Shown here one piece after another: positions 1 to 64,000 of a stretch of DNA of 64,000 nucleotides. Origin of the DNA: Liberibacter crescens BT-1. Lineage in GTDB: Bacteria; Pseudomonadota; Alphaproteobacteria; Rhizobiales; Rhizobiaceae. Under the pieces are notes generated by a model that was not told the DNA's origin, searched no databases, and was given only the letters and a program-made list of their open reading frames with translations. A program made the position numbers and the translations under genes. Each line of letters starts with the position of its first letter. Within the stretch, counting starts at the first letter, position 1. The stretch lies in the NCBI RefSeq assembly GCF_000325745.1, contig NC_019907.1, positions 950,001-1,014,000 of the forward strand, given 5' to 3'.

Positions 1-498
1 TTGCCCACCTGCATATAAAGATTGCAATTCTATTGGTTTCAAAAAGCAAGAATTATCTGGAATATGAATAACATAACCATCTTGGACGAATATTCCATTA
101 ACGTATCCAATAGCATCATGTTGACCAAGAGATGCCAGATTTTCTACTGCTTTACCATTCTCTAGAAACTGAGAAAAACGATCAATATTGATTCCAGTTA
201 TTTTAGTATCATAGGCTTTTCCCTGTTTAACAAAAAGTTGGTAACTATCTTTTACCAAACAATCAGGTACTAGATTATCAAAACTGAATTCTTTGTCTTC
301 TGGAAGGGATTTTAATAATGTCTTTAGATTAGTATAATGCCAAAATTCAACTTTTGGTGTTGGAAACCCTTGATTACAAAAATCCTGAAATAAACGATTA
401 CGCACTGCCAACACATCCTGATTACCGGGAAGCATCTGATGGCACGTATTGTACTTTGAAATCAACATCTTCTCTAGGTCTGTCAAGAAGGTTCCCAC
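1..498 (-). CDS. sufD: SufD, Fe-S cluster assembly scaffold subunit (partial, N-terminal part)
   Basis: Not obvious as a long ATG-started frame. Translating the minus strand after sufC gives an open frame to the window edge containing EFWHYTNLKTLL, the typical SufD N-terminal signature. SufD is known to work with SufB and SufC as the SufBC2D scaffold that builds Fe-S clusters in the cytoplasm. The frame opens with GTG at 498, seven bases after the sufC stop, behind a GAAGGG-like ribosome site. TTG at 486 is an alternative start. About 166 residues are seen; the C-terminal half lies outside the window. Close spacing implies co-transcription with sufB and sufC. Confidence 0.85.
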   Translation of the reverse strand, partial: MGTFLTDLEKMLISKYNTCHQMLPGNQDVLAVRNRLFQDFCNQGFPTPKVEFWHYTNLKTLLKSLPEDKEFSFDNLVPDCLVKDSYQLFVKQGKAYDTKITGINIDRFSQFLENGKAVENLASLGQHDAIGYVNGIFVQDGYVIHIPDNSCFLKPIELQSLYAGGQ

Positions 499-504
499 TC
501 TTTA

Positions 505-1287
505 TTAAACCCTTCTTTCATTTCCAGAAACAGAATTTGCGTCTTTTATGACCCCAGAATAACCGTTCTTTTCAAGCTCCAGAGCAATATGAGCATTACC
601 TGTTTTAATAATTTTGCCAGCATAAAGAACATGAACAGTATCTGGAACAATATATTGTAGCAATCTTTGGTAGTGAGTAATAATAATAAATGTACGATCA
701 GGATCACGAAGAGCATTCACTCCATCAGCAACTATCCTTAAAGCATCAATATCTAACCCTGAATCTGTTTCATCAAGAATACATAATTTTGGTTTTAATA
801 AACTCATCTGCAACATTTCAACACGTTTTTTCTCTCCACCAGAAAAACCAAAATTAAGTGGACGCTTGAGCATATCCATATCAATCTTCAGATCACTGGC
901 AGCACTTTTAACATAGCGTATAAAATCAGGAGTTGAAAGCTCATCTTCATTGCGAGCTTTTCGCTGTTCATTCATCGCTACTTTTAAAAATTGCATCGTT
1001 GGAATACCTGGAATTTCTACCGGATATTGAAAAGCTAAAAAAATACCACTTATAGCACGCTCAACAATATCCATATCGAGGATACTTTTATTTTTATACA
1101 AGATGTCTCCACCCGTAACCTCATAATCCTTATGACCCGAGAGAACATAAGAAAGCGTTGACTTACCTGATCCATTCGGCCCCATGATTGCAGCAACCTC
1201 ACCGGCTTTTACCCGCAGATTGAGTCCACTAATAATCTCTGTATCCGTTTCCAGAATTTTGGCATACAGATTTTTAATTTCAAGCAT
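505..1287 (-). CDS. sufC: SufC, Fe-S assembly ATPase
   Basis: 260-residue ABC-type ATPase. The Walker A motif GPNGSGKST lies near residue 40, the signature is GFSGGEKKR, and the Walker B/D-loop region reads LCILDETDSGLDIDALR, the form specific to SufC. SufC hydrolyses ATP to drive conformational change of the SufBC2D scaffold, and it is soluble rather than a transporter. The gene lies between sufB (51 bp upstream) and sufD (7 bp downstream), all on the minus strand, so it is very likely in one operon. Start ATG follows GGAAAGAAAAG. Length is normal for the family. Confidence 0.96.
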   Translation of the reverse strand: MLEIKNLYAKILETDTEIISGLNLRVKAGEVAAIMGPNGSGKSTLSYVLSGHKDYEVTGGDILYKNKSILDMDIVERAISGIFLAFQYPVEIPGIPTMQFLKVAMNEQRKARNEDELSTPDFIRYVKSAASDLKIDMDMLKRPLNFGFSGGEKKRVEMLQMSLLKPKLCILDETDSGLDIDALRIVADGVNALRDPDRTFIIITHYQRLLQYIVPDTVHVLYAGKIIKTGNAHIALELEKNGYSGVIKDANSVSGNERRV

Positions 1288-1338
1288 CTTTTCTTTCCAT
1301 ATAATCGTAAGATAGGTATATAATATATTAAAATTGTA

Positions 1339-2808
1339 TTAACCAACCGATCCTTCTAATGAGATATCAATAAGCTTTTGCGCTTCAACAGCAAACTCCA
1401 TAGGAAGCTTTTGTAATACTTCTTTTACAAAACCATTGACAATTAACGCTATTGCTTTTTCTTCAGGAATACCGCGTTGTAAACAATAAAACAAATGTTC
1501 ATCAGAAATTTTTGAAGTCGTCGCTTCATGCTCAAAATTACATGATGAATTCTTTGCTTCAATATAAGGAACAGTATGCGCTCCGCATTTATCTCCGATT
1601 AACAAACTATCACATTGCGTAAAATTACGAGCACCAGTAGCTCGACGATGACCCAAAACTTTACCACGATACGTATTATCAGAAAAACCAGCAGCTATTC
1701 CTTTAGAAATAACCCTACTGGTTGTATTCTTAGCAAGATGTATCATCTTGGTACCACTGTCTATCTGCTGGAATCCGTTGGAAATAGCGATAGAATAAAA
1801 TTCCCCAGAGGAACCTTCACCACGCAAAACACAAGAAGGGTATTTCCAGGTAATCGCTGATCCAGTTTCTACTTGAGTCCACGAAATCTTTGCTTTCTTA
1901 CCACGACAATCTCCTCGTTTGGTAACAAAATTATAAACGCCGCCTTTACCTTCCTTATCTCCTGGATACCAATTTTGAACTGTAGAATACCTAATTTCCG
2001 CATTATCAAGAGCAACCAATTCAACAACTGCTGCATGAAGTTGATTTTCATCACGCTGCGGTGCTGTACAACCTTCCAGATATGAAACATACGAACCTTC
2101 TTCAGCAATAATCAGTGTTCGCTCAAACTGTCCTGTATTTTTTTCATTAATCCGGAAATATGTTGAGAGCTCCATAGGGCATCGAACTCCCTTCGGAACA
2201 TAAACAAATGAACCATCTGTAAAAACTGCCGAATTAAGTGCTGCATAAAAATTATCTGATACCGGAACAACTGAACTTAAATATGTTTTGACAAGTTCTG
2301 GATGTTTCCGAATTGCCTCTGATATTGACATAAAAATTACGCCAGCTTTTTTTAATTCTTCTTTAAAAGTTGTTACAATTGAAACAGAATCAAAAACAGC
2401 ATCAACGGCAACTTTAGAAGTTTGTACTCCAGCAAGAATTTCCTGTTCCCGCAAAGGAATTCCCAATTTTTTATAGGTTTCAAGAAGTAGCGGATCAACT
2501 TCATCAAGTGATTTTGGTCCAGTAAAATTCTTAGGAGCTGCGTAATAATACAGTGAATTAAAATCAATCCTGGGATACTGAACACGTGCCCAATCAGGTT
2601 CTTTCATTTCTAACCAAAGATGATACGCATGAAGACGCCATTTCAGCATCCATTCCGGTTCATCTTTCTTTGAAGATAAAAAACGAATGATATCTTCATT
2701 GAGACCCTGAGGAGCCTTCTCAACCTCAATATCCGTTTTAAACCCATATTTATATTGATCAACATCAATTTTCTGAACTTGATGTATCGTTTCTCTTACT
2801 GCTACCAT
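1339..2808 (-). CDS. sufB: SufB, Fe-S cluster assembly scaffold protein
   Basis: 489 residues, the usual length for alphaproteobacterial SufB. Recognisable blocks are [15 protein letters not shown], the [23 protein letters not shown] stretch and the C-terminal core with [17 protein letters not shown] followed by [11 protein letters not shown], which holds the conserved residues of the SufB/SufD interface. SufB accepts sulfur and iron to form nascent Fe-S clusters in the SufBC2D complex. It is followed by sufC and preceded by a cysteine desulfurase gene that is frameshifted here, so sulfur supply may depend on another desulfurase (for instance SufS, outside the window). Confidence 0.96.
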
Positions 2809-2976
2809 AACAATTGTTGACCTTACAAAAGGTAAGCCTTAATTTAAAACCTCTTCAAGAAGTTTGACAAAAAATAAAATAGGTTATTTTAACATGTTTA
2901 ACTAAATAGAACTTATAGTAATATAATAAACTCAATTTTTTATTTAAGCAATATTTTAAAAATATTCTTCCTATTG

Positions 2977-4124
2977 TCATGGAAGACGTTTTACTATCTT
3001 TTCTAATACAGTTAAAAAAACATGAATATGTCGTTCTGATGTTGTAGGTCCAAGAGAAACACGTAAAGCTCCCTTGACTGTATCGTACCCCATTGCTTTC
3101 AATACATGGCTTGTCCCTACTTTTCCTGAAGAACATGCAGAGCCTGCAGAAACAGAAATTCCTTCAACATCAAAAGCAATTTGTAAAGTCTCCGCTTTTA
3201 CATGAGGAAAAGTAAAAAACAGGTATTAGAAATGCGCGTTACATTTTCTCCATAAATGAGAACATCAGGAACAATAGCCTTCAAACCTTTTTCTAATTGT
3301 TCACGTAGTTCTGAAAGATACAAGGAACGTTCTCTAATCCCTTTTCCCATGGTCATAACTGCTGCAGAAAAACCACGAATAGCAGGAATATTCTCTGTAC
3401 CAGCCCGATATCCATTTTCCTGACTACCTCCATGTAAAAGAGGCTTCGGCAATCGCATATTATCCCGTGATACCAATGCTCCTGCACCTATTGGACCACC
3501 AAGCTTATGAGATGAAATAATAAAAAAATCAGCATCTATCTCTTTAAAGGACAAAGGGATGCGACCAGCAGCCTGTACAGCATCAACAACAAGAATACCT
3601 CCATGTTTCTTAACAATTTTAGAAACTTCCCTTACTGGCTGAATAATTCCTGTTTCATTATTTACAAGCATGACTGCAATCATAGGAGCATAAGATAAAA
3701 AATTTCTACTTTCTAAGTTTCTAGAAAGAGCTTCAAGATCAATAACGCCTTCTGAGGTAACAGGTAATGTATAAACATGATTAACAGGGAATCTACCACC
3801 CTTAAGGATTGCAGGATGTTCTATTGCGGAAATATATAATGAATCAAGCCTTGTTAATTGACCTAAAATATAAAAATCAGGTGTCAAAACAAAATTAGCA
3901 GCTTCGGTTGCACTACTTGTAAAAATTACATTCTCTACTTTTGTGTCACAAAATTCTGCGAGTGCATGTCGTGCACACTCAAGATACTGACGTGATTTTC
4001 TTCCTTCTTGATAAATCGAAGAAGCATTACCAAATTCATTCAGTGCTTCTATAAAAACACTGCGCGCTTCAGGAAGCAATGGAGATGTTGCATTCCAATC
4101 CAGATAGATTCTCTTCTCAAACAC
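2977..4124 (-). pseudogene. Cysteine desulfurase (NifS/IscS-like), frameshifted
   Basis: PLP-dependent class V aminotransferase fold. The intact part (4124 to 3198) has the N-terminal YLDWNATSPL, the NNETG motif, and SSHKLGGPIGAGALV with the PLP lysine. It ends early after RISNTCFLLFLM. The missing C-terminus continues in another frame: VSAGSACSSGKVGTSHV (with the catalytic cysteine) and ALRVSLGPTTSE, ending at 2977. The frames join at an A6 run at 3214-3219 (T6 on the coding strand). Adding one base gives exactly 383 codons, close to normal length. As read, the short product lacks the catalytic cysteine. It could be a real mutation or a homopolymer sequencing error. The gene heads the suf cluster, as in other Rhizobiales. 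Confidence 0.85.
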
Positions 4125-4306
4125 AATAAAACCCCAATCTAAAAATCTCTCATACAGTTCTCTCTTGAAAAAGAGATCCTGATTGATCTATAACCTTTTA
4201 CAGTTAGCAAAAGAGCAAAAGTTGATTATAACTCTTGCTTAAAAAAATTGACAAGAATCAATTTATCCTTGTTTGTTTTCTATTTTTTATAATAACGAGA
4301 TTATTT

Positions 4307-4984
4307 ATGCCTGAAGTTGTTTTTAATGGCCCTACTGGCCGTCTTGAAGGTCGTTACCAACCTTCAGAAGATAGCAATGCTCCTATAGCCTTGATTCTAC
4401 ATCCCCATCCCCAATTTGGAGGGACGATGAACAATCAAATTGTCTACCAACTTTTTTATATTTTTCAAAAACGCGGCTTCGCAACTTTAAGATTCAATTT
4501 TCGAGGTATTGGCCGTAGTCAAGGCATGTTTGATCATGGTGAAGGAGAATTATCAGATGCTGCATCAGCCCTTGATTGGGTACAAACCATGAATCCTGAT
4601 TGCAAGCATTGCTGGGTTGCTGGCTATTCATTTGGAACATGGATTAGCATGCAATTATTAATGCGCCGACCAGAGATTAAAGGTTTCATTTCAGTAGCCC
4701 CCCAACCTAATATTTATGATTTCTCCTTTTTAGCACCTTGTCCTTCTTCAGGATTAATTATTAATGGAGATGCCGATAAAGTAACGAATGAAAAAGATGT
4801 CCTGGGACTTGTTGAAAAGCTGCAAGCTCAAAAAGGAATTCTGATAACTCATAAAGTAATCGCAGGAGCCAATCATTTTTTTAATGATAAAATCGATGAG
4901 CTCATCTCTGAATGTTCACAATATCTTGATGAACGACTGGCAGGAAAACTGATACCAAAACCACCACTGAAAAGAATTCGTTAA
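4307..4984 (+). CDS. Alpha/beta hydrolase superfamily protein (COG2945-like)
   Basis: 225 residues from ATG 4307. The frame is open upstream to 4235, but homologues of this family start at MPEVVFNGPTGRLEGRY, and the upstream residues look like translated AT-rich leader. Seen in the sequence: HPHPQFGGTMNN near the oxyanion region, FNFRGIGRSQG, the nucleophile elbow GYSFGTW with the serine, NGDADKV with the acid, and GANHFF with the histidine. The catalytic triad therefore looks complete. The substrate is unknown; no signal peptide is present in the chosen form. It is divergent from the suf cluster and convergent with clpA. Confidence 0.8.
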   Translation: MPEVVFNGPTGRLEGRYQPSEDSNAPIALILHPHPQFGGTMNNQIVYQLFYIFQKRGFATLRFNFRGIGRSQGMFDHGEGELSDAASALDWVQTMNPDCKHCWVAGYSFGTWISMQLLMRRPEIKGFISVAPQPNIYDFSFLAPCPSSGLIINGDADKVTNEKDVLGLVEKLQAQKGILITHKVIAGANHFFNDKIDELISECSQYLDERLAGKLIPKPPLKRIR

Positions 4985-5102
4985 AAACAACCATCTACTG
5001 CAAAAATGATTTTGATACCAAACGCCTCATTTATACACCCTTTTTATTAAACTGAAGCGGTATTCAGTTGGAAAAGATATCCATGATCAAAAAGGAATTT
5101 CC

Positions 5103-7442
5103 TTAAGAGACATTTTTCCCTGATTTAGAACGAACATGTTCTGCAGGCGATTCAACCTCAAAGGAAATAACAGGTTTTTTATTTTCTTCTGTCTTTACCA
5201 AGAATTTTACAAGACCACCTTTTTTAAGATTACCAAAAAGAATTTCATCCGCCAAAGGCTTCTTGATATATTCTTGAATAACTCGTGCTAATGGCCGAGC
5301 ACCCATTTGTTCATCGTAACCTTTTTCAGCAAGCCAATTAACGGCCTCTTCTGAAACATGAAAAGAAATATTTTTATCATGAAGTTGAAGCTCTAATTGC
5401 ATTATAAATTTAAGAACAACTTTATGAATAACCTCTGGAGGCAGAGGTGAAAAAGTGACAATCGTGTCAAGACGATTCAAAAACTCAGGAGAAAACAATC
5501 TCTTCAAAGCTTCTTTATCTTCATCATTTCGCTTGGAGGAACTAAAACCAATTAAAGATTTTGACATTTCAACTACACCAGCATTAGTTGTCATAATCAA
5601 AATTGTATTACGGAAATTAATCTTCTTACCATTTTGGTCCGTAAGCATTCCATAATCCATAACTTGCAACAATATACTAAAAATATCAGGATGCGCTTTT
5701 TCAATTTCATCAAGCAAAACAACACTATGCGGATTCTGGTCAACACTATCTGTAAGAAGCCCTCCCTGATCAAAACCAACATAACCAGGAGGCGCCCCCA
5801 ACAAACGAGAAACCGTATGACGCTCCATATATTCAGACATATCAAAACGTAAAAGTTTTACCCCTAAAAAAGAAGACAACTGTCTACTGACTTCTGTTTT
5901 CCCCACTCCTGTAGGACCAGAAAAAATATAGCAACCAATCGGCTTATTTGGTTCACGAAGGCCAGCACGAGCCATTTTAATCGAGCTTGAGAGAACTTTA
6001 ATGGCCTCCTCTTGTCCATAAACAACTGAACCAAGTTCTTTCTCGAGATTCATCAAATCAAGTTCATCATCTTTAGAAATATTTCCCAAAGGGACTCTGG
6101 CAATAGAGGCCACCGTCATTTCAATATCTTTTTCAGTAATCAGTTTGCGACGCCGTGATAATGGCTGCAGTGCCTGTGCTGCTCCTGTCTCATCAAGAAC
6201 ATCAATTGCTTTATCTGGAAGTTTACGCTCTGTTATATAACGAACAGATAACTCTACTGCCGACTTAACCGCTTCCTGTGAATATCGTAAACTATGATAA
6301 CTTTCAAAATAAGGCTTAAGGCCTTTAAGAATTTCAATAGCATCTTCAACAGAAGGCTCAGCAATATCAATCTTTTGAAACCGACGGAGTAACGCCTTAT
6401 CTTTTTCAAAGAATTGCCGATATTCACTATAAGTTGTTGCACCAATACAACGAACATTTCCTGAAGAAAGAGCTGGTTTTAAAAGATTAGAAGCATCCAT
6501 GGAATTACTTGAAGTCGCGCCTGCACCAACCAACATATGGATTTCATCAATAAAAAGAATAGCCCCAGAACAAAGCTCTATTTCCTTGATAACCTGCTTT
6601 AAACGTTCTTCAAAATCACCGCGATAACGTGTACCTGCAATTAAACAACCCATATCAAGTGAAAAAATCTTGGATTTTGCTAATGATTCGGGGACCTGAC
6701 CATCAACAATCCGCTTAGCTAAACCTTCAGCAACTGCTGTCTTGCCAACTCCTGGATCACCAATATAAAGAGGATTATTTTTGAGACGACGGCATAAAAC
6801 CTGAATCGTACGATTAATTTCAGTCTGACGACCGATTAAAGTATCTATTTTTCCTTGTTTAGCCTTCTCATTGAGATTAATACAATAAGCACTTAATGCA
6901 TCCTGTGACTTGCGTATCCGCATTTCTCCATCACGCATAAATTCATTTTCAGAACTGAGATTTGTCATACTCTGAGATGAATGCCAATGGAAAAAATCAA
7001 TATGCTTGCCAATACCGTGAGAAATAAAATTAACGGCATCATAACGTGTCATTTCTTGTTCTTGCAAGAAATAGGCGGCATGGCTTTCTCGTTCAGAAAA
7101 AATAGCTACCAAAACATTTGCACCTGTTATCTTGTTCTTTCCCGAAGACTGAACATGAATCACTGCTCTTTGAATGACCCTCTGAAAACCAGCTGTTGGC
7201 TTACATTCATCCTTATATTTCTTATTAACCAAGGAAGAAAGTTCATTATCCAGGTAATCTGTTAGAGATTTGCGCAAAACATCCAAATCAACATTACAAG
7301 CATGCATTACTGCTGCTGCATCTGTATCGTCAATTAATGCTAGCAAGAGATGTTCAAGCGTTGCATATTCATGACTGCGCTCATTTGCAAAAATCAACGC
7401 CTGATGCAATGCTTTTTCAAAATTTGATGAAAAAGTTGGCAA
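5103..7442 (-). CDS. clpA: ClpA, ATP-dependent Clp protease ATP-binding subunit
   Basis: 779-residue AAA+ unfoldase that delivers substrates to ClpP. The N-domain starts SSNFEKALHQALIFANERSHE. The first AAA+ module has Walker A GDPGVGKTAVAEG and Walker B ILFIDEIHMLVGAG, the second GPTGVGKTEVSRQL and VVLLDEIEKAHPD. The start codon is TTG at 7442, supported by AGGA eight bases upstream and by alignment of the N-terminus to family members. It lies 10 bp after clpS, so the two are co-transcribed and act together in N-degron recognition. ClpP is encoded at 38.5 kb and Aat, which makes N-degrons, at 32.6 kb. Confidence 0.96.
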   Translation of the reverse strand: MPTFSSNFEKALHQALIFANERSHEYATLEHLLLALIDDTDAAAVMHACNVDLDVLRKSLTDYLDNELSSLVNKKYKDECKPTAGFQRVIQRAVIHVQSSGKNKITGANVLVAIFSERESHAAYFLQEQEMTRYDAVNFISHGIGKHIDFFHWHSSQSMTNLSSENEFMRDGEMRIRKSQDALSAYCINLNEKAKQGKIDTLIGRQTEINRTIQVLCRRLKNNPLYIGDPGVGKTAVAEGLAKRIVDGQVPESLAKSKIFSLDMGCLIAGTRYRGDFEERLKQVIKEIELCSGAILFIDEIHMLVGAGATSSNSMDASNLLKPALSSGNVRCIGATTYSEYRQFFEKDKALLRRFQKIDIAEPSVEDAIEILKGLKPYFESYHSLRYSQEAVKSAVELSVRYITERKLPDKAIDVLDETGAAQALQPLSRRRKLITEKDIEMTVASIARVPLGNISKDDELDLMNLEKELGSVVYGQEEAIKVLSSSIKMARAGLREPNKPIGCYIFSGPTGVGKTEVSRQLSSFLGVKLLRFDMSEYMERHTVSRLLGAPPGYVGFDQGGLLTDSVDQNPHSVVLLDEIEKAHPDIFSILLQVMDYGMLTDQNGKKINFRNTILIMTTNAGVVEMSKSLIGFSSSKRNDEDKEALKRLFSPEFLNRLDTIVTFSPLPPEVIHKVVLKFIMQLELQLHDKNISFHVSEEAVNWLAEKGYDEQMGARPLARVIQEYIKKPLADEILFGNLKKGGLVKFLVKTEENKKPVISFEVESPAEHVRSKSGKNVS

Positions 7443-7452
7443 AATACAATCC

Positions 7453-7809
7453 TCACTGCTTTTCCATAATACATTGTAAAGGATGCTGATGTTGACGAGC
7501 GAAATTCATAACCTGATGCACTTTTGTTTCAGCAATTTCATAAGTGTAAACTCCACATTCACCAACTCCCTTTTGATGAACTTTTAACATAATCTGTGTC
7601 GCAAGTGCACGGTCTTTTTGAAAGAAACTCTCTAAAACATGAATCACAAACTCCATAGGAGTGTAATCATCATTTACAAGCAACACGGAATAAAGGCTTG
7701 GCTTTTGAAGTTTTGGATACGTCTTGGTGATAACAAAAGTATCTTGATCAAGATCCTCTTTTGAATTCTTATCACCTACCTGCATATAGACGAACGATCT
7801 TTCAATCAT
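7453..7809 (-). CDS. clpS: ClpS, ClpA adaptor for N-degron substrates
   Basis: 118 residues with the ClpS core: [19 protein letters not shown] (binding-pocket Asn-Asp), [23 protein letters not shown] and the C-terminal HPLQCIMEK. It binds N-terminal Leu, Phe, Trp or Tyr and hands the protein to ClpA. Start ATG 7809 is preferred because a GGGGAG ribosome site sits about eight bases upstream and the length matches the family. The frame is open to 7884, but those extra residues are not conserved-looking. The stop lies 10 bp before the TTG start of clpA. Confidence 0.93.
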
Positions 7810-8071
7810 TTTTCTACTCCCCTTCCTTCCAGAAAAGATACACAAAAACCTGAAATCATATTCAAACTTCTCAATAAACTCCATTTTTTGTATGAAAAAT
7901 TACTAACATTCTTTTCCAGATCATTTTACATATTTTTAAATGAACTAAAATGCCTTTTTAAAGGCATACTTTTACAAAAACGCTCAATCTATTATATTTT
8001 AAAGACATCTAATCAAAATTATACTTTTGAAAATTTAATACACTCATAATTACTTTTTCTTTGTAAAGATT

Positions 8072-8275
8072 TCAAAGGTCTTCTCGAAGGATAGCCATAG
8101 AAAAATTATAAGAAAGATCTCCATCTTCATTATCCTGATAAAGGACTCCAATAAATTCCGAGTTTGAAAATACTTCAGCAGAATCTGATTTATTAAGACG
8201 TGCTTTCACTGATATTTTAGGACCAAACAAACGTTTAAAATATGCATCTAATTTCTTAATCTCATCAACTTTCAT
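8072..8275 (-). CDS. DUF3126 family protein
   Basis: Small protein of 67 residues beginning MKVDEIKKLDAYFKRLFG and ending LSYNFSMAILREDL, matching the conserved ends of the rhizobial DUF3126 family as I know it. Function is unknown. Start 8275 is preferred over the upstream in-frame ATGs because GGAG lies six bases before it and family members begin at MK.DEIKKLD. It sits alone between clpS and a hydrolase gene. In related genomes it is often near a serine acetyltransferase, which is absent here. Confidence 0.8.
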   Translation of the reverse strand: MKVDEIKKLDAYFKRLFGPKISVKARLNKSDSAEVFSNSEFIGVLYQDNEDGDLSYNFSMAILREDL

Positions 8276-8419
8276 CAAAAACTCCATCAAAAACATAACC
8301 TTACAAAGGTACTCACCTAAAAATACTTATTTCAATGCAAAAAAACAAATCTAACGACAGAAAATACCACGTGCACCTTATTAAAAACTCCCTTTACGTT
8401 ATCAGTTATAAAAGTTTTA

Positions 8420-9229
8420 TTATACAAGTCCATCTACAAGATTCTTATGTGATTTTATAAGAAAATCCAGAGCTCCCTGCTTAAAAATTTTATCTCCAAC
8501 GGCAAGCATATGATCGCGACCACGAATATCAAGAAAACGACTACAAGGCATAAGTGAGTCAAGAGCTTCTGGAGATCCTGAAACCTCATCTTTAGATCCA
8601 ACTGCAATCAATGTTGGAACATCAATACGCTGCATATCCTGAAAATAGAAAAGTTTGCAGATCATAGAAAGACAGGACGCAAGAGCGATAAGATTATTTT
8701 GTGTGTTTATGTGCTGAGCAAATTTTCTAAACATAATCCCTAAAGGATGACGAACATCTTGAAGAGAAGGCAAAAGAAAAGAATCTATGACAGGTTGCCA
8801 ATCTATTACTTTTGGATCATACAGACCACTCCCCACACCACCAAGAATAAGAGAACGAACATGACAAGGGAAAAATAGAGCCATAGAAACCCCGATACGC
8901 GCACCCATTGAATACCCCATAATATGAGCAGTCCGAACTCCTAAATAATCAAGGAGATCAACAACATCAGAAGCCATGAGTGCTAAATTATAAGGAGAAG
9001 GATCCACAGGTTTATCACTATCCCCATGCCCAAGAATATCAAGGGCAATAACACGAAAACCTGAATCATGCAAAAATTTTATCCAGCCTGGAAAAAACCA
9101 ATTAATTTTTAAAGACGAACAAAAACCATGAAGCAAAACAACCGGTGGGCTAGTTTTCTTTCCTATATCAAGAAATACTAGCTTAAAGCCTCGCCAACAA
9201 AAAAAATGTAAAAGTTTAATATTAAACAA
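8420..9229 (-). CDS. Alpha/beta fold hydrolase
   Basis: 269 residues. Recognisable features: VVLLHGFCSSLKINW (oxyanion hole HGF), ALDILGHGDSDKP, the nucleophile elbow GYSMGAR with serine, GSKDEVSG near the catalytic acid and GRDHMLAVGD with the histidine. The triad looks complete. The family includes esterases, lipases and C-C hydrolases, so the substrate cannot be assigned. The N-terminal residues are hydrophobic, but there is no clear cleavage site. It is divergently transcribed from the zinc-finger gene at 9304, with about 75 bp between them for both promoters. Confidence 0.8.
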   Translation of the reverse strand: MFNIKLLHFFCWRGFKLVFLDIGKKTSPPVVLLHGFCSSLKINWFFPGWIKFLHDSGFRVIALDILGHGDSDKPVDPSPYNLALMASDVVDLLDYLGVRTAHIMGYSMGARIGVSMALFFPCHVRSLILGGVGSGLYDPKVIDWQPVIDSFLLPSLQDVRHPLGIMFRKFAQHINTQNNLIALASCLSMICKLFYFQDMQRIDVPTLIAVGSKDEVSGSPEALDSLMPCSRFLDIRGRDHMLAVGDKIFKQGALDFLIKSHKNLVDGLV

Positions 9230-9303
9230 AAGACATAATACCCAAAATTGTTTTCTACTGCTATTATATGAATTTATAGCAGATAAATAACAAGGAAGAA
9301 AGC

Positions 9304-9540
9304 ATGAAAGATAATTGTATCCCTCATTTTCACAATGACAGAGGGTATAAATATATTGAAATAGGAGTTAAAGAGTTTATGTGCACAGGAGCTTCAAAAC
9401 CTTTCGATCATCCACATATTTTTATTGATATGGGCGCAGAAAATGAAAAAATTTGTCCTTACTGCTCAACGTTATACCGGTTTAATCCCTCACTCAATGC
9501 ACAAGAAACAATTCCTGCAGGCTGCACTTATACTCCATAA
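9304..9540 (+). CDS. Zinc-finger domain protein (zf-CHCC, NDUFS6-like)
   Basis: 78 residues with GVKEFMCTGASKPFDHPHIFID followed by CPYCSTLYRF. The Cys-x(n)-His-x(n)-Cys-x2-Cys arrangement is the zf-CHCC zinc site shared with mitochondrial complex I subunit NDUFS6. Alphaproteobacteria encode small homologues thought to associate with NADH dehydrogenase. RBS AAGGAAGAAAGC precedes ATG 9304. A second complex-I-like accessory gene (NDUFS4 type) is at 15.76 kb. Sixteen bases separate it from the monooxygenase gene, suggesting co-transcription. Confidence 0.85.
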   Translation: MKDNCIPHFHNDRGYKYIEIGVKEFMCTGASKPFDHPHIFIDMGAENEKICPYCSTLYRFNPSLNAQETIPAGCTYTP

Positions 9541-9555
9541 AAAATATACTCAAAT

Positions 9556-10749
9556 ATGTGTGAAAAGATAATCCGTAAAGCGCATTATAATCCTTCCATA
9601 GCTATTGTCGGTGCTGGTATAGCAGGGTTAACATTGGCGTTGTCCTTATGTCGTTACGGAATAAAAAGCGATATTTTTGAACAGAGCGACCAATTCATGG
9701 AGGCAGGAGCAGGACTGCAGATTTCACCAAATGCCTCATACTTACTCAAGAAAATAGGTGTTCTTAGCGAGTTGGAATCTTTGTGGTTTGAACCAAGTGC
9801 TATTCGCCTGCTATCTGGAATCACCATGAAAGAGCTTAATAATATTCCTTGTGGAAGCCATGCACGAAACCAATGGGGTGCTCCTTATGCTGTTCTGCAT
9901 CGAACAACTCTCCGAAAAACACTTCTTTCTATTTTAGAAAGAAATCCTCTGGTAAATTTACATCTTAATACACGTATATCTGAAAAACCGTTTACAGATA
10001 TTATCAATATTATAGGTCGACAACCTGATCTTTTAGTAGGCGCAGATGGGTTATGGTCAAAAATACGAACATGTATAGAAAATCGCTCAGCTCTTTTTTC
10101 AGGGAATGTTGCTCTGCGTTTTCTTGTTTCCACGCATAAGGCTCCTAATTTCATTGATCATCAATCGATAAATGCTTTTCTAGGACCTAACGCTCATTTA
10201 GTGATATATCCTCTCCCTGAAATCTCTTCAATCAATATCGTCGTTATTACTTCATGTCCTGAGAATATGATTCAAGAAACTTATGGACATATTGCCCAGC
10301 CTTCAGAACATACCTTATTTATGAACTCTCTGAGTTCTTGGAACCAAAAACTTAAACATTTGGTATTAAAAGCAGAAAACCCTTTCTTCTGGCCTTTATT
10401 TCAATGTCACTGTGATCATTGGCACAATGGCCGTGACACTGTTCTCATCGGAGATGCCGCCCATGCGATGCTTCCTTTTGCGGCACAAGGAGCCAACATG
10501 GCAATTGAAGATGCCTACATACTCGCAGCATTCCTTGCTCAGAAACCAATTTCTGAAGCCATCATTTCTTATCAAGAAAATCGTAAAACACGAATACATA
10601 AAGTTTATAATCGTATAAATTTTAATCGCTTTATTTTTCATCTAAAGGGACCGAATCAGCTTTTCAGAAATATTGCCTTGAAAATTATACCTCCTGCACA
10701 ACTTTCCAAAAATTTGAACTGGCTCTATGGCTACAAGAGTATTATCTAA
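9556..10749 (+). CDS. FAD-dependent monooxygenase (salicylate/UbiH-type hydroxylase fold)
   Basis: 397 residues. The N-terminal dinucleotide-binding motif IVGAGIAGLTLALSL is near residue 15, the LLVGADGLWSKIR motif is mid-protein (DG fingerprint), and GDAAHAMLPFAAQGANMAIED is the C-terminal FAD ribose-binding motif. These define group A flavoprotein aromatic hydroxylases. Substrate cannot be told from sequence: related proteins include salicylate and 3-hydroxybenzoate hydroxylases and UbiH/COQ6-type enzymes. It probably shares a transcript with the upstream zinc-finger gene. Confidence 0.85.
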   Translation: MCEKIIRKAHYNPSIAIVGAGIAGLTLALSLCRYGIKSDIFEQSDQFMEAGAGLQISPNASYLLKKIGVLSELESLWFEPSAIRLLSGITMKELNNIPCGSHARNQWGAPYAVLHRTTLRKTLLSILERNPLVNLHLNTRISEKPFTDIINIIGRQPDLLVGADGLWSKIRTCIENRSALFSGNVALRFLVSTHKAPNFIDHQSINAFLGPNAHLVIYPLPEISSINIVVITSCPENMIQETYGHIAQPSEHTLFMNSLSSWNQKLKHLVLKAENPFFWPLFQCHCDHWHNGRDTVLIGDAAHAMLPFAAQGANMAIEDAYILAAFLAQKPISEAIISYQENRKTRIHKVYNRINFNRFIFHLKGPNQLFRNIALKIIPPAQLSKNLNWLYGYKSII

Positions 10750-11130
10750 AGGGAGGCAATTAATATGTTTCCTGGATGATGATAGACTATATTATAGACA
10801 AACACCTCTTCAGGTGTTATATAAACCCTTTAGCATAAGTTAAAGACTATCGAGTCCTTTATTCTGAATAAAATGATTGAACATGAAGTTCAATATTAAC
10901 TGATCTCAAACGCAGAAGTAAAAAATCAATATATCACCTGGCGGCATATATTTATAATATAATAGCTGTTAATTATGTAAGTTTTAACAAGAAAAACTTG
11001 ACCATTGCGATTTTTTGGCTTGTTATATCTATTAAGAAGAATCCATAAAATTCTAACAAGTATGATATTAAAAAATGCACTATGGCATTAGAGAGAGTTG
11101 TATAACAAAGTATCTCAGAAAGGGTAGATT
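10750..11130 (+). promoter_or_regulatory. aapJ upstream region with a candidate sigma-70 promoter
   Basis: 380 bp without a gene. A perfect short inverted repeat (AACACCT-CTTC-AGGTGTT, 10801-10818) follows the monooxygenase stop, but it has no T-run, so it is only a weak terminator candidate. A promoter-like pair TTGACC (10998-11003) and TGTTAT/TTATAT (11021-11028) lies about 100 bp before aapJ, whose RBS is AGAAAGGG. The promoter call is by eye only. Confidence 0.35.
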
Positions 11131-12159
11131 ATGTTTAAAAAAATTTTATTAGCTATTATCAGTATTTCTATTACTGGCTTTAGCTCTTACAATACATTAG
11201 CCGCTACACTGTTAGATAATATTAAAGAGAGAGGGCATATCAAATGCGGCATTAATTCAGGTGTTGCCGGTTTTTCTCAGCCTGACTCAAACGGAAATTG
11301 GCAAGGTTTTGATGTTGATTTTTGCAAAGCTATTGCTTCTGCAATTTTTAATGATCCTTCTAAGGTAAAATATACTGCTCTCAGTGCCAAGGAACGTTTT
11401 ACAGCATTACAATCTGGACAAATAGATGTGTTAAGCCGCAATACAACCTGGACATTAAGCCGCGATACCTCTCTTGGCTTTAACTTTCGTCCTATCACAT
11501 ATTATGATGGACAAAGTTTTATGACTCATAAAAATTTAAATGTTAAATCTATTACTGATTTATCTGGTGCCTCAATATGTGTACAAGCAGGAACAACTAC
11601 TGAGATGAATATGTCGGACTATTTTCGATCTCATAATTTGAAATATAATCCGACAGTCTTTGAAAAAGTAGAAGAAGTAAATGCTGCTTATGACTCTGGA
11701 CGTTGTGATGCCTATACAGCAGATAAGTCTGCATTGTATACATTTCGACTTACTCTTAAGAATCCTGATGAGCATGTGATACTTAACGAAACAATTTCTA
11801 AGGAACCTCTCGGTCCTTTGGTTCGTCACGGGGATGATCAATGGTTTGATATTGTTTCATGGGTACATTATGCTATGATTAATGCAGAAGATTTTGGCAT
11901 AACAAAAGCGAATGTTGACCAAATGCGTAATTCTGATAATCCAGATATACGACGTTTTCTTGGGAATGAAGCGAATAGCACTCTTGGAGCAGGCCTTGGA
12001 TTAACAGAGGATTGGGCTTACAACATTATTAAAAACATGGGAAATTATGGTGAAGTTTTTGATCATAATATTGGATCTGGTTCTAATCTTAAAATTCCAC
12101 GTGGTCTTAATAAATTATGGAATAAAGGGGGTATTCAATATGCTCCTCCTGTTCGTTAA
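11131..12159 (+). CDS. aapJ: AapJ, general L-amino-acid ABC transporter periplasmic binding protein
   Basis: 342 residues. A signal peptide is visible (MFKKILLAIISISITGF, cleavage probably after the TLA-A region near residue 25). The mature protein starts LLDNIKERGHIKCGINSG, followed by WQGFDVDFCKAIASAIF and ALSAKERFTALQSGQIDVLSRNTTWT, typical of AapJ/BztA amino-acid receptors (SBP family 3). It delivers amino acids to AapQ-AapM. It is first in the aapJQMP cluster, with a stable stem-loop after it that probably raises its expression over the permease genes. Confidence 0.93.
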   Translation: MFKKILLAIISISITGFSSYNTLAATLLDNIKERGHIKCGINSGVAGFSQPDSNGNWQGFDVDFCKAIASAIFNDPSKVKYTALSAKERFTALQSGQIDVLSRNTTWTLSRDTSLGFNFRPITYYDGQSFMTHKNLNVKSITDLSGASICVQAGTTTEMNMSDYFRSHNLKYNPTVFEKVEEVNAAYDSGRCDAYTADKSALYTFRLTLKNPDEHVILNETISKEPLGPLVRHGDDQWFDIVSWVHYAMINAEDFGITKANVDQMRNSDNPDIRRFLGNEANSTLGAGLGLTEDWAYNIIKNMGNYGEVFDHNIGSGSNLKIPRGLNKLWNKGGIQYAPPVR

Positions 12160-12213
12160 GCACAACGATATTATGTTTTAAAATTCAATCAATATTAAGA
12201 GTTATTATTAAAA

Positions 12214-12248
12214 TGGAGCCAATATTCTTTATAAGATGATTGGCTCCA
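12214..12248 (+). promoter_or_regulatory. Stem-loop between aapJ and aapQ
   Basis: A perfect 10-bp inverted repeat, TGGAGCCAAT (12214-12223) and ATTGGCTCCA (12239-12248), with a 15-nt loop lies in the 148-bp gap. There is no T-run after it, so it looks less like a full terminator than like the mRNA-stabilising or partially terminating hairpins common after binding-protein genes in ABC operons. Confidence 0.6.
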
Positions 12249-12307
12249 AAGACAGCTTGTTAATAAAGAAAAATACTTCTTTGCTTAGCTAAAAGAAAGG
12301 ATAGAGT

Positions 12308-13501
12308 GTGATTCGAAAAAGTCAAAATGACGTCAGTAATTATCAAAGAACCTCATGGTTTTTTTATAATTCTCATATCCGCAGTGCGTTTTTTCAAATC
12401 ATTACTCTATTATTAGTCGTTGGCTTGATCATATGGATTTCCAAAAATGTTTACGTTAATCTTTTAAGGATAAACATTGCTTCCGGATTTGGTTTTTTAA
12501 AAAATCGTTCTGGCTTTGATATAGATCAAACTCTTATCCCTTATACAAGCAATTCTTCTTATTTTAGAGCTTTAGTTGTCGGTTTTCTTAATACTCTTAC
12601 AGTAACGGCTATAAGCATTATTCCTGCAACGCTGATAGGATTGTTTGTTGGTATTGGACGTTTATCTTCTAATAAGCTTGTTTCGTGGATTTGTAGAATT
12701 TATGTAGAAATATTTCGCAATATTCCACCCTTATTGGTTATATTTTTTTGTTACAAGTGCATTTTAAGTGTTTTGCCTAACCCTCGCTCTTCAATTATAT
12801 TGCCACTCCATATTTATATCAATAATCGTGGTATTTCTTTCCCAAAACCAATTCTTTATGCTGGCTTTGAAACTATTACACTTAGTATTTTAGCTGGCTT
12901 ACTTATGAGCTTCTTTATAGTAAAATTTTCTCAGAAGTATCATGACAAAACAGGGAAAAATATACCTTCTTTCTATATCTCTATGTTATTTATAATTGCA
13001 TTACCAATAGGAACGTTTATTTTTATAGGATGCCCAATCGATTTTGACTTTCCAAGAGTGACTCGTTTTAATTTAACAGGAGGGCTTTCTGTTGGGCCAG
13101 AATTTATTTCTCTTAATTTTGCATTGTCTTTTTATACAGCTTCTTTTATATCGGAGATATTTCGCTCTGGAATTGTTTCTATTTCAAAAGGACAATTAGA
13201 AGCAGCAATATCTCTTGGGCTTCGTCAATCTCAAATAAACCGTTTTATTTTAATACCTCAAGCAATAAAAGTTATTATTCCTCCTCTTACCAGTCAATAT
13301 CTGAATCTCCTGAAAAATTCGTCTTTAGCAGTTGCAATTGGTTTTGCAGATCTTGTATCAGTTGGTGGAACCATTCTTAATCAAACAGGACAAGCTATTG
13401 AAATTGTTGCTATATGGATATCTGTTTATTTATCTCTTTCGATTATGATATCTTTATTCATGAACTGGTTTAATAAAAAAGTTGCTTTAGTGGAGAAATA
13501 A
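12308..13501 (+). CDS. aapQ: AapQ, amino-acid ABC transporter permease
   Basis: 397-residue inner-membrane protein with about eight hydrophobic segments. GFLNTLTVTAISIIPATLIG opens the His/Glu/Gln/Arg/opine-type permease domain, and SKGQLEAAISLGLRQSQINRFILIPQA is the EAA loop that contacts the ATPase. The long insertion between the first TM and the permease core is typical for AapQ/BztB. Start is GTG 12308 with AAAGGA six to seven bases upstream. Its stop TAA is directly followed by the aapM ATG, so the two are translationally close. Confidence 0.92.
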   Translation: MIRKSQNDVSNYQRTSWFFYNSHIRSAFFQIITLLLVVGLIIWISKNVYVNLLRINIASGFGFLKNRSGFDIDQTLIPYTSNSSYFRALVVGFLNTLTVTAISIIPATLIGLFVGIGRLSSNKLVSWICRIYVEIFRNIPPLLVIFFCYKCILSVLPNPRSSIILPLHIYINNRGISFPKPILYAGFETITLSILAGLLMSFFIVKFSQKYHDKTGKNIPSFYISMLFIIALPIGTFIFIGCPIDFDFPRVTRFNLTGGLSVGPEFISLNFALSFYTASFISEIFRSGIVSISKGQLEAAISLGLRQSQINRFILIPQAIKVIIPPLTSQYLNLLKNSSLAVAIGFADLVSVGGTILNQTGQAIEIVAIWISVYLSLSIMISLFMNWFNKKVALVEK

Positions 13502-14650
13502 ATGACCTCTTCTTATCCCTTTATACGAAAAGAATTATTACCAGAGGCGGTTGCTCCTAAAAATCATCGTGGTGTATTAGGTTGGATACGTTTAAGCTTT
13601 TTTTCAACTCCTAAGGACTCATTATTAACAATTTTATCCCTTATTATATTATATTTTATATTACCAGAAATAATACATTGGTTATTCATAGATGCTGTAT
13701 GGACAGGAACAGATCGATCTGTCTGCGCGACCACAATACAAGGAGGAATTCAGAAAGAAAATTGGAGTGGCGCTTGCTGGGCTTTCATAAGTGATCGTTA
13801 TCAACAATTTATGTTTGGACGCTATCCTGTCGAGGAGCGCTGGCGGCCTCTAGTTGTTGCAGGATTATTTATATTGTTGACAACCCCTCTCCTCATTCCT
13901 TCTGTACCTCACAAAATATTCAATGGTTTCTTATTAATCAGTGTATTCCCAATAATATCCTTCTTTCTCCTTTATGGTGGCTTCTATCTTAGTATCGTTG
14001 AAACTCAGCTCTGGGGTGGATTAATGGTAACATTGATTATTTCTTGTTTTGGTATCGTTTTTTCCCTACCTATCGGTATTTTACTGGCATTAGGACGTAT
14101 TTCAAAAATGCCTGTTATACGTATGCTCTGTATTACTTTTATTGAATTAATCAGAGGTATTCCTCTCGTAACTGTCCTTTTCATGGCCAGTGTTATGTTA
14201 CCTCTTTTTTTGCCACAGGGTTGGACAGTTGACAAATTATTACGTGCTTTAATTGGTGTATGTATGTTTGCTTCAGCCTATATCGCTGAAGTTATACGTG
14301 GTGGACTTCAAAGTATTCCTAAAGGTCAATATGAAGCAGCTGACTCTATTGGATTAAGTTACTTTAATAAAATGCGCTTTGTTATTATGCCACAGGCAAT
14401 AAGATGTGTTATACCTGGGATTGTAAATACTTTCATTGGTTTGTTTAAAGACAGCTCATTAGTATCCATTATCAGCATGTTTGATCTATTAGGAATTGTA
14501 AGAATTAATTTTAGTGATCCAAAATGGGCAACTCCAGTAACATCTACTACAGGTTTAATTTTTGCTGGATTTATATTCTGGATTTTTTGTTTTAGTATGT
14601 CTGTTTATTCAAACTTCATAGAAAAATGTTTAAATACTACAAGAAAATAA
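13502..14650 (+). CDS. aapM: AapM, amino-acid ABC transporter permease
   Basis: 382-residue inner-membrane permease, partner of Aap[22 protein letters not shown] begins the permease domain; [21 protein letters not shown] and [27 protein letters not shown] (EAA loop) follow. The region with [20 protein letters not shown] before the core is characteristic of AapM/BztC. ATG 13502 abuts the aapQ stop. AapJQMP imports a broad range of L-amino acids in Rhizobium, which is established for the family and not shown here. Confidence 0.93.
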
Positions 14651-14668
14651 TCAAGGATATTTTTATAT

Positions 14669-15448
14669 ATGGAAAAAACAAACGATATTATCACTGATAT
14701 AGATAAGCATAAAAAAAACTATGTTGTTGAAATGAATTCAATAAATAAATGGTATGGGGATTTTCATGTTCTACGTGATATTAATCTAAAAATTTTAAAG
14801 AGTGAGCGCGTTGTTATAGCAGGTCCTTCAGGATCAGGAAAATCAACTTTGATTCGCTGTATCAATCGACTAGAAAAATATCAAACAGGATATATAATTG
14901 TTGACAATACAAACCTCGAAGATAATCTCAAATCTATTGAGAGGATACGTCGTGATGTTGGAATGGTTTTTCAACACTTTAATTTATTCCCACATCTCAC
15001 TATTTTCGAAAATTGCACTCTTGCTCCTATCTGGGTTCGTAAGCTATCTAAAAAAGAAGCAGAGGATATTGCTAACTATTACCTTAATAAAGTTAAAATT
15101 ATTGATCAAGCACATAAATATCCTGGACAATTATCAGGAGGTCAACGACAACGTGTCGCTATTGCACGGGCTCTGTGCATGGCTCCTAAGATAATGTTAT
15201 TTGATGAACCTACTTCTGCGCTGGACCCAGAAATGATTAAAGAAGTTCTTGATACAATCATCTCTCTTGTTGAAGACGGCATGACCATGATCTGCGTAAC
15301 CCATGAAATGGGTTTTGCGCGTCAAGTTGCTAATCGGATTGTATTTATGGATCAAGGACAAATTGTTGAACACAATTCACCTGAAGAATTCTTCAATAAC
15401 CCACAACATGAACGAAGTAAACTTTTCTTAAGCCAGATTATTAATTAA
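14669..15448 (+). CDS. aapP: AapP, amino-acid ABC transporter ATP-binding protein
   Basis: 259 residues. Walker A is GPSGSGKSTLIRC, the Q-loop region VFQHFNLFPHLT, the signature LSGGQRQRVAIARAL, Walker B MLFDEPTSALDPEM, and the switch histidine is in VTHEMGFARQ. This is the polar amino-acid uptake (PAAT) ATPase class. It lies 18 bp after aapM and ends the aapJQMP cluster. The short N-terminal extension before YVVEMNSINKWYGDF is common for AapP. Confidence 0.94.
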   Translation: MEKTNDIITDIDKHKKNYVVEMNSINKWYGDFHVLRDINLKILKSERVVIAGPSGSGKSTLIRCINRLEKYQTGYIIVDNTNLEDNLKSIERIRRDVGMVFQHFNLFPHLTIFENCTLAPIWVRKLSKKEAEDIANYYLNKVKIIDQAHKYPGQLSGGQRQRVAIARALCMAPKIMLFDEPTSALDPEMIKEVLDTIISLVEDGMTMICVTHEMGFARQVANRIVFMDQGQIVEHNSPEEFFNNPQHERSKLFLSQIIN

Positions 15449-15594
15449 TTACTTATAAAAATATCATTTAATTCTGAAATCTCATAAACATGTTGCTAAA
15501 AATTTGTATGTTCGATGTCCTGAAAGCTTGATTTCTTTAAAAAATCATTTAACTATTGTAATAGTTGACAGTTAATGTTTTTTCCAAAAATTTT

Positions 15595-15671
<77 letters not shown>

Positions 15672-15761
15672 TTTTTCAAGAGAGCTTTTATAGAGTGTAA
15701 AGCTTCTCATGTTAGAAGCTGTATTATATTAATAGATATATATAAAAATAAGGCACTGGAA

Positions 15762-16067
15762 ATGTTGGCAAAAATTTATCGTCAAGAAAAAACAGCTATG
15801 CAATCAGGAAAGGCTCGAATAAATTCATGGGTGTTGGAGTTTGAAAAGAAGATACCTCCTAAAATTAATCCTTTCATGGGCTATATTTCTTCCAAGGATG
15901 CTTATCAGCAGGTCAAGTTATTATTTAACAGTTGTGAACAGGCAGAAAATTATGCTCGTGCCCAAGGGATTAACTATTTTATAGTACCAACACAAGAATC
16001 AATGCCTCAACGTATTTCATATCAGGAGAATTTTTCTTATAACCGTATTGAGCCTTGGACACATTAA
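15762..16067 (+). CDS. ETC complex I subunit, NDUFS4-like accessory protein
   Basis: 101 residues. Begins MLAKIYRQEKTAMQSGKARIN with WVLEFE, and contains the FxSxxDAYQQVKLLFNSCEQAENYARAQGI block and the C-terminal YNRIEPWTH. This matches the ETC_C1_NDUFA4/NDUFS4 family, the supernumerary NADH:quinone oxidoreductase subunit retained in alphaproteobacteria. It is flanked by tRNA-Pro and tRNA-Arg, an arrangement I know from related genomes. No signal peptide. Confidence 0.88.
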   Translation: MLAKIYRQEKTAMQSGKARINSWVLEFEKKIPPKINPFMGYISSKDAYQQVKLLFNSCEQAENYARAQGINYFIVPTQESMPQRISYQENFSYNRIEPWTH

Positions 16068-16092
16068 TAGCTGAAATCTATATAGGTTTTAT

Positions 16093-16169
16093 GGCCCCTT
16101 AGCTCAGCTGGATAGAGCATCTGCCTTCTAAGCAGGTTGTCGTAGGTTCGAATCCTGCAGGGGTCGCCA
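16093..16169 (+). tRNA. tRNA-Arg (anticodon UCU), prophage attachment gene
   Basis: 77 nt with encoded CCA. Acceptor GGCCCCT pairs with AGGGGTC (one G-U), the anticodon loop CTTCTAA gives TCT, and the T arm is TAGGTTCGAATCCTG. The 3' end and following bases are repeated imperfectly at 29704-29743, which identifies this tRNA as the integration site of the prophage to its right. The tRNA itself appears intact. Confidence 0.95.
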
Positions 16170-16190
16170 CTTATTTTTTATATCCTTAAT
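16151..16190 (+). repeat. attL, left prophage attachment repeat
   Basis: The 40 bases starting in the T arm of tRNA-Arg match 29704-29743 at 36 of 40 positions. The longest identical blocks are CTGCAGGGGTCG and TTTATATCCTT. Differences at positions 4, 17, 25 and 38 of the repeat suggest an old integration. Confidence 0.85.
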
Positions 16191-16215
16191 TTTCAAGGCT
16201 TTCATCGCCTGTTTA

Positions 16216-16224
16216 GTCGCACCT
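16216..16224 (+). repeat. Candidate integrase arm site GTCGCACCT, left end
   Basis: GTCGCACCT occurs 26 bp inside attL. The same nonamer is found 34 bp inside attR (29662-29670) and inverted at 29610-29618. Placement near both ends resembles arm-type binding sites of tyrosine integrases. Inferred from position and repetition only. Confidence 0.4.
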
Positions 16225-16264
16225 AACAAAGGTAAGACTTTTTATTTTCCTCTAGTAAGCTATT

Positions 16265-17098
16265 TCATGATAGAACATTATAGATTACCCACACCTCGAA
16301 AATGATGTTCGGATCCAAAAAGCATATATAAGGTATATAGAAGTGACCTTTTTCACCAACATTATCTCCCCAGGAATTTCGGATTTTAAACAATTGCGTC
16401 TCATCATCATAGCCTGTGACTACAACTGCATGATTTGTTCTCGTCGTGTCCGTAACCAAAGGTACTGGCATAACAACAAGAGGTGTTCCATTCTCTCCCG
16501 CAAACCAGCTTTCAAAAATGGCAAAGCCGATGACAAATACATGACCAGCAGCAAGGCAGGCCTTCAGCTGACTGAGTTGAAGGGGCAATCGTTCATATCG
16601 GGCAATCCGATAAGCAAGAGCATGCTGATACGCTGTTTCTGGTGGTTTGGTGACTGCTTTAGAGTCAGCAGGGAAAAGTCCTGTGGTTTTATCACCGTAC
16701 GTATAATCATAAGTCCACTCACTCTCAGGACAAACACCCTGTTTATATAAAGTTAGGATACCATCACGAAGTGTCACTATACCAGAATCATAGCTGATCC
16801 TATTTTCAAGGCTACGTTCATTGTAGTAGATAAACAACCGTGAAGGTATAAAATCTTTTTTTGCCCAATGTTTCATACGATCATATTGAATCGCCGCTGC
16901 AAAAGCATTCGCCGTACAAGAATTGAGCTCCCCCTGATCGTAGACAGGAAAAGCAGGAGTGTTATCCACTTTTGGCGGTAGTAGATCCATTGAAATAGAT
17001 GAAGGGGAAGAATAATAAAAATCCCGACTATCATAAATACTAGGCTGCAATCCCGTACTATATTTTGGCAATTCTGCTCCATATTTTTCTATAGACAT
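16265..17098 (-). CDS. Papain-like C1 family cysteine protease, prophage-borne
   Basis: 277 residues. Catalytic elements of family C1 are all present: DQGELNSCTANAFAAA (oxyanion Gln and nucleophile Cys, near residue 60), TNHAVVVTGYDD (His) and IRNSWGDNVGEKGHFYIPY (Asn). No signal peptide and no prodomain. The strong RBS AAGGAGA precedes ATG 17098. It is the last gene of the leftward lysis operon, after the spanin-like gene, next to attL. The role is unknown: it could be lysogenic-conversion cargo or aid lysis. The family fits well; the phage context is unusual. Confidence 0.85.
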   Translation of the reverse strand: MSIEKYGAELPKYSTGLQPSIYDSRDFYYSSPSSISMDLLPPKVDNTPAFPVYDQGELNSCTANAFAAAIQYDRMKHWAKKDFIPSRLFIYYNERSLENRISYDSGIVTLRDGILTLYKQGVCPESEWTYDYTYGDKTTGLFPADSKAVTKPPETAYQHALAYRIARYERLPLQLSQLKACLAAGHVFVIGFAIFESWFAGENGTPLVVMPVPLVTDTTRTNHAVVVTGYDDETQLFKIRNSWGDNVGEKGHFYIPYICFLDPNIIFEVWVIYNVLS

Positions 17099-17162
17099 TT
17101 AGTCTCTCCTTATTAAATTGAATGTTAACTATTTTTTTCTTATTTTGGCTTTTCCCAGCACC

Positions 17163-17473
17163 CTAGTGATGCTCCATATCGGTCATGATTGAGGATCTGG
17201 CTGCCAGCCTGTCAGAATTTTTTTCATTTCCTGTTATTGGTTTCCACCCTGTGCATATCGCTTTCCTTGTCGCCAAAGCATCCTTCATTACGCACTCGTC
17301 AAGAGCATGGGAAGAACTAATACCACGATCAATATCATCTCTTTTTTATTGAGTACCCTTTCTGATTCCTTTCTGTCTGCTTCCTGTGCTGATGCCTTCC
17401 CCTTTCTATGCCCTGCAGCAAATGCCGAGAAAAGTGCCAGAATGACTCCCAAAATCGCATAGACTAAAGTCAT
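17163..17473 (-). pseudogene. Small membrane protein, possible Rz-like spanin, frameshifted
   Basis: As read, a 61-residue frame (17473 to 17288) begins MTLVYAILGVILALFSAFAAG (one membrane segment), followed by a charged stretch, and ends in an odd hydrophobic tail. Adding one base in the T6 run at 17342-17347 replaces that tail with a charged, helical-looking C-terminus (KKRDDIDRGISSSHALDEC onward), ending at 17163 after 104 codons in total. N-terminal anchor plus charged helix next to an endolysin is the usual form of an inner-membrane spanin. ATG overlaps the endolysin stop by 4 bp. Confidence 0.5.
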
Positions 17474-18162
17474 GATGTTTTCCCCTCATCCTTGCCACTG
17501 TGTAGCCCCTGATCTGTCATAAACCGCAAAAGAACGCTGACCACAGGGAGAACAAAAGCGATAACCTTAAACAGATGATCACCCAAAAGACCGTCAAGGC
17601 GGTCAATATTGCTTGCCGCTGTACATAAAACAAGAGCAACAAGATTGATCCATATGGTCTTGCTCCTGTACCAGGCTTTCTTACGCTGCTTCATGATACT
17701 TCCCAGAAACATAAGCCTCTCCTCTTTCCTGCGCTTCATTAATCCGACAACAGGAACAAGTTTTCCGTTCCTGTGATCATTGCCCCAGCGCAGAAACTGT
17801 TCCGCTGCAGCTTCATACTGACCTTCATTGACAAGATGCAAAAGTGTAGAGCCATAAAAAGCAGGACAACCAAGATTGTAGACAAAGCTCACCAGGGCAT
17901 CAAACTGGCTTTGCGTGAGAAAAACCGTAACATGGCTGTTCACTGCTGCTTCTGCCTCGCGAAGTTCCTTTTTAAGAAACTCTTCCGCCTGCTCTCGGGT
18001 CATCGTGATAAAATGCTCTCCTGGCTTTATCAGATGACCATAGCCAATGGTTGGAAGACCTGCAGTGTCCTTGTAGACATGCGCATCAAAGCCTTCCTTC
18101 TCCTTGATAAAATCAATGCCCTGCTGTGATGTTTTAAAATTGTTTTTGCTGTTTCCAGACAT
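17470..18162 (-). CDS. Phage endolysin (GH24 lysozyme) with C-terminal membrane domain
   Basis: 230 residues from ATG 18162, chosen because GAGGGAAAG lies just upstream; the frame is open to 18216. Residues about 10-150 form a phage-type lysozyme: the catalytic Glu in IKEKEGFDAHVYKDTAGLPTIGYGH with the Asp and Thr of the E-x8-D-x5-T triad, then LTQSQFDALVSFVYNLG. Residues about 165-220 contain two hydrophobic segments (INLVALVLCTAASNI and FKVIAFVLPVVSVLLRFM). In other phages this second part is a separate small membrane protein, so the gene looks like a fusion. It cleaves peptidoglycan glycan strands during lysis. Confidence 0.85.
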   Translation of the reverse strand: MSGNSKNNFKTSQQGIDFIKEKEGFDAHVYKDTAGLPTIGYGHLIKPGEHFITMTREQAEEFLKKELREAEAAVNSHVTVFLTQSQFDALVSFVYNLGCPAFYGSTLLHLVNEGQYEAAAEQFLRWGNDHRNGKLVPVVGLMKRRKEERLMFLGSIMKQRKKAWYRSKTIWINLVALVLCTAASNIDRLDGLLGDHLFKVIAFVLPVVSVLLRFMTDQGLHSGKDEGKTS

Positions 18163-18244
18163 AATTTCTTTCCCTCTCCCAATAAGTGTGGTATAAAAAT
18201 TATGAACCTTACGCAAATAAGCCGATCCGTGAACGCGGGTCGGT

Positions 18245-18404
18245 TTACTGTTTCCAGTGTGGAAACTGTTTTATAACGGCGAAGATGGCCGCAAAGATTG
18301 CAGCAAGACCTCCAGTAAACTTTATAAAGATCAGGCTGCTTATGCAGACAATCAAGACGCTCCTGCTCAAGTTTCGCAGGGAAAAAAGGATTATCGTTCC
18401 AGTT
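18245..18404 (-). pseudogene. Overlapping phage relics: terminase-like scrap and membrane peptide tail
   Basis: Two frames look protein-like here. At 18312-18404 the minus strand reads NWNDNPFFPAKLEQERLDCL, which resembles the conserved region of PBSX-type terminase large subunits. In another frame, ending with a stop at 18245, it reads GGLAAIFAAIFAVIKQFPHW, a membrane segment that may be a holin tail. Neither has a start and full domain. I read this as a deletion junction where structural genes were lost. Confidence 0.35.
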
Positions 18405-18462
18405 CGCCCTTTAGGATTTCCTGACGTCCTTTTTTGAATGAAATGATCATTTAATCGTCTTT

Positions 18463-18489
18463 CACTGTTTTTTCACTGTTAAAACAGTG
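18463..18489. promoter_or_regulatory. CACTGTT repeat/palindrome, operator-like
   Basis: Two direct copies of CACTGTT (18463-18469, 18474-18480) followed by the inverted copy AACAGTG (18483-18489). The last two form a palindrome with a 2-bp centre. It lies between the early-operon terminator and the lysis genes, where a late promoter or operator would be expected. No binding protein can be named. Confidence 0.35.
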
Positions 18490-18502
18490 GAAAGCTCCCA
18501 AT

Positions 18503-18526
18503 AAAAAAGCCGCCTTAAAGGCAGCT
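18503..18526 (-). terminator. Rho-independent terminator, leftward
   Basis: On the minus strand AGCTGCCTT-T-AAGGCGGCT forms a stem with one G-U pair, followed by TTTTTTATT. It lies about 100 bp after the stop of the DUF6456-like pseudogene and probably ends the leftward early transcript before the lysis genes. Confidence 0.75.
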
Positions 18527-18630
18527 CAAAAACATATAAAAAAAGCACTACACACCCTCCGGCATACAATGCTGCACATAAGTGTCAAGTAGATATTCCG
18601 TTCGAACGAGTCAAGTACCAGAGTTGTTTT

Positions 18631-19121
18631 TTATGAGCTCTTGTACCCCCAATGTTGTGCAAGAACATCAAGCCCATCTTTTATATAATCCGCAATAGTC
18701 GTACGCTCTCTCACTGAAGAGCCCATATCCGATATCGCCTTGCCCTGCCCCGCGACCGCAATCATGAACTCATAAGCCCGAACGCCCAAAAGATTACGAC
18801 AGGCAACAAGCTGCTGCAACGCTGAGATACGATTCTCCGTTATCCCGTCATTCCTCACGCCACCATCAACACGAATCCCATCAAGGTTCACGCTCACATA
18901 GTCCATGCCGCCCGCAGCCTCCCATAAAGCCCGAAATCGTCCGCAGCACGCGCCTGACACGCATCAATATGGCCACGTGCCACCAATGTCGTAATCGCAC
19001 TCTCGCCAATGTTAACCTAGGCCATAATATGACGCGGATTGGTGACGCTCTCCCCATGCGATGATAAATACAGCGGGTTCTCAATCTCTATACAAACAAT
19101 ATCATTCTTCTTGTGCTTCAA
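18631..19121 (-). pseudogene. Phage regulatory/replication protein (DUF6456-like), disrupted
   Basis: The coherent protein starts at TTG 19121 behind TTTTTGGAG and runs through IEIENPLYLSSHGESVTNPRH. It hits an in-frame TAG (19018-19020), resumes VNIGESAITTLVARGHIDACQ, then shifts frame near 18938 to RFRALWEAAGGMDY and the helical C-terminus LGVRAYEFMIAVAGQGKAIS, ending at 18631. The RFRALWEA block plus the helical C-terminus resembles DUF6456-type proteins of rhizobial chromosomes and phages. One lesion is a stop, the other a single-base loss (GGACCGA to GGACGA). The 109-residue 3' part is open by itself from GTG 18960. Confidence 0.55.
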
Positions 19122-19259
19122 GGACAAACTCCAAAAACAAAACCTGCTATTCCTTTATCATAATAACACAAACCTTGAAACCCCTCAAAATCGTCGCGTT
19201 TAAACAAAAAAAATCATTGTAAACTCAATCCTTGACTCTTCAACCCTCTTCATCCACCT

Positions 19260-19403
19260 GATAAAATAAACACTGAAATATCAAACGTTAGAAACGATCT
19301 ACGCACCGAGATGAAATACAATTTCATCTTTACATTTAGTGCTATCATTGCCGCCGTTCTTGCGCTTTCTGGACTCATGGCAAAAGGCTTTCATTGGCTG
19401 TAA
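19260..19403 (+). pseudogene. Truncated copy of the coiled-coil/membrane-anchor protein
   Basis: Plus-strand open stretch with a charged helix (DKINTEISNVRNDLRTEM), then a membrane segment, ending GLMAKGFHWL and stop at 19403. From ATG 19311 it is only 30 residues. The ending matches the shifted-frame ending of the gene at 25421-25707 (GLMAKGLHWL) and the upstream helices look alike, so this is a 3' remnant of a paralogue. No ribosome site or full N-terminus is visible. Confidence 0.5.
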
Positions 19404-19429
19404 TATTCTTTAGTTTTTCTGAATAACCT

Positions 19430-20077
19430 TTAATAACGTTTTTCCTTTCTCCTCTTTTCCCTCTGCCCTTCAGGATTGAGACGTTCCTCCCACGTTGACT
19501 TCCTATCTTCCCATCTGAACACAATTAACGTCTCAAGGTACTTTCTGCCATTCTTGTCGAAACATTCAATCACTTCAAACCTTCCTTTTCTCTTCCATTT
19601 TTCCTTCAGGAGTTCCAACGGAAAAGCTTTTCTTTCGTATATTGCGTCTGCGGACTCCTCTTCCCGTGAATGTGATAAAACAAGTTCATCCCTCTGTTTC
19701 TGAAGGGACGATAATCTTTCCTGGAATGGTCTCGCCTCCTCCCTCACCAGAGCAGCAAAAACAGGAGGCATCGGCACCTGAGTAACAGAAATTCCATGTC
19801 TCCCTTCATACATCCCTCTGATATGCTTCTCTACCACCGCTTCAAGAGCTATTGAAGGTAATCCCGCTAACGATCTCGTGTAGGCTTTGAGGCCCTTTTC
19901 TGTTTGTAACGTATCCTGAATGATCATTCCAAACTCCTTCGTCATCATCCTCAGTTGTTCCGCTATTTCTTCCTCTGTAATCGGGGGGTTCTGGCTTCGA
20001 AGCAGGGATATTTGCTGATCCAGCGAAAAGATTTTCTGGCCCGTTTCTGTTGAGCTCGGCAGGTAATGTATCGCCAT
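19430..20077 (-). CDS. Phage hypothetical protein, mostly helical
   Basis: 215 residues, starting MAIHYLPSSTETGQK. Rich in charged helices (ITEEEIAEQLRMMTKEFGM; a coiled-coil-like stretch around FQERLSSLQKQRDEL) and ending in a very basic tail (REKRRKEKRY). The family is not recognised. It overlaps the 3' end of the preceding frame (19842-20870) by 236 bp in another frame. The composition here looks more natural in this frame, so the preceding gene probably ends earlier or is frameshifted. Position in the leftward early operon suggests a replication or DNA-metabolism role, but that is only context. Confidence 0.55.
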   Translation of the reverse strand: MAIHYLPSSTETGQKIFSLDQQISLLRSQNPPITEEEIAEQLRMMTKEFGMIIQDTLQTEKGLKAYTRSLAGLPSIALEAVVEKHIRGMYEGRHGISVTQVPMPPVFAALVREEARPFQERLSSLQKQRDELVLSHSREEESADAIYERKAFPLELLKEKWKRKGRFEVIECFDKNGRKYLETLIVFRWEDRKSTWEERLNPEGQREKRRKEKRY

Positions 20078-20870
20078 GGTCTATAACCTTTCCATCTATA
20101 ACTTTCGCTTTTTCAGCTTTTAATTTTTCGCAATGGTCATCTAAAAAATTCACCCACTTCTGATGCCTCATTCCCGCCGCTGTTCGTGGTGGATCAGTCC
20201 CTTGCCTCATCGATACGGAAGAACGTTGATAACCATCCTTGAAGCCCTTGAATCTCTCGTTTTTGATAAACCTGCACATGTGAACAGGACGATATTCAGG
20301 GTTATCTTTGCAGTACATCGAGAAATTGGGAATGGAATTTGAAACCTCTATCTTTTCCTCATCATCAAGCTTCTGCCAGGCAGAAAAAGCCTCTTTCTTC
20401 GACATGTTTGGGTCTGTTAGGTAATCTTGCCATGCCTCCTCAAAGGCAGCAGTATAAACAAGCTTCTTCTTCGGTTTTTTATGGCCTTTGCCAGCGTTTT
20501 GTTGAGGTTCTTCTCGTGAAATTGCCGCTGAAGAAACAACACTTTGCTCAGCGTTTGCTATGCATCTGCTTTCGTTTTGATCAACGCTTGTTGTGGTTTT
20601 GATATCAGTGTGATTGTCAAAATCATCAAAATCAGAAACCGACAAATCTGAACGAAGTGAAGATTTATTCTTTTTATTTTGGTTATTGGTTATTGGGTTA
20701 TGGTTATTGGTTAGGATTGCACTTGCATTGCTTATGCATTTCATGTGCATTGCCGATGGATTTCTCTCGGATTCCATCTCCATTGCTATCAGATTGCAAT
20801 GGATGCTCCATTGAATTCTGTGCAGAAGATCCTTCCCATCGTGCTTTTGAAGCTTTCGAACGCTTCTCAC
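19842..20870 (-). CDS. C-terminal part of the DUF1376-type phage replication protein
   Basis: A 342-residue frame whose first ~55 residues overlap the DUF1376 frame (20704-21147) and are probably not translated as such. From about SNASAILTNNHNPITNNQNK onward it reads like the natural continuation: a polar Asn/Ser/Asp linker, then AFEEAWQDYLTDPNMSKKEAF and VHMCRFIKNERFKGF, the kind of C-terminal domain found after DUF1376. A single-base indel near 20710-20730 would join the two frames. The final part (after about 20090) overlaps the 215-residue gene in another frame and may also be out of frame. Confidence 0.5.
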   Translation of the reverse strand: MRSVRKLQKHDGKDLLHRIQWSIHCNLIAMEMESERNPSAMHMKCISNASAILTNNHNPITNNQNKKNKSSLRSDLSVSDFDDFDNHTDIKTTTSVDQNESRCIANAEQSVVSSAAISREEPQQNAGKGHKKPKKKLVYTAAFEEAWQDYLTDPNMSKKEAFSAWQKLDDEEKIEVSNSIPNFSMYCKDNPEYRPVHMCRFIKNERFKGFKDGYQRSSVSMRQGTDPPRTAAGMRHQKWVNFLDDHCEKLKAEKAKVIDGKVIDHGDTLPAELNRNGPENLFAGSANIPASKPEPPDYRGRNSGTTEDDDEGVWNDHSGYVTNRKGPQSLHEIVSGITFNSS

Positions 20871-21147
20871 TATTGGAATGGTATTTCTCTATCTCTTCTT
20901 CGCATCTGTCATTGTACCAACCGTCAACCCTCTTCTCAAAAAAATGATAAAGAATAGTCTCAACAATCTGTTTGTACTTTCTTGTCTTGGCTCCTATAAA
21001 CCAGCATATCTCATTAAAGTCAGAAGGAAGATGGCTTTCCCGAACATAATAAAGATCTATCAATCGTCTGTATATAATGTCTTCTTCAAGAGAAAGATGT
21101 CTCGTGCTGGAATGATAATCGCCTACATTAAAAGAGTAATACTTCAT
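20704..21147 (-). CDS. DUF1376 domain protein, phage replication (N-terminal part)
   Basis: 147 residues. Begins MKYYSFNVGDYHSSTRHLSLEEDIIYRRLIDLYY, then RESHLPSDFNEICWFIG and FFEKRVDGWYNDRCEEEI: the DUF1376 signature found in early replication genes of many phages. The frame closes after QCKCNPNQ, but the expected linker and C-terminal domain continue in the next frame (19842-20870), so the gene is probably split by an indel. It follows the Cro-like gene by 46 bp, with GGAGGTGG upstream, and is the second gene of the leftward early operon. Confidence 0.75.
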   Translation of the reverse strand: MKYYSFNVGDYHSSTRHLSLEEDIIYRRLIDLYYVRESHLPSDFNEICWFIGAKTRKYKQIVETILYHFFEKRVDGWYNDRCEEEIEKYHSNSEKRSKASKARWEGSSAQNSMEHPLQSDSNGDGIREKSIGNAHEMHKQCKCNPNQ

Positions 21148-21193
21148 GATGATTTCACCACCTCCACAGACTTCTTATCCATCCGCCATATCC

Positions 21194-21463
21194 TTATTGT
21201 TCTGAAGTGTCTTCGTTATCTGGTGCAGGCCCAAAGATGTCGGGGTGTGATATGTTGTCTGGCCAAGGAGTATTTTCAGGCCATCTATCATAAAGCCACC
21301 TGAAAGCACTTTCCAGTCTACGTGTGCCAACGTCAGAACCCCTTCTTATGGAGTTAATCCGTTTACCATCATTGAAAATATACGTAGATAAAGTCGTCTC
21401 TGATATCCTATATGCAGAGCAATACGTTTCAATCATCTTTAAAAAATTATCTATTAGGTTCAT
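21194..21463 (-). CDS. Cro-like phage regulator
   Basis: 89 residues: FLKMIETYCSAYRISETTLS followed by YIFNDGKRINSIRRGSDVGT and LESAFRWLYDRWPENTPWP. The helix-turn-helix-like layout and FNDGKRxxxxRxG core resemble short Cro-type DNA-binding proteins of rhizobial prophages. It is transcribed away from the CI-like gene at 21550. The region between and over its start holds three operator-like repeats, one of which covers its start codon, fitting autorepression. It is the first gene of the leftward early operon. Assignment rests on context as much as sequence. Confidence 0.6.
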   Translation of the reverse strand: MNLIDNFLKMIETYCSAYRISETTLSTYIFNDGKRINSIRRGSDVGTRRLESAFRWLYDRWPENTPWPDNISHPDIFGPAPDNEDTSEQ

Positions 21464-21511
21464 AAAAATATTATGAGGTTTATGTACCGAAATGTCAACG
21501 GTTTATGAACC
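21457..21511. promoter_or_regulatory. CI/Cro operator array, three half-palindromic sites
   Basis: Sites GGTTCATAAA (21457-21466), GGTTTATGTACC (21477-21488) and GGTTTATGAACC (21500-21511) are spaced 20 and 23 bp. The outer two contain the perfect inverted pair GGTTCATAAA / TTTATGAACC. Spacing near two helical turns and location between divergent regulator genes resemble a lambda-type three-site operator. Confidence 0.6.
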
Positions 21512-21549
21512 AAGTGACTTTTATTTTTTATACGGTAATAATACCAAGA

Positions 21550-21990
21550 ATGGAGACAAGTTTAACACAAAAAATGTTGGAAGAACTCTTGGAGAGGGTA
21601 AAAAAAAGGCTTAATAAACTAAATATAACAGAGCACGCTTTAGAAATACAAGCAAAAGCAAAAGTAGGAACTATAAGAAACTGGCGAAGAGGTGCCTTAC
21701 CACGTATAGATACTTTATTTACAATAGCTCCAGCTCTTTGTACCACACCAGAATGGTTGGCTTTTGGAGTAGGAGAAGAAGAAACCACAAAAGAGGATTA
21801 TTTAATTAAAGAGATAACAATGTCTATAAAAGAGCGATGTATACAAGATTTGATCTCTGACATAGTAAACCTAGATGAAGAACAACTTAATTGGATAAAA
21901 GGGTCTATAGAATACATGAAAAAAACAAGGAGAATACATTCCCCTCCTTTTACCAGTAAGCAAGATAGTAAAAACGATAAAGTGCTTTGA
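21550..21990 (+). CDS. CI-like phage repressor, HTH family
   Basis: 146 residues from ATG 21550. The frame is open from ATG 21505, but that start overlaps operator site 3, and the added residues (TFIFYTVII) look non-coding. The helix-turn-helix covers about residues 10-60: LLERVKKRLNKLNITEHALE, then KVGTIRNWRRGALPRIDTL and TTPEWLAFG, the usual phrase of short CI-type repressors. There is no LexA-like peptidase domain, so induction would not be by RecA-mediated self-cleavage. It diverges from the Cro-like gene. Confidence 0.72.
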   Translation: METSLTQKMLEELLERVKKRLNKLNITEHALEIQAKAKVGTIRNWRRGALPRIDTLFTIAPALCTTPEWLAFGVGEEETTKEDYLIKEITMSIKERCIQDLISDIVNLDEEQLNWIKGSIEYMKKTRRIHSPPFTSKQDSKNDKVL

Positions 21991-22149
21991 TTTTATGGAT
22001 GTTTTATAAACAAAACAATAAAAGGCATGATTTATTCCATAACTTGATCTAATTCATTCAAATAATCTAAAAACATTACTTCCAGAAGAAAAATTATCCC
22101 CCCCTATTCTATTCATAAAAATTACTTTACTTTTCGGTAATTTTTCCGA

Positions 22150-22166
22150 TACTTAAACTTTAAGTA
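22150..22166. promoter_or_regulatory. Palindrome upstream of the second HTH gene
   Basis: TACTTAAA-C-TTTAAGTA is a perfect 17-base palindrome, 115 bp before the HTH gene at 22282. The 21991-22281 gap holds no credible gene; it is AT-rich. The palindrome could be an operator for that regulator, but there is no second copy to support it. Confidence 0.35.
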
Positions 22167-22281
22167 GTTATTATAAATAATGGCCATGCTTACCAAAAAA
22201 GAATTGGAGCTCTGTTAGCCAATAGAAAATATTGCGCAATATGCTAACGACTGCAATCTTATTTTGCTCTATTTTAAAGAA

Positions 22282-22614
22282 ATGGATAATATCATAAAAG
22301 AAAAACAACCAAATAGACCGCATCACATAAGGGATTGGGCAGAGCGTAACGGGTACTATTCTCAAGCAGATCTTGCTAATGCATTAAACGCAGATAAAAG
22401 TGTTGTTTCACGGTGGTATAAAGATTCTTCTCCAACAATAAAATGGCAAAAAAAATTGGCAGAATTTTTTAAATGTGACAAAGAAGCTCTTTTCAGGCAT
22501 CCTGACGATGATTGGTTCTCAAATTTTATAGAAGGAAGAACCAAGGAGGAGATAGAGCGCATAAAAACTATGCTGCAAGCTGCCTTCCCCTCCTCGTCTG
22601 ATCAAATAAAATAA
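22282..22614 (+). CDS. Second HTH-type (XRE) regulator
   Basis: 110 residues from ATG 22282; the frame opens six codons earlier at 22264. The HTH lies around residues 15-60: HIRDWAERNGYYSQADLANALNADKSVVSRWYKDSSPT with KWQKKLAEFF after it. The C-terminus (RTKEEIERIKTMLQAAF) is a short helix. It has the layout of small phage or plasmid repressors. Together with the CI-like gene 290 bp upstream this gives the prophage two candidate immunity regulators. It is convergent with the gene at 22635-22964. Confidence 0.7.
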   Translation: MDNIIKEKQPNRPHHIRDWAERNGYYSQADLANALNADKSVVSRWYKDSSPTIKWQKKLAEFFKCDKEALFRHPDDDWFSNFIEGRTKEEIERIKTMLQAAFPSSSDQIK

Positions 22615-22634
22615 TAATTTTTATTTACATTACC

Positions 22635-22964
22635 TTATTGTATATGCATAGAAAAATATCCAAAAGCTGCCCGTATCATACTGGCAATAAGAGGATCTAC
22701 GTCTACATATTCCATTTCTTTTATCGCCAATCTGAGAGCATCCAAAGCACTTTGAGCGGTTTTTACTGCAAAAGTCCAACTTTCAAGAACACTGATTTGT
22801 TGGCTGATAACATTATTGCTAAAGAATTCACTGTTGTCTGTTTCTATATCCGTGTAATTTAAAAAGTCGCATGCCTCTTCATAAGCTCGAATAGAGCAAT
22901 ATAACGGATCAACCTCCATATCATTATTAACGTTAACAGAAGAATTTATAGAACAATTATCCAT
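22635..22964 (-). CDS. Prophage hypothetical protein
   Basis: 109 residues from ATG 22964, chosen because AGGTG lies ten bases upstream; the longer frame to 23096 runs through a structured leader. Sequence is acidic at the N-terminus and helical later (SWTFAVKTAQSALDALRLAI, then SMIRAAFGYF). The family is not recognised. The leader resembles phage C4 antisense RNA, so this gene may be the controlled product in an immunity or antirepression circuit. That is inference. Confidence 0.5.
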   Translation of the reverse strand: MDNCSINSSVNVNNDMEVDPLYCSIRAYEEACDFLNYTDIETDNSEFFSNNVISQQISVLESWTFAVKTAQSALDALRLAIKEMEYVDVDPLIASMIRAAFGYFSMHIQ

Positions 22965-22969
22965 GAGTA

Positions 22970-23125
22970 TACACCTACGCTTGTGGTCGTTATATCTACC
23001 ACCGTGAGCTTTTGTGTGCACAACGATGATGGCGGGAGGCACAAAACCCGTGACCAGCAGTAGGCGCTTAAAACGAGCGGAATTATTCGAGCTCAAGGAG
23101 CCTTATTTCTTCGCCCTCCCACCAT
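22970..23125 (-). ncRNA. Structured leader resembling phage C4 antisense RNA (candidate)
   Basis: The minus strand carries CACGGGTTTTGTGCCTCCCG, then TTGTGCACACAA-like and GTGGT...ACCAC hairpins (GGTGGTAGATATAACGACCAC region). An upstream GGTGGGAGG (23115-23123) can pair over nine bases, one G-U, with CCTCCCGCC (23031-23039). The TGCCTCCCGCC core and its position before a small phage gene recall the C4 RNA of P1/P7/P22-type phages, from memory. A covariance-model search would decide. Confidence 0.4.
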
Positions 23126-23207
23126 AAGAGAGGTATGTTTAACGCATAAAAATGCGTCTCTAGAAGAAGCTTTCAGAAGAACTATAATTGTTTTTGTTAT
23201 TTATATC

Positions 23208-24212
23208 TTAATTTTTACTTGGCTTAAACTTCAAAATCGGCTTCTCTATATACCTGTATGACAAAAAAGAAACAAAAACAATTATTATAGATGAAAGTAA
23301 CCAGCACCAAAAAAAGGGGAAATAATGTCCATATATATAATACATAGCTTGCTGTATAGGAAAACCGTATATATATATCCCGTAAGATAAGTCTCCTATC
23401 TTCTTACCTATAGATGATAATATAAATGTTTTTTGATTACCAATCAAAATAAATATTAGTGGTAATGCCAAATCTGGCATAATTCCTATATAACCAAATT
23501 TCAGGTATAAAAGTATTAATAACAAAGCCATAAAAAACAAAAAATAAAACTTTCGGGAGAAGAAGATATCTTTAGTATGAAATAAAGAGAATCCATAAGC
23601 AAACTGAAAGAAAAGCCATTGTTCACGTGAAAAAATGTCAAGTGACATTGGAAACCATATATGAAGAATCAAAGAAATGATAAATATACAAATTATTGCC
23701 GATCTTTTTTTAAGAATCCCTAATACCCCTAATATCGCTACAAGAATATAGCATTTAAATTCTGGCGGTATAGTCCATAAACTTGCGTTAATGAATTTAG
23801 GGTATGCATTTCTATAAAAAACTCCTGGAAGAGTATTATGAATGTTTAGAACAAGATTTAAAAAATACTTTAAAAAATCAATGTCAGTGAAATATTTCTT
23901 TAAAGTATAGTCTGTTAATAAAGGCCCCATCAAAAATGCTGTTGCAAAAATCATAAATGTTAAAGCTGGCCATATCCTCAGTATCCTTTTTATAATAAAT
24001 CTTATACACGATTGATCATTTTCCCAACTCTGAGCAATAAGAAAACCGCTTACTGAGAAAAAAATTATTACTCCTAAACGGCCAAGTTGTTCGTCTATAA
24101 AAGGTAAGCTCTGAGAAAAGCCAAACACTTGGAACTGATGGCTGATAAGGACTATGAATGCAGCAACTAGCCGAACAAAATCGAAGTTATTGTTGAACGA
24201 TCTATTCTTCAT
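23208..24212 (-). CDS. O-acyltransferase (acyltransferase 3 family, OafA-like), prophage cargo
   Basis: 334 residues from ATG 24212, with about ten membrane segments. The N-terminal FDFVRLVAAFIVLISHQF contains the R and H of the acyltransferase-3 active region, followed by GVIIFFSVSGFLIAQSW and the later SLWTIPPEFKCYILVAILG. Such phage enzymes acetylate O-antigen or other surface glycans and change phage sensitivity or serotype. The start at 24212 overlaps the stop of a 9-residue leader frame (TAATG), which has the good ribosome site this start lacks. The frame is open to GTG 24248. Very AT-rich compared with the phage core genes, suggesting separate acquisition. Confidence 0.85.
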   Translation of the reverse strand: MKNRSFNNNFDFVRLVAAFIVLISHQFQVFGFSQSLPFIDEQLGRLGVIIFFSVSGFLIAQSWENDQSCIRFIIKRILRIWPALTFMIFATAFLMGPLLTDYTLKKYFTDIDFLKYFLNLVLNIHNTLPGVFYRNAYPKFINASLWTIPPEFKCYILVAILGVLGILKKRSAIICIFIISLILHIWFPMSLDIFSREQWLFFQFAYGFSLFHTKDIFFSRKFYFLFFMALLLILLYLKFGYIGIMPDLALPLIFILIGNQKTFILSSIGKKIGDLSYGIYIYGFPIQQAMYYIYGHYFPFFWCWLLSSIIIVFVSFLSYRYIEKPILKFKPSKN

Positions 24213-24241
24213 TATAGAAAGCCACGTTTTATGATTCTCAT
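24212..24241 (-). CDS. Leader peptide MRIIKRGFL coupled to the acyltransferase
   Basis: ATG 24241 follows GGGGAGGTGTGTC, the best Shine-Dalgarno sequence in this region. The frame encodes nine residues and stops with TAA whose last A is the first base of the acyltransferase ATG. The acyltransferase start has no good ribosome site of its own. This arrangement is typical of translational coupling. Whether the peptide itself matters is unknown. Confidence 0.5.
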   Translation of the reverse strand: MRIIKRGFL

Positions 24242-24302
24242 GACACACCTCCCCACTGAAGGAAATATGTTTGGCACTTTAATTGAGAAATCAATACTAT
24301 AG

Positions 24303-24536
24303 TTATCTTCTATAATAACCGTAATGATGGCTTGGCGGTCTTCGCCAGTACTCATGTACATATTGTTGATGCCCGTGCACATTGCGATAATACGGTCTTA
24401 CGTGAACAGTTTTTGCTGGTGAATGATAATATGGCGTCCTGTATGAATAATAATGTCTGCTAACCGTTTCTCAACTGTGGGTATCCCCGTTCTCGTCTTG
24501 GTTAATTTCTATAGAAGAACAATATACATTCAACAT
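24303..24536 (-). pseudogene. Tyr/His/Arg-rich small protein with in-frame TGA
   Basis: From ATG 24536 the minus strand encodes 21 residues, then TGA (24471-24473), then 55 more in the same frame: RHYYSYRTPYYHSP, VHVRPYYRNVHGHQQYVHEY and RRPPSHHYGYYRR. The strong Tyr/His/Arg bias is not expected by chance and resembles short surface-associated YxxHY-rich proteins. There is no signal peptide and a weak ribosome site. It lies in the 390-bp gap between the acyltransferase and the outer-membrane protein gene. Confidence 0.4.
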
Positions 24537-24640
24537 ATTTAAACTTTTAGTTAAAAAAATTTTAAAAGCTGCAAGAATATTATATACATTTTTAACTCGA
24601 ATCATATATGGGTAGGAATTCAATTAAGGGAGAGTGAAAA

Positions 24641-25318
24641 ATGAAAAGATTTTTAATGCTTTCATTGTTGGCAAGCACTGCAAATTTTGCTTATGCCGCT
24701 GACGCCGTGAATAATGTAGATAATATTCCTCATGCTGCGTCACAGCCCACGGGTTCGAATTCTGGTAATTTCTCTTGGGAAGGCGCATACGGCGGTGTTC
24801 TAGGTGGTGTTAGCGCAGCAAGATATAAAGACCCAGTCACAAGTACGTCTAATGAGCCAGAGAAATTAAATATCACCAGCCCGGCTATTGGTGGTTTCGC
24901 AGGTTTTAATTTCCAACAAGAAAATATTGTTTATGGCGTGGAAGGCGACCTTGGTTATGCTTTTAAAAAGAAAAAACTTAGTTTCACAATAGATGGTAGT
25001 CCTACAATAAACGTCAACGCCAAGGGAAGTACAGAACTTTATGGTTCTATAAGAGCCCGCTTAGGATATTCACTTGATAGGGCCCTCGTATATGCTACGG
25101 CTGGGTGGTCTTTTAGCAAGGCCAAGTTCACTCAGGACATTAATTCAGTGATCAATAAGAAAACATTCAACGGGCCGACAGTAGGCGTTGGTGTTGATTA
25201 TGCCATTACCGATAATATTTTTGCCCGCGCAGAATACCGTTTTGCCTCATTCAGGAAGAAAGAAAGTACTAAGGCTCAGCAACAAACACTCCTTGCTGGA
25301 ATCGGTTACAAATTCTAA
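24641..25318 (+). CDS. Outer-membrane beta-barrel protein (Omp25/Omp31-like), prophage cargo
   Basis: 225 residues. Signal peptide MKRFLMLSLLASTANFAYA with cleavage after AYA. After a short polar linker, eight-strand barrel-like repeats: WEGAYGGVLGGVSAARY, IGGFAGFNFQQ, VYGVEGDLGYAF, LYGSIRARLGYSLDRALVYATAGWSF, ARAEYRFASF, ending GIGYKF with the terminal aromatic needed for BAM recognition. It matches the small porin family common in Rhizobiales (Omp25/Omp31, hemin-binding proteins). RBS GGGAGAG precedes ATG. Located between prophage genes and next to an acyltransferase, it is probably lysogenic-conversion cargo. Confidence 0.85.
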   Translation: MKRFLMLSLLASTANFAYAADAVNNVDNIPHAASQPTGSNSGNFSWEGAYGGVLGGVSAARYKDPVTSTSNEPEKLNITSPAIGGFAGFNFQQENIVYGVEGDLGYAFKKKKLSFTIDGSPTINVNAKGSTELYGSIRARLGYSLDRALVYATAGWSFSKAKFTQDINSVINKKTFNGPTVGVGVDYAITDNIFARAEYRFASFRKKESTKAQQQTLLAGIGYKF

Positions 25319-25420
25319 AGTTTCGTTCTCCTTATTAACGAACCACAAAGCTGTCATCGTCAGATGACAGTTAGGGGTCTTCCTCTTTACTCTCTTCCCT
25401 AACTCCTCCACACTCTCTTT

Positions 25421-25707
25421 ATGAACGCACAGGCCGAAAAGAAAGAATCTCAACCGAAAAATACCCTTGAAACGAGAGTAACAAGGCTGGAAACAGGTTT
25501 CGAGTATCTCGCAACAAAGGCTGATATCGCCAGTGTTCGAACCGAGATAGCAAATGTCGAAAACCGTCTGAATGACAAGATACATACTGAGGTATCTGAA
25601 TTACGAAAATCAGCGGATAGAGATTTTCGTATTCTGTTTGGCGCACTTATCGCTGTTGCCCTCGGTCTGGATGGGGACTCATGGCCAAAGGCTTACATTG
25701 GCTGTAA
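25421..25707 (+). pseudogene. Coiled-coil protein with C-terminal membrane anchor, frameshifted
   Basis: From ATG 25421: TLETRVTRLETGFEYLATKA and VRTEIANVENRLNDKIHTEV form a coiled coil, followed by the membrane segment FRILFGALIAVALGL. In the read frame it then continues as DGDSWPKAYIGCN. One base lost or two gained around 25669-25677 would restore GLMAKGLHWL and stop at 25707, matching the remnant at 19403. This layout is common for small phage proteins of unknown role, often near lysis genes. Without correction the frame extends to 25732. Confidence 0.6.
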
Positions 25708-25936
25708 CGCGCCCTTCTCAACGCCTCTATAGTAAATTACACGGAAAAGATATTAAAAACTGTAAACTAAAAAGGCCTGCTAGTAACAGACCTTTTTAAA
25801 AAAAGTTTTCTCATAATCCTTCATATCCTGACACAAAAGAATCTCTACGTTGCAATAATATTTGACTCGACTATTGCGGGAAAAGATTCTATGAATTAAT
25901 CCGCTATGGGAGAATTATTACAGGGATATCTACTAG

Positions 25937-26209
25937 ATGATGGATTATAATATCGTTTGCATACATAAGCCTGATAGACATAACGCACATAAACATATAG
26001 AATATGTTGGTGTATCTGGAGGGCAACAATTTTCACAAAGTCAAGTCATTTCTTCAATTGAAGAAGGTAAATACCGTTTTTATGTTGATCGAGGAGGATC
26101 AAAAACCTGGGTTGAAGTTGTTATATCTAACTATGGACATAAAGCTATAAGGACTCATCCAGACTATAATCTCAGTAATAATCTTCTTAGTCTTCCAGAA
26201 TGTAAATAA
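25937..26209 (+). CDS. DUF3892 domain protein
   Basis: 90 residues (possibly starting at the second ATG, 25940). It has the whole DUF3892 pattern: IVCIHKPDRHNAHKHIEYVG, SSIEEGKYRFYVDRGGSKTWVEV, RTHPDYNLSNNLLSLPEC. The function of this small family is unknown; it is widespread in bacteria and often sits among accessory genes. No signal peptide or membrane segment. The ribosome site is weak. Confidence 0.8.
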   Translation: MMDYNIVCIHKPDRHNAHKHIEYVGVSGGQQFSQSQVISSIEEGKYRFYVDRGGSKTWVEVVISNYGHKAIRTHPDYNLSNNLLSLPECK

Positions 26210-26263
26210 ACCAAAATATAATGGCTGCTTTGTTCGTTTTAATGAAGCAGCCATTTTAGAAAC

Positions 26264-26488
26264 TTACCTCACTCTTTCAACATGCGTTATTTTATCTAAA
26301 ACCCAATTAGATACGGCATCATACACAGCAGCCTCAGATGCCTCTACAATCTCATTCTCTGTCAGTTTTCCTTTATCCAGATATTCAAAAATATCTTCGC
26401 TAAGAGAATCGTAAACCAGTTTTTCAAACTCACATCTGGTTTTCTCCTTGCCTCTGCTCTCTGCAATCGAGTGTGTTCCTTCTGTCAT
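26264..26488 (-). CDS. Prophage hypothetical protein
   Basis: 74 residues, acidic and helical (EKLVYDSLSEDIFEYLDKGK, then VEASEAAVYDAVSNWVLDKI). Family not recognised. A good ribosome site (AGGGTGA) lies about eight bases before ATG 26488. It is convergent with the DUF3892 gene, with 54 bp between the stops. Confidence 0.6.
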   Translation of the reverse strand: MTEGTHSIAESRGKEKTRCEFEKLVYDSLSEDIFEYLDKGKLTENEIVEASEAAVYDAVSNWVLDKITHVERVR

Positions 26489-26621
26489 AAAATTATCACC
26501 CTAAAGTTGATTTTTCCCTGTTCTTTTCCTGTTCTTGCAGGACAATCGTAATTACATATTTACATTCTAAAGTTGTGATTTTCTTGCGTTTATCTACTTC
26601 TCGCCTATCAATCATTCTCCT

Positions 26622-26705
26622 TTAAACTATTCCAAGGTCAACGCTTTCAGAAGTGAGTACAATTGACTTCTCTTCAGGTGGGTTGGCTGTTGTTTCATCG
26701 CTCAT
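26622..26705 (-). CDS. 27-residue microprotein with strong ribosome site
   Basis: ATG 26705 is preceded by AAGGAG with a six-base spacer (ATAACC), among the best Shine-Dalgarno sequences in the prophage. The product starts MSDETTANPPEEKS and ends SVDLGIV; it is acidic and has no membrane segment. It is 133 bp upstream of the 74-residue gene on the same strand. Unknown function; could also be a leader. Confidence 0.45.
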   Translation of the reverse strand: MSDETTANPPEEKSIVLTSESVDLGIV

Positions 26706-26833
26706 TGGTTATCTCCTTGTTCGAATTCATGTAGTTCTTTGAGTCTTCCCTCTCCTTCAGTTCATGCAGCGACACGAAATGCGCCGCTGAAACCAAACTC
26801 TACGAAATATTTTCGGGGGTGTAAAGGAAAATA

Positions 26834-26880
26834 GGTACATGTACCCATTTTTATGTTGACACGGTACATATACCTATAAT
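26834..26880 (+). promoter_or_regulatory. Prophage promoter with two operator-like palindromes
   Basis: GGTACATGTACC (26834-26845) is a perfect palindrome and GGTACATATACC (26863-26874) a near copy. TTGACA (26856-26861) and TATAAT (26875-26880) are consensus elements, but the gap between them is only 13 bp; TAGATT at 26880 would give 18. The palindromes match the GGTnnATnnACC pattern of the CI/Cro operators 5.3 kb away, so this rightward promoter is probably under the same repressor. An inverted repeat CACCTGAAC/GTTCAGGTG follows (26894-26902, 26936-26944). Confidence 0.55.
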
Positions 26881-27002
26881 AGATTTACTCCATCACCTGA
26901 ACGGGTTTTTGTTAATTTTTGCTCTGTTCAGGTGCCCCCCAAGGCACGAAGACCGGAAACATGATCTGCCATGAGAAAAGAAACAGGGAAAGGGACACGG
27001 AA

Positions 27003-27117
27003 ATGGCTAAGTTTACAATTCGTAACACAACTCCGCAGGTTCGATAGCGAATATCAGGATATTAGCACAGAAGATTCCTTTTATTCAGACGAACATAGTA
27101 CTTTTTTTTTCAAATGA
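27003..27117 (+). pseudogene. Short phage gene with single-base insertion
   Basis: ATG 27003 follows AAAGGGACACGGAA and starts MAKFTIRNTTPQ, then meets a stop. Dropping one G of the GG at about 27038-27039 gives FDSEYQDISTEDSFYSDEHS and a stop at 27117 that overlaps the next ATG (27114) as ATGA, the usual coupling of phage early genes. About 37 residues if corrected. Unknown function. Confidence 0.4.
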
Positions 27118-27342
27118 TTACAGCAAGCTTCTCGGACTTCCTCGTATCCTACGCCAAAATCCACGCCCCTAAAGCCTGTTTAGGCAGGGTGGAAGATGAC
27201 CTTGGTTATTATGCCCCAGAACAAAATAAGCGATGCTTTCCATGCTGCATGGAAGGAAGAGGAAACAGAAGAAAATGAGGATACACGATATGACCCACGA
27301 GAAGAGCATTTTGACCAAAGAGATTATCTTCTGCCCATATAG
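27114..27342 (+). pseudogene. Phage hypothetical protein with frameshift
   Basis: From ATG 27114: SFSDFLVSYAKIHAPKACLG and VEDDLGYYAPEQ. Removing one A in the A4 run near 27232 lets it continue ISDAFHAAWKEEETEENEDT and REEHFDQRDYLLPI to a stop at 27342, about 75 residues. As read the frame ends early in a composition unlike a protein. Family not recognised; probably an early phage gene. Confidence 0.4.
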
Positions 27343-27477
27343 GCCAGAGATCCTGGGAAGAAACCTTACCTGAACAAGCACAGAAACAGAAGATTAAAAG
27401 AAACCGCCAGGAGCGGTAACGGGGGAGGCTCTTTGTTCCTTAATCGGGCCTCCCCTCCAGAAAAAAGGATAACGCCG

Positions 27478-27690
27478 ATGCTTGAGTTCAGCACAAACGG
27501 TTTATGGATCAACAACGGCAAGACTTTCATCCACATTGAGCGTGTAAAGGGTAATCGCAATGAATTTTGTCTCTCTGTGATGGATGATGAAACAGGGAGC
27601 AAAAGCTGCCTGATGAAAAGGGAACAGCTTTTGGCATTATCAGCCTACGCAGAATACAACGCCAAGGCAGGAAAAGGAGAACAGGAATGA
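27478..27690 (+). CDS. Prophage hypothetical protein
   Basis: 70 residues from ATG 27478 (AGGA eight bases upstream). The sequence MLEFSTNGLWINNGKTFIHI followed by NEFCLSVMDDETGSKSCLM and a helical KREQLLALSAYAEYNAKAGK looks like a small mixed alpha/beta protein. The family is not recognised. Its stop overlaps the next start (ATGA, 27687-27690). An upstream GGGGAGGC/GCCTCCCC inverted repeat (27422-27455) has no T-run. Confidence 0.6.
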   Translation: MLEFSTNGLWINNGKTFIHIERVKGNRNEFCLSVMDDETGSKSCLMKREQLLALSAYAEYNAKAGKGEQE

Positions 27691-28241
27691 GCAATATCGT
27701 CGAACATAATACTGAAACAATGAAAATTATGTCAGCAGGAACTTCTGCAATCAGGACAACGGAAGAACACGAAATGACAAGAGAGCGGAAAGTTTCATCA
27801 ACAAGGAAATGCAATGAGGCATTGATCATGAACAGGAAGCACGGAAAAACTATCAGTTCATCATCAATCTGGATGTTCAGGAAACAGGCTTTGTTATTCA
27901 TCCCGATATTCCTGGACGAAATCATTGCCATGCTGGAAAAGGAAATCAAGGCCTTCCTGCAGGAAATAGACGATGTCATCACAAGACCTCAATACCAGAT
28001 ATCAAAAAGAAGCAGCATGAGCCGCGCCCTGATTGTTCTGCATAACACTATGGATCGGCAAAAGGCTATGCACTGGGTCAAAACAGCCCCCTGCCAAAAC
28101 AAGGATAGAATTCAGAAAACCCTTGCGCAGTCTGCCACAGAACAATCGCATGTGGGCAATGCTCACCGATATCGCCATCATGCAGACAAAACATCATGGG
28201 ACAAGGCTTGCTCCCGAGGACTGGAAGCTGATCTTCCTTGA
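27687..28241 (+). pseudogene. Mosaic frame: disrupted phage protein upstream of ninB
   Basis: The 184-residue open frame appears to be stitched from several genes. Between about 27760 and 28016 a coherent product reads ESFINKEMQ (stop), then HEQEARKNYQFIINLDVQET and FVIHPDIP in one frame. After one extra G near 27914 it continues DEIIAMLEKEIKAFLQEIDD in the open frame. Its last part (from 28017) is the N-terminus of NinB, and everything after about 28091 is out of frame. The start overlaps the preceding stop as ATGA. I would not trust the full-length translation. Confidence 0.4.
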
Positions 28242-28413
28242 TGCCCTGCGAAAGGAAATGCGCATTGTTCCCAATCTTGAAGGAAATGGCTTCGTCAATC
28301 TTGGGCGTTCTTCCTCAAACCTCACAAAAGAGGAAATGAGCAACATGATTGAGCTTATGCATGAATGGGGAGCACGCAATAAAATCATCTTCCACGATGG
28401 AGAAACACTATGA
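28017..28413 (+). pseudogene. ninB: NinB-like recombination protein, frameshifted
   Basis: NinB (lambda Orf family) loads or modulates RecA-type recombination on SSB-coated DNA. The start ATG 28017 gives RALIVLHNTMDRQKAMHWVK. After one extra C in the C5 run at 28087-28091 the protein continues AKTRIEFRKPLRSLPQNNRM, WAMLTDIAIMQTKHHG, LAPEDWKLIFLDALRKEMRI and TKEEMSNMIELMHEWGARN, the NinB core. Removing the base gives exactly 132 codons, near the family norm. The downstream part is open from 28033 in its own frame. The stop overlaps the next ATG (ATGA). Confidence 0.75.
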
Positions 28414-28586
28414 CCTCTCCTGCATTCATCAAACAGGCAGATCTGCAAAGAGTGGCGAATGTCGCCAAAAACAATCATGTCATGATCGAAATTATCTCGG
28501 GGGGATTGACCTTTCGTGTCTATCCTGAATTCACAATCCCTTCTCCTGAAACAGAAAGGGAAGCGGTAGATCTTTCCTTGTACTAA
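28410..28586 (+). CDS. Small prophage protein before the integrase
   Basis: 58 residues: MTSPAFIKQADLQRVANVAK, then MIEIISGGLTFRVYPEF and a polar tail. ATG overlaps the ninB stop and the gene ends 2 bp before the integrase start, so it is coupled to both. Small proteins of this type (basic helix plus short beta part) commonly precede integrases in rhizobial prophages. An excisionase-like role is possible but not shown. Confidence 0.6.
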   Translation: MTSPAFIKQADLQRVANVAKNNHVMIEIISGGLTFRVYPEFTIPSPETEREAVDLSLY

Positions 28587-28588
28587 CC

Positions 28589-29611
28589 ATGCCTAAACAT
28601 CGTTACCCTCATCTCTCACACGAAACAACACGACACGGTAAAAAAGTCTGGTACTTTAAAAAAAATGGTAAACGCATCAGGCTTCCTGATTCATACGGAT
28701 CGCAAAAGTTCCTTGAAGCCTACAAAAATGCTCTTGCAGGGAATATTCCTGTAAAAAGAAACACTGTAAAACAGGGAACATTGGCGTGGCTGATTCAGGA
28801 ATATGGGAAAAGCAGCCATTACAGATCTTTAAACATTTCCACAAAAAAGGTTCGCGAAAATATCTATAAAAAAATTATCCAGAATTCAGGAGATATTCCA
28901 TTCACCCAAATAACCAGAAAACATATTCAGGATACCGTAGATAAAAGAGCAGCAACACCTTTTTCCGCCATTGGTTTTCTAAAGGCAATATCACCAATTT
29001 TCAAATGGGCTCTGGAAAACGAATTCATGAGCAAGAATCCTGTTATCGGTATATCTCGCCCCTCTCAAAAAACAGATGGTTTTTATACATGGACAGTTGA
29101 AGAAGTGGAGAAATATCGCTCTTTCCATCCTGTGGGAACAAAAGCGAGACTCGCTCTTGAGCTTATGTTGTTTCTCGGGTTGAGAAGATCCGATGTCGTG
29201 CGCATTGGGCCACAGCATATGAAGGATGGTGTTCTCTCCATCAAAACACAAAAAACAGGAACATGGGTTTATATCCCTGTCTTTAAACCCTTGCAGGAAT
29301 GCATAGAAAAAACAGAAACGGGAAATGATACATTCCTGACAACACATAAGGGGACATCTTTTATGTCCTCTTCATCTTTTGGAAACTGGTTTTGTAAAAA
29401 ATGCAGGCAAGCGGGTTTAGCAGACGAATGTCGAGCTCACGGCTTGCGTAAAGCAGGGGCAACCATTGCTGCAAATGCAGGAGCCAGCACACAGGAACTC
29501 ATGGCTATGTTCGGATGGTCAAAAATGTCCATGGCAGAAGTCTACACAAAAGCAGCAGACAAAACGAGGTTAGCTTATCAGGCTGCAAAAAAGCTCTCAA
29601 AAGGAATTTAG
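28589..29611 (+). CDS. int: Tyrosine recombinase, prophage integrase
   Basis: 340 residues. The N-terminal part includes KKVWYFKKNGKRIRLPDSYG, and the core-binding domain spans about residues 65-160. The catalytic domain shows LFLGLRRSDVVRIG (Arg I), HGLRKAGATIAANAG (His-x-x-Arg), the tryptophan of MFGWSKMSMAEVYTKAA and its tyrosine nucleophile. All catalytic residues appear present. It lies 93 bp from attR, as expected for a phage integrase acting on the tRNA-Arg site. The reading frame is intact, unlike many neighbours. Confidence 0.93.
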   Translation: MPKHRYPHLSHETTRHGKKVWYFKKNGKRIRLPDSYGSQKFLEAYKNALAGNIPVKRNTVKQGTLAWLIQEYGKSSHYRSLNISTKKVRENIYKKIIQNSGDIPFTQITRKHIQDTVDKRAATPFSAIGFLKAISPIFKWALENEFMSKNPVIGISRPSQKTDGFYTWTVEEVEKYRSFHPVGTKARLALELMLFLGLRRSDVVRIGPQHMKDGVLSIKTQKTGTWVYIPVFKPLQECIEKTETGNDTFLTTHKGTSFMSSSSFGNWFCKKCRQAGLADECRAHGLRKAGATIAANAGASTQELMAMFGWSKMSMAEVYTKAADKTRLAYQAAKKLSKGI

Positions 29612-29670
29612 GTGCGACCAGGACACAGAAATTATTCAATAAAATCAATGAGGCGATTTTGGTCGCACCT
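29610..29670. repeat. Inverted repeat AGGTGCGACCA at the right prophage end
   Basis: AGGTGCGACCA (29610-29620) and its exact complement TGGTCGCACCT (29660-29670) are separated by 39 bp, between the integrase stop and attR. The GTCGCACCT core recurs near attL (16216-16224). Candidate integrase arm sites; alternatively an integrase terminator stem, but no T-run follows. Confidence 0.45.
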
Positions 29671-29703
29671 TGGCTAAAACCCTTGATTTTGCTTAGTAGT
29701 ATC

Positions 29704-29743
29704 AATACTGCAGGGGTCGTCACTTATTGTTTATATCCTTGAT
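29704..29743 (+). repeat. attR, right prophage attachment repeat
   Basis: Imperfect copy (36/40) of the tRNA-Arg 3' end at 16151-16190. The copy has GTCA where the tRNA has GCCA, so it does not rebuild a CCA-ending tRNA. It marks the right boundary of the prophage. Confidence 0.85.
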
Positions 29744-30013
29744 TCTAGAGTGCAATACTCTATATGCACTTAACATAAAAAATCGTATTATCATGGATTA
29801 ATACATCAAAAAATATAAATAGCCTTCATTGCTGCTTTGATAACCCTAAAAAACAAGAAAATAAATCTCATTATCAAATGAGCTGTTTTTGATTCTTAAA
29901 GAAACACTTTGTCTATTTCTCTTTTCACGAAAACACTTAAATGAATTGCTAAGAAGTTGTTAAAATTAACACACATTAAGATAAATTTTAATATACAAAG
30001 CTATAAAAAAGAA

Positions 30014-30140
30014 GATCTTCTTGACTATATTAATAAAAGATTTATCGTTAACAATTGGTAAAGAGAAAAATCGAAGCGGCAGAAGAAGGCGACCCTGAAA
30101 TAAGAACCACCTTACAGAATCGCCTTCCTTCTTCGAAGAC
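30014..30140 (+). pseudogene. Decayed copy A of an unknown small gene (LLDYIN family)
   Basis: Reads DLLDYINKRF then a stop; in another frame KIEAAEEGDPEIRTTLQNRL follows. The same order (LLDYINKKF ... GEGDPELLNILQNRLQ) is found at 42402-42584. Both copies are broken. The rest of the 29744-30719 gap is very AT-rich and shows no other gene. Confidence 0.5.
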
Positions 30141-30293
30141 CAGAGTTAAAAAATACAGTTATTGCCTAAGGCTGATAGTTCCCATGGTTTATTAAGAGAA
30201 TTATTACAGCATTTGAAAGCAATTAGTACAGTTATTGGTCAATGAAGAACATTTTTTACTCTCAGAGACTTTATTTACTTATTCAAATTTAGT

Positions 30294-30322
30294 CCCGCTT
30301 TTAAATTTCTTCTCAAAGCGGG
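30294..30322 (+). terminator. Terminator-like hairpin in the prophage-accB gap
   Basis: CCCGCTTT (30294-30301) and AAAGCGGG (30315-30322) form a perfect 8-bp stem with a 13-nt loop, followed by TATATTTTATAT. It may end transcription from the prophage or the decayed gene before accB. Stem is good; the T-tract is interrupted. Confidence 0.5.
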
Positions 30323-30719
30323 TATATTTTATATGTCCTTTGAAAATGTCATCTCTATGGCATACGGTTCAATTATGAATGTATTATTTAAAAATCACAA
30401 GACATTAAATTATAATCTCATAAGAGATACAATAACTCAACTAACCATTTCATAGCCGTCCTGTTATCTAAAAATAATGAACAAGGTAGAGAAAAACATA
30501 AAAATATAAAATTAATGCGTTTAGATCTCTTAATATCCACAGATTACATAAAGAAAACTATTCTATATTCTGGCATAAGTCTTTTAATGATATTAAACTT
30601 AAATGTTACATATAATATATATTTATCAAGTTATAATTTCTATAATTTACTTAATGAAGTATATACAATAAAATATTGTTTTTCGTGTTTATAATAAATC
30701 CAGAACTGGTTTAGTTTTA

Positions 30720-31265
30720 ATGACTATTAAACAACAAAGCATTGATCTAGTGCTAATCCGTAATCTTGCCAATATACTTAATGAGACGAATTTAACAGAA
30801 ATTAAAATCGATCATAACGGTATAAGTATATATCTTTCTCGTTCTTCTGCAAAAACATTAACAACCACTCACTACCCTGACCCTGAAAGTTCACCTCCTT
30901 TTTCTCCTACAGTAATGCAAACAATTGAACCTGCAAGATTTCCTGTATCTCCTTCTTCAAGCCATCAGGATACACAATTTTCTGTTGCATCTTCAGCTGT
31001 TCCTGCAATTAAATCTACAATAAATGATAATACACATATAGTAACTTCCCCAATGGTTGGTACTGCGTACTTATCTCCAGGTCCAGGTGAAAAACCCTTT
31101 GTTGAAGCAGGGAATCTTGTTACAGAGGGACAAACTCTTCTAATTATTGAAGCAATGAAAACAATGAATCATATAACAGCACCACGATCTGGAAAAATTA
31201 TAGAAATTAAAGTCACAGATACGCAATTAGTTGAATATGGTGAACCACTTTTAATGATAGAATAG
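30720..31265 (+). CDS. accB: AccB, biotin carboxyl carrier protein of acetyl-CoA carboxylase
   Basis: 181 residues. The N-terminal helix (IDLVLIRNLANILNETNL) and short beta part are followed by a flexible Pro/Ser/Ala linker (about residues 50-100). The biotinyl domain has VTSPMVGTAYLSPGPGEKPFV and the biotin attachment site EAMKTMN with Lys147. It carries carboxybiotin between AccC and the carboxyltransferase in fatty-acid synthesis. Ten bases separate it from accC, forming the usual accBC operon. Start ATG 30720. Confidence 0.95.
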   Translation: MTIKQQSIDLVLIRNLANILNETNLTEIKIDHNGISIYLSRSSAKTLTTTHYPDPESSPPFSPTVMQTIEPARFPVSPSSSHQDTQFSVASSAVPAIKSTINDNTHIVTSPMVGTAYLSPGPGEKPFVEAGNLVTEGQTLLIIEAMKTMNHITAPRSGKIIEIKVTDTQLVEYGEPLLMIE

Positions 31266-31275
31266 GTTTCTTCTT

Positions 31276-32616
31276 ATGATTTCTAAAATTCTTATAGCTA
31301 ATCGTGGAGAAATTGCTTTACGAGTTTTACGTGCTTGTAAAGAGTTAGGAATTCCTACAGTAGCAGTACATTCCACAGCAGATTCTGGAGGAATGCATGT
31401 ACGTTTGGCTGATGAAAGTGTATGTATAGGACCACCATCTTCAAGAGATAGTTATTTAAATATTCAGCAAATAGTTGCTGCATGTGAAATAACAGGAGCC
31501 GATGCAGTACATCCTGGGTATGGTTTTCTTTCAGAAAATTCAAAATTTGCTGAAATTCTGGAAGCACATCATATTACATTTATTGGACCTAGTGCAGAAC
31601 ATATCAGAATTATGGGTGATAAAATTACAGCCAAGAAAACAGCCCAACAACTTGGGATACCTGTTGTTCCTGGTTCAGAGAATAAAGTAAATATTGACAA
31701 TGCAATACAAATAGCAAAAAAAGTAGGCTTTCCGTTAATAATTAAAGCCTCAGCAGGAGGTGGCGGACGTGGTATGAAAATAGCACGTTCTGAAATAGAA
31801 CTTATAGATGCTATTAGCAAAGCACGTTCTGAAGCAATTGTTGCGTTTGGAAATGATACTGTTTACATAGAAAAATATCTTGAAAAACCTCGTCATATTG
31901 AAGTTCAAATATTTGGTGATGGAAAAGGCAATGCCGTACACTTTGGAGAACGTGACTGTTCATTACAACGTAGACACCAAAAAATATGGGAAGAAGCCAA
32001 TTGCCCTATACTTGATCATAAAGAACGTACAAAAATAGGAGAAATCTGTACCAATGCGATGAAAGAGATTAAATATCGTGGTGCAGGAACAATAGAATTC
32101 CTTTATGAAGAAAATAAATTTTACTTTATTGAAATGAATACACGTCTCCAAGTAGAACACCCAATTACAGAAGCTATTACAGGAGTTGACCTTGTTCATG
32201 AACAAATTCGAGTTGCTTCTGGAATGGGACTTTCTGTTAAACAAGATGATATCAACTTTTCTGGACATGCCATTGAATGTCGTATCAATGCTGAAGACCC
32301 TAATAATTTTATACCCTCTCCAGGTACAATTACACATTTCCATGCGCCAGGTGGCTTAGGAGTAAGAATTGATTCTGCAGCTTACCAAGGATATAAAATT
32401 CCTTCTTACTATGATAGTCTCATTGGTAAATTAATCGTACACGGACGCAATCGGAAAGAATCTATGATGCGATTACGTCGTGCACTAGATGAATTTGTTA
32501 TTGATGGAATAAAAACAACACTACCACTTTTTCAAGAACTTATTAATAATGACGCTATAAAAGATGGGGATTATAATATTCACTGGCTAGAGGAGTATTT
32601 ATCCCAAAAGAACTAA
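31276..32616 (+). CDS. accC: AccC, biotin carboxylase
   Basis: 446 residues, normal length. N-terminal ILIANRGEIALRVLRACKELG, then the ATP-grasp domain with the glycine-rich loop IKASAGGGGRGMKIA, YIEKYLEKPRHIEVQIFGDG, ERDCSLQRRHQK, FIEMNTRLQVEHPITE, and the C-terminal ALDEFVIDGIKTT. It carboxylates biotin on AccB using ATP and bicarbonate. RBS is weak (the start closely follows accB), implying coupling. It is followed 12 bp later by aat, so all three may be one transcript. Confidence 0.97.
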   Translation: MISKILIANRGEIALRVLRACKELGIPTVAVHSTADSGGMHVRLADESVCIGPPSSRDSYLNIQQIVAACEITGADAVHPGYGFLSENSKFAEILEAHHITFIGPSAEHIRIMGDKITAKKTAQQLGIPVVPGSENKVNIDNAIQIAKKVGFPLIIKASAGGGGRGMKIARSEIELIDAISKARSEAIVAFGNDTVYIEKYLEKPRHIEVQIFGDGKGNAVHFGERDCSLQRRHQKIWEEANCPILDHKERTKIGEICTNAMKEIKYRGAGTIEFLYEENKFYFIEMNTRLQVEHPITEAITGVDLVHEQIRVASGMGLSVKQDDINFSGHAIECRINAEDPNNFIPSPGTITHFHAPGGLGVRIDSAAYQGYKIPSYYDSLIGKLIVHGRNRKESMMRLRRALDEFVIDGIKTTLPLFQELINNDAIKDGDYNIHWLEEYLSQKN

Positions 32617-32628
32617 ACAATTTAATAT

Positions 32629-33237
32629 ATGCCAGATTATAGTAATAATAAAATAACTACAGAGTTTTTGCTCTATGCCTATTCCGTAGGTATGTTTCCA
32701 ATGGCTAAGTCAGCAAATGATCATAATATCTATTGGATAGAGCCTGAAAAACGAGCCATAATACCTTTAGATAATTTTCATATTTCAAGAAGCCTTAAAA
32801 AAATTGTCCGCCTTAAATCGTATGACATTCGTGTCGACACTGCTTTTGATCAGGTGATTTCTGGCTGCGCAGAAAATTCAGAAAATCGAAAGACAACCTG
32901 GATTAATACGACCATACGTGAACTTTACATCGAATTATTTCATATGGGATATGGCCACAGCATAGAGGCATGGAAAGAAGAAAAATTAATGGGAGGATTA
33001 TATGGAATATGTTTAAAATCAGCATTCTTTGGAGAAAGTATGTTTTCTCGCAGTAACAATGCATCAAAAGTTTGTCTTACATATTTATTAAATCACCTTA
33101 GAACACGTGGATTTGAATTGCTTGATATCCAGTTTATAACTAATCACCTTAAAAATTTTGGAGCTATAGAAATAAATAGACAAGAATACAAAAATATTCT
33201 TGAGAAAGCACTCAATAACAAGGAAGTTCTGTTCTAG
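32629..33237 (+). CDS. aat: Aat, leucyl/phenylalanyl-tRNA--protein transferase
   Basis: 202 residues with LLYAYSVGMFPMAKSAND, WIEPEKRAIIPLDNFHISRSL, the IEAWKEEKLMGGLYGI core and the SMFSRSNNASKVCLTYLL motif, followed by FELLDIQFITNHL. The enzyme adds Leu or Phe to N-terminal Arg/Lys of proteins, making N-degrons read by ClpS-ClpAP; clpS and clpA are in this window. It commonly follows accBC in Rhizobiales. Start ATG 32629. Confidence 0.95.
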   Translation: MPDYSNNKITTEFLLYAYSVGMFPMAKSANDHNIYWIEPEKRAIIPLDNFHISRSLKKIVRLKSYDIRVDTAFDQVISGCAENSENRKTTWINTTIRELYIELFHMGYGHSIEAWKEEKLMGGLYGICLKSAFFGESMFSRSNNASKVCLTYLLNHLRTRGFELLDIQFITNHLKNFGAIEINRQEYKNILEKALNNKEVLF

Positions 33238-33339
33238 AAAGCTTTCTCTTTAAAAAATCACTAATCTTTACCTCTTTCTAGCTTTATAACTTTTATTAAA
33301 GAAGTCATTGAACTTTAAAATCAACCTATTTGTTAAAAT

Positions 33340-33615
33340 CTAAGTATTACAAGCATCTTTAAGAGTTTTTCCAGCTGTAAATTTTGGAACTTTTCGAGCA
33401 TTAATATGAACCTCTTGACCTGTTAAAGGATTACGACCTTTAGTTGCAGATCGATTAGAGAGAGAAAAACTACCAAATCCTGTAATTCGAACCCCCTGAC
33501 CACTCTTAATTTCATTTTTAATAATTTCTAGAATAGCATCTAAAGTAGAAGCAGAATCTGCTTTACTTAAACCTGTTTTTTCAGCAATAGCAGATATAAG
33601 CTCACCCTTATTCAT
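33340..33615 (-). CDS. hupB: HU family DNA-binding protein
   Basis: 91 residues: MNKGELISAIAEKTGLSKAD, then the beta-arm region GFGSFSLSNRSATKGRNPLTGQEV with the proline at the arm tip, and the C-terminal KFTAGKTLKDA. Typical homodimeric HU, a nucleoid-compacting protein. It lies 77 bp after lon on the same strand, the normal lon-hupB order. RBS AAAGGAG precedes ATG 33615. Confidence 0.95.
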   Translation of the reverse strand: MNKGELISAIAEKTGLSKADSASTLDAILEIIKNEIKSGQGVRITGFGSFSLSNRSATKGRNPLTGQEVHINARKVPKFTAGKTLKDACNT

Positions 33616-33692
33616 GCATTAACTCCTTTCTAAATTACAAAAAAACAACAATTATACTTATAATAAAAAAATGAAATCTCTATGCGATTACT

Positions 33693-36110
33693 TTAGTGTG
33701 TAAAGGATTGATTTGTATCATCAACAACTTCAGAAACTGATAAAGGTAACTCTTCAATTCCATTCCATTCTATAGGCTGCGGCATATGTAATAGAGCATG
33801 CTGTAAAACTTCTTCCATAAAAGAAACCGGCACTATTTCCATATTATTCTTAACACTTTCTGGAATATCAACTAAATCTTTGATATTATCTGCAGGAATT
33901 AAAACCTTTTTAATACCTGCCCGTAAAGCTGCAAGCAACTTTTCTTTAAGACCGCCTATCGGAAGAATTCGACCTCGTAATGTTACCTCTCCTGTCATAG
34001 CAACATCTCTTAAAATAGGTATACGTGTCATAACTGAAACAATAGCCGTTGCCATAGCAATCCCTGCTGAAGGACCATCCTTTGGCGTTGTCCCTTCAGG
34101 AACATGAACATGAATATCTATTTTATCAAAAACAGGCGGTTTAATACCAAAATCAACTGCACGTGCCCGAACATAGGATGCTGCCGCAGAAATTGATTCC
34201 TTCATAACATCTCTAAGATTGCCTGTAACAGTCATACGACCTTTCCCAGACATCATAACGCCTTCTATAGTTAACAACTCACCTCCCATTTCAGTCCAAG
34301 CCAACCCGGTGACTATCCCTACTTGATCAGTTACTTCTACTTCTGTATGTCTGTAACGTGAAACACCTAAATAATCCTGTAAATTATTTAATGTTATTGA
34401 AACAGATTTTGTTTTACCTTTAATAACTTCTGTAACAACCTTCCGCGCCAACTTCATTAATTCACGTTCAAAATTACGTACTCCTGCCTCACGTGTAAAA
34501 GAACGAATGATTGTTGTCAGCACTTCATCATTGATCAGAAACTCTCCTGATTGAATTGCATTTTCTTCAATAACCTTATCTAAAAGATGCCGCTTTGCAA
34601 TTTCTAATTTCTCTTCTTCCGTATACCCAGAGATACGAATAATTTCCATACGATCCATTAGTGGAACAGGAATATTAAGTGTATTAGCTGTTGTTATAAA
34701 CATAACATCAGATAAATCATATTCAACTTCCAAATAATGATCAATAAATGCATAATTTTGAGCAGGATCAAGAACTTCTAACAAGGCGGCAGAAGGATCT
34801 CCACGAAAATCTACTCCCATTTTATCTATCTCATCAAGCAAGAAAAGAGGATTGGTCTTTTTTACTTTTCTTAATGATTGGATGACTCTCCCAGGCATTG
34901 AACCAATGTAAGTTCTTCGATGCCCACGAATGTCTGCCTCATCATGAACACCCCCAAGAGCCATTCGAACATATTCACGTCCTGTAGCTTTTGCTATAGA
35001 CTTAGCAAGAGAAGTTTTTCCAACTCCAGGAGGGCCAACAAAACAAAGAATAAGCCCCTTATTTTTTATGACACGTAATTGTACCGCCAAATATTCAATA
35101 ATACGTTCTTTAACTTTATCAAGACCATAATGGTCCTTATCAAGAATCTCTTTGGCAAGATCAAGATTTTTTTTAGTTTTTGACTTTTTATCCCAAGGTA
35201 TCCCTAGCAACCAATCAAGATAATTACGAATGACTGTAGCCTCTGCAGACATTGGACTCATTTGACGTAATTTGCGTAGCTCTGCTATAGCCTTCTCACG
35301 CGCTTCCTTAGAGAGCCTTGTTTTAGTGATACGCAACTCAAGATCGGTCATTTCATCACGACCATCTTCTCCTTCACCAAGCTCTTTTTGAATAGCCTTT
35401 ATTTGTTCATTCAAATAATATTCACGTTGAGTCTTTTCCATTTGCCGCTTTACACGCGAACGTATTTTCTTTGCAACCTGTAATATAGAAATCTCACTTT
35501 CCATAAAAGCAAGAAGCTTTTCAAGACGTTCCTTAACAGAAGTTGTCTCTAACAACTTTTGTTTTTCAAGTACCTTGATAGATAAATGAGAAGCTATCAT
35601 GTCAGTTAATTTTGAATAATCTTCAACTTGACTAACAACACTTACAATCTCAGGAGAAATCTTCTTATTTAACTTTATATAATTATCAAATTCTGCTACA
35701 ACTGAGCGGCTTAAAGCTTCAAGCTCAACAGTATCTTCACTTTCTTCTAATAATACTTCAGCCTTTGCTTCTAAAAAATCTTTTTGTTCTGTACACGAAA
35801 TAATACGCGCTCGAGAACGCCCTTCTATAAGAACTTTAACTGTTCCATCAGGCAACTTCAGTAACTGTAATACAGTTACAATAGTACCTACATCATAGAT
35901 AGAAGAAGAATCAGGATTTTCATCGCTTGAATTGATCTGTGTAACAAGCATGATTTGCTTATTCGAATTCATAGCATCATCAAGAGCATTGATAGATCTA
36001 TCACGTCCTACAAATAATGGAACTATCATATGCGGAAACACTACGATATCACGCAGTGGTAATACGGGATATGATCCTTCGTTCTCAACTGCTGAAGTCT
36101 CGTTGTTCAT
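33693..36110 (-). CDS. lon: Lon, ATP-dependent serine protease
   Basis: 805 residues. The N-terminal substrate domain starts [20 protein letters not shown]. The AAA+ module has Walker [14 protein letters not shown] and Walker [11 protein letters not shown]. The C-terminal protease domain has the catalytic Ser in [14 protein letters not shown] and Lys in [21 protein letters not shown]. It degrades misfolded and regulatory proteins as a cytoplasmic hexamer. It lies between clpX and hupB on the minus strand in the conserved clpP-clpX-lon-hup order. Confidence 0.97.
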
Positions 36111-36279
36111 ATTTTTTTCTCTTTTCTACTGTCCTACCTTATGTCCTGCCTTAAAATTTTACTTATCATAAGACGATACACATTTATTACCTTAAGTATA
36201 CATTGGATCTTCTCATATTGAATTTCAATCTATTAATCTATAACAACTACCAATTAAAAAAACAATACCAATAGAATAA

Positions 36280-37557
36280 TCAAGCAGAAACATTAGTCTT
36301 TCCTTCAGCCCTCTTCTCAGCATAAATATTTAGAGGTCGCACTGTTCCTTTAACAACATCATCAGAAATAACAACACCTGTAACTCCCTTAAGAACTGGT
36401 AACTCAAACATTGTATCAAGAAGAATCTTTTCCATGATAGAACGCAAACCACGAGCACCCGTCTTACAATAAATAGCACGTTTAGCAATTTCAAGGAGAG
36501 CATTTTCATGAAAAGTAAGCTCAACGTCCTCCATCTCAAAAAGACGCTGATACTGTTTTACCAATGCATTCTTTGGCTCAGAAAGAATTCTTATAAGAGC
36601 AGTTTCATCAAGATCCTCAAGAGTTGCAAGAACCGGAAGACGTCCAATAAACTCCGGAATTAAACCAAATTTCACAAGATCATCAGGCTCAAGCCCACGC
36701 AAAATTTCTCCAACATGGCGATCTTCTGGTGGTTGAATAACAGCAGAAAAACCAATTGACGTTTTTTCACCACGAGCAGAGATAATTTTATCTAGACCCG
36801 CAAAAGCACCACCACAAATAAACAAGATATTTGTTGTATCAACTTGCAAAAACTCTTGCTGAGGATGTTTACGACCTCCTTGTGGCGGAACAGAAGCAAT
36901 TGTACCTTCCATAATTTTCAGCAATGCTTGCTGTACCCCTTCTCCCGATACATCCCGAGTAATAGAAGGATTATCTGATTTCCTTGAAATTTTATCAACT
37001 TCATCAATATATACTATCCCACGCTGAGCACGTTCAACATTATAATCAGCAGCCTGAAGCAACTTTAGAATAATATTCTCAACATCTTCACCAACATAAC
37101 CAGCTTCAGTTAATGTAGTGGCATCCGCCATGGTGAACGGCACATCAATAATACGCGCTAAAGTTTGCGCAAGATATGTCTTTCCACAACCTGTAGGACC
37201 AACCAACAGAATATTGGACTTTGCCAATTCCACATCACTATTCTTAGAAGAATGCTCTAAACGCTTATAATGATTATGAACTGCAACAGACAATACTTTC
37301 TTTGCTTGCGCTTGTCCAATGACATATTCATCAAGAACCTTGAGAATCTCTTGCGGTGTTGGAACACCTTCGTATGATTTAGATATAGAGGATTTGTTTT
37401 CTTCACGAATTATATCCATACATAACTCAACACACTCATCACAGATAAACACGTTAGGACCGGCAATCAACTTCCGGACTTCGTGCTGACTTTTACCACA
37501 GAATGAACAATAAAGAGTGTTTTTAAGATCACCACTATTGCTACTGGTCTTGCTCAT
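36280..37557 (-). CDS. clpX: ClpX, ATP-dependent Clp protease ATP-binding subunit
   Basis: 425 residues. The N-terminal zinc-binding domain has [14 protein letters not shown] and [10 protein letters not shown] (four cysteines). The AAA+ module has Walker [14 protein letters not shown] and Walker [12 protein letters not shown], and the IGF loop for ClpP docking is present as SIGFSA. It unfolds substrates for ClpP. clpP lies 326 bp upstream on the same strand; that gap is AT-rich with no gene and may hold a separate clpX promoter. Lon follows. Confidence 0.97.
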
Positions 37558-37883
37558 AACACTATCCTTTCAGTATACTGGGCAATAACATCTAACCCAT
37601 AAATAGTACAGTTGACATCATAAACTTTATCATCGCACTGACTCAGTTAATTTATTATAAGAATTTTATCCTTACCACTAAACATTCAACATTTTTTCTA
37701 TTTTTTAAACAAGATATATCTTTCTATATCAATCAATTTTTTAATATCAATAAAGAGCTATAAAAACTTGATATATAATACCGCTTTGTTAAACAAGATT
37801 CAAATCGTTCATCTCCTACAATTGGGATATAACTAAGACAAAAATTATATAAAAAATATTTTCTTAAAACATCCACCAGATTT

Positions 37884-38513
37884 CTAAATTTCAGCGCGAG
37901 ACACCAAAATCTTATCAACCAATCCCCATTCACACGCTTCTTCCGCAGACATAAAAGAATCCCTATCTAATGTACTCTTCACTTCTTCATAAGTTCTTTC
38001 ACAATGCTTAACATATATTTGATGTAACCGATGTTTTACGTCAAGAATATCTCTGGTATGACGTGCAATATCAGATGCCTGGCCTGCAAACCCTCCTGAT
38101 GGCTGATGAACCATAATACGAGCGTTAGGCAACACATAACGATGACCTTTTTCACCGGCAGATAAAAGAAGAGAACCCATTGAAGCAGCTTGACCTATAC
38201 AAAATGTTGAAATCGGTGACCTAATAAACTGCATTGTATCATAAATTGCCAGTCCAGCAGTTACAGCCCCACCTGGAGAATTGATATACATAGAAATTTC
38301 TTTTGAACAATTCTCAGATTCAAGAAATAATAACTGAGCACACACAAGTGCTGATATATAATCTTCAATCGGACCAGTAATAAAAATAATGCGATCTTTT
38401 AACAATCTTGAATAAATATCATAAGATCTTTCACCACGATTTGTTTGCTCTATAACTACAGGAACAACTGCCATCGTAGTCTCTACAGGACGCTTTATAT
38501 ACCCCAAATTCAT
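37884..38513 (-). CDS. clpP: ClpP, ATP-dependent Clp protease proteolytic subunit
   Basis: 209 residues. The active-site serine is in [16 protein letters not shown], the histidine in [14 protein letters not shown], and the aspartate lies further on in the [11 protein letters not shown] region. [18 protein letters not shown] marks the N-terminal handle. It forms the tetradecameric chamber used by both ClpX and ClpA. It is at the head of the clpP-clpX-lon-hupB block. The start at 38513 gives an N-terminal extension typical of Rhizobiales. Confidence 0.96.
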
Positions 38514-39542
38514 TTAGTAATCCTTCAAATAAGCTAAAGATGCTTTGTAAAGAACAATGTCTTCCCTGATTTATTTAGATATAAATCTCAAATCATAGTT
38601 CAAGGTGCAAAAGATAATTAAAAACCATCTTCCAACATTATCCAGATTTTTCAAATTAATCTTCCCAAGGTATTAAATATACATCACAAACTTAAAAATA
38701 AATAACAGATCTCATCTCTCATAAAACAATAAAATAAACCTGACATAATATTATAGTTAACTTATTCATAACTGAGATTCTACTATAGGTAACTTCCCTA
38801 TCATCCAAGTTACACGATTAATAACTTCCACATAAGGATAAGAATATTGCTCTAACATACCAGAGCCATCTGAAACTTAATAAAGACCAGCATTGAATGC
38901 AAATTCACCTTTAAAAGATATATTTAATAATGTCTTTTTATAGCTACAATAAATGTTAGAAAAATTTAACTCTTCAAATTTTAATTATGACATTTCTCTA
39001 TATCAGCATTATAAGTATCAAGTGGAGACCAAAAATTGACACAGATTGTACTGATTTAAGATACGTACAGCAGAAGAAAAAATCCTAATACAGCTACTCC
39101 TCCCTTAAAAAAGAATAGTTTTCCTTTCAACAGGACAAGTTGTAGAATTAAAAATTTCATTTCTCAACAACTTGTCTCCGATTCTCATGAAATATTCATG
39201 ATAATACCTATTACATCAAAGCAACAGTCATGAATGCTAACAATTAATATTTATGCTATAGTATCTTAATTAATTCTACCTTAGATAAATATGATGTCTA
39301 GAACTAACATTCAAAAAAAATTTATGGTTGTATTTTTAAATATAGTTTTTGTCCAGTCTTCGTTCATAGGGCTTTATAATTTTGACAATATTCATTTGTT
39401 TTGAAAAAAATATCTCCTACGTTATTGACCACTAGTTAAGTACCCGGTATTTATAGTATTTAAATCAGCCTTACAAAGGTGAGAAATAAACATTTGAATA
39501 TACATCTAAACAGATTCAATAAAGTATTAAGGGAAATTTTGA
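38514..39542. other. 1.0-kb AT-rich gap between clpP and rplM
   Basis: I see no credible gene. It must hold divergent promoters for clpP and rplM. A long inverted repeat GACAAGTTGT (39134-39143) / ACAACTTGTC (39167-39176) stands out but has no T-run. The 39450-39540 stretch is presumably the rplM leader. Part of the region may be eroded former coding sequence. Confidence 0.5.
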
Positions 39543-40007
39543 ATGGCAACCTTCTTTCAAAAGCCAGCAGAAGTAAAAAAGAAGTGGATCTTAATTGACG
39601 CTAAAGGATTGGTGCTTGGTCGCCTTGCATCTCAAATAGCACTTCGTTTACGTGGAAAAGACAAACCCACTTATACTCCCAGTGTTGATACTGGTGATAA
39701 CATCATTGTTATAAATGCTGAAAAAATAGTTTTATCCGGCAAAAAATATGAAGAAAAAATCTATTATTGGCATACCGGGTATCCTGGTGGTATAAAGCAA
39801 CGTACTGCTAAAAATATTCTGGAAGGGCGTTTTCCTGATCGTGTTCTTAGAAAAGCTGTTGAACGGATGGTTCCACGTGGTCCTCTTGGACGCGTTCAAA
39901 TGAAGAATCTACGTATCTATGCGGGAGAAAATCATTCGCATGAAGCTCAAAAACCTGTGTTCGTTGACATCGCTCAACTTAATTCTAAAAATGCTAGGAG
40001 CGCATAA
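39543..40007 (+). CDS. rplM: 50S ribosomal protein L13
   Basis: 154 residues: [59 protein letters not shown] and [24 protein letters not shown] are classic L13 blocks. It binds 23S rRNA early in 50S assembly. It is followed 2 bp later by rpsI, the universal rplM-rpsI operon. ATG 39543 follows AAGGGAAATTTTG. Confidence 0.98.
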
Positions 40008-40009
40008 TT

Positions 40010-40495
40010 ATGGGAGATCTTTCTGATCTTAAAGAGATTATTGATAATAACAATCAATCTGTTAGTTTTAATTCACTTCCACTTCCACATGTCCAAAACA
40101 TTGATGCATTAGGTCGTTCTTATGCTACTGGAAAAAGAAAAGAATCTATCGCACGTGTCTGGATTAAACTTGGGACAGGAAAAATCATTATTAACGGGAA
40201 AGAATTCACGAATTATTTTGTACGGTCTGTTTTACAGATGATTCTCAAACAGCCAATAGTAGCCTCTTCACAAGATAATCGCTTTGATATTTTTGCTACT
40301 GTTAAAGGTGGTGGTTTATCTGGTCAAGCTGGGGCTGTGCGTCACGGAATTTCTAAGGCTTTAACGTATTTTGACCCAAGTTTACGAGCAAAGCTTAAAC
40401 CAGGAGGCTTTTTAACACGTGATAGCCGTATTGTTGAACGTAAAAAATACGGAAGAGCTAAAGCTCGTCGTAGATTCCAGTTTTCCAAACGTTAA
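40010..40495 (+). CDS. rpsI: 30S ribosomal protein S9
   Basis: 161 residues. An N-terminal extension of about 40 residues, usual for alphaproteobacteria, precedes [21 protein letters not shown]. Then [21 protein letters not shown] and the basic C-terminal [16 protein letters not shown] tail, whose end contacts P-site tRNA. Starts 2 bp after rplM stop with GGAG overlapping the rplM end (TAGGAGCGCA). Confidence 0.97.
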
Positions 40496-40785
40496 TCAAC
40501 TTATTATATCAATCTTTTAACAGAATATTGGTTTTTAAGCAGCTTTTTATTATACAGGTTTTTTAGTTTCTTTTATAAGAACTGCATGGAATTAATGACT
40601 TAACAATTATAAGTGTCAACAGAGGAAAAAATAAACCATCCTTTAATTGTATTTTTTTAAGATGTTTATGATTGAATTCAGAAGGTTTTTAATAAGATTT
40701 TATAAGCATTTCAAAAACAGATATTGCCAATATATTAAAAAATATAGGCTACGAAGTCGCTTATTTAATCGAAAAGGAAGTGATC

Positions 40786-41925
40786 TTATATAACGTAGGA
40801 TTTAAGAGGCTCAAACCCATTAAACGCTACAGATGCATATGTAGAAGTATAAGCTCCTGTTCCTTCAATAAATACTTCGTCACCAATAGCTAACGATATT
40901 GGAATAGGATAAAATTTCTTCTTATAGAGGATATCTGCAGAATCACACGTTGGACCAGCAATAATACACGGGCTCATTTCATCTGTATCACGATTAGTAA
41001 GAATCTTATAACGTATAGCTTCATCAGTAGTTTCTGCTAAACCACCAAATTTTCCGATATCCAAAAAAACCCAACGTATCGGATCATCTTCTGACTTCCT
41101 GGAAATAAGAACAACTTCTGACTTAATAGCACCAGCATTTGCAACTATAGCGCGCCCTGGTTCAATAATTGTCTTAAAAGGAAAAGAATTACCAAAATAT
41201 TTTTGTATAGAAGATTGAATAGCTTTCCCATAAACGTCTATACTAGGAACAAAATTGAGATATTGAATAGGGAATCCACCTCCTAAATTTATCATTTTAA
41301 GATGAATACCCTTTTTAGAAAGCTCTTCACTGATATACTTTACGTCAACAAGAGCACTATCCCATGCATCAACACGTGTCATTTGTGAACCTACATGAAA
41401 AGAAACACCGTATGCTTCAAGTCCACAAAGATTTGCATAAAGCAATACTTTAACTGCCATCTCTGGCACACATCCAAATTTACATGATAATGGCCATTCA
41501 GCACCTTGTCCATTATAGAGAATACGACAAAAAACACGTACATCAGAAGCAACCAGAGAAATTTTTTTAACTTCCTCAAAACTATCAACAGCAAAAAGCT
41601 TAACCCCTAGAGAATAAGCTTTTTTTATATCAATCTCTTTTTTAATAGTATTACCATAAGAAAGACGATCTGCTTTAGCTCCGACCGCAAGAGCCATCTC
41701 AATTTCTTCTACAGAAGCACAATCAAAACAAGAACCTATATCAACTAAAAGTTTAATAATTCTGGGATGAGGATTAGCTTTAATCGCATAATAAACTTCT
41801 GAAGTTGGCATTGCTTGACGAAAATTATAAAAGTTTTGACGTACAATCTCAAGATCAAGAACGAGATACGGTGTCTTTAACTTCTTATTTTTAAAAAAAT
41901 CAAATATACGTGAAGTAATCACCAT
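40786..41925 (-). CDS. Ornithine/lysine decarboxylase, fold type III PLP enzyme
   Basis: 379 residues. The PLP lysine is in VYYAIKANPHPRI, then CASVEEIEMAL, the FHVGSQ histidine, LGGGFPIQY, the glycine loop/IEPGRAIVANAG, and the cysteine motif GPTCDSADILY that completes the active site across the dimer. This is the eukaryote-like ornithine decarboxylase family used in Rhizobiales for putrescine synthesis; some members prefer lysine. The 290-bp gap before it (40496-40785) shows no gene. It is monocistronic on the minus strand. Confidence 0.9.
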   Translation of the reverse strand: MVITSRIFDFFKNKKLKTPYLVLDLEIVRQNFYNFRQAMPTSEVYYAIKANPHPRIIKLLVDIGSCFDCASVEEIEMALAVGAKADRLSYGNTIKKEIDIKKAYSLGVKLFAVDSFEEVKKISLVASDVRVFCRILYNGQGAEWPLSCKFGCVPEMAVKVLLYANLCGLEAYGVSFHVGSQMTRVDAWDSALVDVKYISEELSKKGIHLKMINLGGGFPIQYLNFVPSIDVYGKAIQSSIQKYFGNSFPFKTIIEPGRAIVANAGAIKSEVVLISRKSEDDPIRWVFLDIGKFGGLAETTDEAIRYKILTNRDTDEMSPCIIAGPTCDSADILYKKKFYPIPISLAIGDEVFIEGTGAYTSTYASVAFNGFEPLKSYVI

Positions 41926-42401
41926 AAATATTTTCCAAAAACTACTTTCAAATGAGAAAGTTCAGAGAGTAAAAATTAAAATAACGCTAACAGTTATCTG
42001 ATGAGAATGAACATCGTCAAAAAACATAAAGTTTGAATAACCAAAATTACCTCTAAATTTCAAACAATGAGAATAAACCTTGACGTGAAGAACAATTTGG
42101 ACAGCAATTAGCAATGTTTTAATTTATTATCAAGTATCTCTTGAGAAGAAATTAAAAAAATATAGTACTTTTCAAAAATATCTTTTAGAATCATGTTTTT
42201 ATAATGCTTCCAAAGACGAATGGTTTATGAGTAGTTATTAAAAACTATTTAATCCTCAACATCATAGGTACCAAGCGAGTACATTAACCTTTTTAAGCGA
42301 ATGATATTAATTTTTAACCCCATCTCAACTTCCAAAAACCAAAAGATCTTAAAAATGGGTAAAAATTAACATAATTAACTCCTAAAGAAGTAAATTTTGT
42401 T
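41926..42401. other. AT-rich gap upstream of the decarboxylase
   Basis: About 480 bp with no credible frame on either strand. It should contain the decarboxylase promoter on the minus strand. No tRNA, long repeat or clear terminator was seen. Confidence 0.4.
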
Positions 42402-42584
42402 ATGCAAACAATATCTCTGCTTGACTATATCAATAAAAAATTTAACCTTGATCTTTCAGATTTGTAAAAGGAAATAATAAAGGCCTCTTTGCAAACTGGC
42501 GAAGGCGATCCTGAACTTTTAAACATTCTGCAGAATCGCCTTCAGTATTTACAAATTAGCGTTTCCAGACACAATATCTTATGA
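42402..42584 (+). pseudogene. Decayed copy B of an unknown small gene (LLDYIN family)
   Basis: ATG 42402 starts MQTISLLDYINKKFNLDLSD. An in-frame TAA (42465-42467) follows codon 21. The frame then continues KEIIKASLQTGEGDPELLNI, LQNRLQYLQISV to a TGA at 42582-42584, 60 codons in all. Only one stop needs removing to restore the frame. Copy A at 30014-30140 has the same order of motifs. The GAAGGCGA...TCGCCTTC ends of the best-matching part also form a hairpin. Function unknown. Confidence 0.55.
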
Positions 42585-43083
42585 ATACCATAAACTCATA
42601 TGTCCAGTTAAGAGGAACTACAGAGCTATCGGGCTGTACAATAAAATCTTTAAAGGGATATTTACCCTTCAAAAACTTATAAGTCCCAGCATTAATCAGC
42701 CATGTTACCGCAAAATAATCGAAAATGGCTTTGAACATAGAGATTATAAACACAGCTTTGTTACTACCATTGACATTACAATTGATTATTATGCACGCAG
42801 CTGTACGCCTTTAATTATAAAAGAATAAACTTTTAATTATAATAGCCAATCAATAAAAGCGTAATTAATGATGACTATAACAAGCAAAAAATTTAAAATA
42901 AAAGATCAAAATGAAGAATTCAAAAAATACATAAAAAAATTGCTCAATACTCTCGTAATCTGTTTTAATAATTTTTTTAAACTTATTTATGACAACAATG
43001 GATATTACATGTTTTATAAAAATTTATTTTTTCTTTTAAAAGAAAACATGTTTTTACATTAACCAAATAATATAAGATAAATA
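42585..43083. other. AT-rich gap before the DUF1007 gene
   Basis: About 500 bp. A 64-codon frame at 42868-43062 is dominated by Lys, Asn, Phe and Leu, as expected for random AT-rich DNA, and has no good ribosome site, so I do not call it. Nothing else supported. Confidence 0.4.
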
Positions 43084-43734
43084 ATGATTTATTTGAAGAT
43101 AATCATAATTACTATGTTTAGTCTAATATCTTTAAGTACAAAAGTATTATCTCATCCCCACATCTTCATAGAAGCCCATCTTGAGGTTGCTGTATCTCCT
43201 GACGATAATAAACTTGAATTACGCAATGTTTGGCGGTTTGATGAAATGTTTACATCATCTGTTATTATAGACTTTGATAAAAGTGGTAATTTAAGACTCG
43301 ATCCAGATGAACTTGCTGAGGTAAGCAAAACAATACGCGAATCACTTGCTGAATATGATTATTATATTACAGCTACTGTTGATGGACAAAAAATGATTAT
43401 CAATAAACCAGATATTATCAACTCAGACATTCAAAATAACAGACTTATAATGATTTTTTCTATAAAACTTAACAAAACTGCACCTTTAAGTGGAAAATTT
43501 GTATTTAGGCTATGTGATCCAACGCTCTATACTTCTATAAGCTTTATTGATGATAAAGACTTAATTGCTGTAGGGAATCATTTTTCAAAATGTAATCATA
43601 AAGTTGTACGTCCAAATCCTGATGAAGTCATCGCAGAAAACAAATCAACGCTTACTGATGCATTTTTTAATGATCCAACAGGCACTAACATGCAAAAGCT
43701 CTTTGCAACGAGATTAGAAATGACATGCTTATAA
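43084..43734 (+). CDS. DUF1007 family periplasmic protein
   Basis: 216 residues. N-terminal signal-like segment (IIIITMFSLISLSTKVLSHP), then HPHIFIEAHLEVAV, the histidine-containing start that typifies DUF1007, with NVWRFDEMFTSSVI and DPTLYTSISF later. It nearly always pairs with a NicO/RcnA-type Ni/Co transporter, as here: the next gene overlaps it by 10 bp. It probably binds metal in the periplasm or helps the transporter. Confidence 0.85.
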   Translation: MIYLKIIIITMFSLISLSTKVLSHPHIFIEAHLEVAVSPDDNKLELRNVWRFDEMFTSSVIIDFDKSGNLRLDPDELAEVSKTIRESLAEYDYYITATVDGQKMIINKPDIINSDIQNNRLIMIFSIKLNKTAPLSGKFVFRLCDPTLYTSISFIDDKDLIAVGNHFSKCNHKVVRPNPDEVIAENKSTLTDAFFNDPTGTNMQKLFATRLEMTCL

Positions 43735-44681
43735 AACGCTTTTTCATCTACATATTGATTATATTTTGTTATACAAGTCTCGTGCATGCAAAGCAGCCAT
43801 TTGGAGGTATATTAACAGAACAACAATATTATTCGTTGATACCTTACAACTCTCTCATGCAATTCATTAATCAATATCAACAAACTTTTTATATAAGCTT
43901 AAGAAATGCTTTAAAGGCTCTTAAAGAGAATAATTGGCTTTTAATCTATCCTGTAGGATTTTCTTTTTTATACGGTGTCCTACATGCTATTGGGCCCGGA
44001 CACGGCAAAGCAGTGATTTCTGCACATATTTTAGCAAATCCCATTCAATTAAAAAGTGTTATTATTATCTCATTTCTTTCAGCATTTGTGCAGGGTATGA
44101 ATGCTATCATAGTTGTTAATATATCCTATTTCTTATTACGCACTTCTGGAATTAACATGATGAAAATAATTGCCTGGATGGAAATTGGTAGTTATTTTTC
44201 TATAATTATATTTGGCCTTTGGTTACTTTTACGCAAATTAAAGTTTCTATACAATAATTTTCGTAATCAAAGAACTGTACTAACATCAGAATGTACAACA
44301 TGTAGTCATAGTCATCATCATTTAAATACAACAATAACACACTCCAAGAGACTCGAAATCATTCAGATACTTATAACAAGTATCACCATGGGGATGCGGC
44401 CTTGTGTAGGTGCTTTGCAGGTTCTTACTTTTTCATTACTTAATCAGATTTATACTGCAGGAATTCTGTCTGTTTTTGCAATATCGTTAGGAACAGCAAT
44501 CACTGTCTCAGCGATAGCAATCTTAGCCTTTTTCTCGAAACAATCTACTTTTATACTCAAAAAAACAGAAAAAGTAATGGCTATTCAAATTATTGCCCAT
44601 ATTTTAGGAATAATTATTCCCATGTTGTTAATAGTAAGTGGATTATTTATCTTAAATGTTGCCATGAGAGCTTCTTTTTAA
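43725..44681 (+). CDS. Nickel/cobalt transporter, NicO/RcnA family
   Basis: 318 residues. After an N-terminal signal-like segment come about six membrane helices: GFSFLYGVLHAIGPGHGKAV contains the H-x4-D/G-type signature of the family, and ITMGMRPCVGALQVLTF is the second conserved motif. A cytoplasmic loop with CTTCSHSHHHLNTTITHS is a likely metal-sensing or -binding patch. Members export Ni2+ or Co2+ (RcnA) or import it (NicO). The partner is DUF1007, overlapping upstream. Direction of transport cannot be told from sequence. Confidence 0.88.
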   Translation: MLIKRFFIYILIIFCYTSLVHAKQPFGGILTEQQYYSLIPYNSLMQFINQYQQTFYISLRNALKALKENNWLLIYPVGFSFLYGVLHAIGPGHGKAVISAHILANPIQLKSVIIISFLSAFVQGMNAIIVVNISYFLLRTSGINMMKIIAWMEIGSYFSIIIFGLWLLLRKLKFLYNNFRNQRTVLTSECTTCSHSHHHLNTTITHSKRLEIIQILITSITMGMRPCVGALQVLTFSLLNQIYTAGILSVFAISLGTAITVSAIAILAFFSKQSTFILKKTEKVMAIQIIAHILGIIIPMLLIVSGLFILNVAMRASF

Positions 44682-44737
44682 AAGAAGTTCTTATACTGAT
44701 TGAGAATATTTAGCTTAAGCTTTAAAATGACTAATGT

Positions 44738-45940
44738 TTAAATATTTTGTCCTGTATGTTTCAAAACATCAGAAAACCAAGGTATGGATACATTAAAAGC
44801 TTTTCCACCACGAATATTTTTAAAATCAATGACCTTAAGAACATTCCCTTGCGTTTCATCTTCTCCTATGACACCAGATATTCTAGAAAGTGCACTATCC
44901 ACTGCGAGAATAACCATTTTTTCAATAAGTTGTAAATCCTCTTCTTCAGAAGCTGCTGAACGGACAAAATAACCTGACTTTTGTACAATAGATCTCTTTG
45001 CTCCTATAAGTTCCGCAAACTTTTCAGAAAACCAATCGCCAACATTAATTGCATTAAGACGAACATGACCAAAAGCATCTCTTTGGAGCTTTACACCTGA
45101 TGCCTCACGTTCAGCAATAATTGCATCAAGGCAAGCACCTTCAGATACAAAAATAGAAACAGATCCTTTATTGTTGATAACAGCTTTAAGACGCTCAGCT
45201 TCTTGTACAAGATCAAACTGCATTTCTGGTAAATAAATACCATCTATACTTTTTGAATTTGAAGAAATCATAAATCCATCAGCATATTCATTGCCTTGTA
45301 TCATTTCTATATAGGATCGAGCTGTTGCAGCAGTAAGCCAACCACAATTTCGACCCATAACTTCATGTATAATAAGGCTAAAGGGTGCTGCAGTGCATTC
45401 GTTTGAGATATTATCAAAAAATTTCGCACCAAGCTTTGCTGCTGTCAAAGCTCCTAAAGATTGATGTATTGGGGAAATGTCATTATCTATTGTCTTTGGC
45501 ACACCAACAACTGTTAATTTATAGCTCCGCTTAGACAAATAATCAACAAGATCTGATGCTGTTGTATTTGTATCATCTCCTCCTATTGTATGAAGAATAC
45601 TTACCTTATCTTCAATAAGGCGATTCGCAGCTACTTCTAAAGGATTTTCGTTTTCCTTAATCAATTGACGTTTCATACAATCAGCAACATTTGTTAATTT
45701 AACACGACTGTTGCCTATAGGAGAACCTCCATAAAACTTTAAAAGATCGGCTTTTTCACGCATATTTTGAGTAATCTCAATTCGATCCCCAAGAAGCAAG
45801 CCCTGGTATCCCGAACGATAGGCTATTAATTCTATGTCTGGTGCAACTTTATCATAACGCTTGATAAGCATAGAAACAACTGCAGAAAGACAAGGAGCAA
45901 GCCCTCCAGCTGTTAACATGGCAACTTTTTGTTGAGTCAT
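44738..45940 (-). CDS. pfp: Phosphofructokinase, pyrophosphate-dependent type
   Basis: 400 residues. AMLTAGGLAPCLSAVVSMLI holds the first phosphate-binding glycines; GGDDTNTTASDLVDYL carries the GGDD form used by PPi enzymes instead of GGDG, and GVPKTIDNDISPIHQSLG holds the catalytic TIDND with the PKTIDND lysine. It then has VMGRNCGWLTAATA. It interconverts fructose-6-phosphate and fructose-1,6-bisphosphate using PPi. Rhizobiales commonly have only this type. Single gene on the minus strand, convergent with the Ni/Co transporter. Confidence 0.9.
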   Translation of the reverse strand: MTQQKVAMLTAGGLAPCLSAVVSMLIKRYDKVAPDIELIAYRSGYQGLLLGDRIEITQNMREKADLLKFYGGSPIGNSRVKLTNVADCMKRQLIKENENPLEVAANRLIEDKVSILHTIGGDDTNTTASDLVDYLSKRSYKLTVVGVPKTIDNDISPIHQSLGALTAAKLGAKFFDNISNECTAAPFSLIIHEVMGRNCGWLTAATARSYIEMIQGNEYADGFMISSNSKSIDGIYLPEMQFDLVQEAERLKAVINNKGSVSIFVSEGACLDAIIAEREASGVKLQRDAFGHVRLNAINVGDWFSEKFAELIGAKRSIVQKSGYFVRSAASEEEDLQLIEKMVILAVDSALSRISGVIGEDETQGNVLKVIDFKNIRGGKAFNVSIPWFSDVLKHTGQNI

Positions 45941-46608
45941 TATTCTTCCTCTAAAAACACATTAAAATATCTGCTTGTTATATAATACAGTTTTCAACAT
46001 ATGACATTGCTGACTTATATCTACAAGTGTCTTTAAAACAACTTTCAAGAAAATTAATGTCTTTACAAAACTTAATGTACGAGTGATTCACCAAAAAAGA
46101 AAAGCTATTACACAACATATTTATGCATTTTAAAAAAATCGAGCAACACAACAATAAAGAGTATGCAGAATATGCAAGAAAGCTTTTTTAAAAGCTTTCC
46201 CTATGAATAAGAACAATCTTCACAAGATTACAACCATTGAGATAGTACATCACATATTTAAATTCTGAAATTAAAAATCAAGTACCCGAAAATAAAGAAA
46301 AAACTTAATAAAGTTAGAGCATGACAGTTCTGCTAATCTATTAAAATAATAAATGATTAATAATAGAACTTATAAAAATATTTATAAATTATATTCACAA
46401 ATATAAAATATATATGCTTCGAAAAGAGATTATTGGAGAATAATATATCATATGGAATATTTTTTTATCTTTTTCTTAATTGGCATCTGCTTATTGTCTG
46501 TATTTATTTCCACAGTGTATTTTATGAGTTTAAGATTTGTTAATATTATATAATATAGCTCTTAAGATACTTCCTTTAATCAATTATCCAGGAAGTTATT
46601 TGTTAACT
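45941..46608 (+). other. Gap before the sensor kinase, with a possible 33-residue membrane peptide
   Basis: No full gene is seen. At 46452-46553 a plus-strand frame gives MEYFFIFFLIGICLLSVFIS and a short tail, a single membrane helix. GGAG lies 13 bases before it, too far for a good site. It could be a small membrane protein or chance in AT-rich DNA. The kinase frame is open back to a TTG at 46537 and overlaps this peptide. Confidence 0.25.
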
Positions 46609-48042
46609 ATGACAAGAACTGATCCAAATAAATTTGAGAAAGAAGTTAATGTCTTACGCTATCTTAGCTTTATCTCCTTGATAGCGTTCATTTTTGTTGC
46701 TGTGATTTCATCTTCCAGGATTGGCTTTACAACGGCTATTCCAGAAAAAATATCACTTTTAGTAGCGGGAATTATATTATCAACTATTTGTTTTATCCTT
46801 GTATTGCGAATGTCACGTATTCCAAGTGATATAAAAGAAATCTTAGACCAAACTCTTCTTGATACTGCCGCTGGTTTTGCTATTCTTTTCGATCCTCAAG
46901 GTACTCAGCTTGCTTATGGTGGCCGCGATGTTGATAATTTACGTTCAAATATAATTTTTTCTGATAAATGCAAGTTTATTGATCAAATATATATCCCAGA
47001 TAGAATAAAATTTCTTCATGCCCTAGAGCTTTTAAGACAAGGGAAACAAAGCATCGAAATTGATATACGATTAGACAAGACTAATCAATTTATATTTTTG
47101 CGCATAGACATGCTTGCCAGACGTAATTCTTACGGAACTTTGATTGGAGTTATTGCTCAAATACGCAATGCTTCTTCTGAGAAAAACTTCTATCAGCAAG
47201 TAGCACTTCCCAACCCTAATCTTTCTAAAATAGATGATAGCAAATCATACTTTTTTGCTACTATCAGTCATGAATTACGTACTCCACTAAATGCTATTAT
47301 TGGTTTTTCGGAAGTACTTCACAACGAATGTTCTGTGTATCCAGATTATCAAAAACAACGCGAATATATTGGTATTATTCATAAATCTGGAACTCATTTA
47401 CTGAGTTTAATTAACCGCATGCTTGATGTAAGTAAAATGAATGCTGGACGTTATGATCTTGTAATGGAATCTTTCGACATTAAATCAATTATTATTGATT
47501 GCAAAGAAATGCTTACTCTTCAGGCACAAAAAAAAGGCATTCAACTCATAAATCAATCAACACATTCTTTAGAAAAAATTATTGCTGACCCAAATGCTAT
47601 CCGCCAGATGATTATCAATCTCCTAAGCAATGCTATCAAGTTTACGAATCCAGGAGGTCTGATTACAATTAATAGTTTTCTTGATGAAAAACATCTGAAA
47701 TTGCTTATTACAGATACCGGCGTAGGGATTTCTACTGAAAATCTAAGCAGAATTGGTCAGCCATTTTTACAAATTAAAAATGAACATACAAACTGTTCCA
47801 AAGGAACAGGTCTTGGTCTTTATCTGGTAAAAGGCTTAGTAGAATTACATTCTGGTACTTTTGATATAACAAGCAGCATAGGTAAAGGTACTTCCGTTAC
47901 AATAACCTTACCATTAAATGAAAAGATCTATACAGAAAGAAAAGGAGTCGTTTCTCCGTTTTATTTTCCTATCGGTTTACAAACTCATAAAAAGATAATG
48001 CAAGAAAATGATTGTGAACATCCGGAGGAAAAAATTGCCTGA
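46609..48042 (+). CDS. Membrane sensor histidine kinase
   Basis: 477 residues from ATG 46609 (AGGAAG upstream). Two membrane helices near the N-terminus (FISLIAFIFVAVISSSR and SLLVAGIILSTICFILVL) lack a large periplasmic loop. A PAS-like domain follows (about residues 90-200). The kinase core has the H-box ISHELRTPLNAIIGFSEVL, N-box MIINLLSNAIKFTNPG, G1 DTGVGI and G2 GTGLGLYLVKG. No response regulator is adjacent. The layout resembles rhizobial PdhS/PleC-like kinases linked to cell-cycle control, but the match is not specific. It overlaps the next gene by 8 bp. Confidence 0.88.
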   Translation: MTRTDPNKFEKEVNVLRYLSFISLIAFIFVAVISSSRIGFTTAIPEKISLLVAGIILSTICFILVLRMSRIPSDIKEILDQTLLDTAAGFAILFDPQGTQLAYGGRDVDNLRSNIIFSDKCKFIDQIYIPDRIKFLHALELLRQGKQSIEIDIRLDKTNQFIFLRIDMLARRNSYGTLIGVIAQIRNASSEKNFYQQVALPNPNLSKIDDSKSYFFATISHELRTPLNAIIGFSEVLHNECSVYPDYQKQREYIGIIHKSGTHLLSLINRMLDVSKMNAGRYDLVMESFDIKSIIIDCKEMLTLQAQKKGIQLINQSTHSLEKIIADPNAIRQMIINLLSNAIKFTNPGGLITINSFLDEKHLKLLITDTGVGISTENLSRIGQPFLQIKNEHTNCSKGTGLGLYLVKGLVELHSGTFDITSSIGKGTSVTITLPLNEKIYTERKGVVSPFYFPIGLQTHKKIMQENDCEHPEEKIA

Positions 48043-48697
48043 AAAAATATGCAAAGAAAACTCCTCTGGATTATTTTTTAAAGCTATAAAAACAACAGCT
48101 CAATTGATGGCTTATTATCCTCTCTTCTCCTTTGTTTCCATATTATTCTTTATTTCTTTTGGATGGGTAACTGTTAATGCATTATACCACCAAAAAGGAG
48201 CGCACCCTTCTTCAATTGTTATTACACGCGACACTAAGTCTTCGCCTATTTTATTCCCTTCTTCTTTAAGTTTCCCTCATTCTACGCAAACCAGAACTAC
48301 AACATTTAAAGTTAAAAAGTCTGAACAAAACTTTCGTAGTTCTTCATCCTCTCAAGATTCTTCTCATAAGCTATCACTTCAACAATCAACAGTGAATACA
48401 AAACCTGTTGTATCGTCTATTGATCCTGTAGCAGATATTATCAAAAATTCTGAAACAGAAAACTCCTTTAACCCTGAACAGAAATCATTGCAAAATATGG
48501 ATCTTAATACAAACCTGATATTAAAAATTCAGAAGGGCCTTAGCAATATGGCTTACGATAATATAAATATTGATGGTGTTGTTACTGAAGCAACCCATCA
48601 AGCAATTCTTAACTTCGAGCGTCATTATCACTTACCGGAAACTGGTCAACCCAATCAAAAAGTACTCAATAAACTCCAGCAAATAGGAGCACTGTAA
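48035..48697 (+). CDS. Membrane-anchored peptidoglycan-binding domain protein
   Basis: 220 residues if it starts at TTG 48035, which has an ideal GGAGG six bases upstream; ATG 48008 in the same frame lacks one. One membrane helix (LFSFVSILFFISFGWVTVNAL) is followed by a long Ser/Thr-rich linker and a C-terminal peptidoglycan-binding-like domain: LILKIQKGLSNMAYDNINID, GVVTEATHQAILNFERHYHL, VLNKLQQIGAL. It overlaps the kinase 3' end and may work with it at the envelope; that is inferred from the overlap. Confidence 0.75.
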   Translation: MPEKICKENSSGLFFKAIKTTAQLMAYYPLFSFVSILFFISFGWVTVNALYHQKGAHPSSIVITRDTKSSPILFPSSLSFPHSTQTRTTTFKVKKSEQNFRSSSSSQDSSHKLSLQQSTVNTKPVVSSIDPVADIIKNSETENSFNPEQKSLQNMDLNTNLILKIQKGLSNMAYDNINIDGVVTEATHQAILNFERHYHLPETGQPNQKVLNKLQQIGAL

Positions 48698-48931
48698 ATG
48701 AGTTTACAAGATAGATTTTCTCTAAAATGAAGGAACAAACCATTTAACTATTCTATAAGCCGATATAGAAAAATGTGATACGGTTAGAATATGTAATCCT
48801 GGTGTGATATTAAGTATGACCATAAAATTAACGAAAATACTCTCATCCATTTTTTGTAAAAAATACAATTGGCTCTATATTCACAAATACACCAAAAAAG
48901 AAAAATTCATCCTATACATAGGAAAAATCAC

Positions 48932-49648
48932 GTGACAAGAAGCAATATCAATATTTCCATGCTTCCTGCAAAACATCAGGCCCCTGTTCGTTGGCGTGTA
49001 ACAAATTATCTTGTTCCATATGAAGAAGCTATTCAAACAATGGAGAATGAAGTCAAGAGCATATCATCAGGTCATGCTTCAGAGCTCGTCTGGTTGCTGG
49101 AGCATCCACCTCTCTATACAGCTGGTACCAGTGCCCATTCAAATGAGTTAATTTCACCGGATCGGTTTCCCGTTTATTATACAGGCCGTGGTGGCGGCTA
49201 TACTTATCATGGGCCAGGACAACGTGTGGTATATGTCATGCTTAATCTTAATAACCGACGTAAAGACATACGTTGTTTTATAGCAGCACTAGAAGAAGTT
49301 ATTATTCAAGTACTGTCAACAATGAATATCCACGGTGAACGCCGTGAAGACCGTATTGGGGTTTGGATACGTCGTCCAGAAAAACCTATTCTCATGAATG
49401 GCTTACCTGCTGAAGACAAAATTGCTTCTATTGGAATCAGAATACGTCATTGGGTCTCATTTCATGGATTCTCTTTAAATGTCTCTCCTAATTTAAATCA
49501 CTTTTCTGGTATTATTCCATGTGGAATACAACTATATGGAGTTACAAGTCTCACCGATCTTGGACAAACTCAACCTATAGAAAATATTGATTTGGAAATC
49601 CAAAAAATATTCGAAACAATATTCGGTCCAACAACAATGATAGAATAA
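48932..49648 (+). CDS. lipB: LipB, octanoyltransferase
   Basis: 238 residues from GTG 48932, chosen because AGGA lies upstream and homologues start at TRSN-type residues; the frame is open from TTG 48869. Motifs: [37 protein letters not shown] with the active-site region, then [22 protein letters not shown] with the catalytic lysine, and GIIPCGI with the catalytic cysteine. It moves octanoyl from acyl carrier protein to lipoyl domains; LipA (Fe-S enzyme) completes lipoylation. Confidence 0.93.
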
Positions 49649-49673
49649 AACCCTACTTGCAAAATATGAACTT

Positions 49674-50804
49674 TTATACAAAGGAAAGTTTATTTTTTAA
49701 CCAATGCTCTTGCGTTTCCATCATAAAATCTGGGAAAGAATCATCTGCAATTGCCTTTCTTATTCCCTTCATCAGGTCCTGATAATAAGAAAGGTTAGCC
49801 CATGACAGCAACATACCACCTAAAGGTTCTTTCATCCGGATTAAATGATGTAAATACGCACGGGAATAATCACGCAATGCCGGACAAGACGATTCTTCAT
49901 CAAGCGGACGAATATCATAAGCATGCTTTGCATTTCGTAAATTTATTCTTCCATTTCGAGTAAATGCCAATCCATGACGCCCTGCCCGGGTAGGCATAAC
50001 ACAATCAAACATATCTACGCCACATGCTACTGACTTCAAGATATCCTCTGGTGTTCCAACTCCCATGAGATAGCGAGGTTTCTCAACAGGAAGAACTGGT
50101 AATGTATTCATTAACATCTCCAGCATAACCTCTTGAGGTTCACCGACAGCCAATCCCCCTATAGCATATCCTTTAAGATCTAATTTTTTGAGTGCTTCCG
50201 CAGAAATCAATCTAAGATTTATTTTATTTCCACCTTGCACAATTCCAAACATTGCCTTACCAGGCTGATGACCGAATGCCAAAGAACAACGCTCAGCCCA
50301 TCTTAAAGACAATTCCATTGCTCTCTTAATCTCTTTATCTTCTGCTGGCAAAGATATACACTCATCAAGCTGCATTTGTATATCCGAACCAAGAAGTTTT
50401 TGAAGTTCTATTGCGCGTTCCGGAGACATATGATGAAGACTTCCATCAATATGACTCCTAAAAGTTACACCATGTTCATCCACAGAACATAACTTTGAAA
50501 GCGACATTACCTGGAATCCTCCGGAATCAGTTAATATCGGATGTGGCCAACGAATAAATTCATGTAATCCACCTAGACGAGCGATACGTTCTGCACCAGG
50601 CTGCAACATTAAATGATATGTATTTGCTAAAATAACATCAGCACCTGTAAAGCGAACTTGATCAAGATACATTGCCTTCACTGTTCCAGCTGTACCAACA
50701 GGCATAAAAGCAGGTGTTTTAATAATGCCTCGTGGCATAGAAATCTCACCCAACCGCGCATGACCACTTGTTGCTTTTATTTCAAAATAAAACATATTAC
50801 TCAT
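49674..50804 (-). CDS. tgt: Tgt, tRNA-guanine transglycosylase
   Basis: 376 residues. [28 protein letters not shown] is the N-terminal signature; the catalytic aspartates are in [13 protein letters not shown] and [23 protein letters not shown] lies between. The C-terminal zinc ligands are expected in the [20 protein letters not shown] segment; only one cysteine of the usual C-x-C-x2-C is seen (SSCPAL, where others have CxCYTC), which is worth checking. It inserts preQ1 at the wobble base of GUN tRNAs. It overlaps queA by 4 bp. Confidence 0.93.
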
Positions 50805-51877
50805 TGCTCTTTCCGAAAAAGCAAACTTGCATCACCATAGGAATAGAACCGATATCCTTGCATAATTGCATGTTCATAAGCTTTTTTTATCTCTTCAAGC
50901 CCATAAAAAGCGGCAACCAGCATAAACAACGTTGATCTTGGAAGATGAAAATTCGTTATCAACATATCTACAATACGAAACCGATATCCTGGAGTTATAA
51001 AAATCTCAGTAGAACCTGACCACGGTTTAATAACCCCATCTCTTATCGCAGCGCTCTCAAGTAAACGAAGAGTTGTGGTCCCAACTGCAATAATACGTCG
51101 TCCTTCTGCTTTTGCAGCATTCACAGCCTGTACCGTTTTAACATCTATATATCCTATTTCACCATGCATTACATGATTATCGGTATTATCTACCCTTACC
51201 GGTATAAACGTTCCTGCTCCGACATGTAGAGTTACAAAATGCTTTTCAACACCCAAAACATCAAGATTATCTAAAAGATCAGATGTAAAATGAAGACCAG
51301 CTGTAGGTGCAGCAACAGCTCCTTGTACACAACCATATATTGTCTGATAATCTACAACATCATGTTCATCGACAGAACGCTTACGAATAATATAGGGAGG
51401 CAAAGGAATTTTTCCTATTATATTAATCTGCGCATCTAACTCCTCTCCTGATTTGGAAAAAACCAGAGTAATTTCTCCTGTTTCATGTTTTTCAAGGACA
51501 AGAGCACTTAATTGTATTTTCTTATCCTCTGAAGAAAAATAGATTGTATCTCCTTGTCTGATTTTCTTTCCTGAAGAAGGAAAAGCTCGCCACGAATCAT
51601 CTGAAATACGTACATGCAAAAGAATAGATAAACGAACTTCGGCATATCCCTGACGAACACGGAATCCTTGTAACTGTGCTGGAATAACTTTGGTATTGTT
51701 AAAAATAATGACATCATTAGGTTTTAAAAACGTCAACAAATCACACATCCTATGATGAGAAAAATGAACAGATGGATGTGAATAAGCAACCATAAGACGA
51801 GAAAAATCACGTGGATATGTAGGTCGTAATGCAATGCTATGATCTGGAAGATCAAAATCAAACAGTTCAATGCGCAT
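50801..51877 (-). CDS. queA: QueA, S-adenosylmethionine:tRNA ribosyltransferase-isomerase
   Basis: 358 residues: [21 protein letters not shown] at the N-terminus, [16 protein letters not shown], the [22 protein letters not shown] core, [15 protein letters not shown], and the C-terminal [25 protein letters not shown]. It converts preQ1 in tRNA to epoxyqueuosine. It is directly upstream of and overlapping tgt (ATGA), a standard queuosine operon. The 297-bp region before it (51878-52174) is shared with the ftr promoter. Confidence 0.95.
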
Positions 51878-52100
51878 AAAGAATAACTCCGTATAGGATA
51901 CCCAAACTACCTTAAAATCTCATTTTTTATTTAAAATCAAGGACTTAATACGAATCATTATACGCATTGATTGCATGATATAATTTCAAAAAATGTCCTC
52001 ACTACACAACTTTTATCTATGAAAAACCTATCCGATCTTGTGAAGACTACTTACAATATCACACACCCTTAAATTATGTTTATTTTTTAGTTCAGTAACA

Positions 52101-52135
52101 TTGACTTATTCAAAATAATATGAATATTATTTTCA
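52101..52135 (+). promoter_or_regulatory. ftr promoter with palindromic, iron-operator-like sequence
   Basis: -35 TTGACT (52101-52106) and -10 TATTAT (52125-52130) with an 18-bp spacer lie 45 bp before ftrA. A perfect palindrome AATAATAT-GA-ATATTATT (52114-52131) covers the -10. TGA-N9-TCA (52121-52135), the published form of the rhizobial RirA iron-responsive operator, overlaps it. Iron-dependent repression by RirA or a Fur-type protein is inferred. Confidence 0.55.
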
Positions 52136-52174
52136 TGTTTTTAACTGTTATTCTTTAATTAAAGGAATTTTATT

Positions 52175-52708
52175 ATGAAATTAAACCATTATATATTAAG
52201 TTTGTCTCTATGTCTTGCGTCAACTTCTGCTTTAGCAATTGAATATCCAATCGGTAAACCAAATTTATGTGGTGGGATGGAAATTGCTGCGGTATATCTG
52301 CAACCCATTGAAATGGAACCTGCTAATATAATGCGGCTTGCAGCTAAATCTGATATTCATCTTGAAGCTGATATTCATGCTCTTGAAGACAACAAGAATG
52401 GTTTCCAAGAAGGCAACTGGATGCCTTATCTGCAGGTTACTTACGAATTAACAAAACAAGGTAATGATTCCACTTTAAAAGGACATCTTCATCCCATGGT
52501 TGCTAATGATGGTCCCCATTATGGTGACAATATAAAACTATTTGGTGCAGGAAATTATCACCTTAAATTCACAGTTCTACCACCATCAAAAGAATCTATG
52601 TTCGGTCGCCATGTTGATAAGGAAACAGGAGTTGCTCCATGGTTTACAAAATGTGTTAGTGAATACGATTTCACATATGCTGGTACTGGTAAAAAAGGCG
52701 GATATTAA
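52175..52708 (+). CDS. ftrA: FtrA/P19-type periplasmic ferrous-iron-binding protein
   Basis: 177 residues. Signal peptide MKLNHYILSLSLCLASTSALA with cleavage after ALA. The mature protein has EYPIGKPNLCGGMEIAAVYL with the metal-binding Met/Glu, PANIMRLAAKSDIHLEADIH, EGNWMPYLQVTYEL and MVANDGPHYGDNIKL, the P19/Tp34 family pattern. It binds Cu/Fe as a dimer and feeds iron to FtrC. First gene of a four-gene operon known as FtrABCD in Brucella and Bordetella. RBS AAAGGAA. Confidence 0.88.
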   Translation: MKLNHYILSLSLCLASTSALAIEYPIGKPNLCGGMEIAAVYLQPIEMEPANIMRLAAKSDIHLEADIHALEDNKNGFQEGNWMPYLQVTYELTKQGNDSTLKGHLHPMVANDGPHYGDNIKLFGAGNYHLKFTVLPPSKESMFGRHVDKETGVAPWFTKCVSEYDFTYAGTGKKGGY

Positions 52709-52808
52709 ATTTATATACGCCAGCAATAAAAGGTAGGTTATTGCGAGATATAGCCGTGGATAATAACACGGCTATAATAAAATTTAAATTTATTGAAGGC
52801 ACTTACTA

Positions 52809-53132
52809 ATGCGTATTATTATAATTTTTCTTTGCCTTTTTATTATAACCCCAACTTATGCTGCACCTTTACCAAATTATGACTTGACGGTCACAGACGG
52901 AAAATTTATGCCTCAGGAAATTACAGTCCCGTCAGGACAAAGGTTCAAAATTACTATACGCAATACAGGAACAACCCCAGCAGAATTTGAAAATCTTTCC
53001 TTACGTGTTGAGAAAGTTTTAGGTCCAAATATTCAATCATTCGTTGTTATTCACCCACTCAAACCTGGAAATTATCACTTTATTGATGAATTTCATCTGG
53101 ATATGAAAGGTTTTGAAATTATTGCAAAATAA
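52809..53132 (+). CDS. ftrB: FtrB-type periplasmic cupredoxin
   Basis: 107 residues with signal peptide MRIIIIFLCLFIITPTYA. The rest is a small cupredoxin-like beta sandwich: LTVTDGKFMPQEITVPSGQR, FKITIRNTGTTPAEFEN and LKPGNYHFIDEFH. In the Ftr system it is thought to oxidise Fe2+ for uptake by FtrC. It lies between ftrA (100 bp) and ftrC (22 bp); the first gap carries a short hairpin (AGCCGTG...CACGGCT, about 52752-52772) that may tune expression. Confidence 0.85.
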   Translation: MRIIIIFLCLFIITPTYAAPLPNYDLTVTDGKFMPQEITVPSGQRFKITIRNTGTTPAEFENLSLRVEKVLGPNIQSFVVIHPLKPGNYHFIDEFHLDMKGFEIIAK

Positions 53133-53154
53133 TTGATAAAAGAAAGGTAATTTT

Positions 53155-54006
53155 ATGGGAGTTCCTCTTTTTATTGTCTGGAGAGAAAGCGTTGAAGCCC
53201 TCCTTATTATAGGCATCCTTTATTCTTGGTTGCAACGTGAAAAAATGACTTCTCATGTAAAATCGCTATGGATAGGTTCAGGCTTAGGAATCCTCTTATC
53301 AGGTATACTTGGAATAATAATGTTTATTGCTGGACATTGGTTCTCTGGCCCTGGAGGTGAATATTTTTTTACTTTTATGATGATTTTTGCAAGCCTTCTC
53401 ATTCTGCATACGGTCATTTGGATGTACCGCAACGGCAAAAACTTGAAAAAAGAGCTTGAATCTGAAGCTGCGCAAAGCATAACTTCTTCTGGAACATTCG
53501 GTATCATGATGCTTGCTATGTTTGCAGTTGCGCGTGAAGGATCAGAAACTGTTATATTCCTTTCCGGTGTGGGAGCACAACAAAAAGGATCATCGCTGGG
53601 CTTGTTTATTTTGGGAGGTATTATTGGCTTCATATTAGCAGTTCTTACTTTCATTCTCTTGCAAAAATTTTCGAAAATTATTTCCTGGAAATGGTTTTTT
53701 CGTATCAGTTCTTTTCTATTATTAACGATAGGAGGAGCAATAGCAGTAAATGGATTTGATAAAGCTGCTGGTCAACTTTCAGCCTATGAACTTCCAGAAT
53801 GGTTATATTGGTTTATGGATGATCCATTATGGAATACAGAATGGCTTTTAGCGGATAATAATATATTAACTGCATTGACAGGCTATCATTCTAATCCTTC
53901 TTTAATGCAGGTCAGCGTTTTATGCCTTTACTGGATAACAGCAATTATTATGTGCAACACCTGGAATAAAAAAAATATAACCAAAAGAAACCCTCTAATA
54001 GTGTAA
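53155..54006 (+). CDS. ftrC: FtrC, FTR1-family high-affinity iron permease
   Basis: 283 residues, seven or so membrane helices. The two iron-binding R-E-x-x-E motifs are seen: VWRESVEALLIIG in helix 1 and VAREGSETVIFLSG in the fourth. The family takes up iron after oxidation and is the core of yeast Ftr1 and bacterial EfeU/FtrC. ATG 53155 follows AAAGGTAA. The next gene starts 4 bp after its stop, so they are tightly coupled. Confidence 0.92.
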   Translation: MGVPLFIVWRESVEALLIIGILYSWLQREKMTSHVKSLWIGSGLGILLSGILGIIMFIAGHWFSGPGGEYFFTFMMIFASLLILHTVIWMYRNGKNLKKELESEAAQSITSSGTFGIMMLAMFAVAREGSETVIFLSGVGAQQKGSSLGLFILGGIIGFILAVLTFILLQKFSKIISWKWFFRISSFLLLTIGGAIAVNGFDKAAGQLSAYELPEWLYWFMDDPLWNTEWLLADNNILTALTGYHSNPSLMQVSVLCLYWITAIIMCNTWNKKNITKRNPLIV

Positions 54007-54010
54007 TGCT

Positions 54011-55390
54011 ATGAAAAAATTCTTTCCTTTTTCTTTGAATGCTCTTGGACTAGCAATGCAAAGGCATCGTGCTCTGATTCAAGGTATTCAATGGATTATG
54101 GTTATAGTCTATCTTCTGCTCATTATCATACCTGCATGGATGGATCTACCAAAGCGTGAAGCACAAATACTAAATAACCTTGTTCTTTTTGCCCAGTTTG
54201 TATTCTGGGGCATTTGGTGGCCTTTTGTTATTTTATCAATGCTATTTTTAGGTCGGATATGGTGCGGTGTCTTTTGTCCAGAAGGTGCACTTTCTGAATG
54301 GACAAGCAGATGGGCAGGTCTTAACAAAACCATTCCTCGCTGGCTTAAATGGCGCGGTTGGCCAGCAGTTTCATTTGTTATCATGACACTTTACGCCCAA
54401 CTGGTCAGTGTTTTCGACTACGCACAGCCTACCCTTTTTATTCTTGGGGGTTCAACCGTTGCAGCAATAATCATTGGATTTTTTTTTGGTCGTGGTACAC
54501 GTGTCTGGTGCCGCTCTCTTTGCCCAGTAAATGGTGTTTTCAATCTTTTATCAAGGCTTTCACCGATAAGTTTTAAAACTAATCCAGAAGCCTGGGAGCG
54601 TTATAATGGATTAAAGTTGCCTGTTCATTGTCCTCCGATGCTCAATATACATCAACTGAACGGCGTTTCAGCTTGCCACATGTGCGGACATTGTGCTGGT
54701 TACCGCGATGCAGTGTCTCTCCAGTCACGTTCTTTCAATGAGGAAATTCTAGAACACGGTGCAAAAAAAAATAACATCTGGGAACTACGCCTTCTACTGT
54801 ATGGTATGATAGGAGTAGCAATTGGTGCCTTTACATGGTCTGCGAGTCCGTGGTTTGTTCAACTCAAGTTGGTAATTGCGAAATGGCTTGTCGATTATAA
54901 TATTTTATGGCCACTGGATGCTACAGCACCTTGGTGGATACTCACCAATTATCCAGAAAACAATGACTCTTTTACTTGGCTTGATGGTTTCTGTATCAGT
55001 TTTTACATCCTAGGAAACGGCCTGGTATTTGGTCTCTTCCTGAGTGCTATTCTTAATTTTATCGCTCAATTCTGTCATAAAACGACTCCATTTAAATATC
55101 ATCTTGCGCAGGCTTTTTTACCAATCAGTGCAGCGGGGCTTTTTCTTGGGCTATCAGCAACAACTGTAAAATTATTACAATATAATGGTATTACATTTAT
55201 ATGGCTAGACAATATTCGCATCATAATCTTAGCTGGAGCAAGCCTTTGGAGCCTTTATCTTGCTGCCCGAATTATTGCACTTTATCAAAAACATATTCAT
55301 AAATGGATCTTCAGTTTCTTACTTTTCAGTCTTGCACTCATACCAATTATCAGCTCATGGTGGCTCATGTTTTGGGGATGGAATATGTAA
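54011..55390 (+). CDS. ftrD: FtrD, membrane polyferredoxin-like 4Fe-4S protein
   Basis: 459 residues with about eight membrane helices. NapH-like N-terminal part with GRIWCGVFCPEGALSEW and RVWCRSLCPVNGVFNLLS (CxxxCP motifs), then a cysteine cluster around ACHMCGHCAGYRDAVSLQSR. In the FtrABCD system it is proposed to accept electrons from the FtrB oxidation step. End of the operon; the following 194 bp before polA is AT-rich with no gene. Confidence 0.88.
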   Translation: MKKFFPFSLNALGLAMQRHRALIQGIQWIMVIVYLLLIIIPAWMDLPKREAQILNNLVLFAQFVFWGIWWPFVILSMLFLGRIWCGVFCPEGALSEWTSRWAGLNKTIPRWLKWRGWPAVSFVIMTLYAQLVSVFDYAQPTLFILGGSTVAAIIIGFFFGRGTRVWCRSLCPVNGVFNLLSRLSPISFKTNPEAWERYNGLKLPVHCPPMLNIHQLNGVSACHMCGHCAGYRDAVSLQSRSFNEEILEHGAKKNNIWELRLLLYGMIGVAIGAFTWSASPWFVQLKLVIAKWLVDYNILWPLDATAPWWILTNYPENNDSFTWLDGFCISFYILGNGLVFGLFLSAILNFIAQFCHKTTPFKYHLAQAFLPISAAGLFLGLSATTVKLLQYNGITFIWLDNIRIIILAGASLWSLYLAARIIALYQKHIHKWIFSFLLFSLALIPIISSWWLMFWGWNM

Positions 55391-55584
55391 CTTGGTATAT
55401 TGATATTCATTGCATTTAATGCCTTAAATAGCTATACTTTTATGTAAAGATATCATACACAACTTTTTTATAAAAAATTGTAAAATCATTTACATTAGAA
55501 ATTTTTGTAAATGATCTCATAAACCAAAAACATAAAACCAGTATTTTAATATACTTAAACATATGTTAAACTTTAAAATTATCT

Positions 55585-58521
55585 ATGCAAAAAGGTGATC
55601 ATCTCTTTCTTATTGATGCGTCGGGTTTTATATTCCGAGCTTTTTATGCTATGCCACCACTTCATCGTAAAGCAGATGGATTACCCGTTAATGCAGTTTC
55701 CGGTTTTTGTAATATGATCTGGAAGCTCTTAAAAGACGCTCGAAATACAGAAATTTCTATTACACCATCACATTTTGCTATCATTTTTGATCATCCTGCC
55801 AAAACTTTTAGGAATGTTTTATATGAAGGATATAAAACCAATCGTTCTGCGGCCCCTGAAGAACTCATAATTCAATTCCCTCTTATTCGGTTAGCAACAC
55901 AAGCTTTTAGTCTTCCTTCTATTGAAATTGAAGGATTCGAAGCGGATGATATTATTGCCAGTTATACACGTGCTGCTGAAAAAGAAGGTGCAGAGATAAC
56001 CATAGTTTCGTCCGATAAAGATTTGATGCAGTTAGTCAGCCCTTCTGTTTCTTTATATGATACTCTTAAAAATAAACGTATCGGGATTGATGATGTTTTA
56101 AAAAAATGGGGGGTACCTCCAGAAAAAATGATTTGCTTACAGGCATTAACCGGGGATTCTATTGATAATATTCCTGGTATCCCGGGTATAGGCCCTAAGA
56201 CAGCTGCCTTGTTACTTGAAGAATATGGTAATCTTGATAATATTTTATTACAAGCTCATACCATGAAACCGTCTAAAAGACGGGACGCACTTATAGAACA
56301 CGCTAATATGGCTCGTCTTTCTCGAGAGCTTGTAACGCTGCGTACTGACCTTCCCCTTCCAATACCACTTAATGAAATACTATTACATCCTCAAGAAGGT
56401 TCTCAACTTATTGCTTTTCTTAAAGCAATGGAATTAAATGCACTTATAAAGCATGTTGCTAAAGTATGTGACTGTGATGCTTCACTCATTGAAGCAGCTG
56501 ATGTAGATCCAGGAGAAACCTGGCGTAAAAAAAATGATGAGCATAATTCTCCTAACACTGAAGTTTCATCTATTTCTGACAGAAAAATATTCACACCTCA
56601 GTCACTGGTAATAGAACGCTCTAAGAGCTTTAAACAATTAAAAACAGAAGATACATTTTCCTGTCAGCAGATTATTGATATTAATAACTTCAAAACTTGG
56701 ATTCATAGAATACGGGATAATGGAATTGTTGGTTTCAAAGTCATCACTGATAAAATGGATATTTTAAATTCTAAACTCGTGGGATTTTCATTCGCTATGA
56801 AAGAAAAAACCATTCCATTATCACAAATACAGATTTCGGCAATTTATATACCACTGAATACACACAATACACCTGAGATCATAGAAGATGAATCAGCTTC
56901 AAAATTGTATATTCCTAATGAATTAGCACTGTCCTATCTTAAAGAACTGCTAGAAGATCCTTCTATTCTTAAAATTGGTCACAATATAAAATATGATATT
57001 ATTGTGATGAAACGCTACGGGATTGATATTTGCAGCTTTGATGACACAATGCTTATGTCTTATGTATTAGACTCTGGACGTTCTGATCATAATTTAAAAA
57101 CACTTTCTAAAAAATGGCTAGACCATATTCCTATAAACTACAAAGACCTTACTGGAACAGGAAAACTGCTGACTACTTTTGATAAACTACCCATATCACA
57201 AGTTAAAGAATACGCTGCCGAATGCTGTGATATAAATCTAAAATTGTGGATGCTCCTTAAGCAAAGGCTTGTCGCTGAAGGTTTGTTATCTGTATACGAA
57301 CGGCTAGAACGGCCAATGGTAACAGTCCTGGGAGAAATGGAAACAAATGGTATATATGTAAACCAAGAAATTCTTTTGCAACTTTCTCATGAATTACTAC
57401 AAGAAAGTATGATTTTAGAAAAAAAAATACATGCTCTTGCCGGTGAAAATTTTAATATTGCATCACCGAAACAACTGAGTAACATTTTATTTACAAAAAT
57501 TGGATTGTCCAGTGGATTTAAAACGAAAACAGGACAAAAATCAACATCAGCCCAAGCTCTTGAAAAGATGAAGTTTGATGAAAATATCCTGTTACCAATG
57601 ATTCTTGAATGGCGTCAACTGTCCAAACTCAGATCAACGTATACAGACGCTCTTCCTCACTATATTAACAAAAACACGCATCGAATTCATACTCATTATT
57701 CTTTAGCAGCTACAACAACTGGACGTCTTTCTTCTTCAGAACCAAATCTCCAAAATATTCCAGTACGAAACGCTTTGGGCCGTAAAATTCGTAAAGCTTT
57801 TATCGCTCCCCATGGAAAAAAGTTGATTTCTGCTGACTATAGCCAAATTGAATTACGTGTTTTAGCGCATATTGCACATGTTTCAGAACTTTGTCAGGCC
57901 TTCGCTGATGGGATAGACATTCATGCAATGATAGCATCTGAAGTTTTTAATATACCTTTAAAAGAAATGTCAATTGATGTACGTCGCCGTGCCAAAGCCA
58001 TTAATTTTGGTATCATTTATGGAATTTCATCCTTCATGCTAGCCAATCAATTAGCTATTTCACGCTCTGAAGCTTCAGAATATATTGAACTCTACTTTAA
58101 GCGTTTTCCAGGAATACGTGACTATATTGAAACAACAAAAGCCTTTGTTCATCAGCACGGCTATGTAGAAACCATCTTTGGACGCCGAATATATTACCCG
58201 GAAATAAACGCACGCAAAGCATCAATTCGTCAATTTAATGAACGTGCAGCTATTAACGCACCTATACAAGGCTCAGCAGCAGACATCATCCGAAGAGCCA
58301 TGATTCGTATGAAAAAAGATTTCATCCATCATAATATTTCAGCACAAATGTTGCTCCAGGTACATGATGAACTCGTTTTTGAAGTAAAAGAAGAGGAAGT
58401 TATTAAAAGTATACCCATTATATCTAAAGCCATGGAAAACGCTCCCTTTCCTAAACTAAACTTAATAGTACCTCTTAAAGTAGACATAAGAGCCGGTTAT
58501 AATTGGGAAGAAGCGCATTGA
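55585..58521 (+). CDS. polA: DNA polymerase I, with degenerate proofreading domain
   Basis: 978 residues. The 5' nuclease domain (about 1-290) has LFLIDASGFIFRAFYAMPPL and EGFEADDIIASY. The polymerase domain has motif A SADYSQIELRVLAH, motif B RRRAKAINFGIIYGIS and motif C LQVHDELVFEV, all intact. The 3'-5' exonuclease domain (about 360-570) is altered: Exo I reads GFKVITD where DxE is expected (K385, I387), Exo III reads YAAECCD where YAAED is expected (C547). Exo II GHNIKYD keeps D471. Three of four metal-binding acids are gone, so proofreading is probably absent while repair synthesis and primer removal should remain. Confidence 0.96.
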   Translation: MQKGDHLFLIDASGFIFRAFYAMPPLHRKADGLPVNAVSGFCNMIWKLLKDARNTEISITPSHFAIIFDHPAKTFRNVLYEGYKTNRSAAPEELIIQFPLIRLATQAFSLPSIEIEGFEADDIIASYTRAAEKEGAEITIVSSDKDLMQLVSPSVSLYDTLKNKRIGIDDVLKKWGVPPEKMICLQALTGDSIDNIPGIPGIGPKTAALLLEEYGNLDNILLQAHTMKPSKRRDALIEHANMARLSRELVTLRTDLPLPIPLNEILLHPQEGSQLIAFLKAMELNALIKHVAKVCDCDASLIEAADVDPGETWRKKNDEHNSPNTEVSSISDRKIFTPQSLVIERSKSFKQLKTEDTFSCQQIIDINNFKTWIHRIRDNGIVGFKVITDKMDILNSKLVGFSFAMKEKTIPLSQIQISAIYIPLNTHNTPEIIEDESASKLYIPNELALSYLKELLEDPSILKIGHNIKYDIIVMKRYGIDICSFDDTMLMSYVLDSGRSDHNLKTLSKKWLDHIPINYKDLTGTGKLLTTFDKLPISQVKEYAAECCDINLKLWMLLKQRLVAEGLLSVYERLERPMVTVLGEMETNGIYVNQEILLQLSHELLQESMILEKKIHALAGENFNIASPKQLSNILFTKIGLSSGFKTKTGQKSTSAQALEKMKFDENILLPMILEWRQLSKLRSTYTDALPHYINKNTHRIHTHYSLAATTTGRLSSSEPNLQNIPVRNALGRKIRKAFIAPHGKKLISADYSQIELRVLAHIAHVSELCQAFADGIDIHAMIASEVFNIPLKEMSIDVRRRAKAINFGIIYGISSFMLANQLAISRSEASEYIELYFKRFPGIRDYIETTKAFVHQHGYVETIFGRRIYYPEINARKASIRQFNERAAINAPIQGSAADIIRRAMIRMKKDFIHHNISAQMLLQVHDELVFEVKEEEVIKSIPIISKAMENAPFPKLNLIVPLKVDIRAGYNWEEAH

Positions 58522-58763
58522 GCTTAATTTGAATACATACTACGTTATAATTATATTATAAACCATTGATTTCATTTTATTTTTCTACCTTTGACTGTAT
58601 ATTTAAGAGAATACACCGAAGTTATTTATCTCCACAGCATTTATAGAAATTTGTGTTGATTTAATAAGTGCCTTCCTAATTTTAATTTTACAATTAAAAG
58701 ACATAAAAAACAAATTCATATCCCTTTTTTCAAACTTTAGAAAAATAAAGGAAAAAATTTCTC
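58522..58763. other. Gap between polA and the flagellar cluster
   Basis: 240 bp, AT-rich, between convergent genes. No clear strong terminator hairpin or gene seen. Confidence 0.35.
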
Positions 58764-59294
58764 TTATGGTGATGCTGTGTTAAAATTTTCTGATTCTGAA
58801 AATTTTAATAGCTTTATTCTCCTGTACTTAGAACGGCTAGAATTATGGCGTATGGAAGCCTTTGGGAAATAATCAATCTTATCAATGAAAACACGTAATA
58901 ATACATCGGTTCCAAATTGAGAATTTAACCCTTCTTTTACTTCCTTACGAAAATTTTCGAGATCAAACTCTTTAAGTTTCTGTATATTAATTACAGAAGA
59001 ACCAATAAGGAGTGTATACAAATGATCAGTAATCATTTCTTTCAAAAAAAAATTGATTTTCTTAGCTTTATCTTTCTCTATCATAAAAGATAATTGCACT
59101 ACAAAATAAGCCTGAACATCTCCTTCAGAAATCACAGGAACAGAAACCTGCTCGCTTTTTAGTATTTCCGACATTTTTATACCAATATCTTCTGATTCAT
59201 TAGGCTTATCAGGAACTGACATGTATAAAACAACATAGACAGTTGCCAATGTTACTATAGAAACCCATAGTCCAATTAAGAAAGTTCTTATCAT
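58764..59294 (-). CDS. Membrane-anchored protein of the flagellar cluster (FliL-like layout)
   Basis: 176 residues. One N-terminal membrane helix (FLIGLWVSIVTLATVYVVLYM), then a periplasmic domain with GDVQAYFVVQLSFMIEKD, FLKEMITDHLYTLLIGSSVI and VLLRVFIDKIDYFPK. The single anchor plus a domain ending in an interface-like strand is the layout of FliL-type proteins, but the sequence is not close enough to name. It is last in the minus-strand cluster after the FlgN-like gene (21 bp). Confidence 0.6.
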   Translation of the reverse strand: MIRTFLIGLWVSIVTLATVYVVLYMSVPDKPNESEDIGIKMSEILKSEQVSVPVISEGDVQAYFVVQLSFMIEKDKAKKINFFLKEMITDHLYTLLIGSSVINIQKLKEFDLENFRKEVKEGLNSQFGTDVLLRVFIDKIDYFPKASIRHNSSRSKYRRIKLLKFSESENFNTASP

Positions 59295-59315
59295 ATGTGA
59301 TAAAATCCCAGAGGC

Positions 59316-59699
59316 TCACTTGTTAGAGTAAGTGCCATCAGTATCCATATTTTTCATTGTATTTTTTAATAAATTAGCCATAGTCCGGGCAGCTTCAAGG
59401 CAAGCTTCTAAATGGCAAGCATTGAATGTTAATTTTTCATGCACCTCACGTAATTTCTGAATACTGACGGGAGATAATTTTTCAGTATCAAGATCCTGGA
59501 ACAACATAGATAATTCATATAAACAACGTCCTTTATTATTATTAGAAACATCAATATTAAATTGAGGGTTTTTACCAAGACTTTTATTTTCATTATCTAT
59601 GATTTCTATAATACGATCAGATAATATACGAATACGATAATCTTGTGCCGTAGATTCTGTCATTTCTAATGCATTCACATTGATATTAATATTAGTCAC
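59316..59699 (-). CDS. FlgN-like flagellar export chaperone
   Basis: 127 residues, almost all helical: RIRILSDRIIEIIDNENKSL, then GRCLYELSMLFQDLDTEKLS and LEACLEAARTMANLLKNTMK, ending MDTDGTYS. This is the FlgN-type pattern seen in rhizobial flagellar loci, where the C-terminal D.DGTY is recurrent. It would hold hook-junction proteins for export. Its ATG overlaps the last base of the rod-binding gene's stop. Confidence 0.7.
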   Translation of the reverse strand: MTNININVNALEMTESTAQDYRIRILSDRIIEIIDNENKSLGKNPQFNIDVSNNNKGRCLYELSMLFQDLDTEKLSPVSIQKLREVHEKLTFNACHLEACLEAARTMANLLKNTMKNMDTDGTYSNK

Positions 59700-60037
59700 T
59701 ATATTTCCCTATCAGCAATCACAGTAGTTTTATTTTTCTGATCAAGATAGGCTTGGGAGGCAAGTCCCACTCCACCCTTAAGTGAGATCGCTGTACCAAT
59801 ATGTTGTGAAAGCAAATCTTTTAAGAAGTCCCCAGCAAAACCTTTTCCAAAAGGTTCGACCATTTTCTGTGGTAAAATAGATTTAATAAAACATTGAAGC
59901 ACTAAAGATTCAAACTTGTTATAAATTTCTGGAATTTCCTCTACTTGATTTTTAGGAAATTTTATAGCAGGAAAACTCTGATCAAGATGACGACCTTTTG
60001 TCAAAAAACTAAGATCTCGTGTCTCTAAAACCTTCAT
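59699..60037 (-). CDS. Rod-binding protein, FlgJ N-terminal domain type
   Basis: 112 residues with IPEIYNKFESLVLQCFIKSILPQ, FGKGFAGDFLKDLLSQHIGTAI and GGVGLASQAYL, which match the rod-binding (FlgJ-N) domain. The muramidase domain found in enterobacterial FlgJ is absent, as usual in alphaproteobacteria. It would cap or assemble the flagellar rod in the periplasm. It sits between a FliJ-like gene and the FlgN-like gene. Confidence 0.82.
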   Translation of the reverse strand: MKVLETRDLSFLTKGRHLDQSFPAIKFPKNQVEEIPEIYNKFESLVLQCFIKSILPQKMVEPFGKGFAGDFLKDLLSQHIGTAISLKGGVGLASQAYLDQKNKTTVIADREI

Positions 60038-60079
60038 ATAACATATCCTTCTTTTGCAAAGATATATTTATTATGAATG

Positions 60080-60487
60080 TTAAAGCTTGCTAGAGGCTGG
60101 AGTCACAAGAAAATTATGTTCTATGTAACCTTGAATATTCTCTTCCTCAATCTCTATTTCTTCTAAAGCTTGAGCTACTTCTGCCCGCTCATTTAAGTGT
60201 TTAATTTTGAGCTTTTCAGATAGAAGACACGATTCCTGAACCTCTTGTAGATGCGTCAACTGTTGTTGAGTTTCCAGTAAACGTTGATAAAAACGAGAAT
60301 ACTGAGAAAGAAAAGAAGCATGTATTGGTAATCCAGAAGTCATTGCTGTCATTACAACTTTCATTAAACTCTCTGTTTGCATACGCTTGTATAAAGTATC
60401 CGCAAGATTGTTCTCTGTTATTTTTTTTAAACAACCTTGTACATTAGCCATTCGACGTAATCTCTTGGAATAAAAAACTTTAGTCAT
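60080..60487 (-). CDS. Coiled-coil flagellar protein, possibly FliJ-like
   Basis: 135 residues. Predicted coiled coil in the C-terminal half (YQRLLETQQQLTHLQEVQES, then KIKHLNERAEVAQALEEIEI). The basic N-terminus KVFYSKRLRRMANVQG and overall layout recall FliJ, the soluble stalk-like component of the type III export ATPase, though sequence evidence is weak. It is 15 bp after fliR in the same direction, so its place is within the export gene cluster. Confidence 0.55.
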   Translation of the reverse strand: MTKVFYSKRLRRMANVQGCLKKITENNLADTLYKRMQTESLMKVVMTAMTSGLPIHASFLSQYSRFYQRLLETQQQLTHLQEVQESCLLSEKLKIKHLNERAEVAQALEEIEIEEENIQGYIEHNFLVTPASSKL

Positions 60488-60502
60488 AAAAATTTACTTT
60501 CT

Positions 60503-61246
60503 TCAAAAGATAATCCTAAAAGAATGCACAAATTGATGTAAAAAAAATGATATTGATAAATATAAAAGAAAAAAGCCTATTCCTAACATGACAGGTAAAG
60601 ATATAATGTACAAGAAAACTTGTGGAACCAGTTTATTAAGAAGTCCAACACTTATATTAAATATCAAATTAAATATGATAAAAGGACTAGATAAGCGTAA
60701 CATAATATAAAATGTTTCCTGGAACACATTAACAAAAGTAACAAGATTAATACGGGAACTTATTTCTCCGCCTACAGGAATAACACTATAAGATTGTACA
60801 AGTGCATACAAAATGTCGTGATGGAAATCCATTGCAAGAAGCATAAGTAAACCTGTAATACCAATGAAAACTGCAACAGGCATTCCTACAGTGTTTTCAG
60901 AAATATCAATTCCTGATGCAACATTTAAACCTATCATTGTAGAAATAATTGTCCCGGAGAATTGTAATCCCAGTGCATATATACGTGTAACAATCCCGTA
61001 TGCACTGCCTATCAATATTTCAATTACTATTAACAATATATAAGCAGGACCCAATCCAGAAACATTAGGATAAACGACATCCCATAAAAATGGGAGTATA
61101 ATTATAGAAAACGCAATCGAAAAATATAAACGAACTTGTACAGGTATACACGCTGCTGAAAATCCTGGTAGAAACATGATACAACTACCTATGCGACAAA
61201 AAACCAGAAAAACAGATAAAATTTCCTTATGAAGATGAGATATCAT
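60503..61246 (-). CDS. fliR: FliR, flagellar export gate protein
   Basis: 247 residues, about six membrane helices: [20 protein letters not shown] at the N-terminus, [20 protein letters not shown], and [21 protein letters not shown], all typical of FliR/SpaR proteins. It forms the export gate with FliP and FliQ in the inner membrane. It overlaps flhA by 4 bp (ATGA), so it is translated together. Confidence 0.93.
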
Positions 61247-63324
61247 GAAATAGAGCCAAGTATCTTTATTTCTATACCTTTAGCGATTTCCATATGAGAA
61301 AGTACTGGCAAAGAAGGGAACATGCGTTCAAGGATCATACGAATATAGGTGCGACTCTCTGGTGATGTCACAATAACAAAAGGTAATCCCCTATCAATAT
61401 ATTCACGAATAACCACTTTAGCTTGGTCAGAAAACTCTTCAATAGAACGCGGATCAATATTGAAGTCCATAACATCCCCTTTTGAATCCCGCTTTAATGC
61501 TTGATGAAAGACCATATCCCAATGGCTTCCTAATCTAAGGATACGCAACACACCATCATCCAAAAAATCACCGCAAAGCTGCTGAGCTATCCGAATACGA
61601 ACATGCTCTACAATTTGTTCTGTCTTCCGTACATGGGGCATTAATTCAGCAATAATTTCTAAAATTAAATGCAAATTACGTATAGAAACACGCTCAGACA
61701 GCAATGCCTTGAGAACTGCCTGAATTCCAGAATATGATATATGAGAAGAACTTATCTCTTCAGCCAGTTTTTTATACTCTGGATCCAATTGATCAATCAA
61801 CATTCTAACATCTTTGTATGAAAGAAGCTGAGATAAATTATTACGAATAACTTCACTAAGATGCGTTAACATGACAGAGGTATTATCAATAGGCTGAAAT
61901 CCCTCACGCCGTATATCCTCTGAAAAAGTTTCTAAATAAGAAATAGCAGGAATATTAAAAGCGGGTTCACGAATCTCTTCTCCTGGAAAACTCGGTTTCT
62001 CTCCTGAACCAACGATAACCAATATTTCTCCAATACGAAGATTACTGGATGCAACTGTAGTCCCATGAATACGAATCTGATAACTCTTTTCTGGTAAGGA
62101 AATATCATTTGTTACCTTAATATCCGGGATAATAAATCCATACTGTTGGGCAAATTTTTTGCGCATCTTACCAACACGAAAGAGAAGTTCCTGCTGCGAA
62201 GAAAGAAAAAAAGTTGAAAGCATACTACCAAAAACCAGTTCAATTCCTGATACTCTTAACGCTGACTTTATTGAATCTTTATCTTCTTCTTGAGTTTTTC
62301 TTTCTTTTTTCTTAGAAATCTGAGAGGATTTATTCATTTCAATCCTATATGGAATATACCAACTTCCTAAAACAAATAAGCTTCCTAATATTAAAAATGG
62401 CATCGCTGGCAAACCAGGAATAAAAGCCATCACACCCATAAGAATTGCAGAAACTATCAATGCACGTGGATAACCAGAGAGTTGATCAACAACAGCTTTA
62501 TTCGTAGAACCACTTAAAGTTGTACGTGATACTAAAAGACCCGCTGCCAAAGAGATAATCAAGGCAGGAACCTGTGATACAAGACCATCTCCTACTGATA
62601 ATCTTACAAAGACATCGGCTGCTTGACTAATAGGCATATCATGCCGAAAATAACCAATAAGAATACCACCTAAAATATTTATCCCTGTAATAATAAGAGC
62701 AGCAATAGCATCCCCACGAACAAATTTTGAGGCTCCATCCATTGCTCCGAAAAAAGAACTTTCTTTTTCAAGTTCTTTACGTCGCTGCTGCGCTACACTT
62801 TCATCGATTAAACCTGATGAAAGATCAGCATCAATAGACATCTGCTTTCCAGGAATAGCATCCAAAGTGAACCGAGCTCCAACTTCTGCAATACGAGTTG
62901 CACCTTTCGTAATAACAATAAAATTAATCGTAATTAAAATCATAAAAACGACTAATCCAATAACAAAATCTCCTGACATCACTAAAAAGGAAAAACCAGA
63001 CACTACTCTACTCACTGCATCATACCCTTCATTACCATGCGATAAAATGGCACGTGTTGTAGCTATGTTTAATGCTAAACGTATAATAGTAGAAAGCAAA
63101 AGCACTGTTGGAAATGAAGAAAATTCCAATGGTCTCTCAACCCATAGAGAAACCATTAAGATAAGGACTGATAAAGCTATGGAAAAAGCTAATCCTATAT
63201 CAATAAGGAATGAAGGTATAGGTAAAAACAAAATACATATAACAAAAATAATACCTAGAGCAAAAACAATATCTTGATTATTTTTATTGATCTTCAAAAA
63301 AGCGCTAACAAGCGATTGAAACAT
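61243..63324 (-). CDS. flhA: FlhA, flagellar export gate protein
   Basis: 693 residues. The N-terminal half has eight membrane helices with [21 protein letters not shown]-like start and the conserved FHIPEP-type region [26 protein letters not shown] between helices. The cytoplasmic half carries the nonameric ring domain ([20 protein letters not shown], then [20 protein letters not shown]). It is the core of the proton-driven export gate. RBS region GAGGTATAAAAA precedes ATG 63324. fliQ is 101 bp upstream, fliR overlaps downstream. Confidence 0.95.
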
Positions 63325-63425
63325 ATTTTTTATACCTCTTCATGAGGGAAGGTATGTCCTGTAAAATAGATTACAGGAATAAAGATTAGAATGATAAACG
63401 ATCAATCTTGTGTAAAATTATCTTA

Positions 63426-63692
63426 TTAAAATCCTGATTGAATCCATGAAAAAATAAGATTTGTAAAAAGAGATATCTGTCCGCCAATAAAAGGAGAAAA
63501 AACAAAAAGAGATAGCAAAACCGCAACAATTTTAGGAATAAAAGTAAGGGTCATTTCCTGTATTTGAGTTAATGCTTGAAAAAAAGCTACCAAAAGCCCT
63601 ATAATCATTGCAGATAAAAGTACAGGGGAACTTGCAATTAAAATCGTCCATATTGCCGTTTGGGCAATTTCTAAAACATCTACCTCATTCAT
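63426..63692 (-). CDS. fliQ: FliQ, flagellar export gate protein
   Basis: 88 residues with two membrane helices: AIWTILIASSPVLLSAMIIG, GLLVAFFQALTQIQEMTLTF (with the family's QALTQIQE motif), then PKIVAVLLSLFVFSPFIGG. It is one of the small inner-membrane subunits of the FliPQR export gate. It lies 52 bp after flgD and before flhA, the rhizobial order flgD-fliQ-flhA-fliR. Confidence 0.94.
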   Translation of the reverse strand: MNEVDVLEIAQTAIWTILIASSPVLLSAMIIGLLVAFFQALTQIQEMTLTFIPKIVAVLLSLFVFSPFIGGQISLFTNLIFSWIQSGF

Positions 63693-63744
63693 TTAAAATA
63701 ATCTCAAACTGGAAAAATACAGCCTCATTAAGAAAAAAATTGCA

Positions 63745-64000
63745 CTAATTAGAAAGAACAATTCCTATCTCAACAGGAATTTTCTGATGATCAGAGGTCA
63801 AAGCCACTAACCCTGAAGGAGTCAATTCCACAGAAGAAATAACTCCTTTCTTAACTCCGTCCAGCCCAATAATTTTTTTACCAATATAGCTCGCAGCTTG
63901 TGCAAGACGGTTACTATTCAGCAATTCTTGCAAATTAGAATTAACTTTTATGCTCTCTTCTACTTGAGAAAAAACAGCAAGTTGTGCTATCTGCTCACTA
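63745..64000 (-). CDS. flgD: FlgD, flagellar hook capping protein (partial)
   Basis: The frame runs off the window end and begins inside the gene. It reads SEQIAQLAVFSQVEESIKVN, the FlgD signature region, then LQELLNSNRLAQAASYIGKK, IIGLDGVKKGVISSVEL and ends KIPVEIGIVLSN. FlgD caps the growing hook so that FlgE can polymerise. As in other Rhizobiales, this form is short, lacking the C-terminal FlgD Ig-like extension. An internal TTG at 63933 is not the true start. Confidence 0.88.
   Translation of the reverse strand, partial: SEQIAQLAVFSQVEESIKVNSNLQELLNSNRLAQAASYIGKKIIGLDGVKKGVISSVELTPSGLVALTSDHQKIPVEIGIVLSN

Follow-up and report, generated by a model that had tools for sequence, protein, structure and literature searches.

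DNA polymerase I of Liberibacter crescens appears to have lost its 3'-5' proofreading site in an otherwise maintained protein

In wild-type Escherichia coli, the 3'-5' exonuclease site of DNA polymerase I (Pol I) holds four catalytic carboxylates. Klenow enzymes without D355 and E357, or without D424 alone, show exonuclease activity reduced by orders of magnitude. Loss of the exonuclease is also found in nature: in the Thermus (Taq) and Geobacillus (Bst) groups it is old and clade-wide, and the polymerase carries a vestigial exonuclease domain. Another case is Helicobacter pylori, whose only DNA polymerases are Pol I and Pol III; its Pol I lacks D355, D424 and D501 and has no measurable proofreading (PMC3121766). 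According to a 2026 survey, DEDDy residues are substituted in about half of the Pol I orthologs found in bacteria; these substitutions are unrelated to genome size, and are commonest in Firmicutes, Tenericutes and Actinobacteria (PMC12926913). For Ca. L. asiaticus, published statements on the exonuclease domains of Pol I conflict within a single paper: the text of PMC3158068 says that the enzyme is without 35EXOc and 53EXOc, while Table 1 of the same paper lists 53EXOc as present.

The genome of L. crescens BT-1, a member of the Rhizobiaceae, is reduced, AT-rich (36% GC) and contained in one contig of 1,504,659 bp. Its polA gene lies in the window, that is, the 64,000-nucleotide stretch of DNA that was analysed, and encodes a PolA1 protein: it has an N-terminal 5' nuclease with its acidic site, a family A polymerase domain with motifs A, B and C and, between them, a DnaQ-like 3'-5' exonuclease fold. 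The layout of the gene, with the relevant residues of the exonuclease site, is as follows:

55585..58521, + strand: polA, DNA polymerase I; 978 aa, ATG start, intact frame; PF00476 (E = 1.6e-152), PF02739, PF01367 and PF01612 above cut-off
55603..56391, + strand: 5' nuclease (FEN-like) domain, aa 7-269; PF02739 and PF01367 above the Pfam cut-off
56686..57267, + strand: DEDDy 3'-5' exonuclease domain, aa 368-561, fold kept and active site broken; PF01612, 78.5 bits (cut-off 23.6)
56737..56739, + strand: K385 (AAA), in the place of E. coli Exo I D355; Klenow alignment and codon
56743..56745, + strand: I387 (ATC), in the place of E. coli Exo I E357; Klenow alignment and codon
56995..56997, + strand: D471 (GAT), equivalent to Exo II D424, the sole catalytic carboxylate left; Klenow alignment and codon
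57211..57213, + strand: Y543 (TAC), equivalent to Exo III Y497, retained; Klenow alignment and codon
57223..57225, + strand: C547 (TGC), in the place of E. coli Exo III D501; Klenow alignment and codon
57367..58512, + strand: family A polymerase domain, aa 595-976; PF00476, 508 bits

A first-pass annotation of this DNA had described the 5' nuclease and polymerase motifs as intact, and the description holds. In the 5' nuclease, the acidic residues D121, D122, D144, D146, D191 and D194 are invariant across 39 aligned PolA proteins, and the same is true of motif A D751, O-helix R800, K804 and Y812, and motif C D928 and E929 in the polymerase. In these intact motifs, as well as in its three-domain architecture, L. 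crescens PolA resembles E. coli Pol I, with 44% identity over the Klenow part and a TM of 0.90 (structure 1d9d).

The two enzymes differ in the proofreading site. When L. crescens PolA was searched against the PDB with phmmer, residues 362-978 aligned to E. coli Klenow, and the motif regions contained no gaps. FDTET of Klenow pairs with FKVIT, QNLKYD with HNIKYD, and YAAEDAD with YAAECCD. Where a proofreading-competent enzyme has the DEDDy set (D, E, D, D plus Tyr), L. crescens PolA has K385, I387, D471, C547 and Y543. Alignment and codons thus bear out the initial claim that the Exo I DxE reads K-x-I (385/387), that the Exo III aspartate is Cys547, and that three of the four proofreading residues are lost, D471 being the only one of the four carboxylates that remains. 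Intact D-x-E or Y-x3-D motifs elsewhere in residues 360-570 would overturn this claim; they were looked for in the same alignment and none was found, and the lack of gaps, with no substitute motif nearby, rules them out. D389 and D549 are not replacement ligands, because E. coli has both too (D359 and D503). Sequencing error or chance can also be discarded as the source of K385, I387 and C547, since a minimum of five nucleotide substitutions is required to reach these codons, and the reading frame remains open.

The top PDB chain for L. crescens PolA is 1d8y (523.0 bits, compared with 522.1 bits for wild-type Klenow), a Klenow entry that reads FATAT for FDTET, Ala having already replaced both Exo I carboxylates. 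Loss in 1d8y was engineered with alanine, while in L. crescens it occurred through K, I and C. Judged by its sequence, the proofreading site is gone from an otherwise maintained L. crescens PolA, with the pattern of a naturally exo-deficient Pol I: catalytic carboxylates substituted, domain retained. Loss of Pol I proofreading, as first proposed, is the best reading, and the state has precedents in the Pol I enzymes of Taq, Bst and H. pylori (see the survey PMC12926913). With H. pylori the likeness includes the natural loss of three catalytic carboxylates, the retention of the fold and an apparent lack of Y-family polymerases; however, L. crescens keeps the D424 that H. pylori lacks, and loses E357.

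The AlphaFold model of the protein keeps the exonuclease fold (mean pLDDT 89.8, mostly 90+ in the exo core) and matches the whole Klenow fragment, with a TM of 0.90-0.92 by target length. When we examined columns conserved in exo-intact relatives, 12 of 33 were found to be changed in the exo domain of L. crescens PolA, whereas the polymerase has 5 changed columns out of 99 and the 5' nuclease 3 out of 54 (12/33 versus a joint 8/153 for these two, Fisher p = 7e-6). Omission of the three catalytic sites left 9 of 30 exo columns changed (Fisher p = 3e-4). We therefore consider it highly probable that the 3'-5' proofreading site has decayed in an ordinary Pol I ortholog, and that the exonuclease fold persists as a structural element of the Klenow region. 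The terminal branch of L. crescens PolA is very long, but its exo/pol ratio (1.97) is ordinary for intact lineages and therefore gives no sign of a long, free decay of the exo domain. We infer either a relatively late loss of the site on the long L. crescens branch or a structural constraint that holds the fold in place.

In functional terms, with Exo I short of two and Exo III short of one of the four metal ligands, neither catalytic metal would be held, and 3'-5' excision by L. crescens Pol I is predicted to be negligible; K385 may fill the vacant metal site against D471. Pol I would then mature Okazaki fragments and fill gaps without editing, would leave some mismatches in short patches, and might be more prone to extend ends that are mismatched or damaged. 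The replicative proofreader DnaQ is encoded in the genome (G000:C1:1498585-1499067) and its motifs DTE, HNATFD and HGALLD are intact; hence, replicative proofreading should be unaffected, and the expected effects should be confined to short Pol I tracts. As the fidelity of replication depends on Pol III-DnaQ, Pol I proofreading would be under weak selection, and the site may have been lost by drift.

The alignment of PolA across relatives that the first-pass annotation had proposed as a check was run on 249 sequences, mostly alphaproteobacterial. Sampling was done at the levels of family (one genome per genus), order (one per family) and class (about one per family), with an additional contig search, and Liberibacter is represented by one genome, L. 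crescens. A site was considered broken if a non-acidic residue was present in at least one of the four carboxylate positions. By this definition the site is broken, and the enzyme is called exo-dead below, in 33 of the 249 proteins, including L. crescens and one divergent beta-labelled sequence; among Rhizobiaceae, 9 of the 51 PolA sequences sampled are broken. A FastTree phylogeny of 246 rows was built from 5' nuclease and polymerase columns only, leaving out the exo columns. With regain disallowed, the full tree holds 26 independent losses of the exo site (25 if at least two lost carboxylates are required), and 21 or 13 when branches with support under 80 or 95 are collapsed in favour of the fewest losses; because sampling is uneven, these counts show recurrence and not an exact frequency. 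On the fixed topology, the median exo/pol terminal-branch ratio was 3.23 in exo-dead proteins (n = 30) and 1.66 in intact ones (n = 188), with a Mann-Whitney p = 1.8e-12 that overstates certainty because tree tips are not fully independent. The 5' nuclease terminal branches did not differ between dead and intact proteins (p = 0.25).

Unlike the losses in the Taq and Bst groups, that of L. crescens stands among many losses scattered over a class that is mainly exo-intact. The other exo-dead PolA proteins of the Rhizobiaceae (G007, G018, G028, G036, G057, G058, G072 and G122) are broken in the same site, but mostly with different substitution sets and in separate places in the tree, and most of them have faster exo domains. 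L. crescens PolA thus adds one case to broken Pol I sites already known as common, and as a single case it adds little. The class-wide comparison is more useful: some 26 separate losses in a class that mainly keeps the site, with clear relaxation in the exo domain only, support the idea that cells with DnaQ can do without Pol I proofreading.

Three exo-dead proteins have a basic residue in place of the Exo I metal-ligand aspartate: R in L109 (G028) and L126 (G058), and K in L. crescens. All three are also without D501, replaced by G, G and C, respectively. A basic residue at Exo I may stabilise the empty metal site, and the R cases of G028 and G058 may share one origin. Another observation concerns L056 (CP063810.1), recorded as a 'Bordetella sp.' MAG of 866 kb and 30% GC, whose PolA is very divergent (34% identity) and has a broken exo site; CP063810.1 looks like a reduced symbiont genome.

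Loss of the site might have been adaptive instead, if exo-minus Pol I were the translesion polymerase of the cell and proofreading had been removed because it blocks lesion bypass. A precedent exists in H. pylori, a two-polymerase cell in which Pol I without proofreading carries out mutagenic translesion synthesis; both traits are measured in that organism (PMC3121766) and predicted in L. crescens. A polymerase inventory restricted to the Y-family (PF00817) and DnaE (PF07733) detected zero PF00817 matches in the L. crescens genome and one DnaE, compared with two in six larger relatives. Neither a Y-family polymerase nor a second DnaE is thus found, an H. pylori-like condition. The same kind of search in 78 genomes, of which the intact ones were hand-picked, partly to match small sizes, argues however against a link: Y-family polymerases are present in 18 of 28 exo-dead and 34 of 50 intact genomes (Fisher p = 0.80) and, among size-matched small genomes, in 3 of 13 and 7 of 22, respectively (p = 0.71). 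Furthermore, G121 and G005 are relatives without Y-family polymerases yet their exo site is intact, and all the other exo-dead Rhizobiaceae but G122 possess Y-family polymerases, unlike L. crescens. Coupling of exo loss to the presence or absence of Y-family polymerases was thus rejected, with no association in the 78 genomes. This is a first test of the coupling between exo-minus Pol I and the Y-family, a question left open by PMC12926913, and its outcome in this sample is negative. Adaptive loss therefore seems unlikely to us. We are equally doubtful that L. crescens lives on Pol III and exo-minus Pol I only, an arrangement in which Pol I would be the sole translesion or mismatch-extending polymerase and an H. 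pylori-like state would have been reached independently in a free-living relative of the citrus-greening bacteria. As L. crescens is culturable, its small polymerase set is directly testable.

Another explanation is that loss of the exo site is the first step of a general erosion of Pol I in reduced genomes, followed by loss of the polymerase until the 5' nuclease is left alone. Genus g7, made of reduced-genome Rhizobiaceae (1.0-1.5 Mb), shows Pol I at successive stages of such erosion. Pol I is full-length in G121, with an intact exo site (D/E/D/D), and in G122, which is exo-dead (G/E/D/N). In G006 (L098, G006:C1:540500-547500) an open 326-aa 5' nuclease precedes polymerase fragments that are interrupted by many stops, and G123 (L090, G123:C3 near 88809-89687) has a 306-aa 5' nuclease alone, with no family A polymerase domain. 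The 5' nuclease, kept in all four g7 genomes, outlasts the other parts, in agreement with the presence of its function in 99.8% of bacterial genomes (PMC12926913). However, genome size exceeds 2.1 Mb in around half of the exo-dead cases, and polymerase decay was seen in none of these large genomes, so that erosion is no general sequel of exo loss. L. crescens PolA itself retains 94 of the 99 conserved polymerase columns, and we find it rather improbable that its broken site marks the onset of erosion.

A separate observation was made in G071 (L324-L327), a Rhizobiaceae genome of 1,868,279 bp in a single contig, rated 99% complete, in which searches for family A polymerase, the Pol I 5' nuclease and RNase_T (DnaQ) gave no match. 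Since dnaQ adjoins polA in related genomes (e.g., G005 and g7), one missing stretch could explain both absences; the stretches sampled from G071 are without N.

A residual or altered exonuclease, in which D471 and Y543 together with new ligands such as C547 would bind one metal and support slow or selective cleavage, is conceivable because D471, N467, K469 and Y543 are kept, as are Exo II and most of Exo III, and the overall exo-domain rate is ordinary; but with lysine at the metal-binding D355 position and isoleucine at the E357 position we hold it to be very improbable.

The causes and effects that the first-pass annotation had attached to the decay of the proofreading site find no support. 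AT-richness had been linked to the loss; the GC content of polA has a median of 0.61 in exo-dead and 0.64 in intact genes, a difference that is not significant (p = 0.07), and many of the dead ones are GC-rich. AT-richness was thus rejected as a cause. Exo loss had also been invoked to help explain indels in the window; DnaQ is intact, however, and Pol I editing covers a small share of synthesis. In a spot check (no census) of 20 window ORFs scanned with Pfam, neither genes split over neighbouring frames nor neighbouring ORF pairs matching parts of one family were detected. Overall, the observation is true and its basic reading sound, and the causal extension is weak.

Elsewhere in the window, phage-type genes are found at 17470-29611: a lysozyme (17470-18216, - strand), DUF1376, NinB (28033-28413, + strand) and an integrase (28589-29611, + strand). 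The NinB match begins at profile position 31, so the NinB start may be truncated or misplaced. The presence of these genes suggests a prophage or a prophage remnant.
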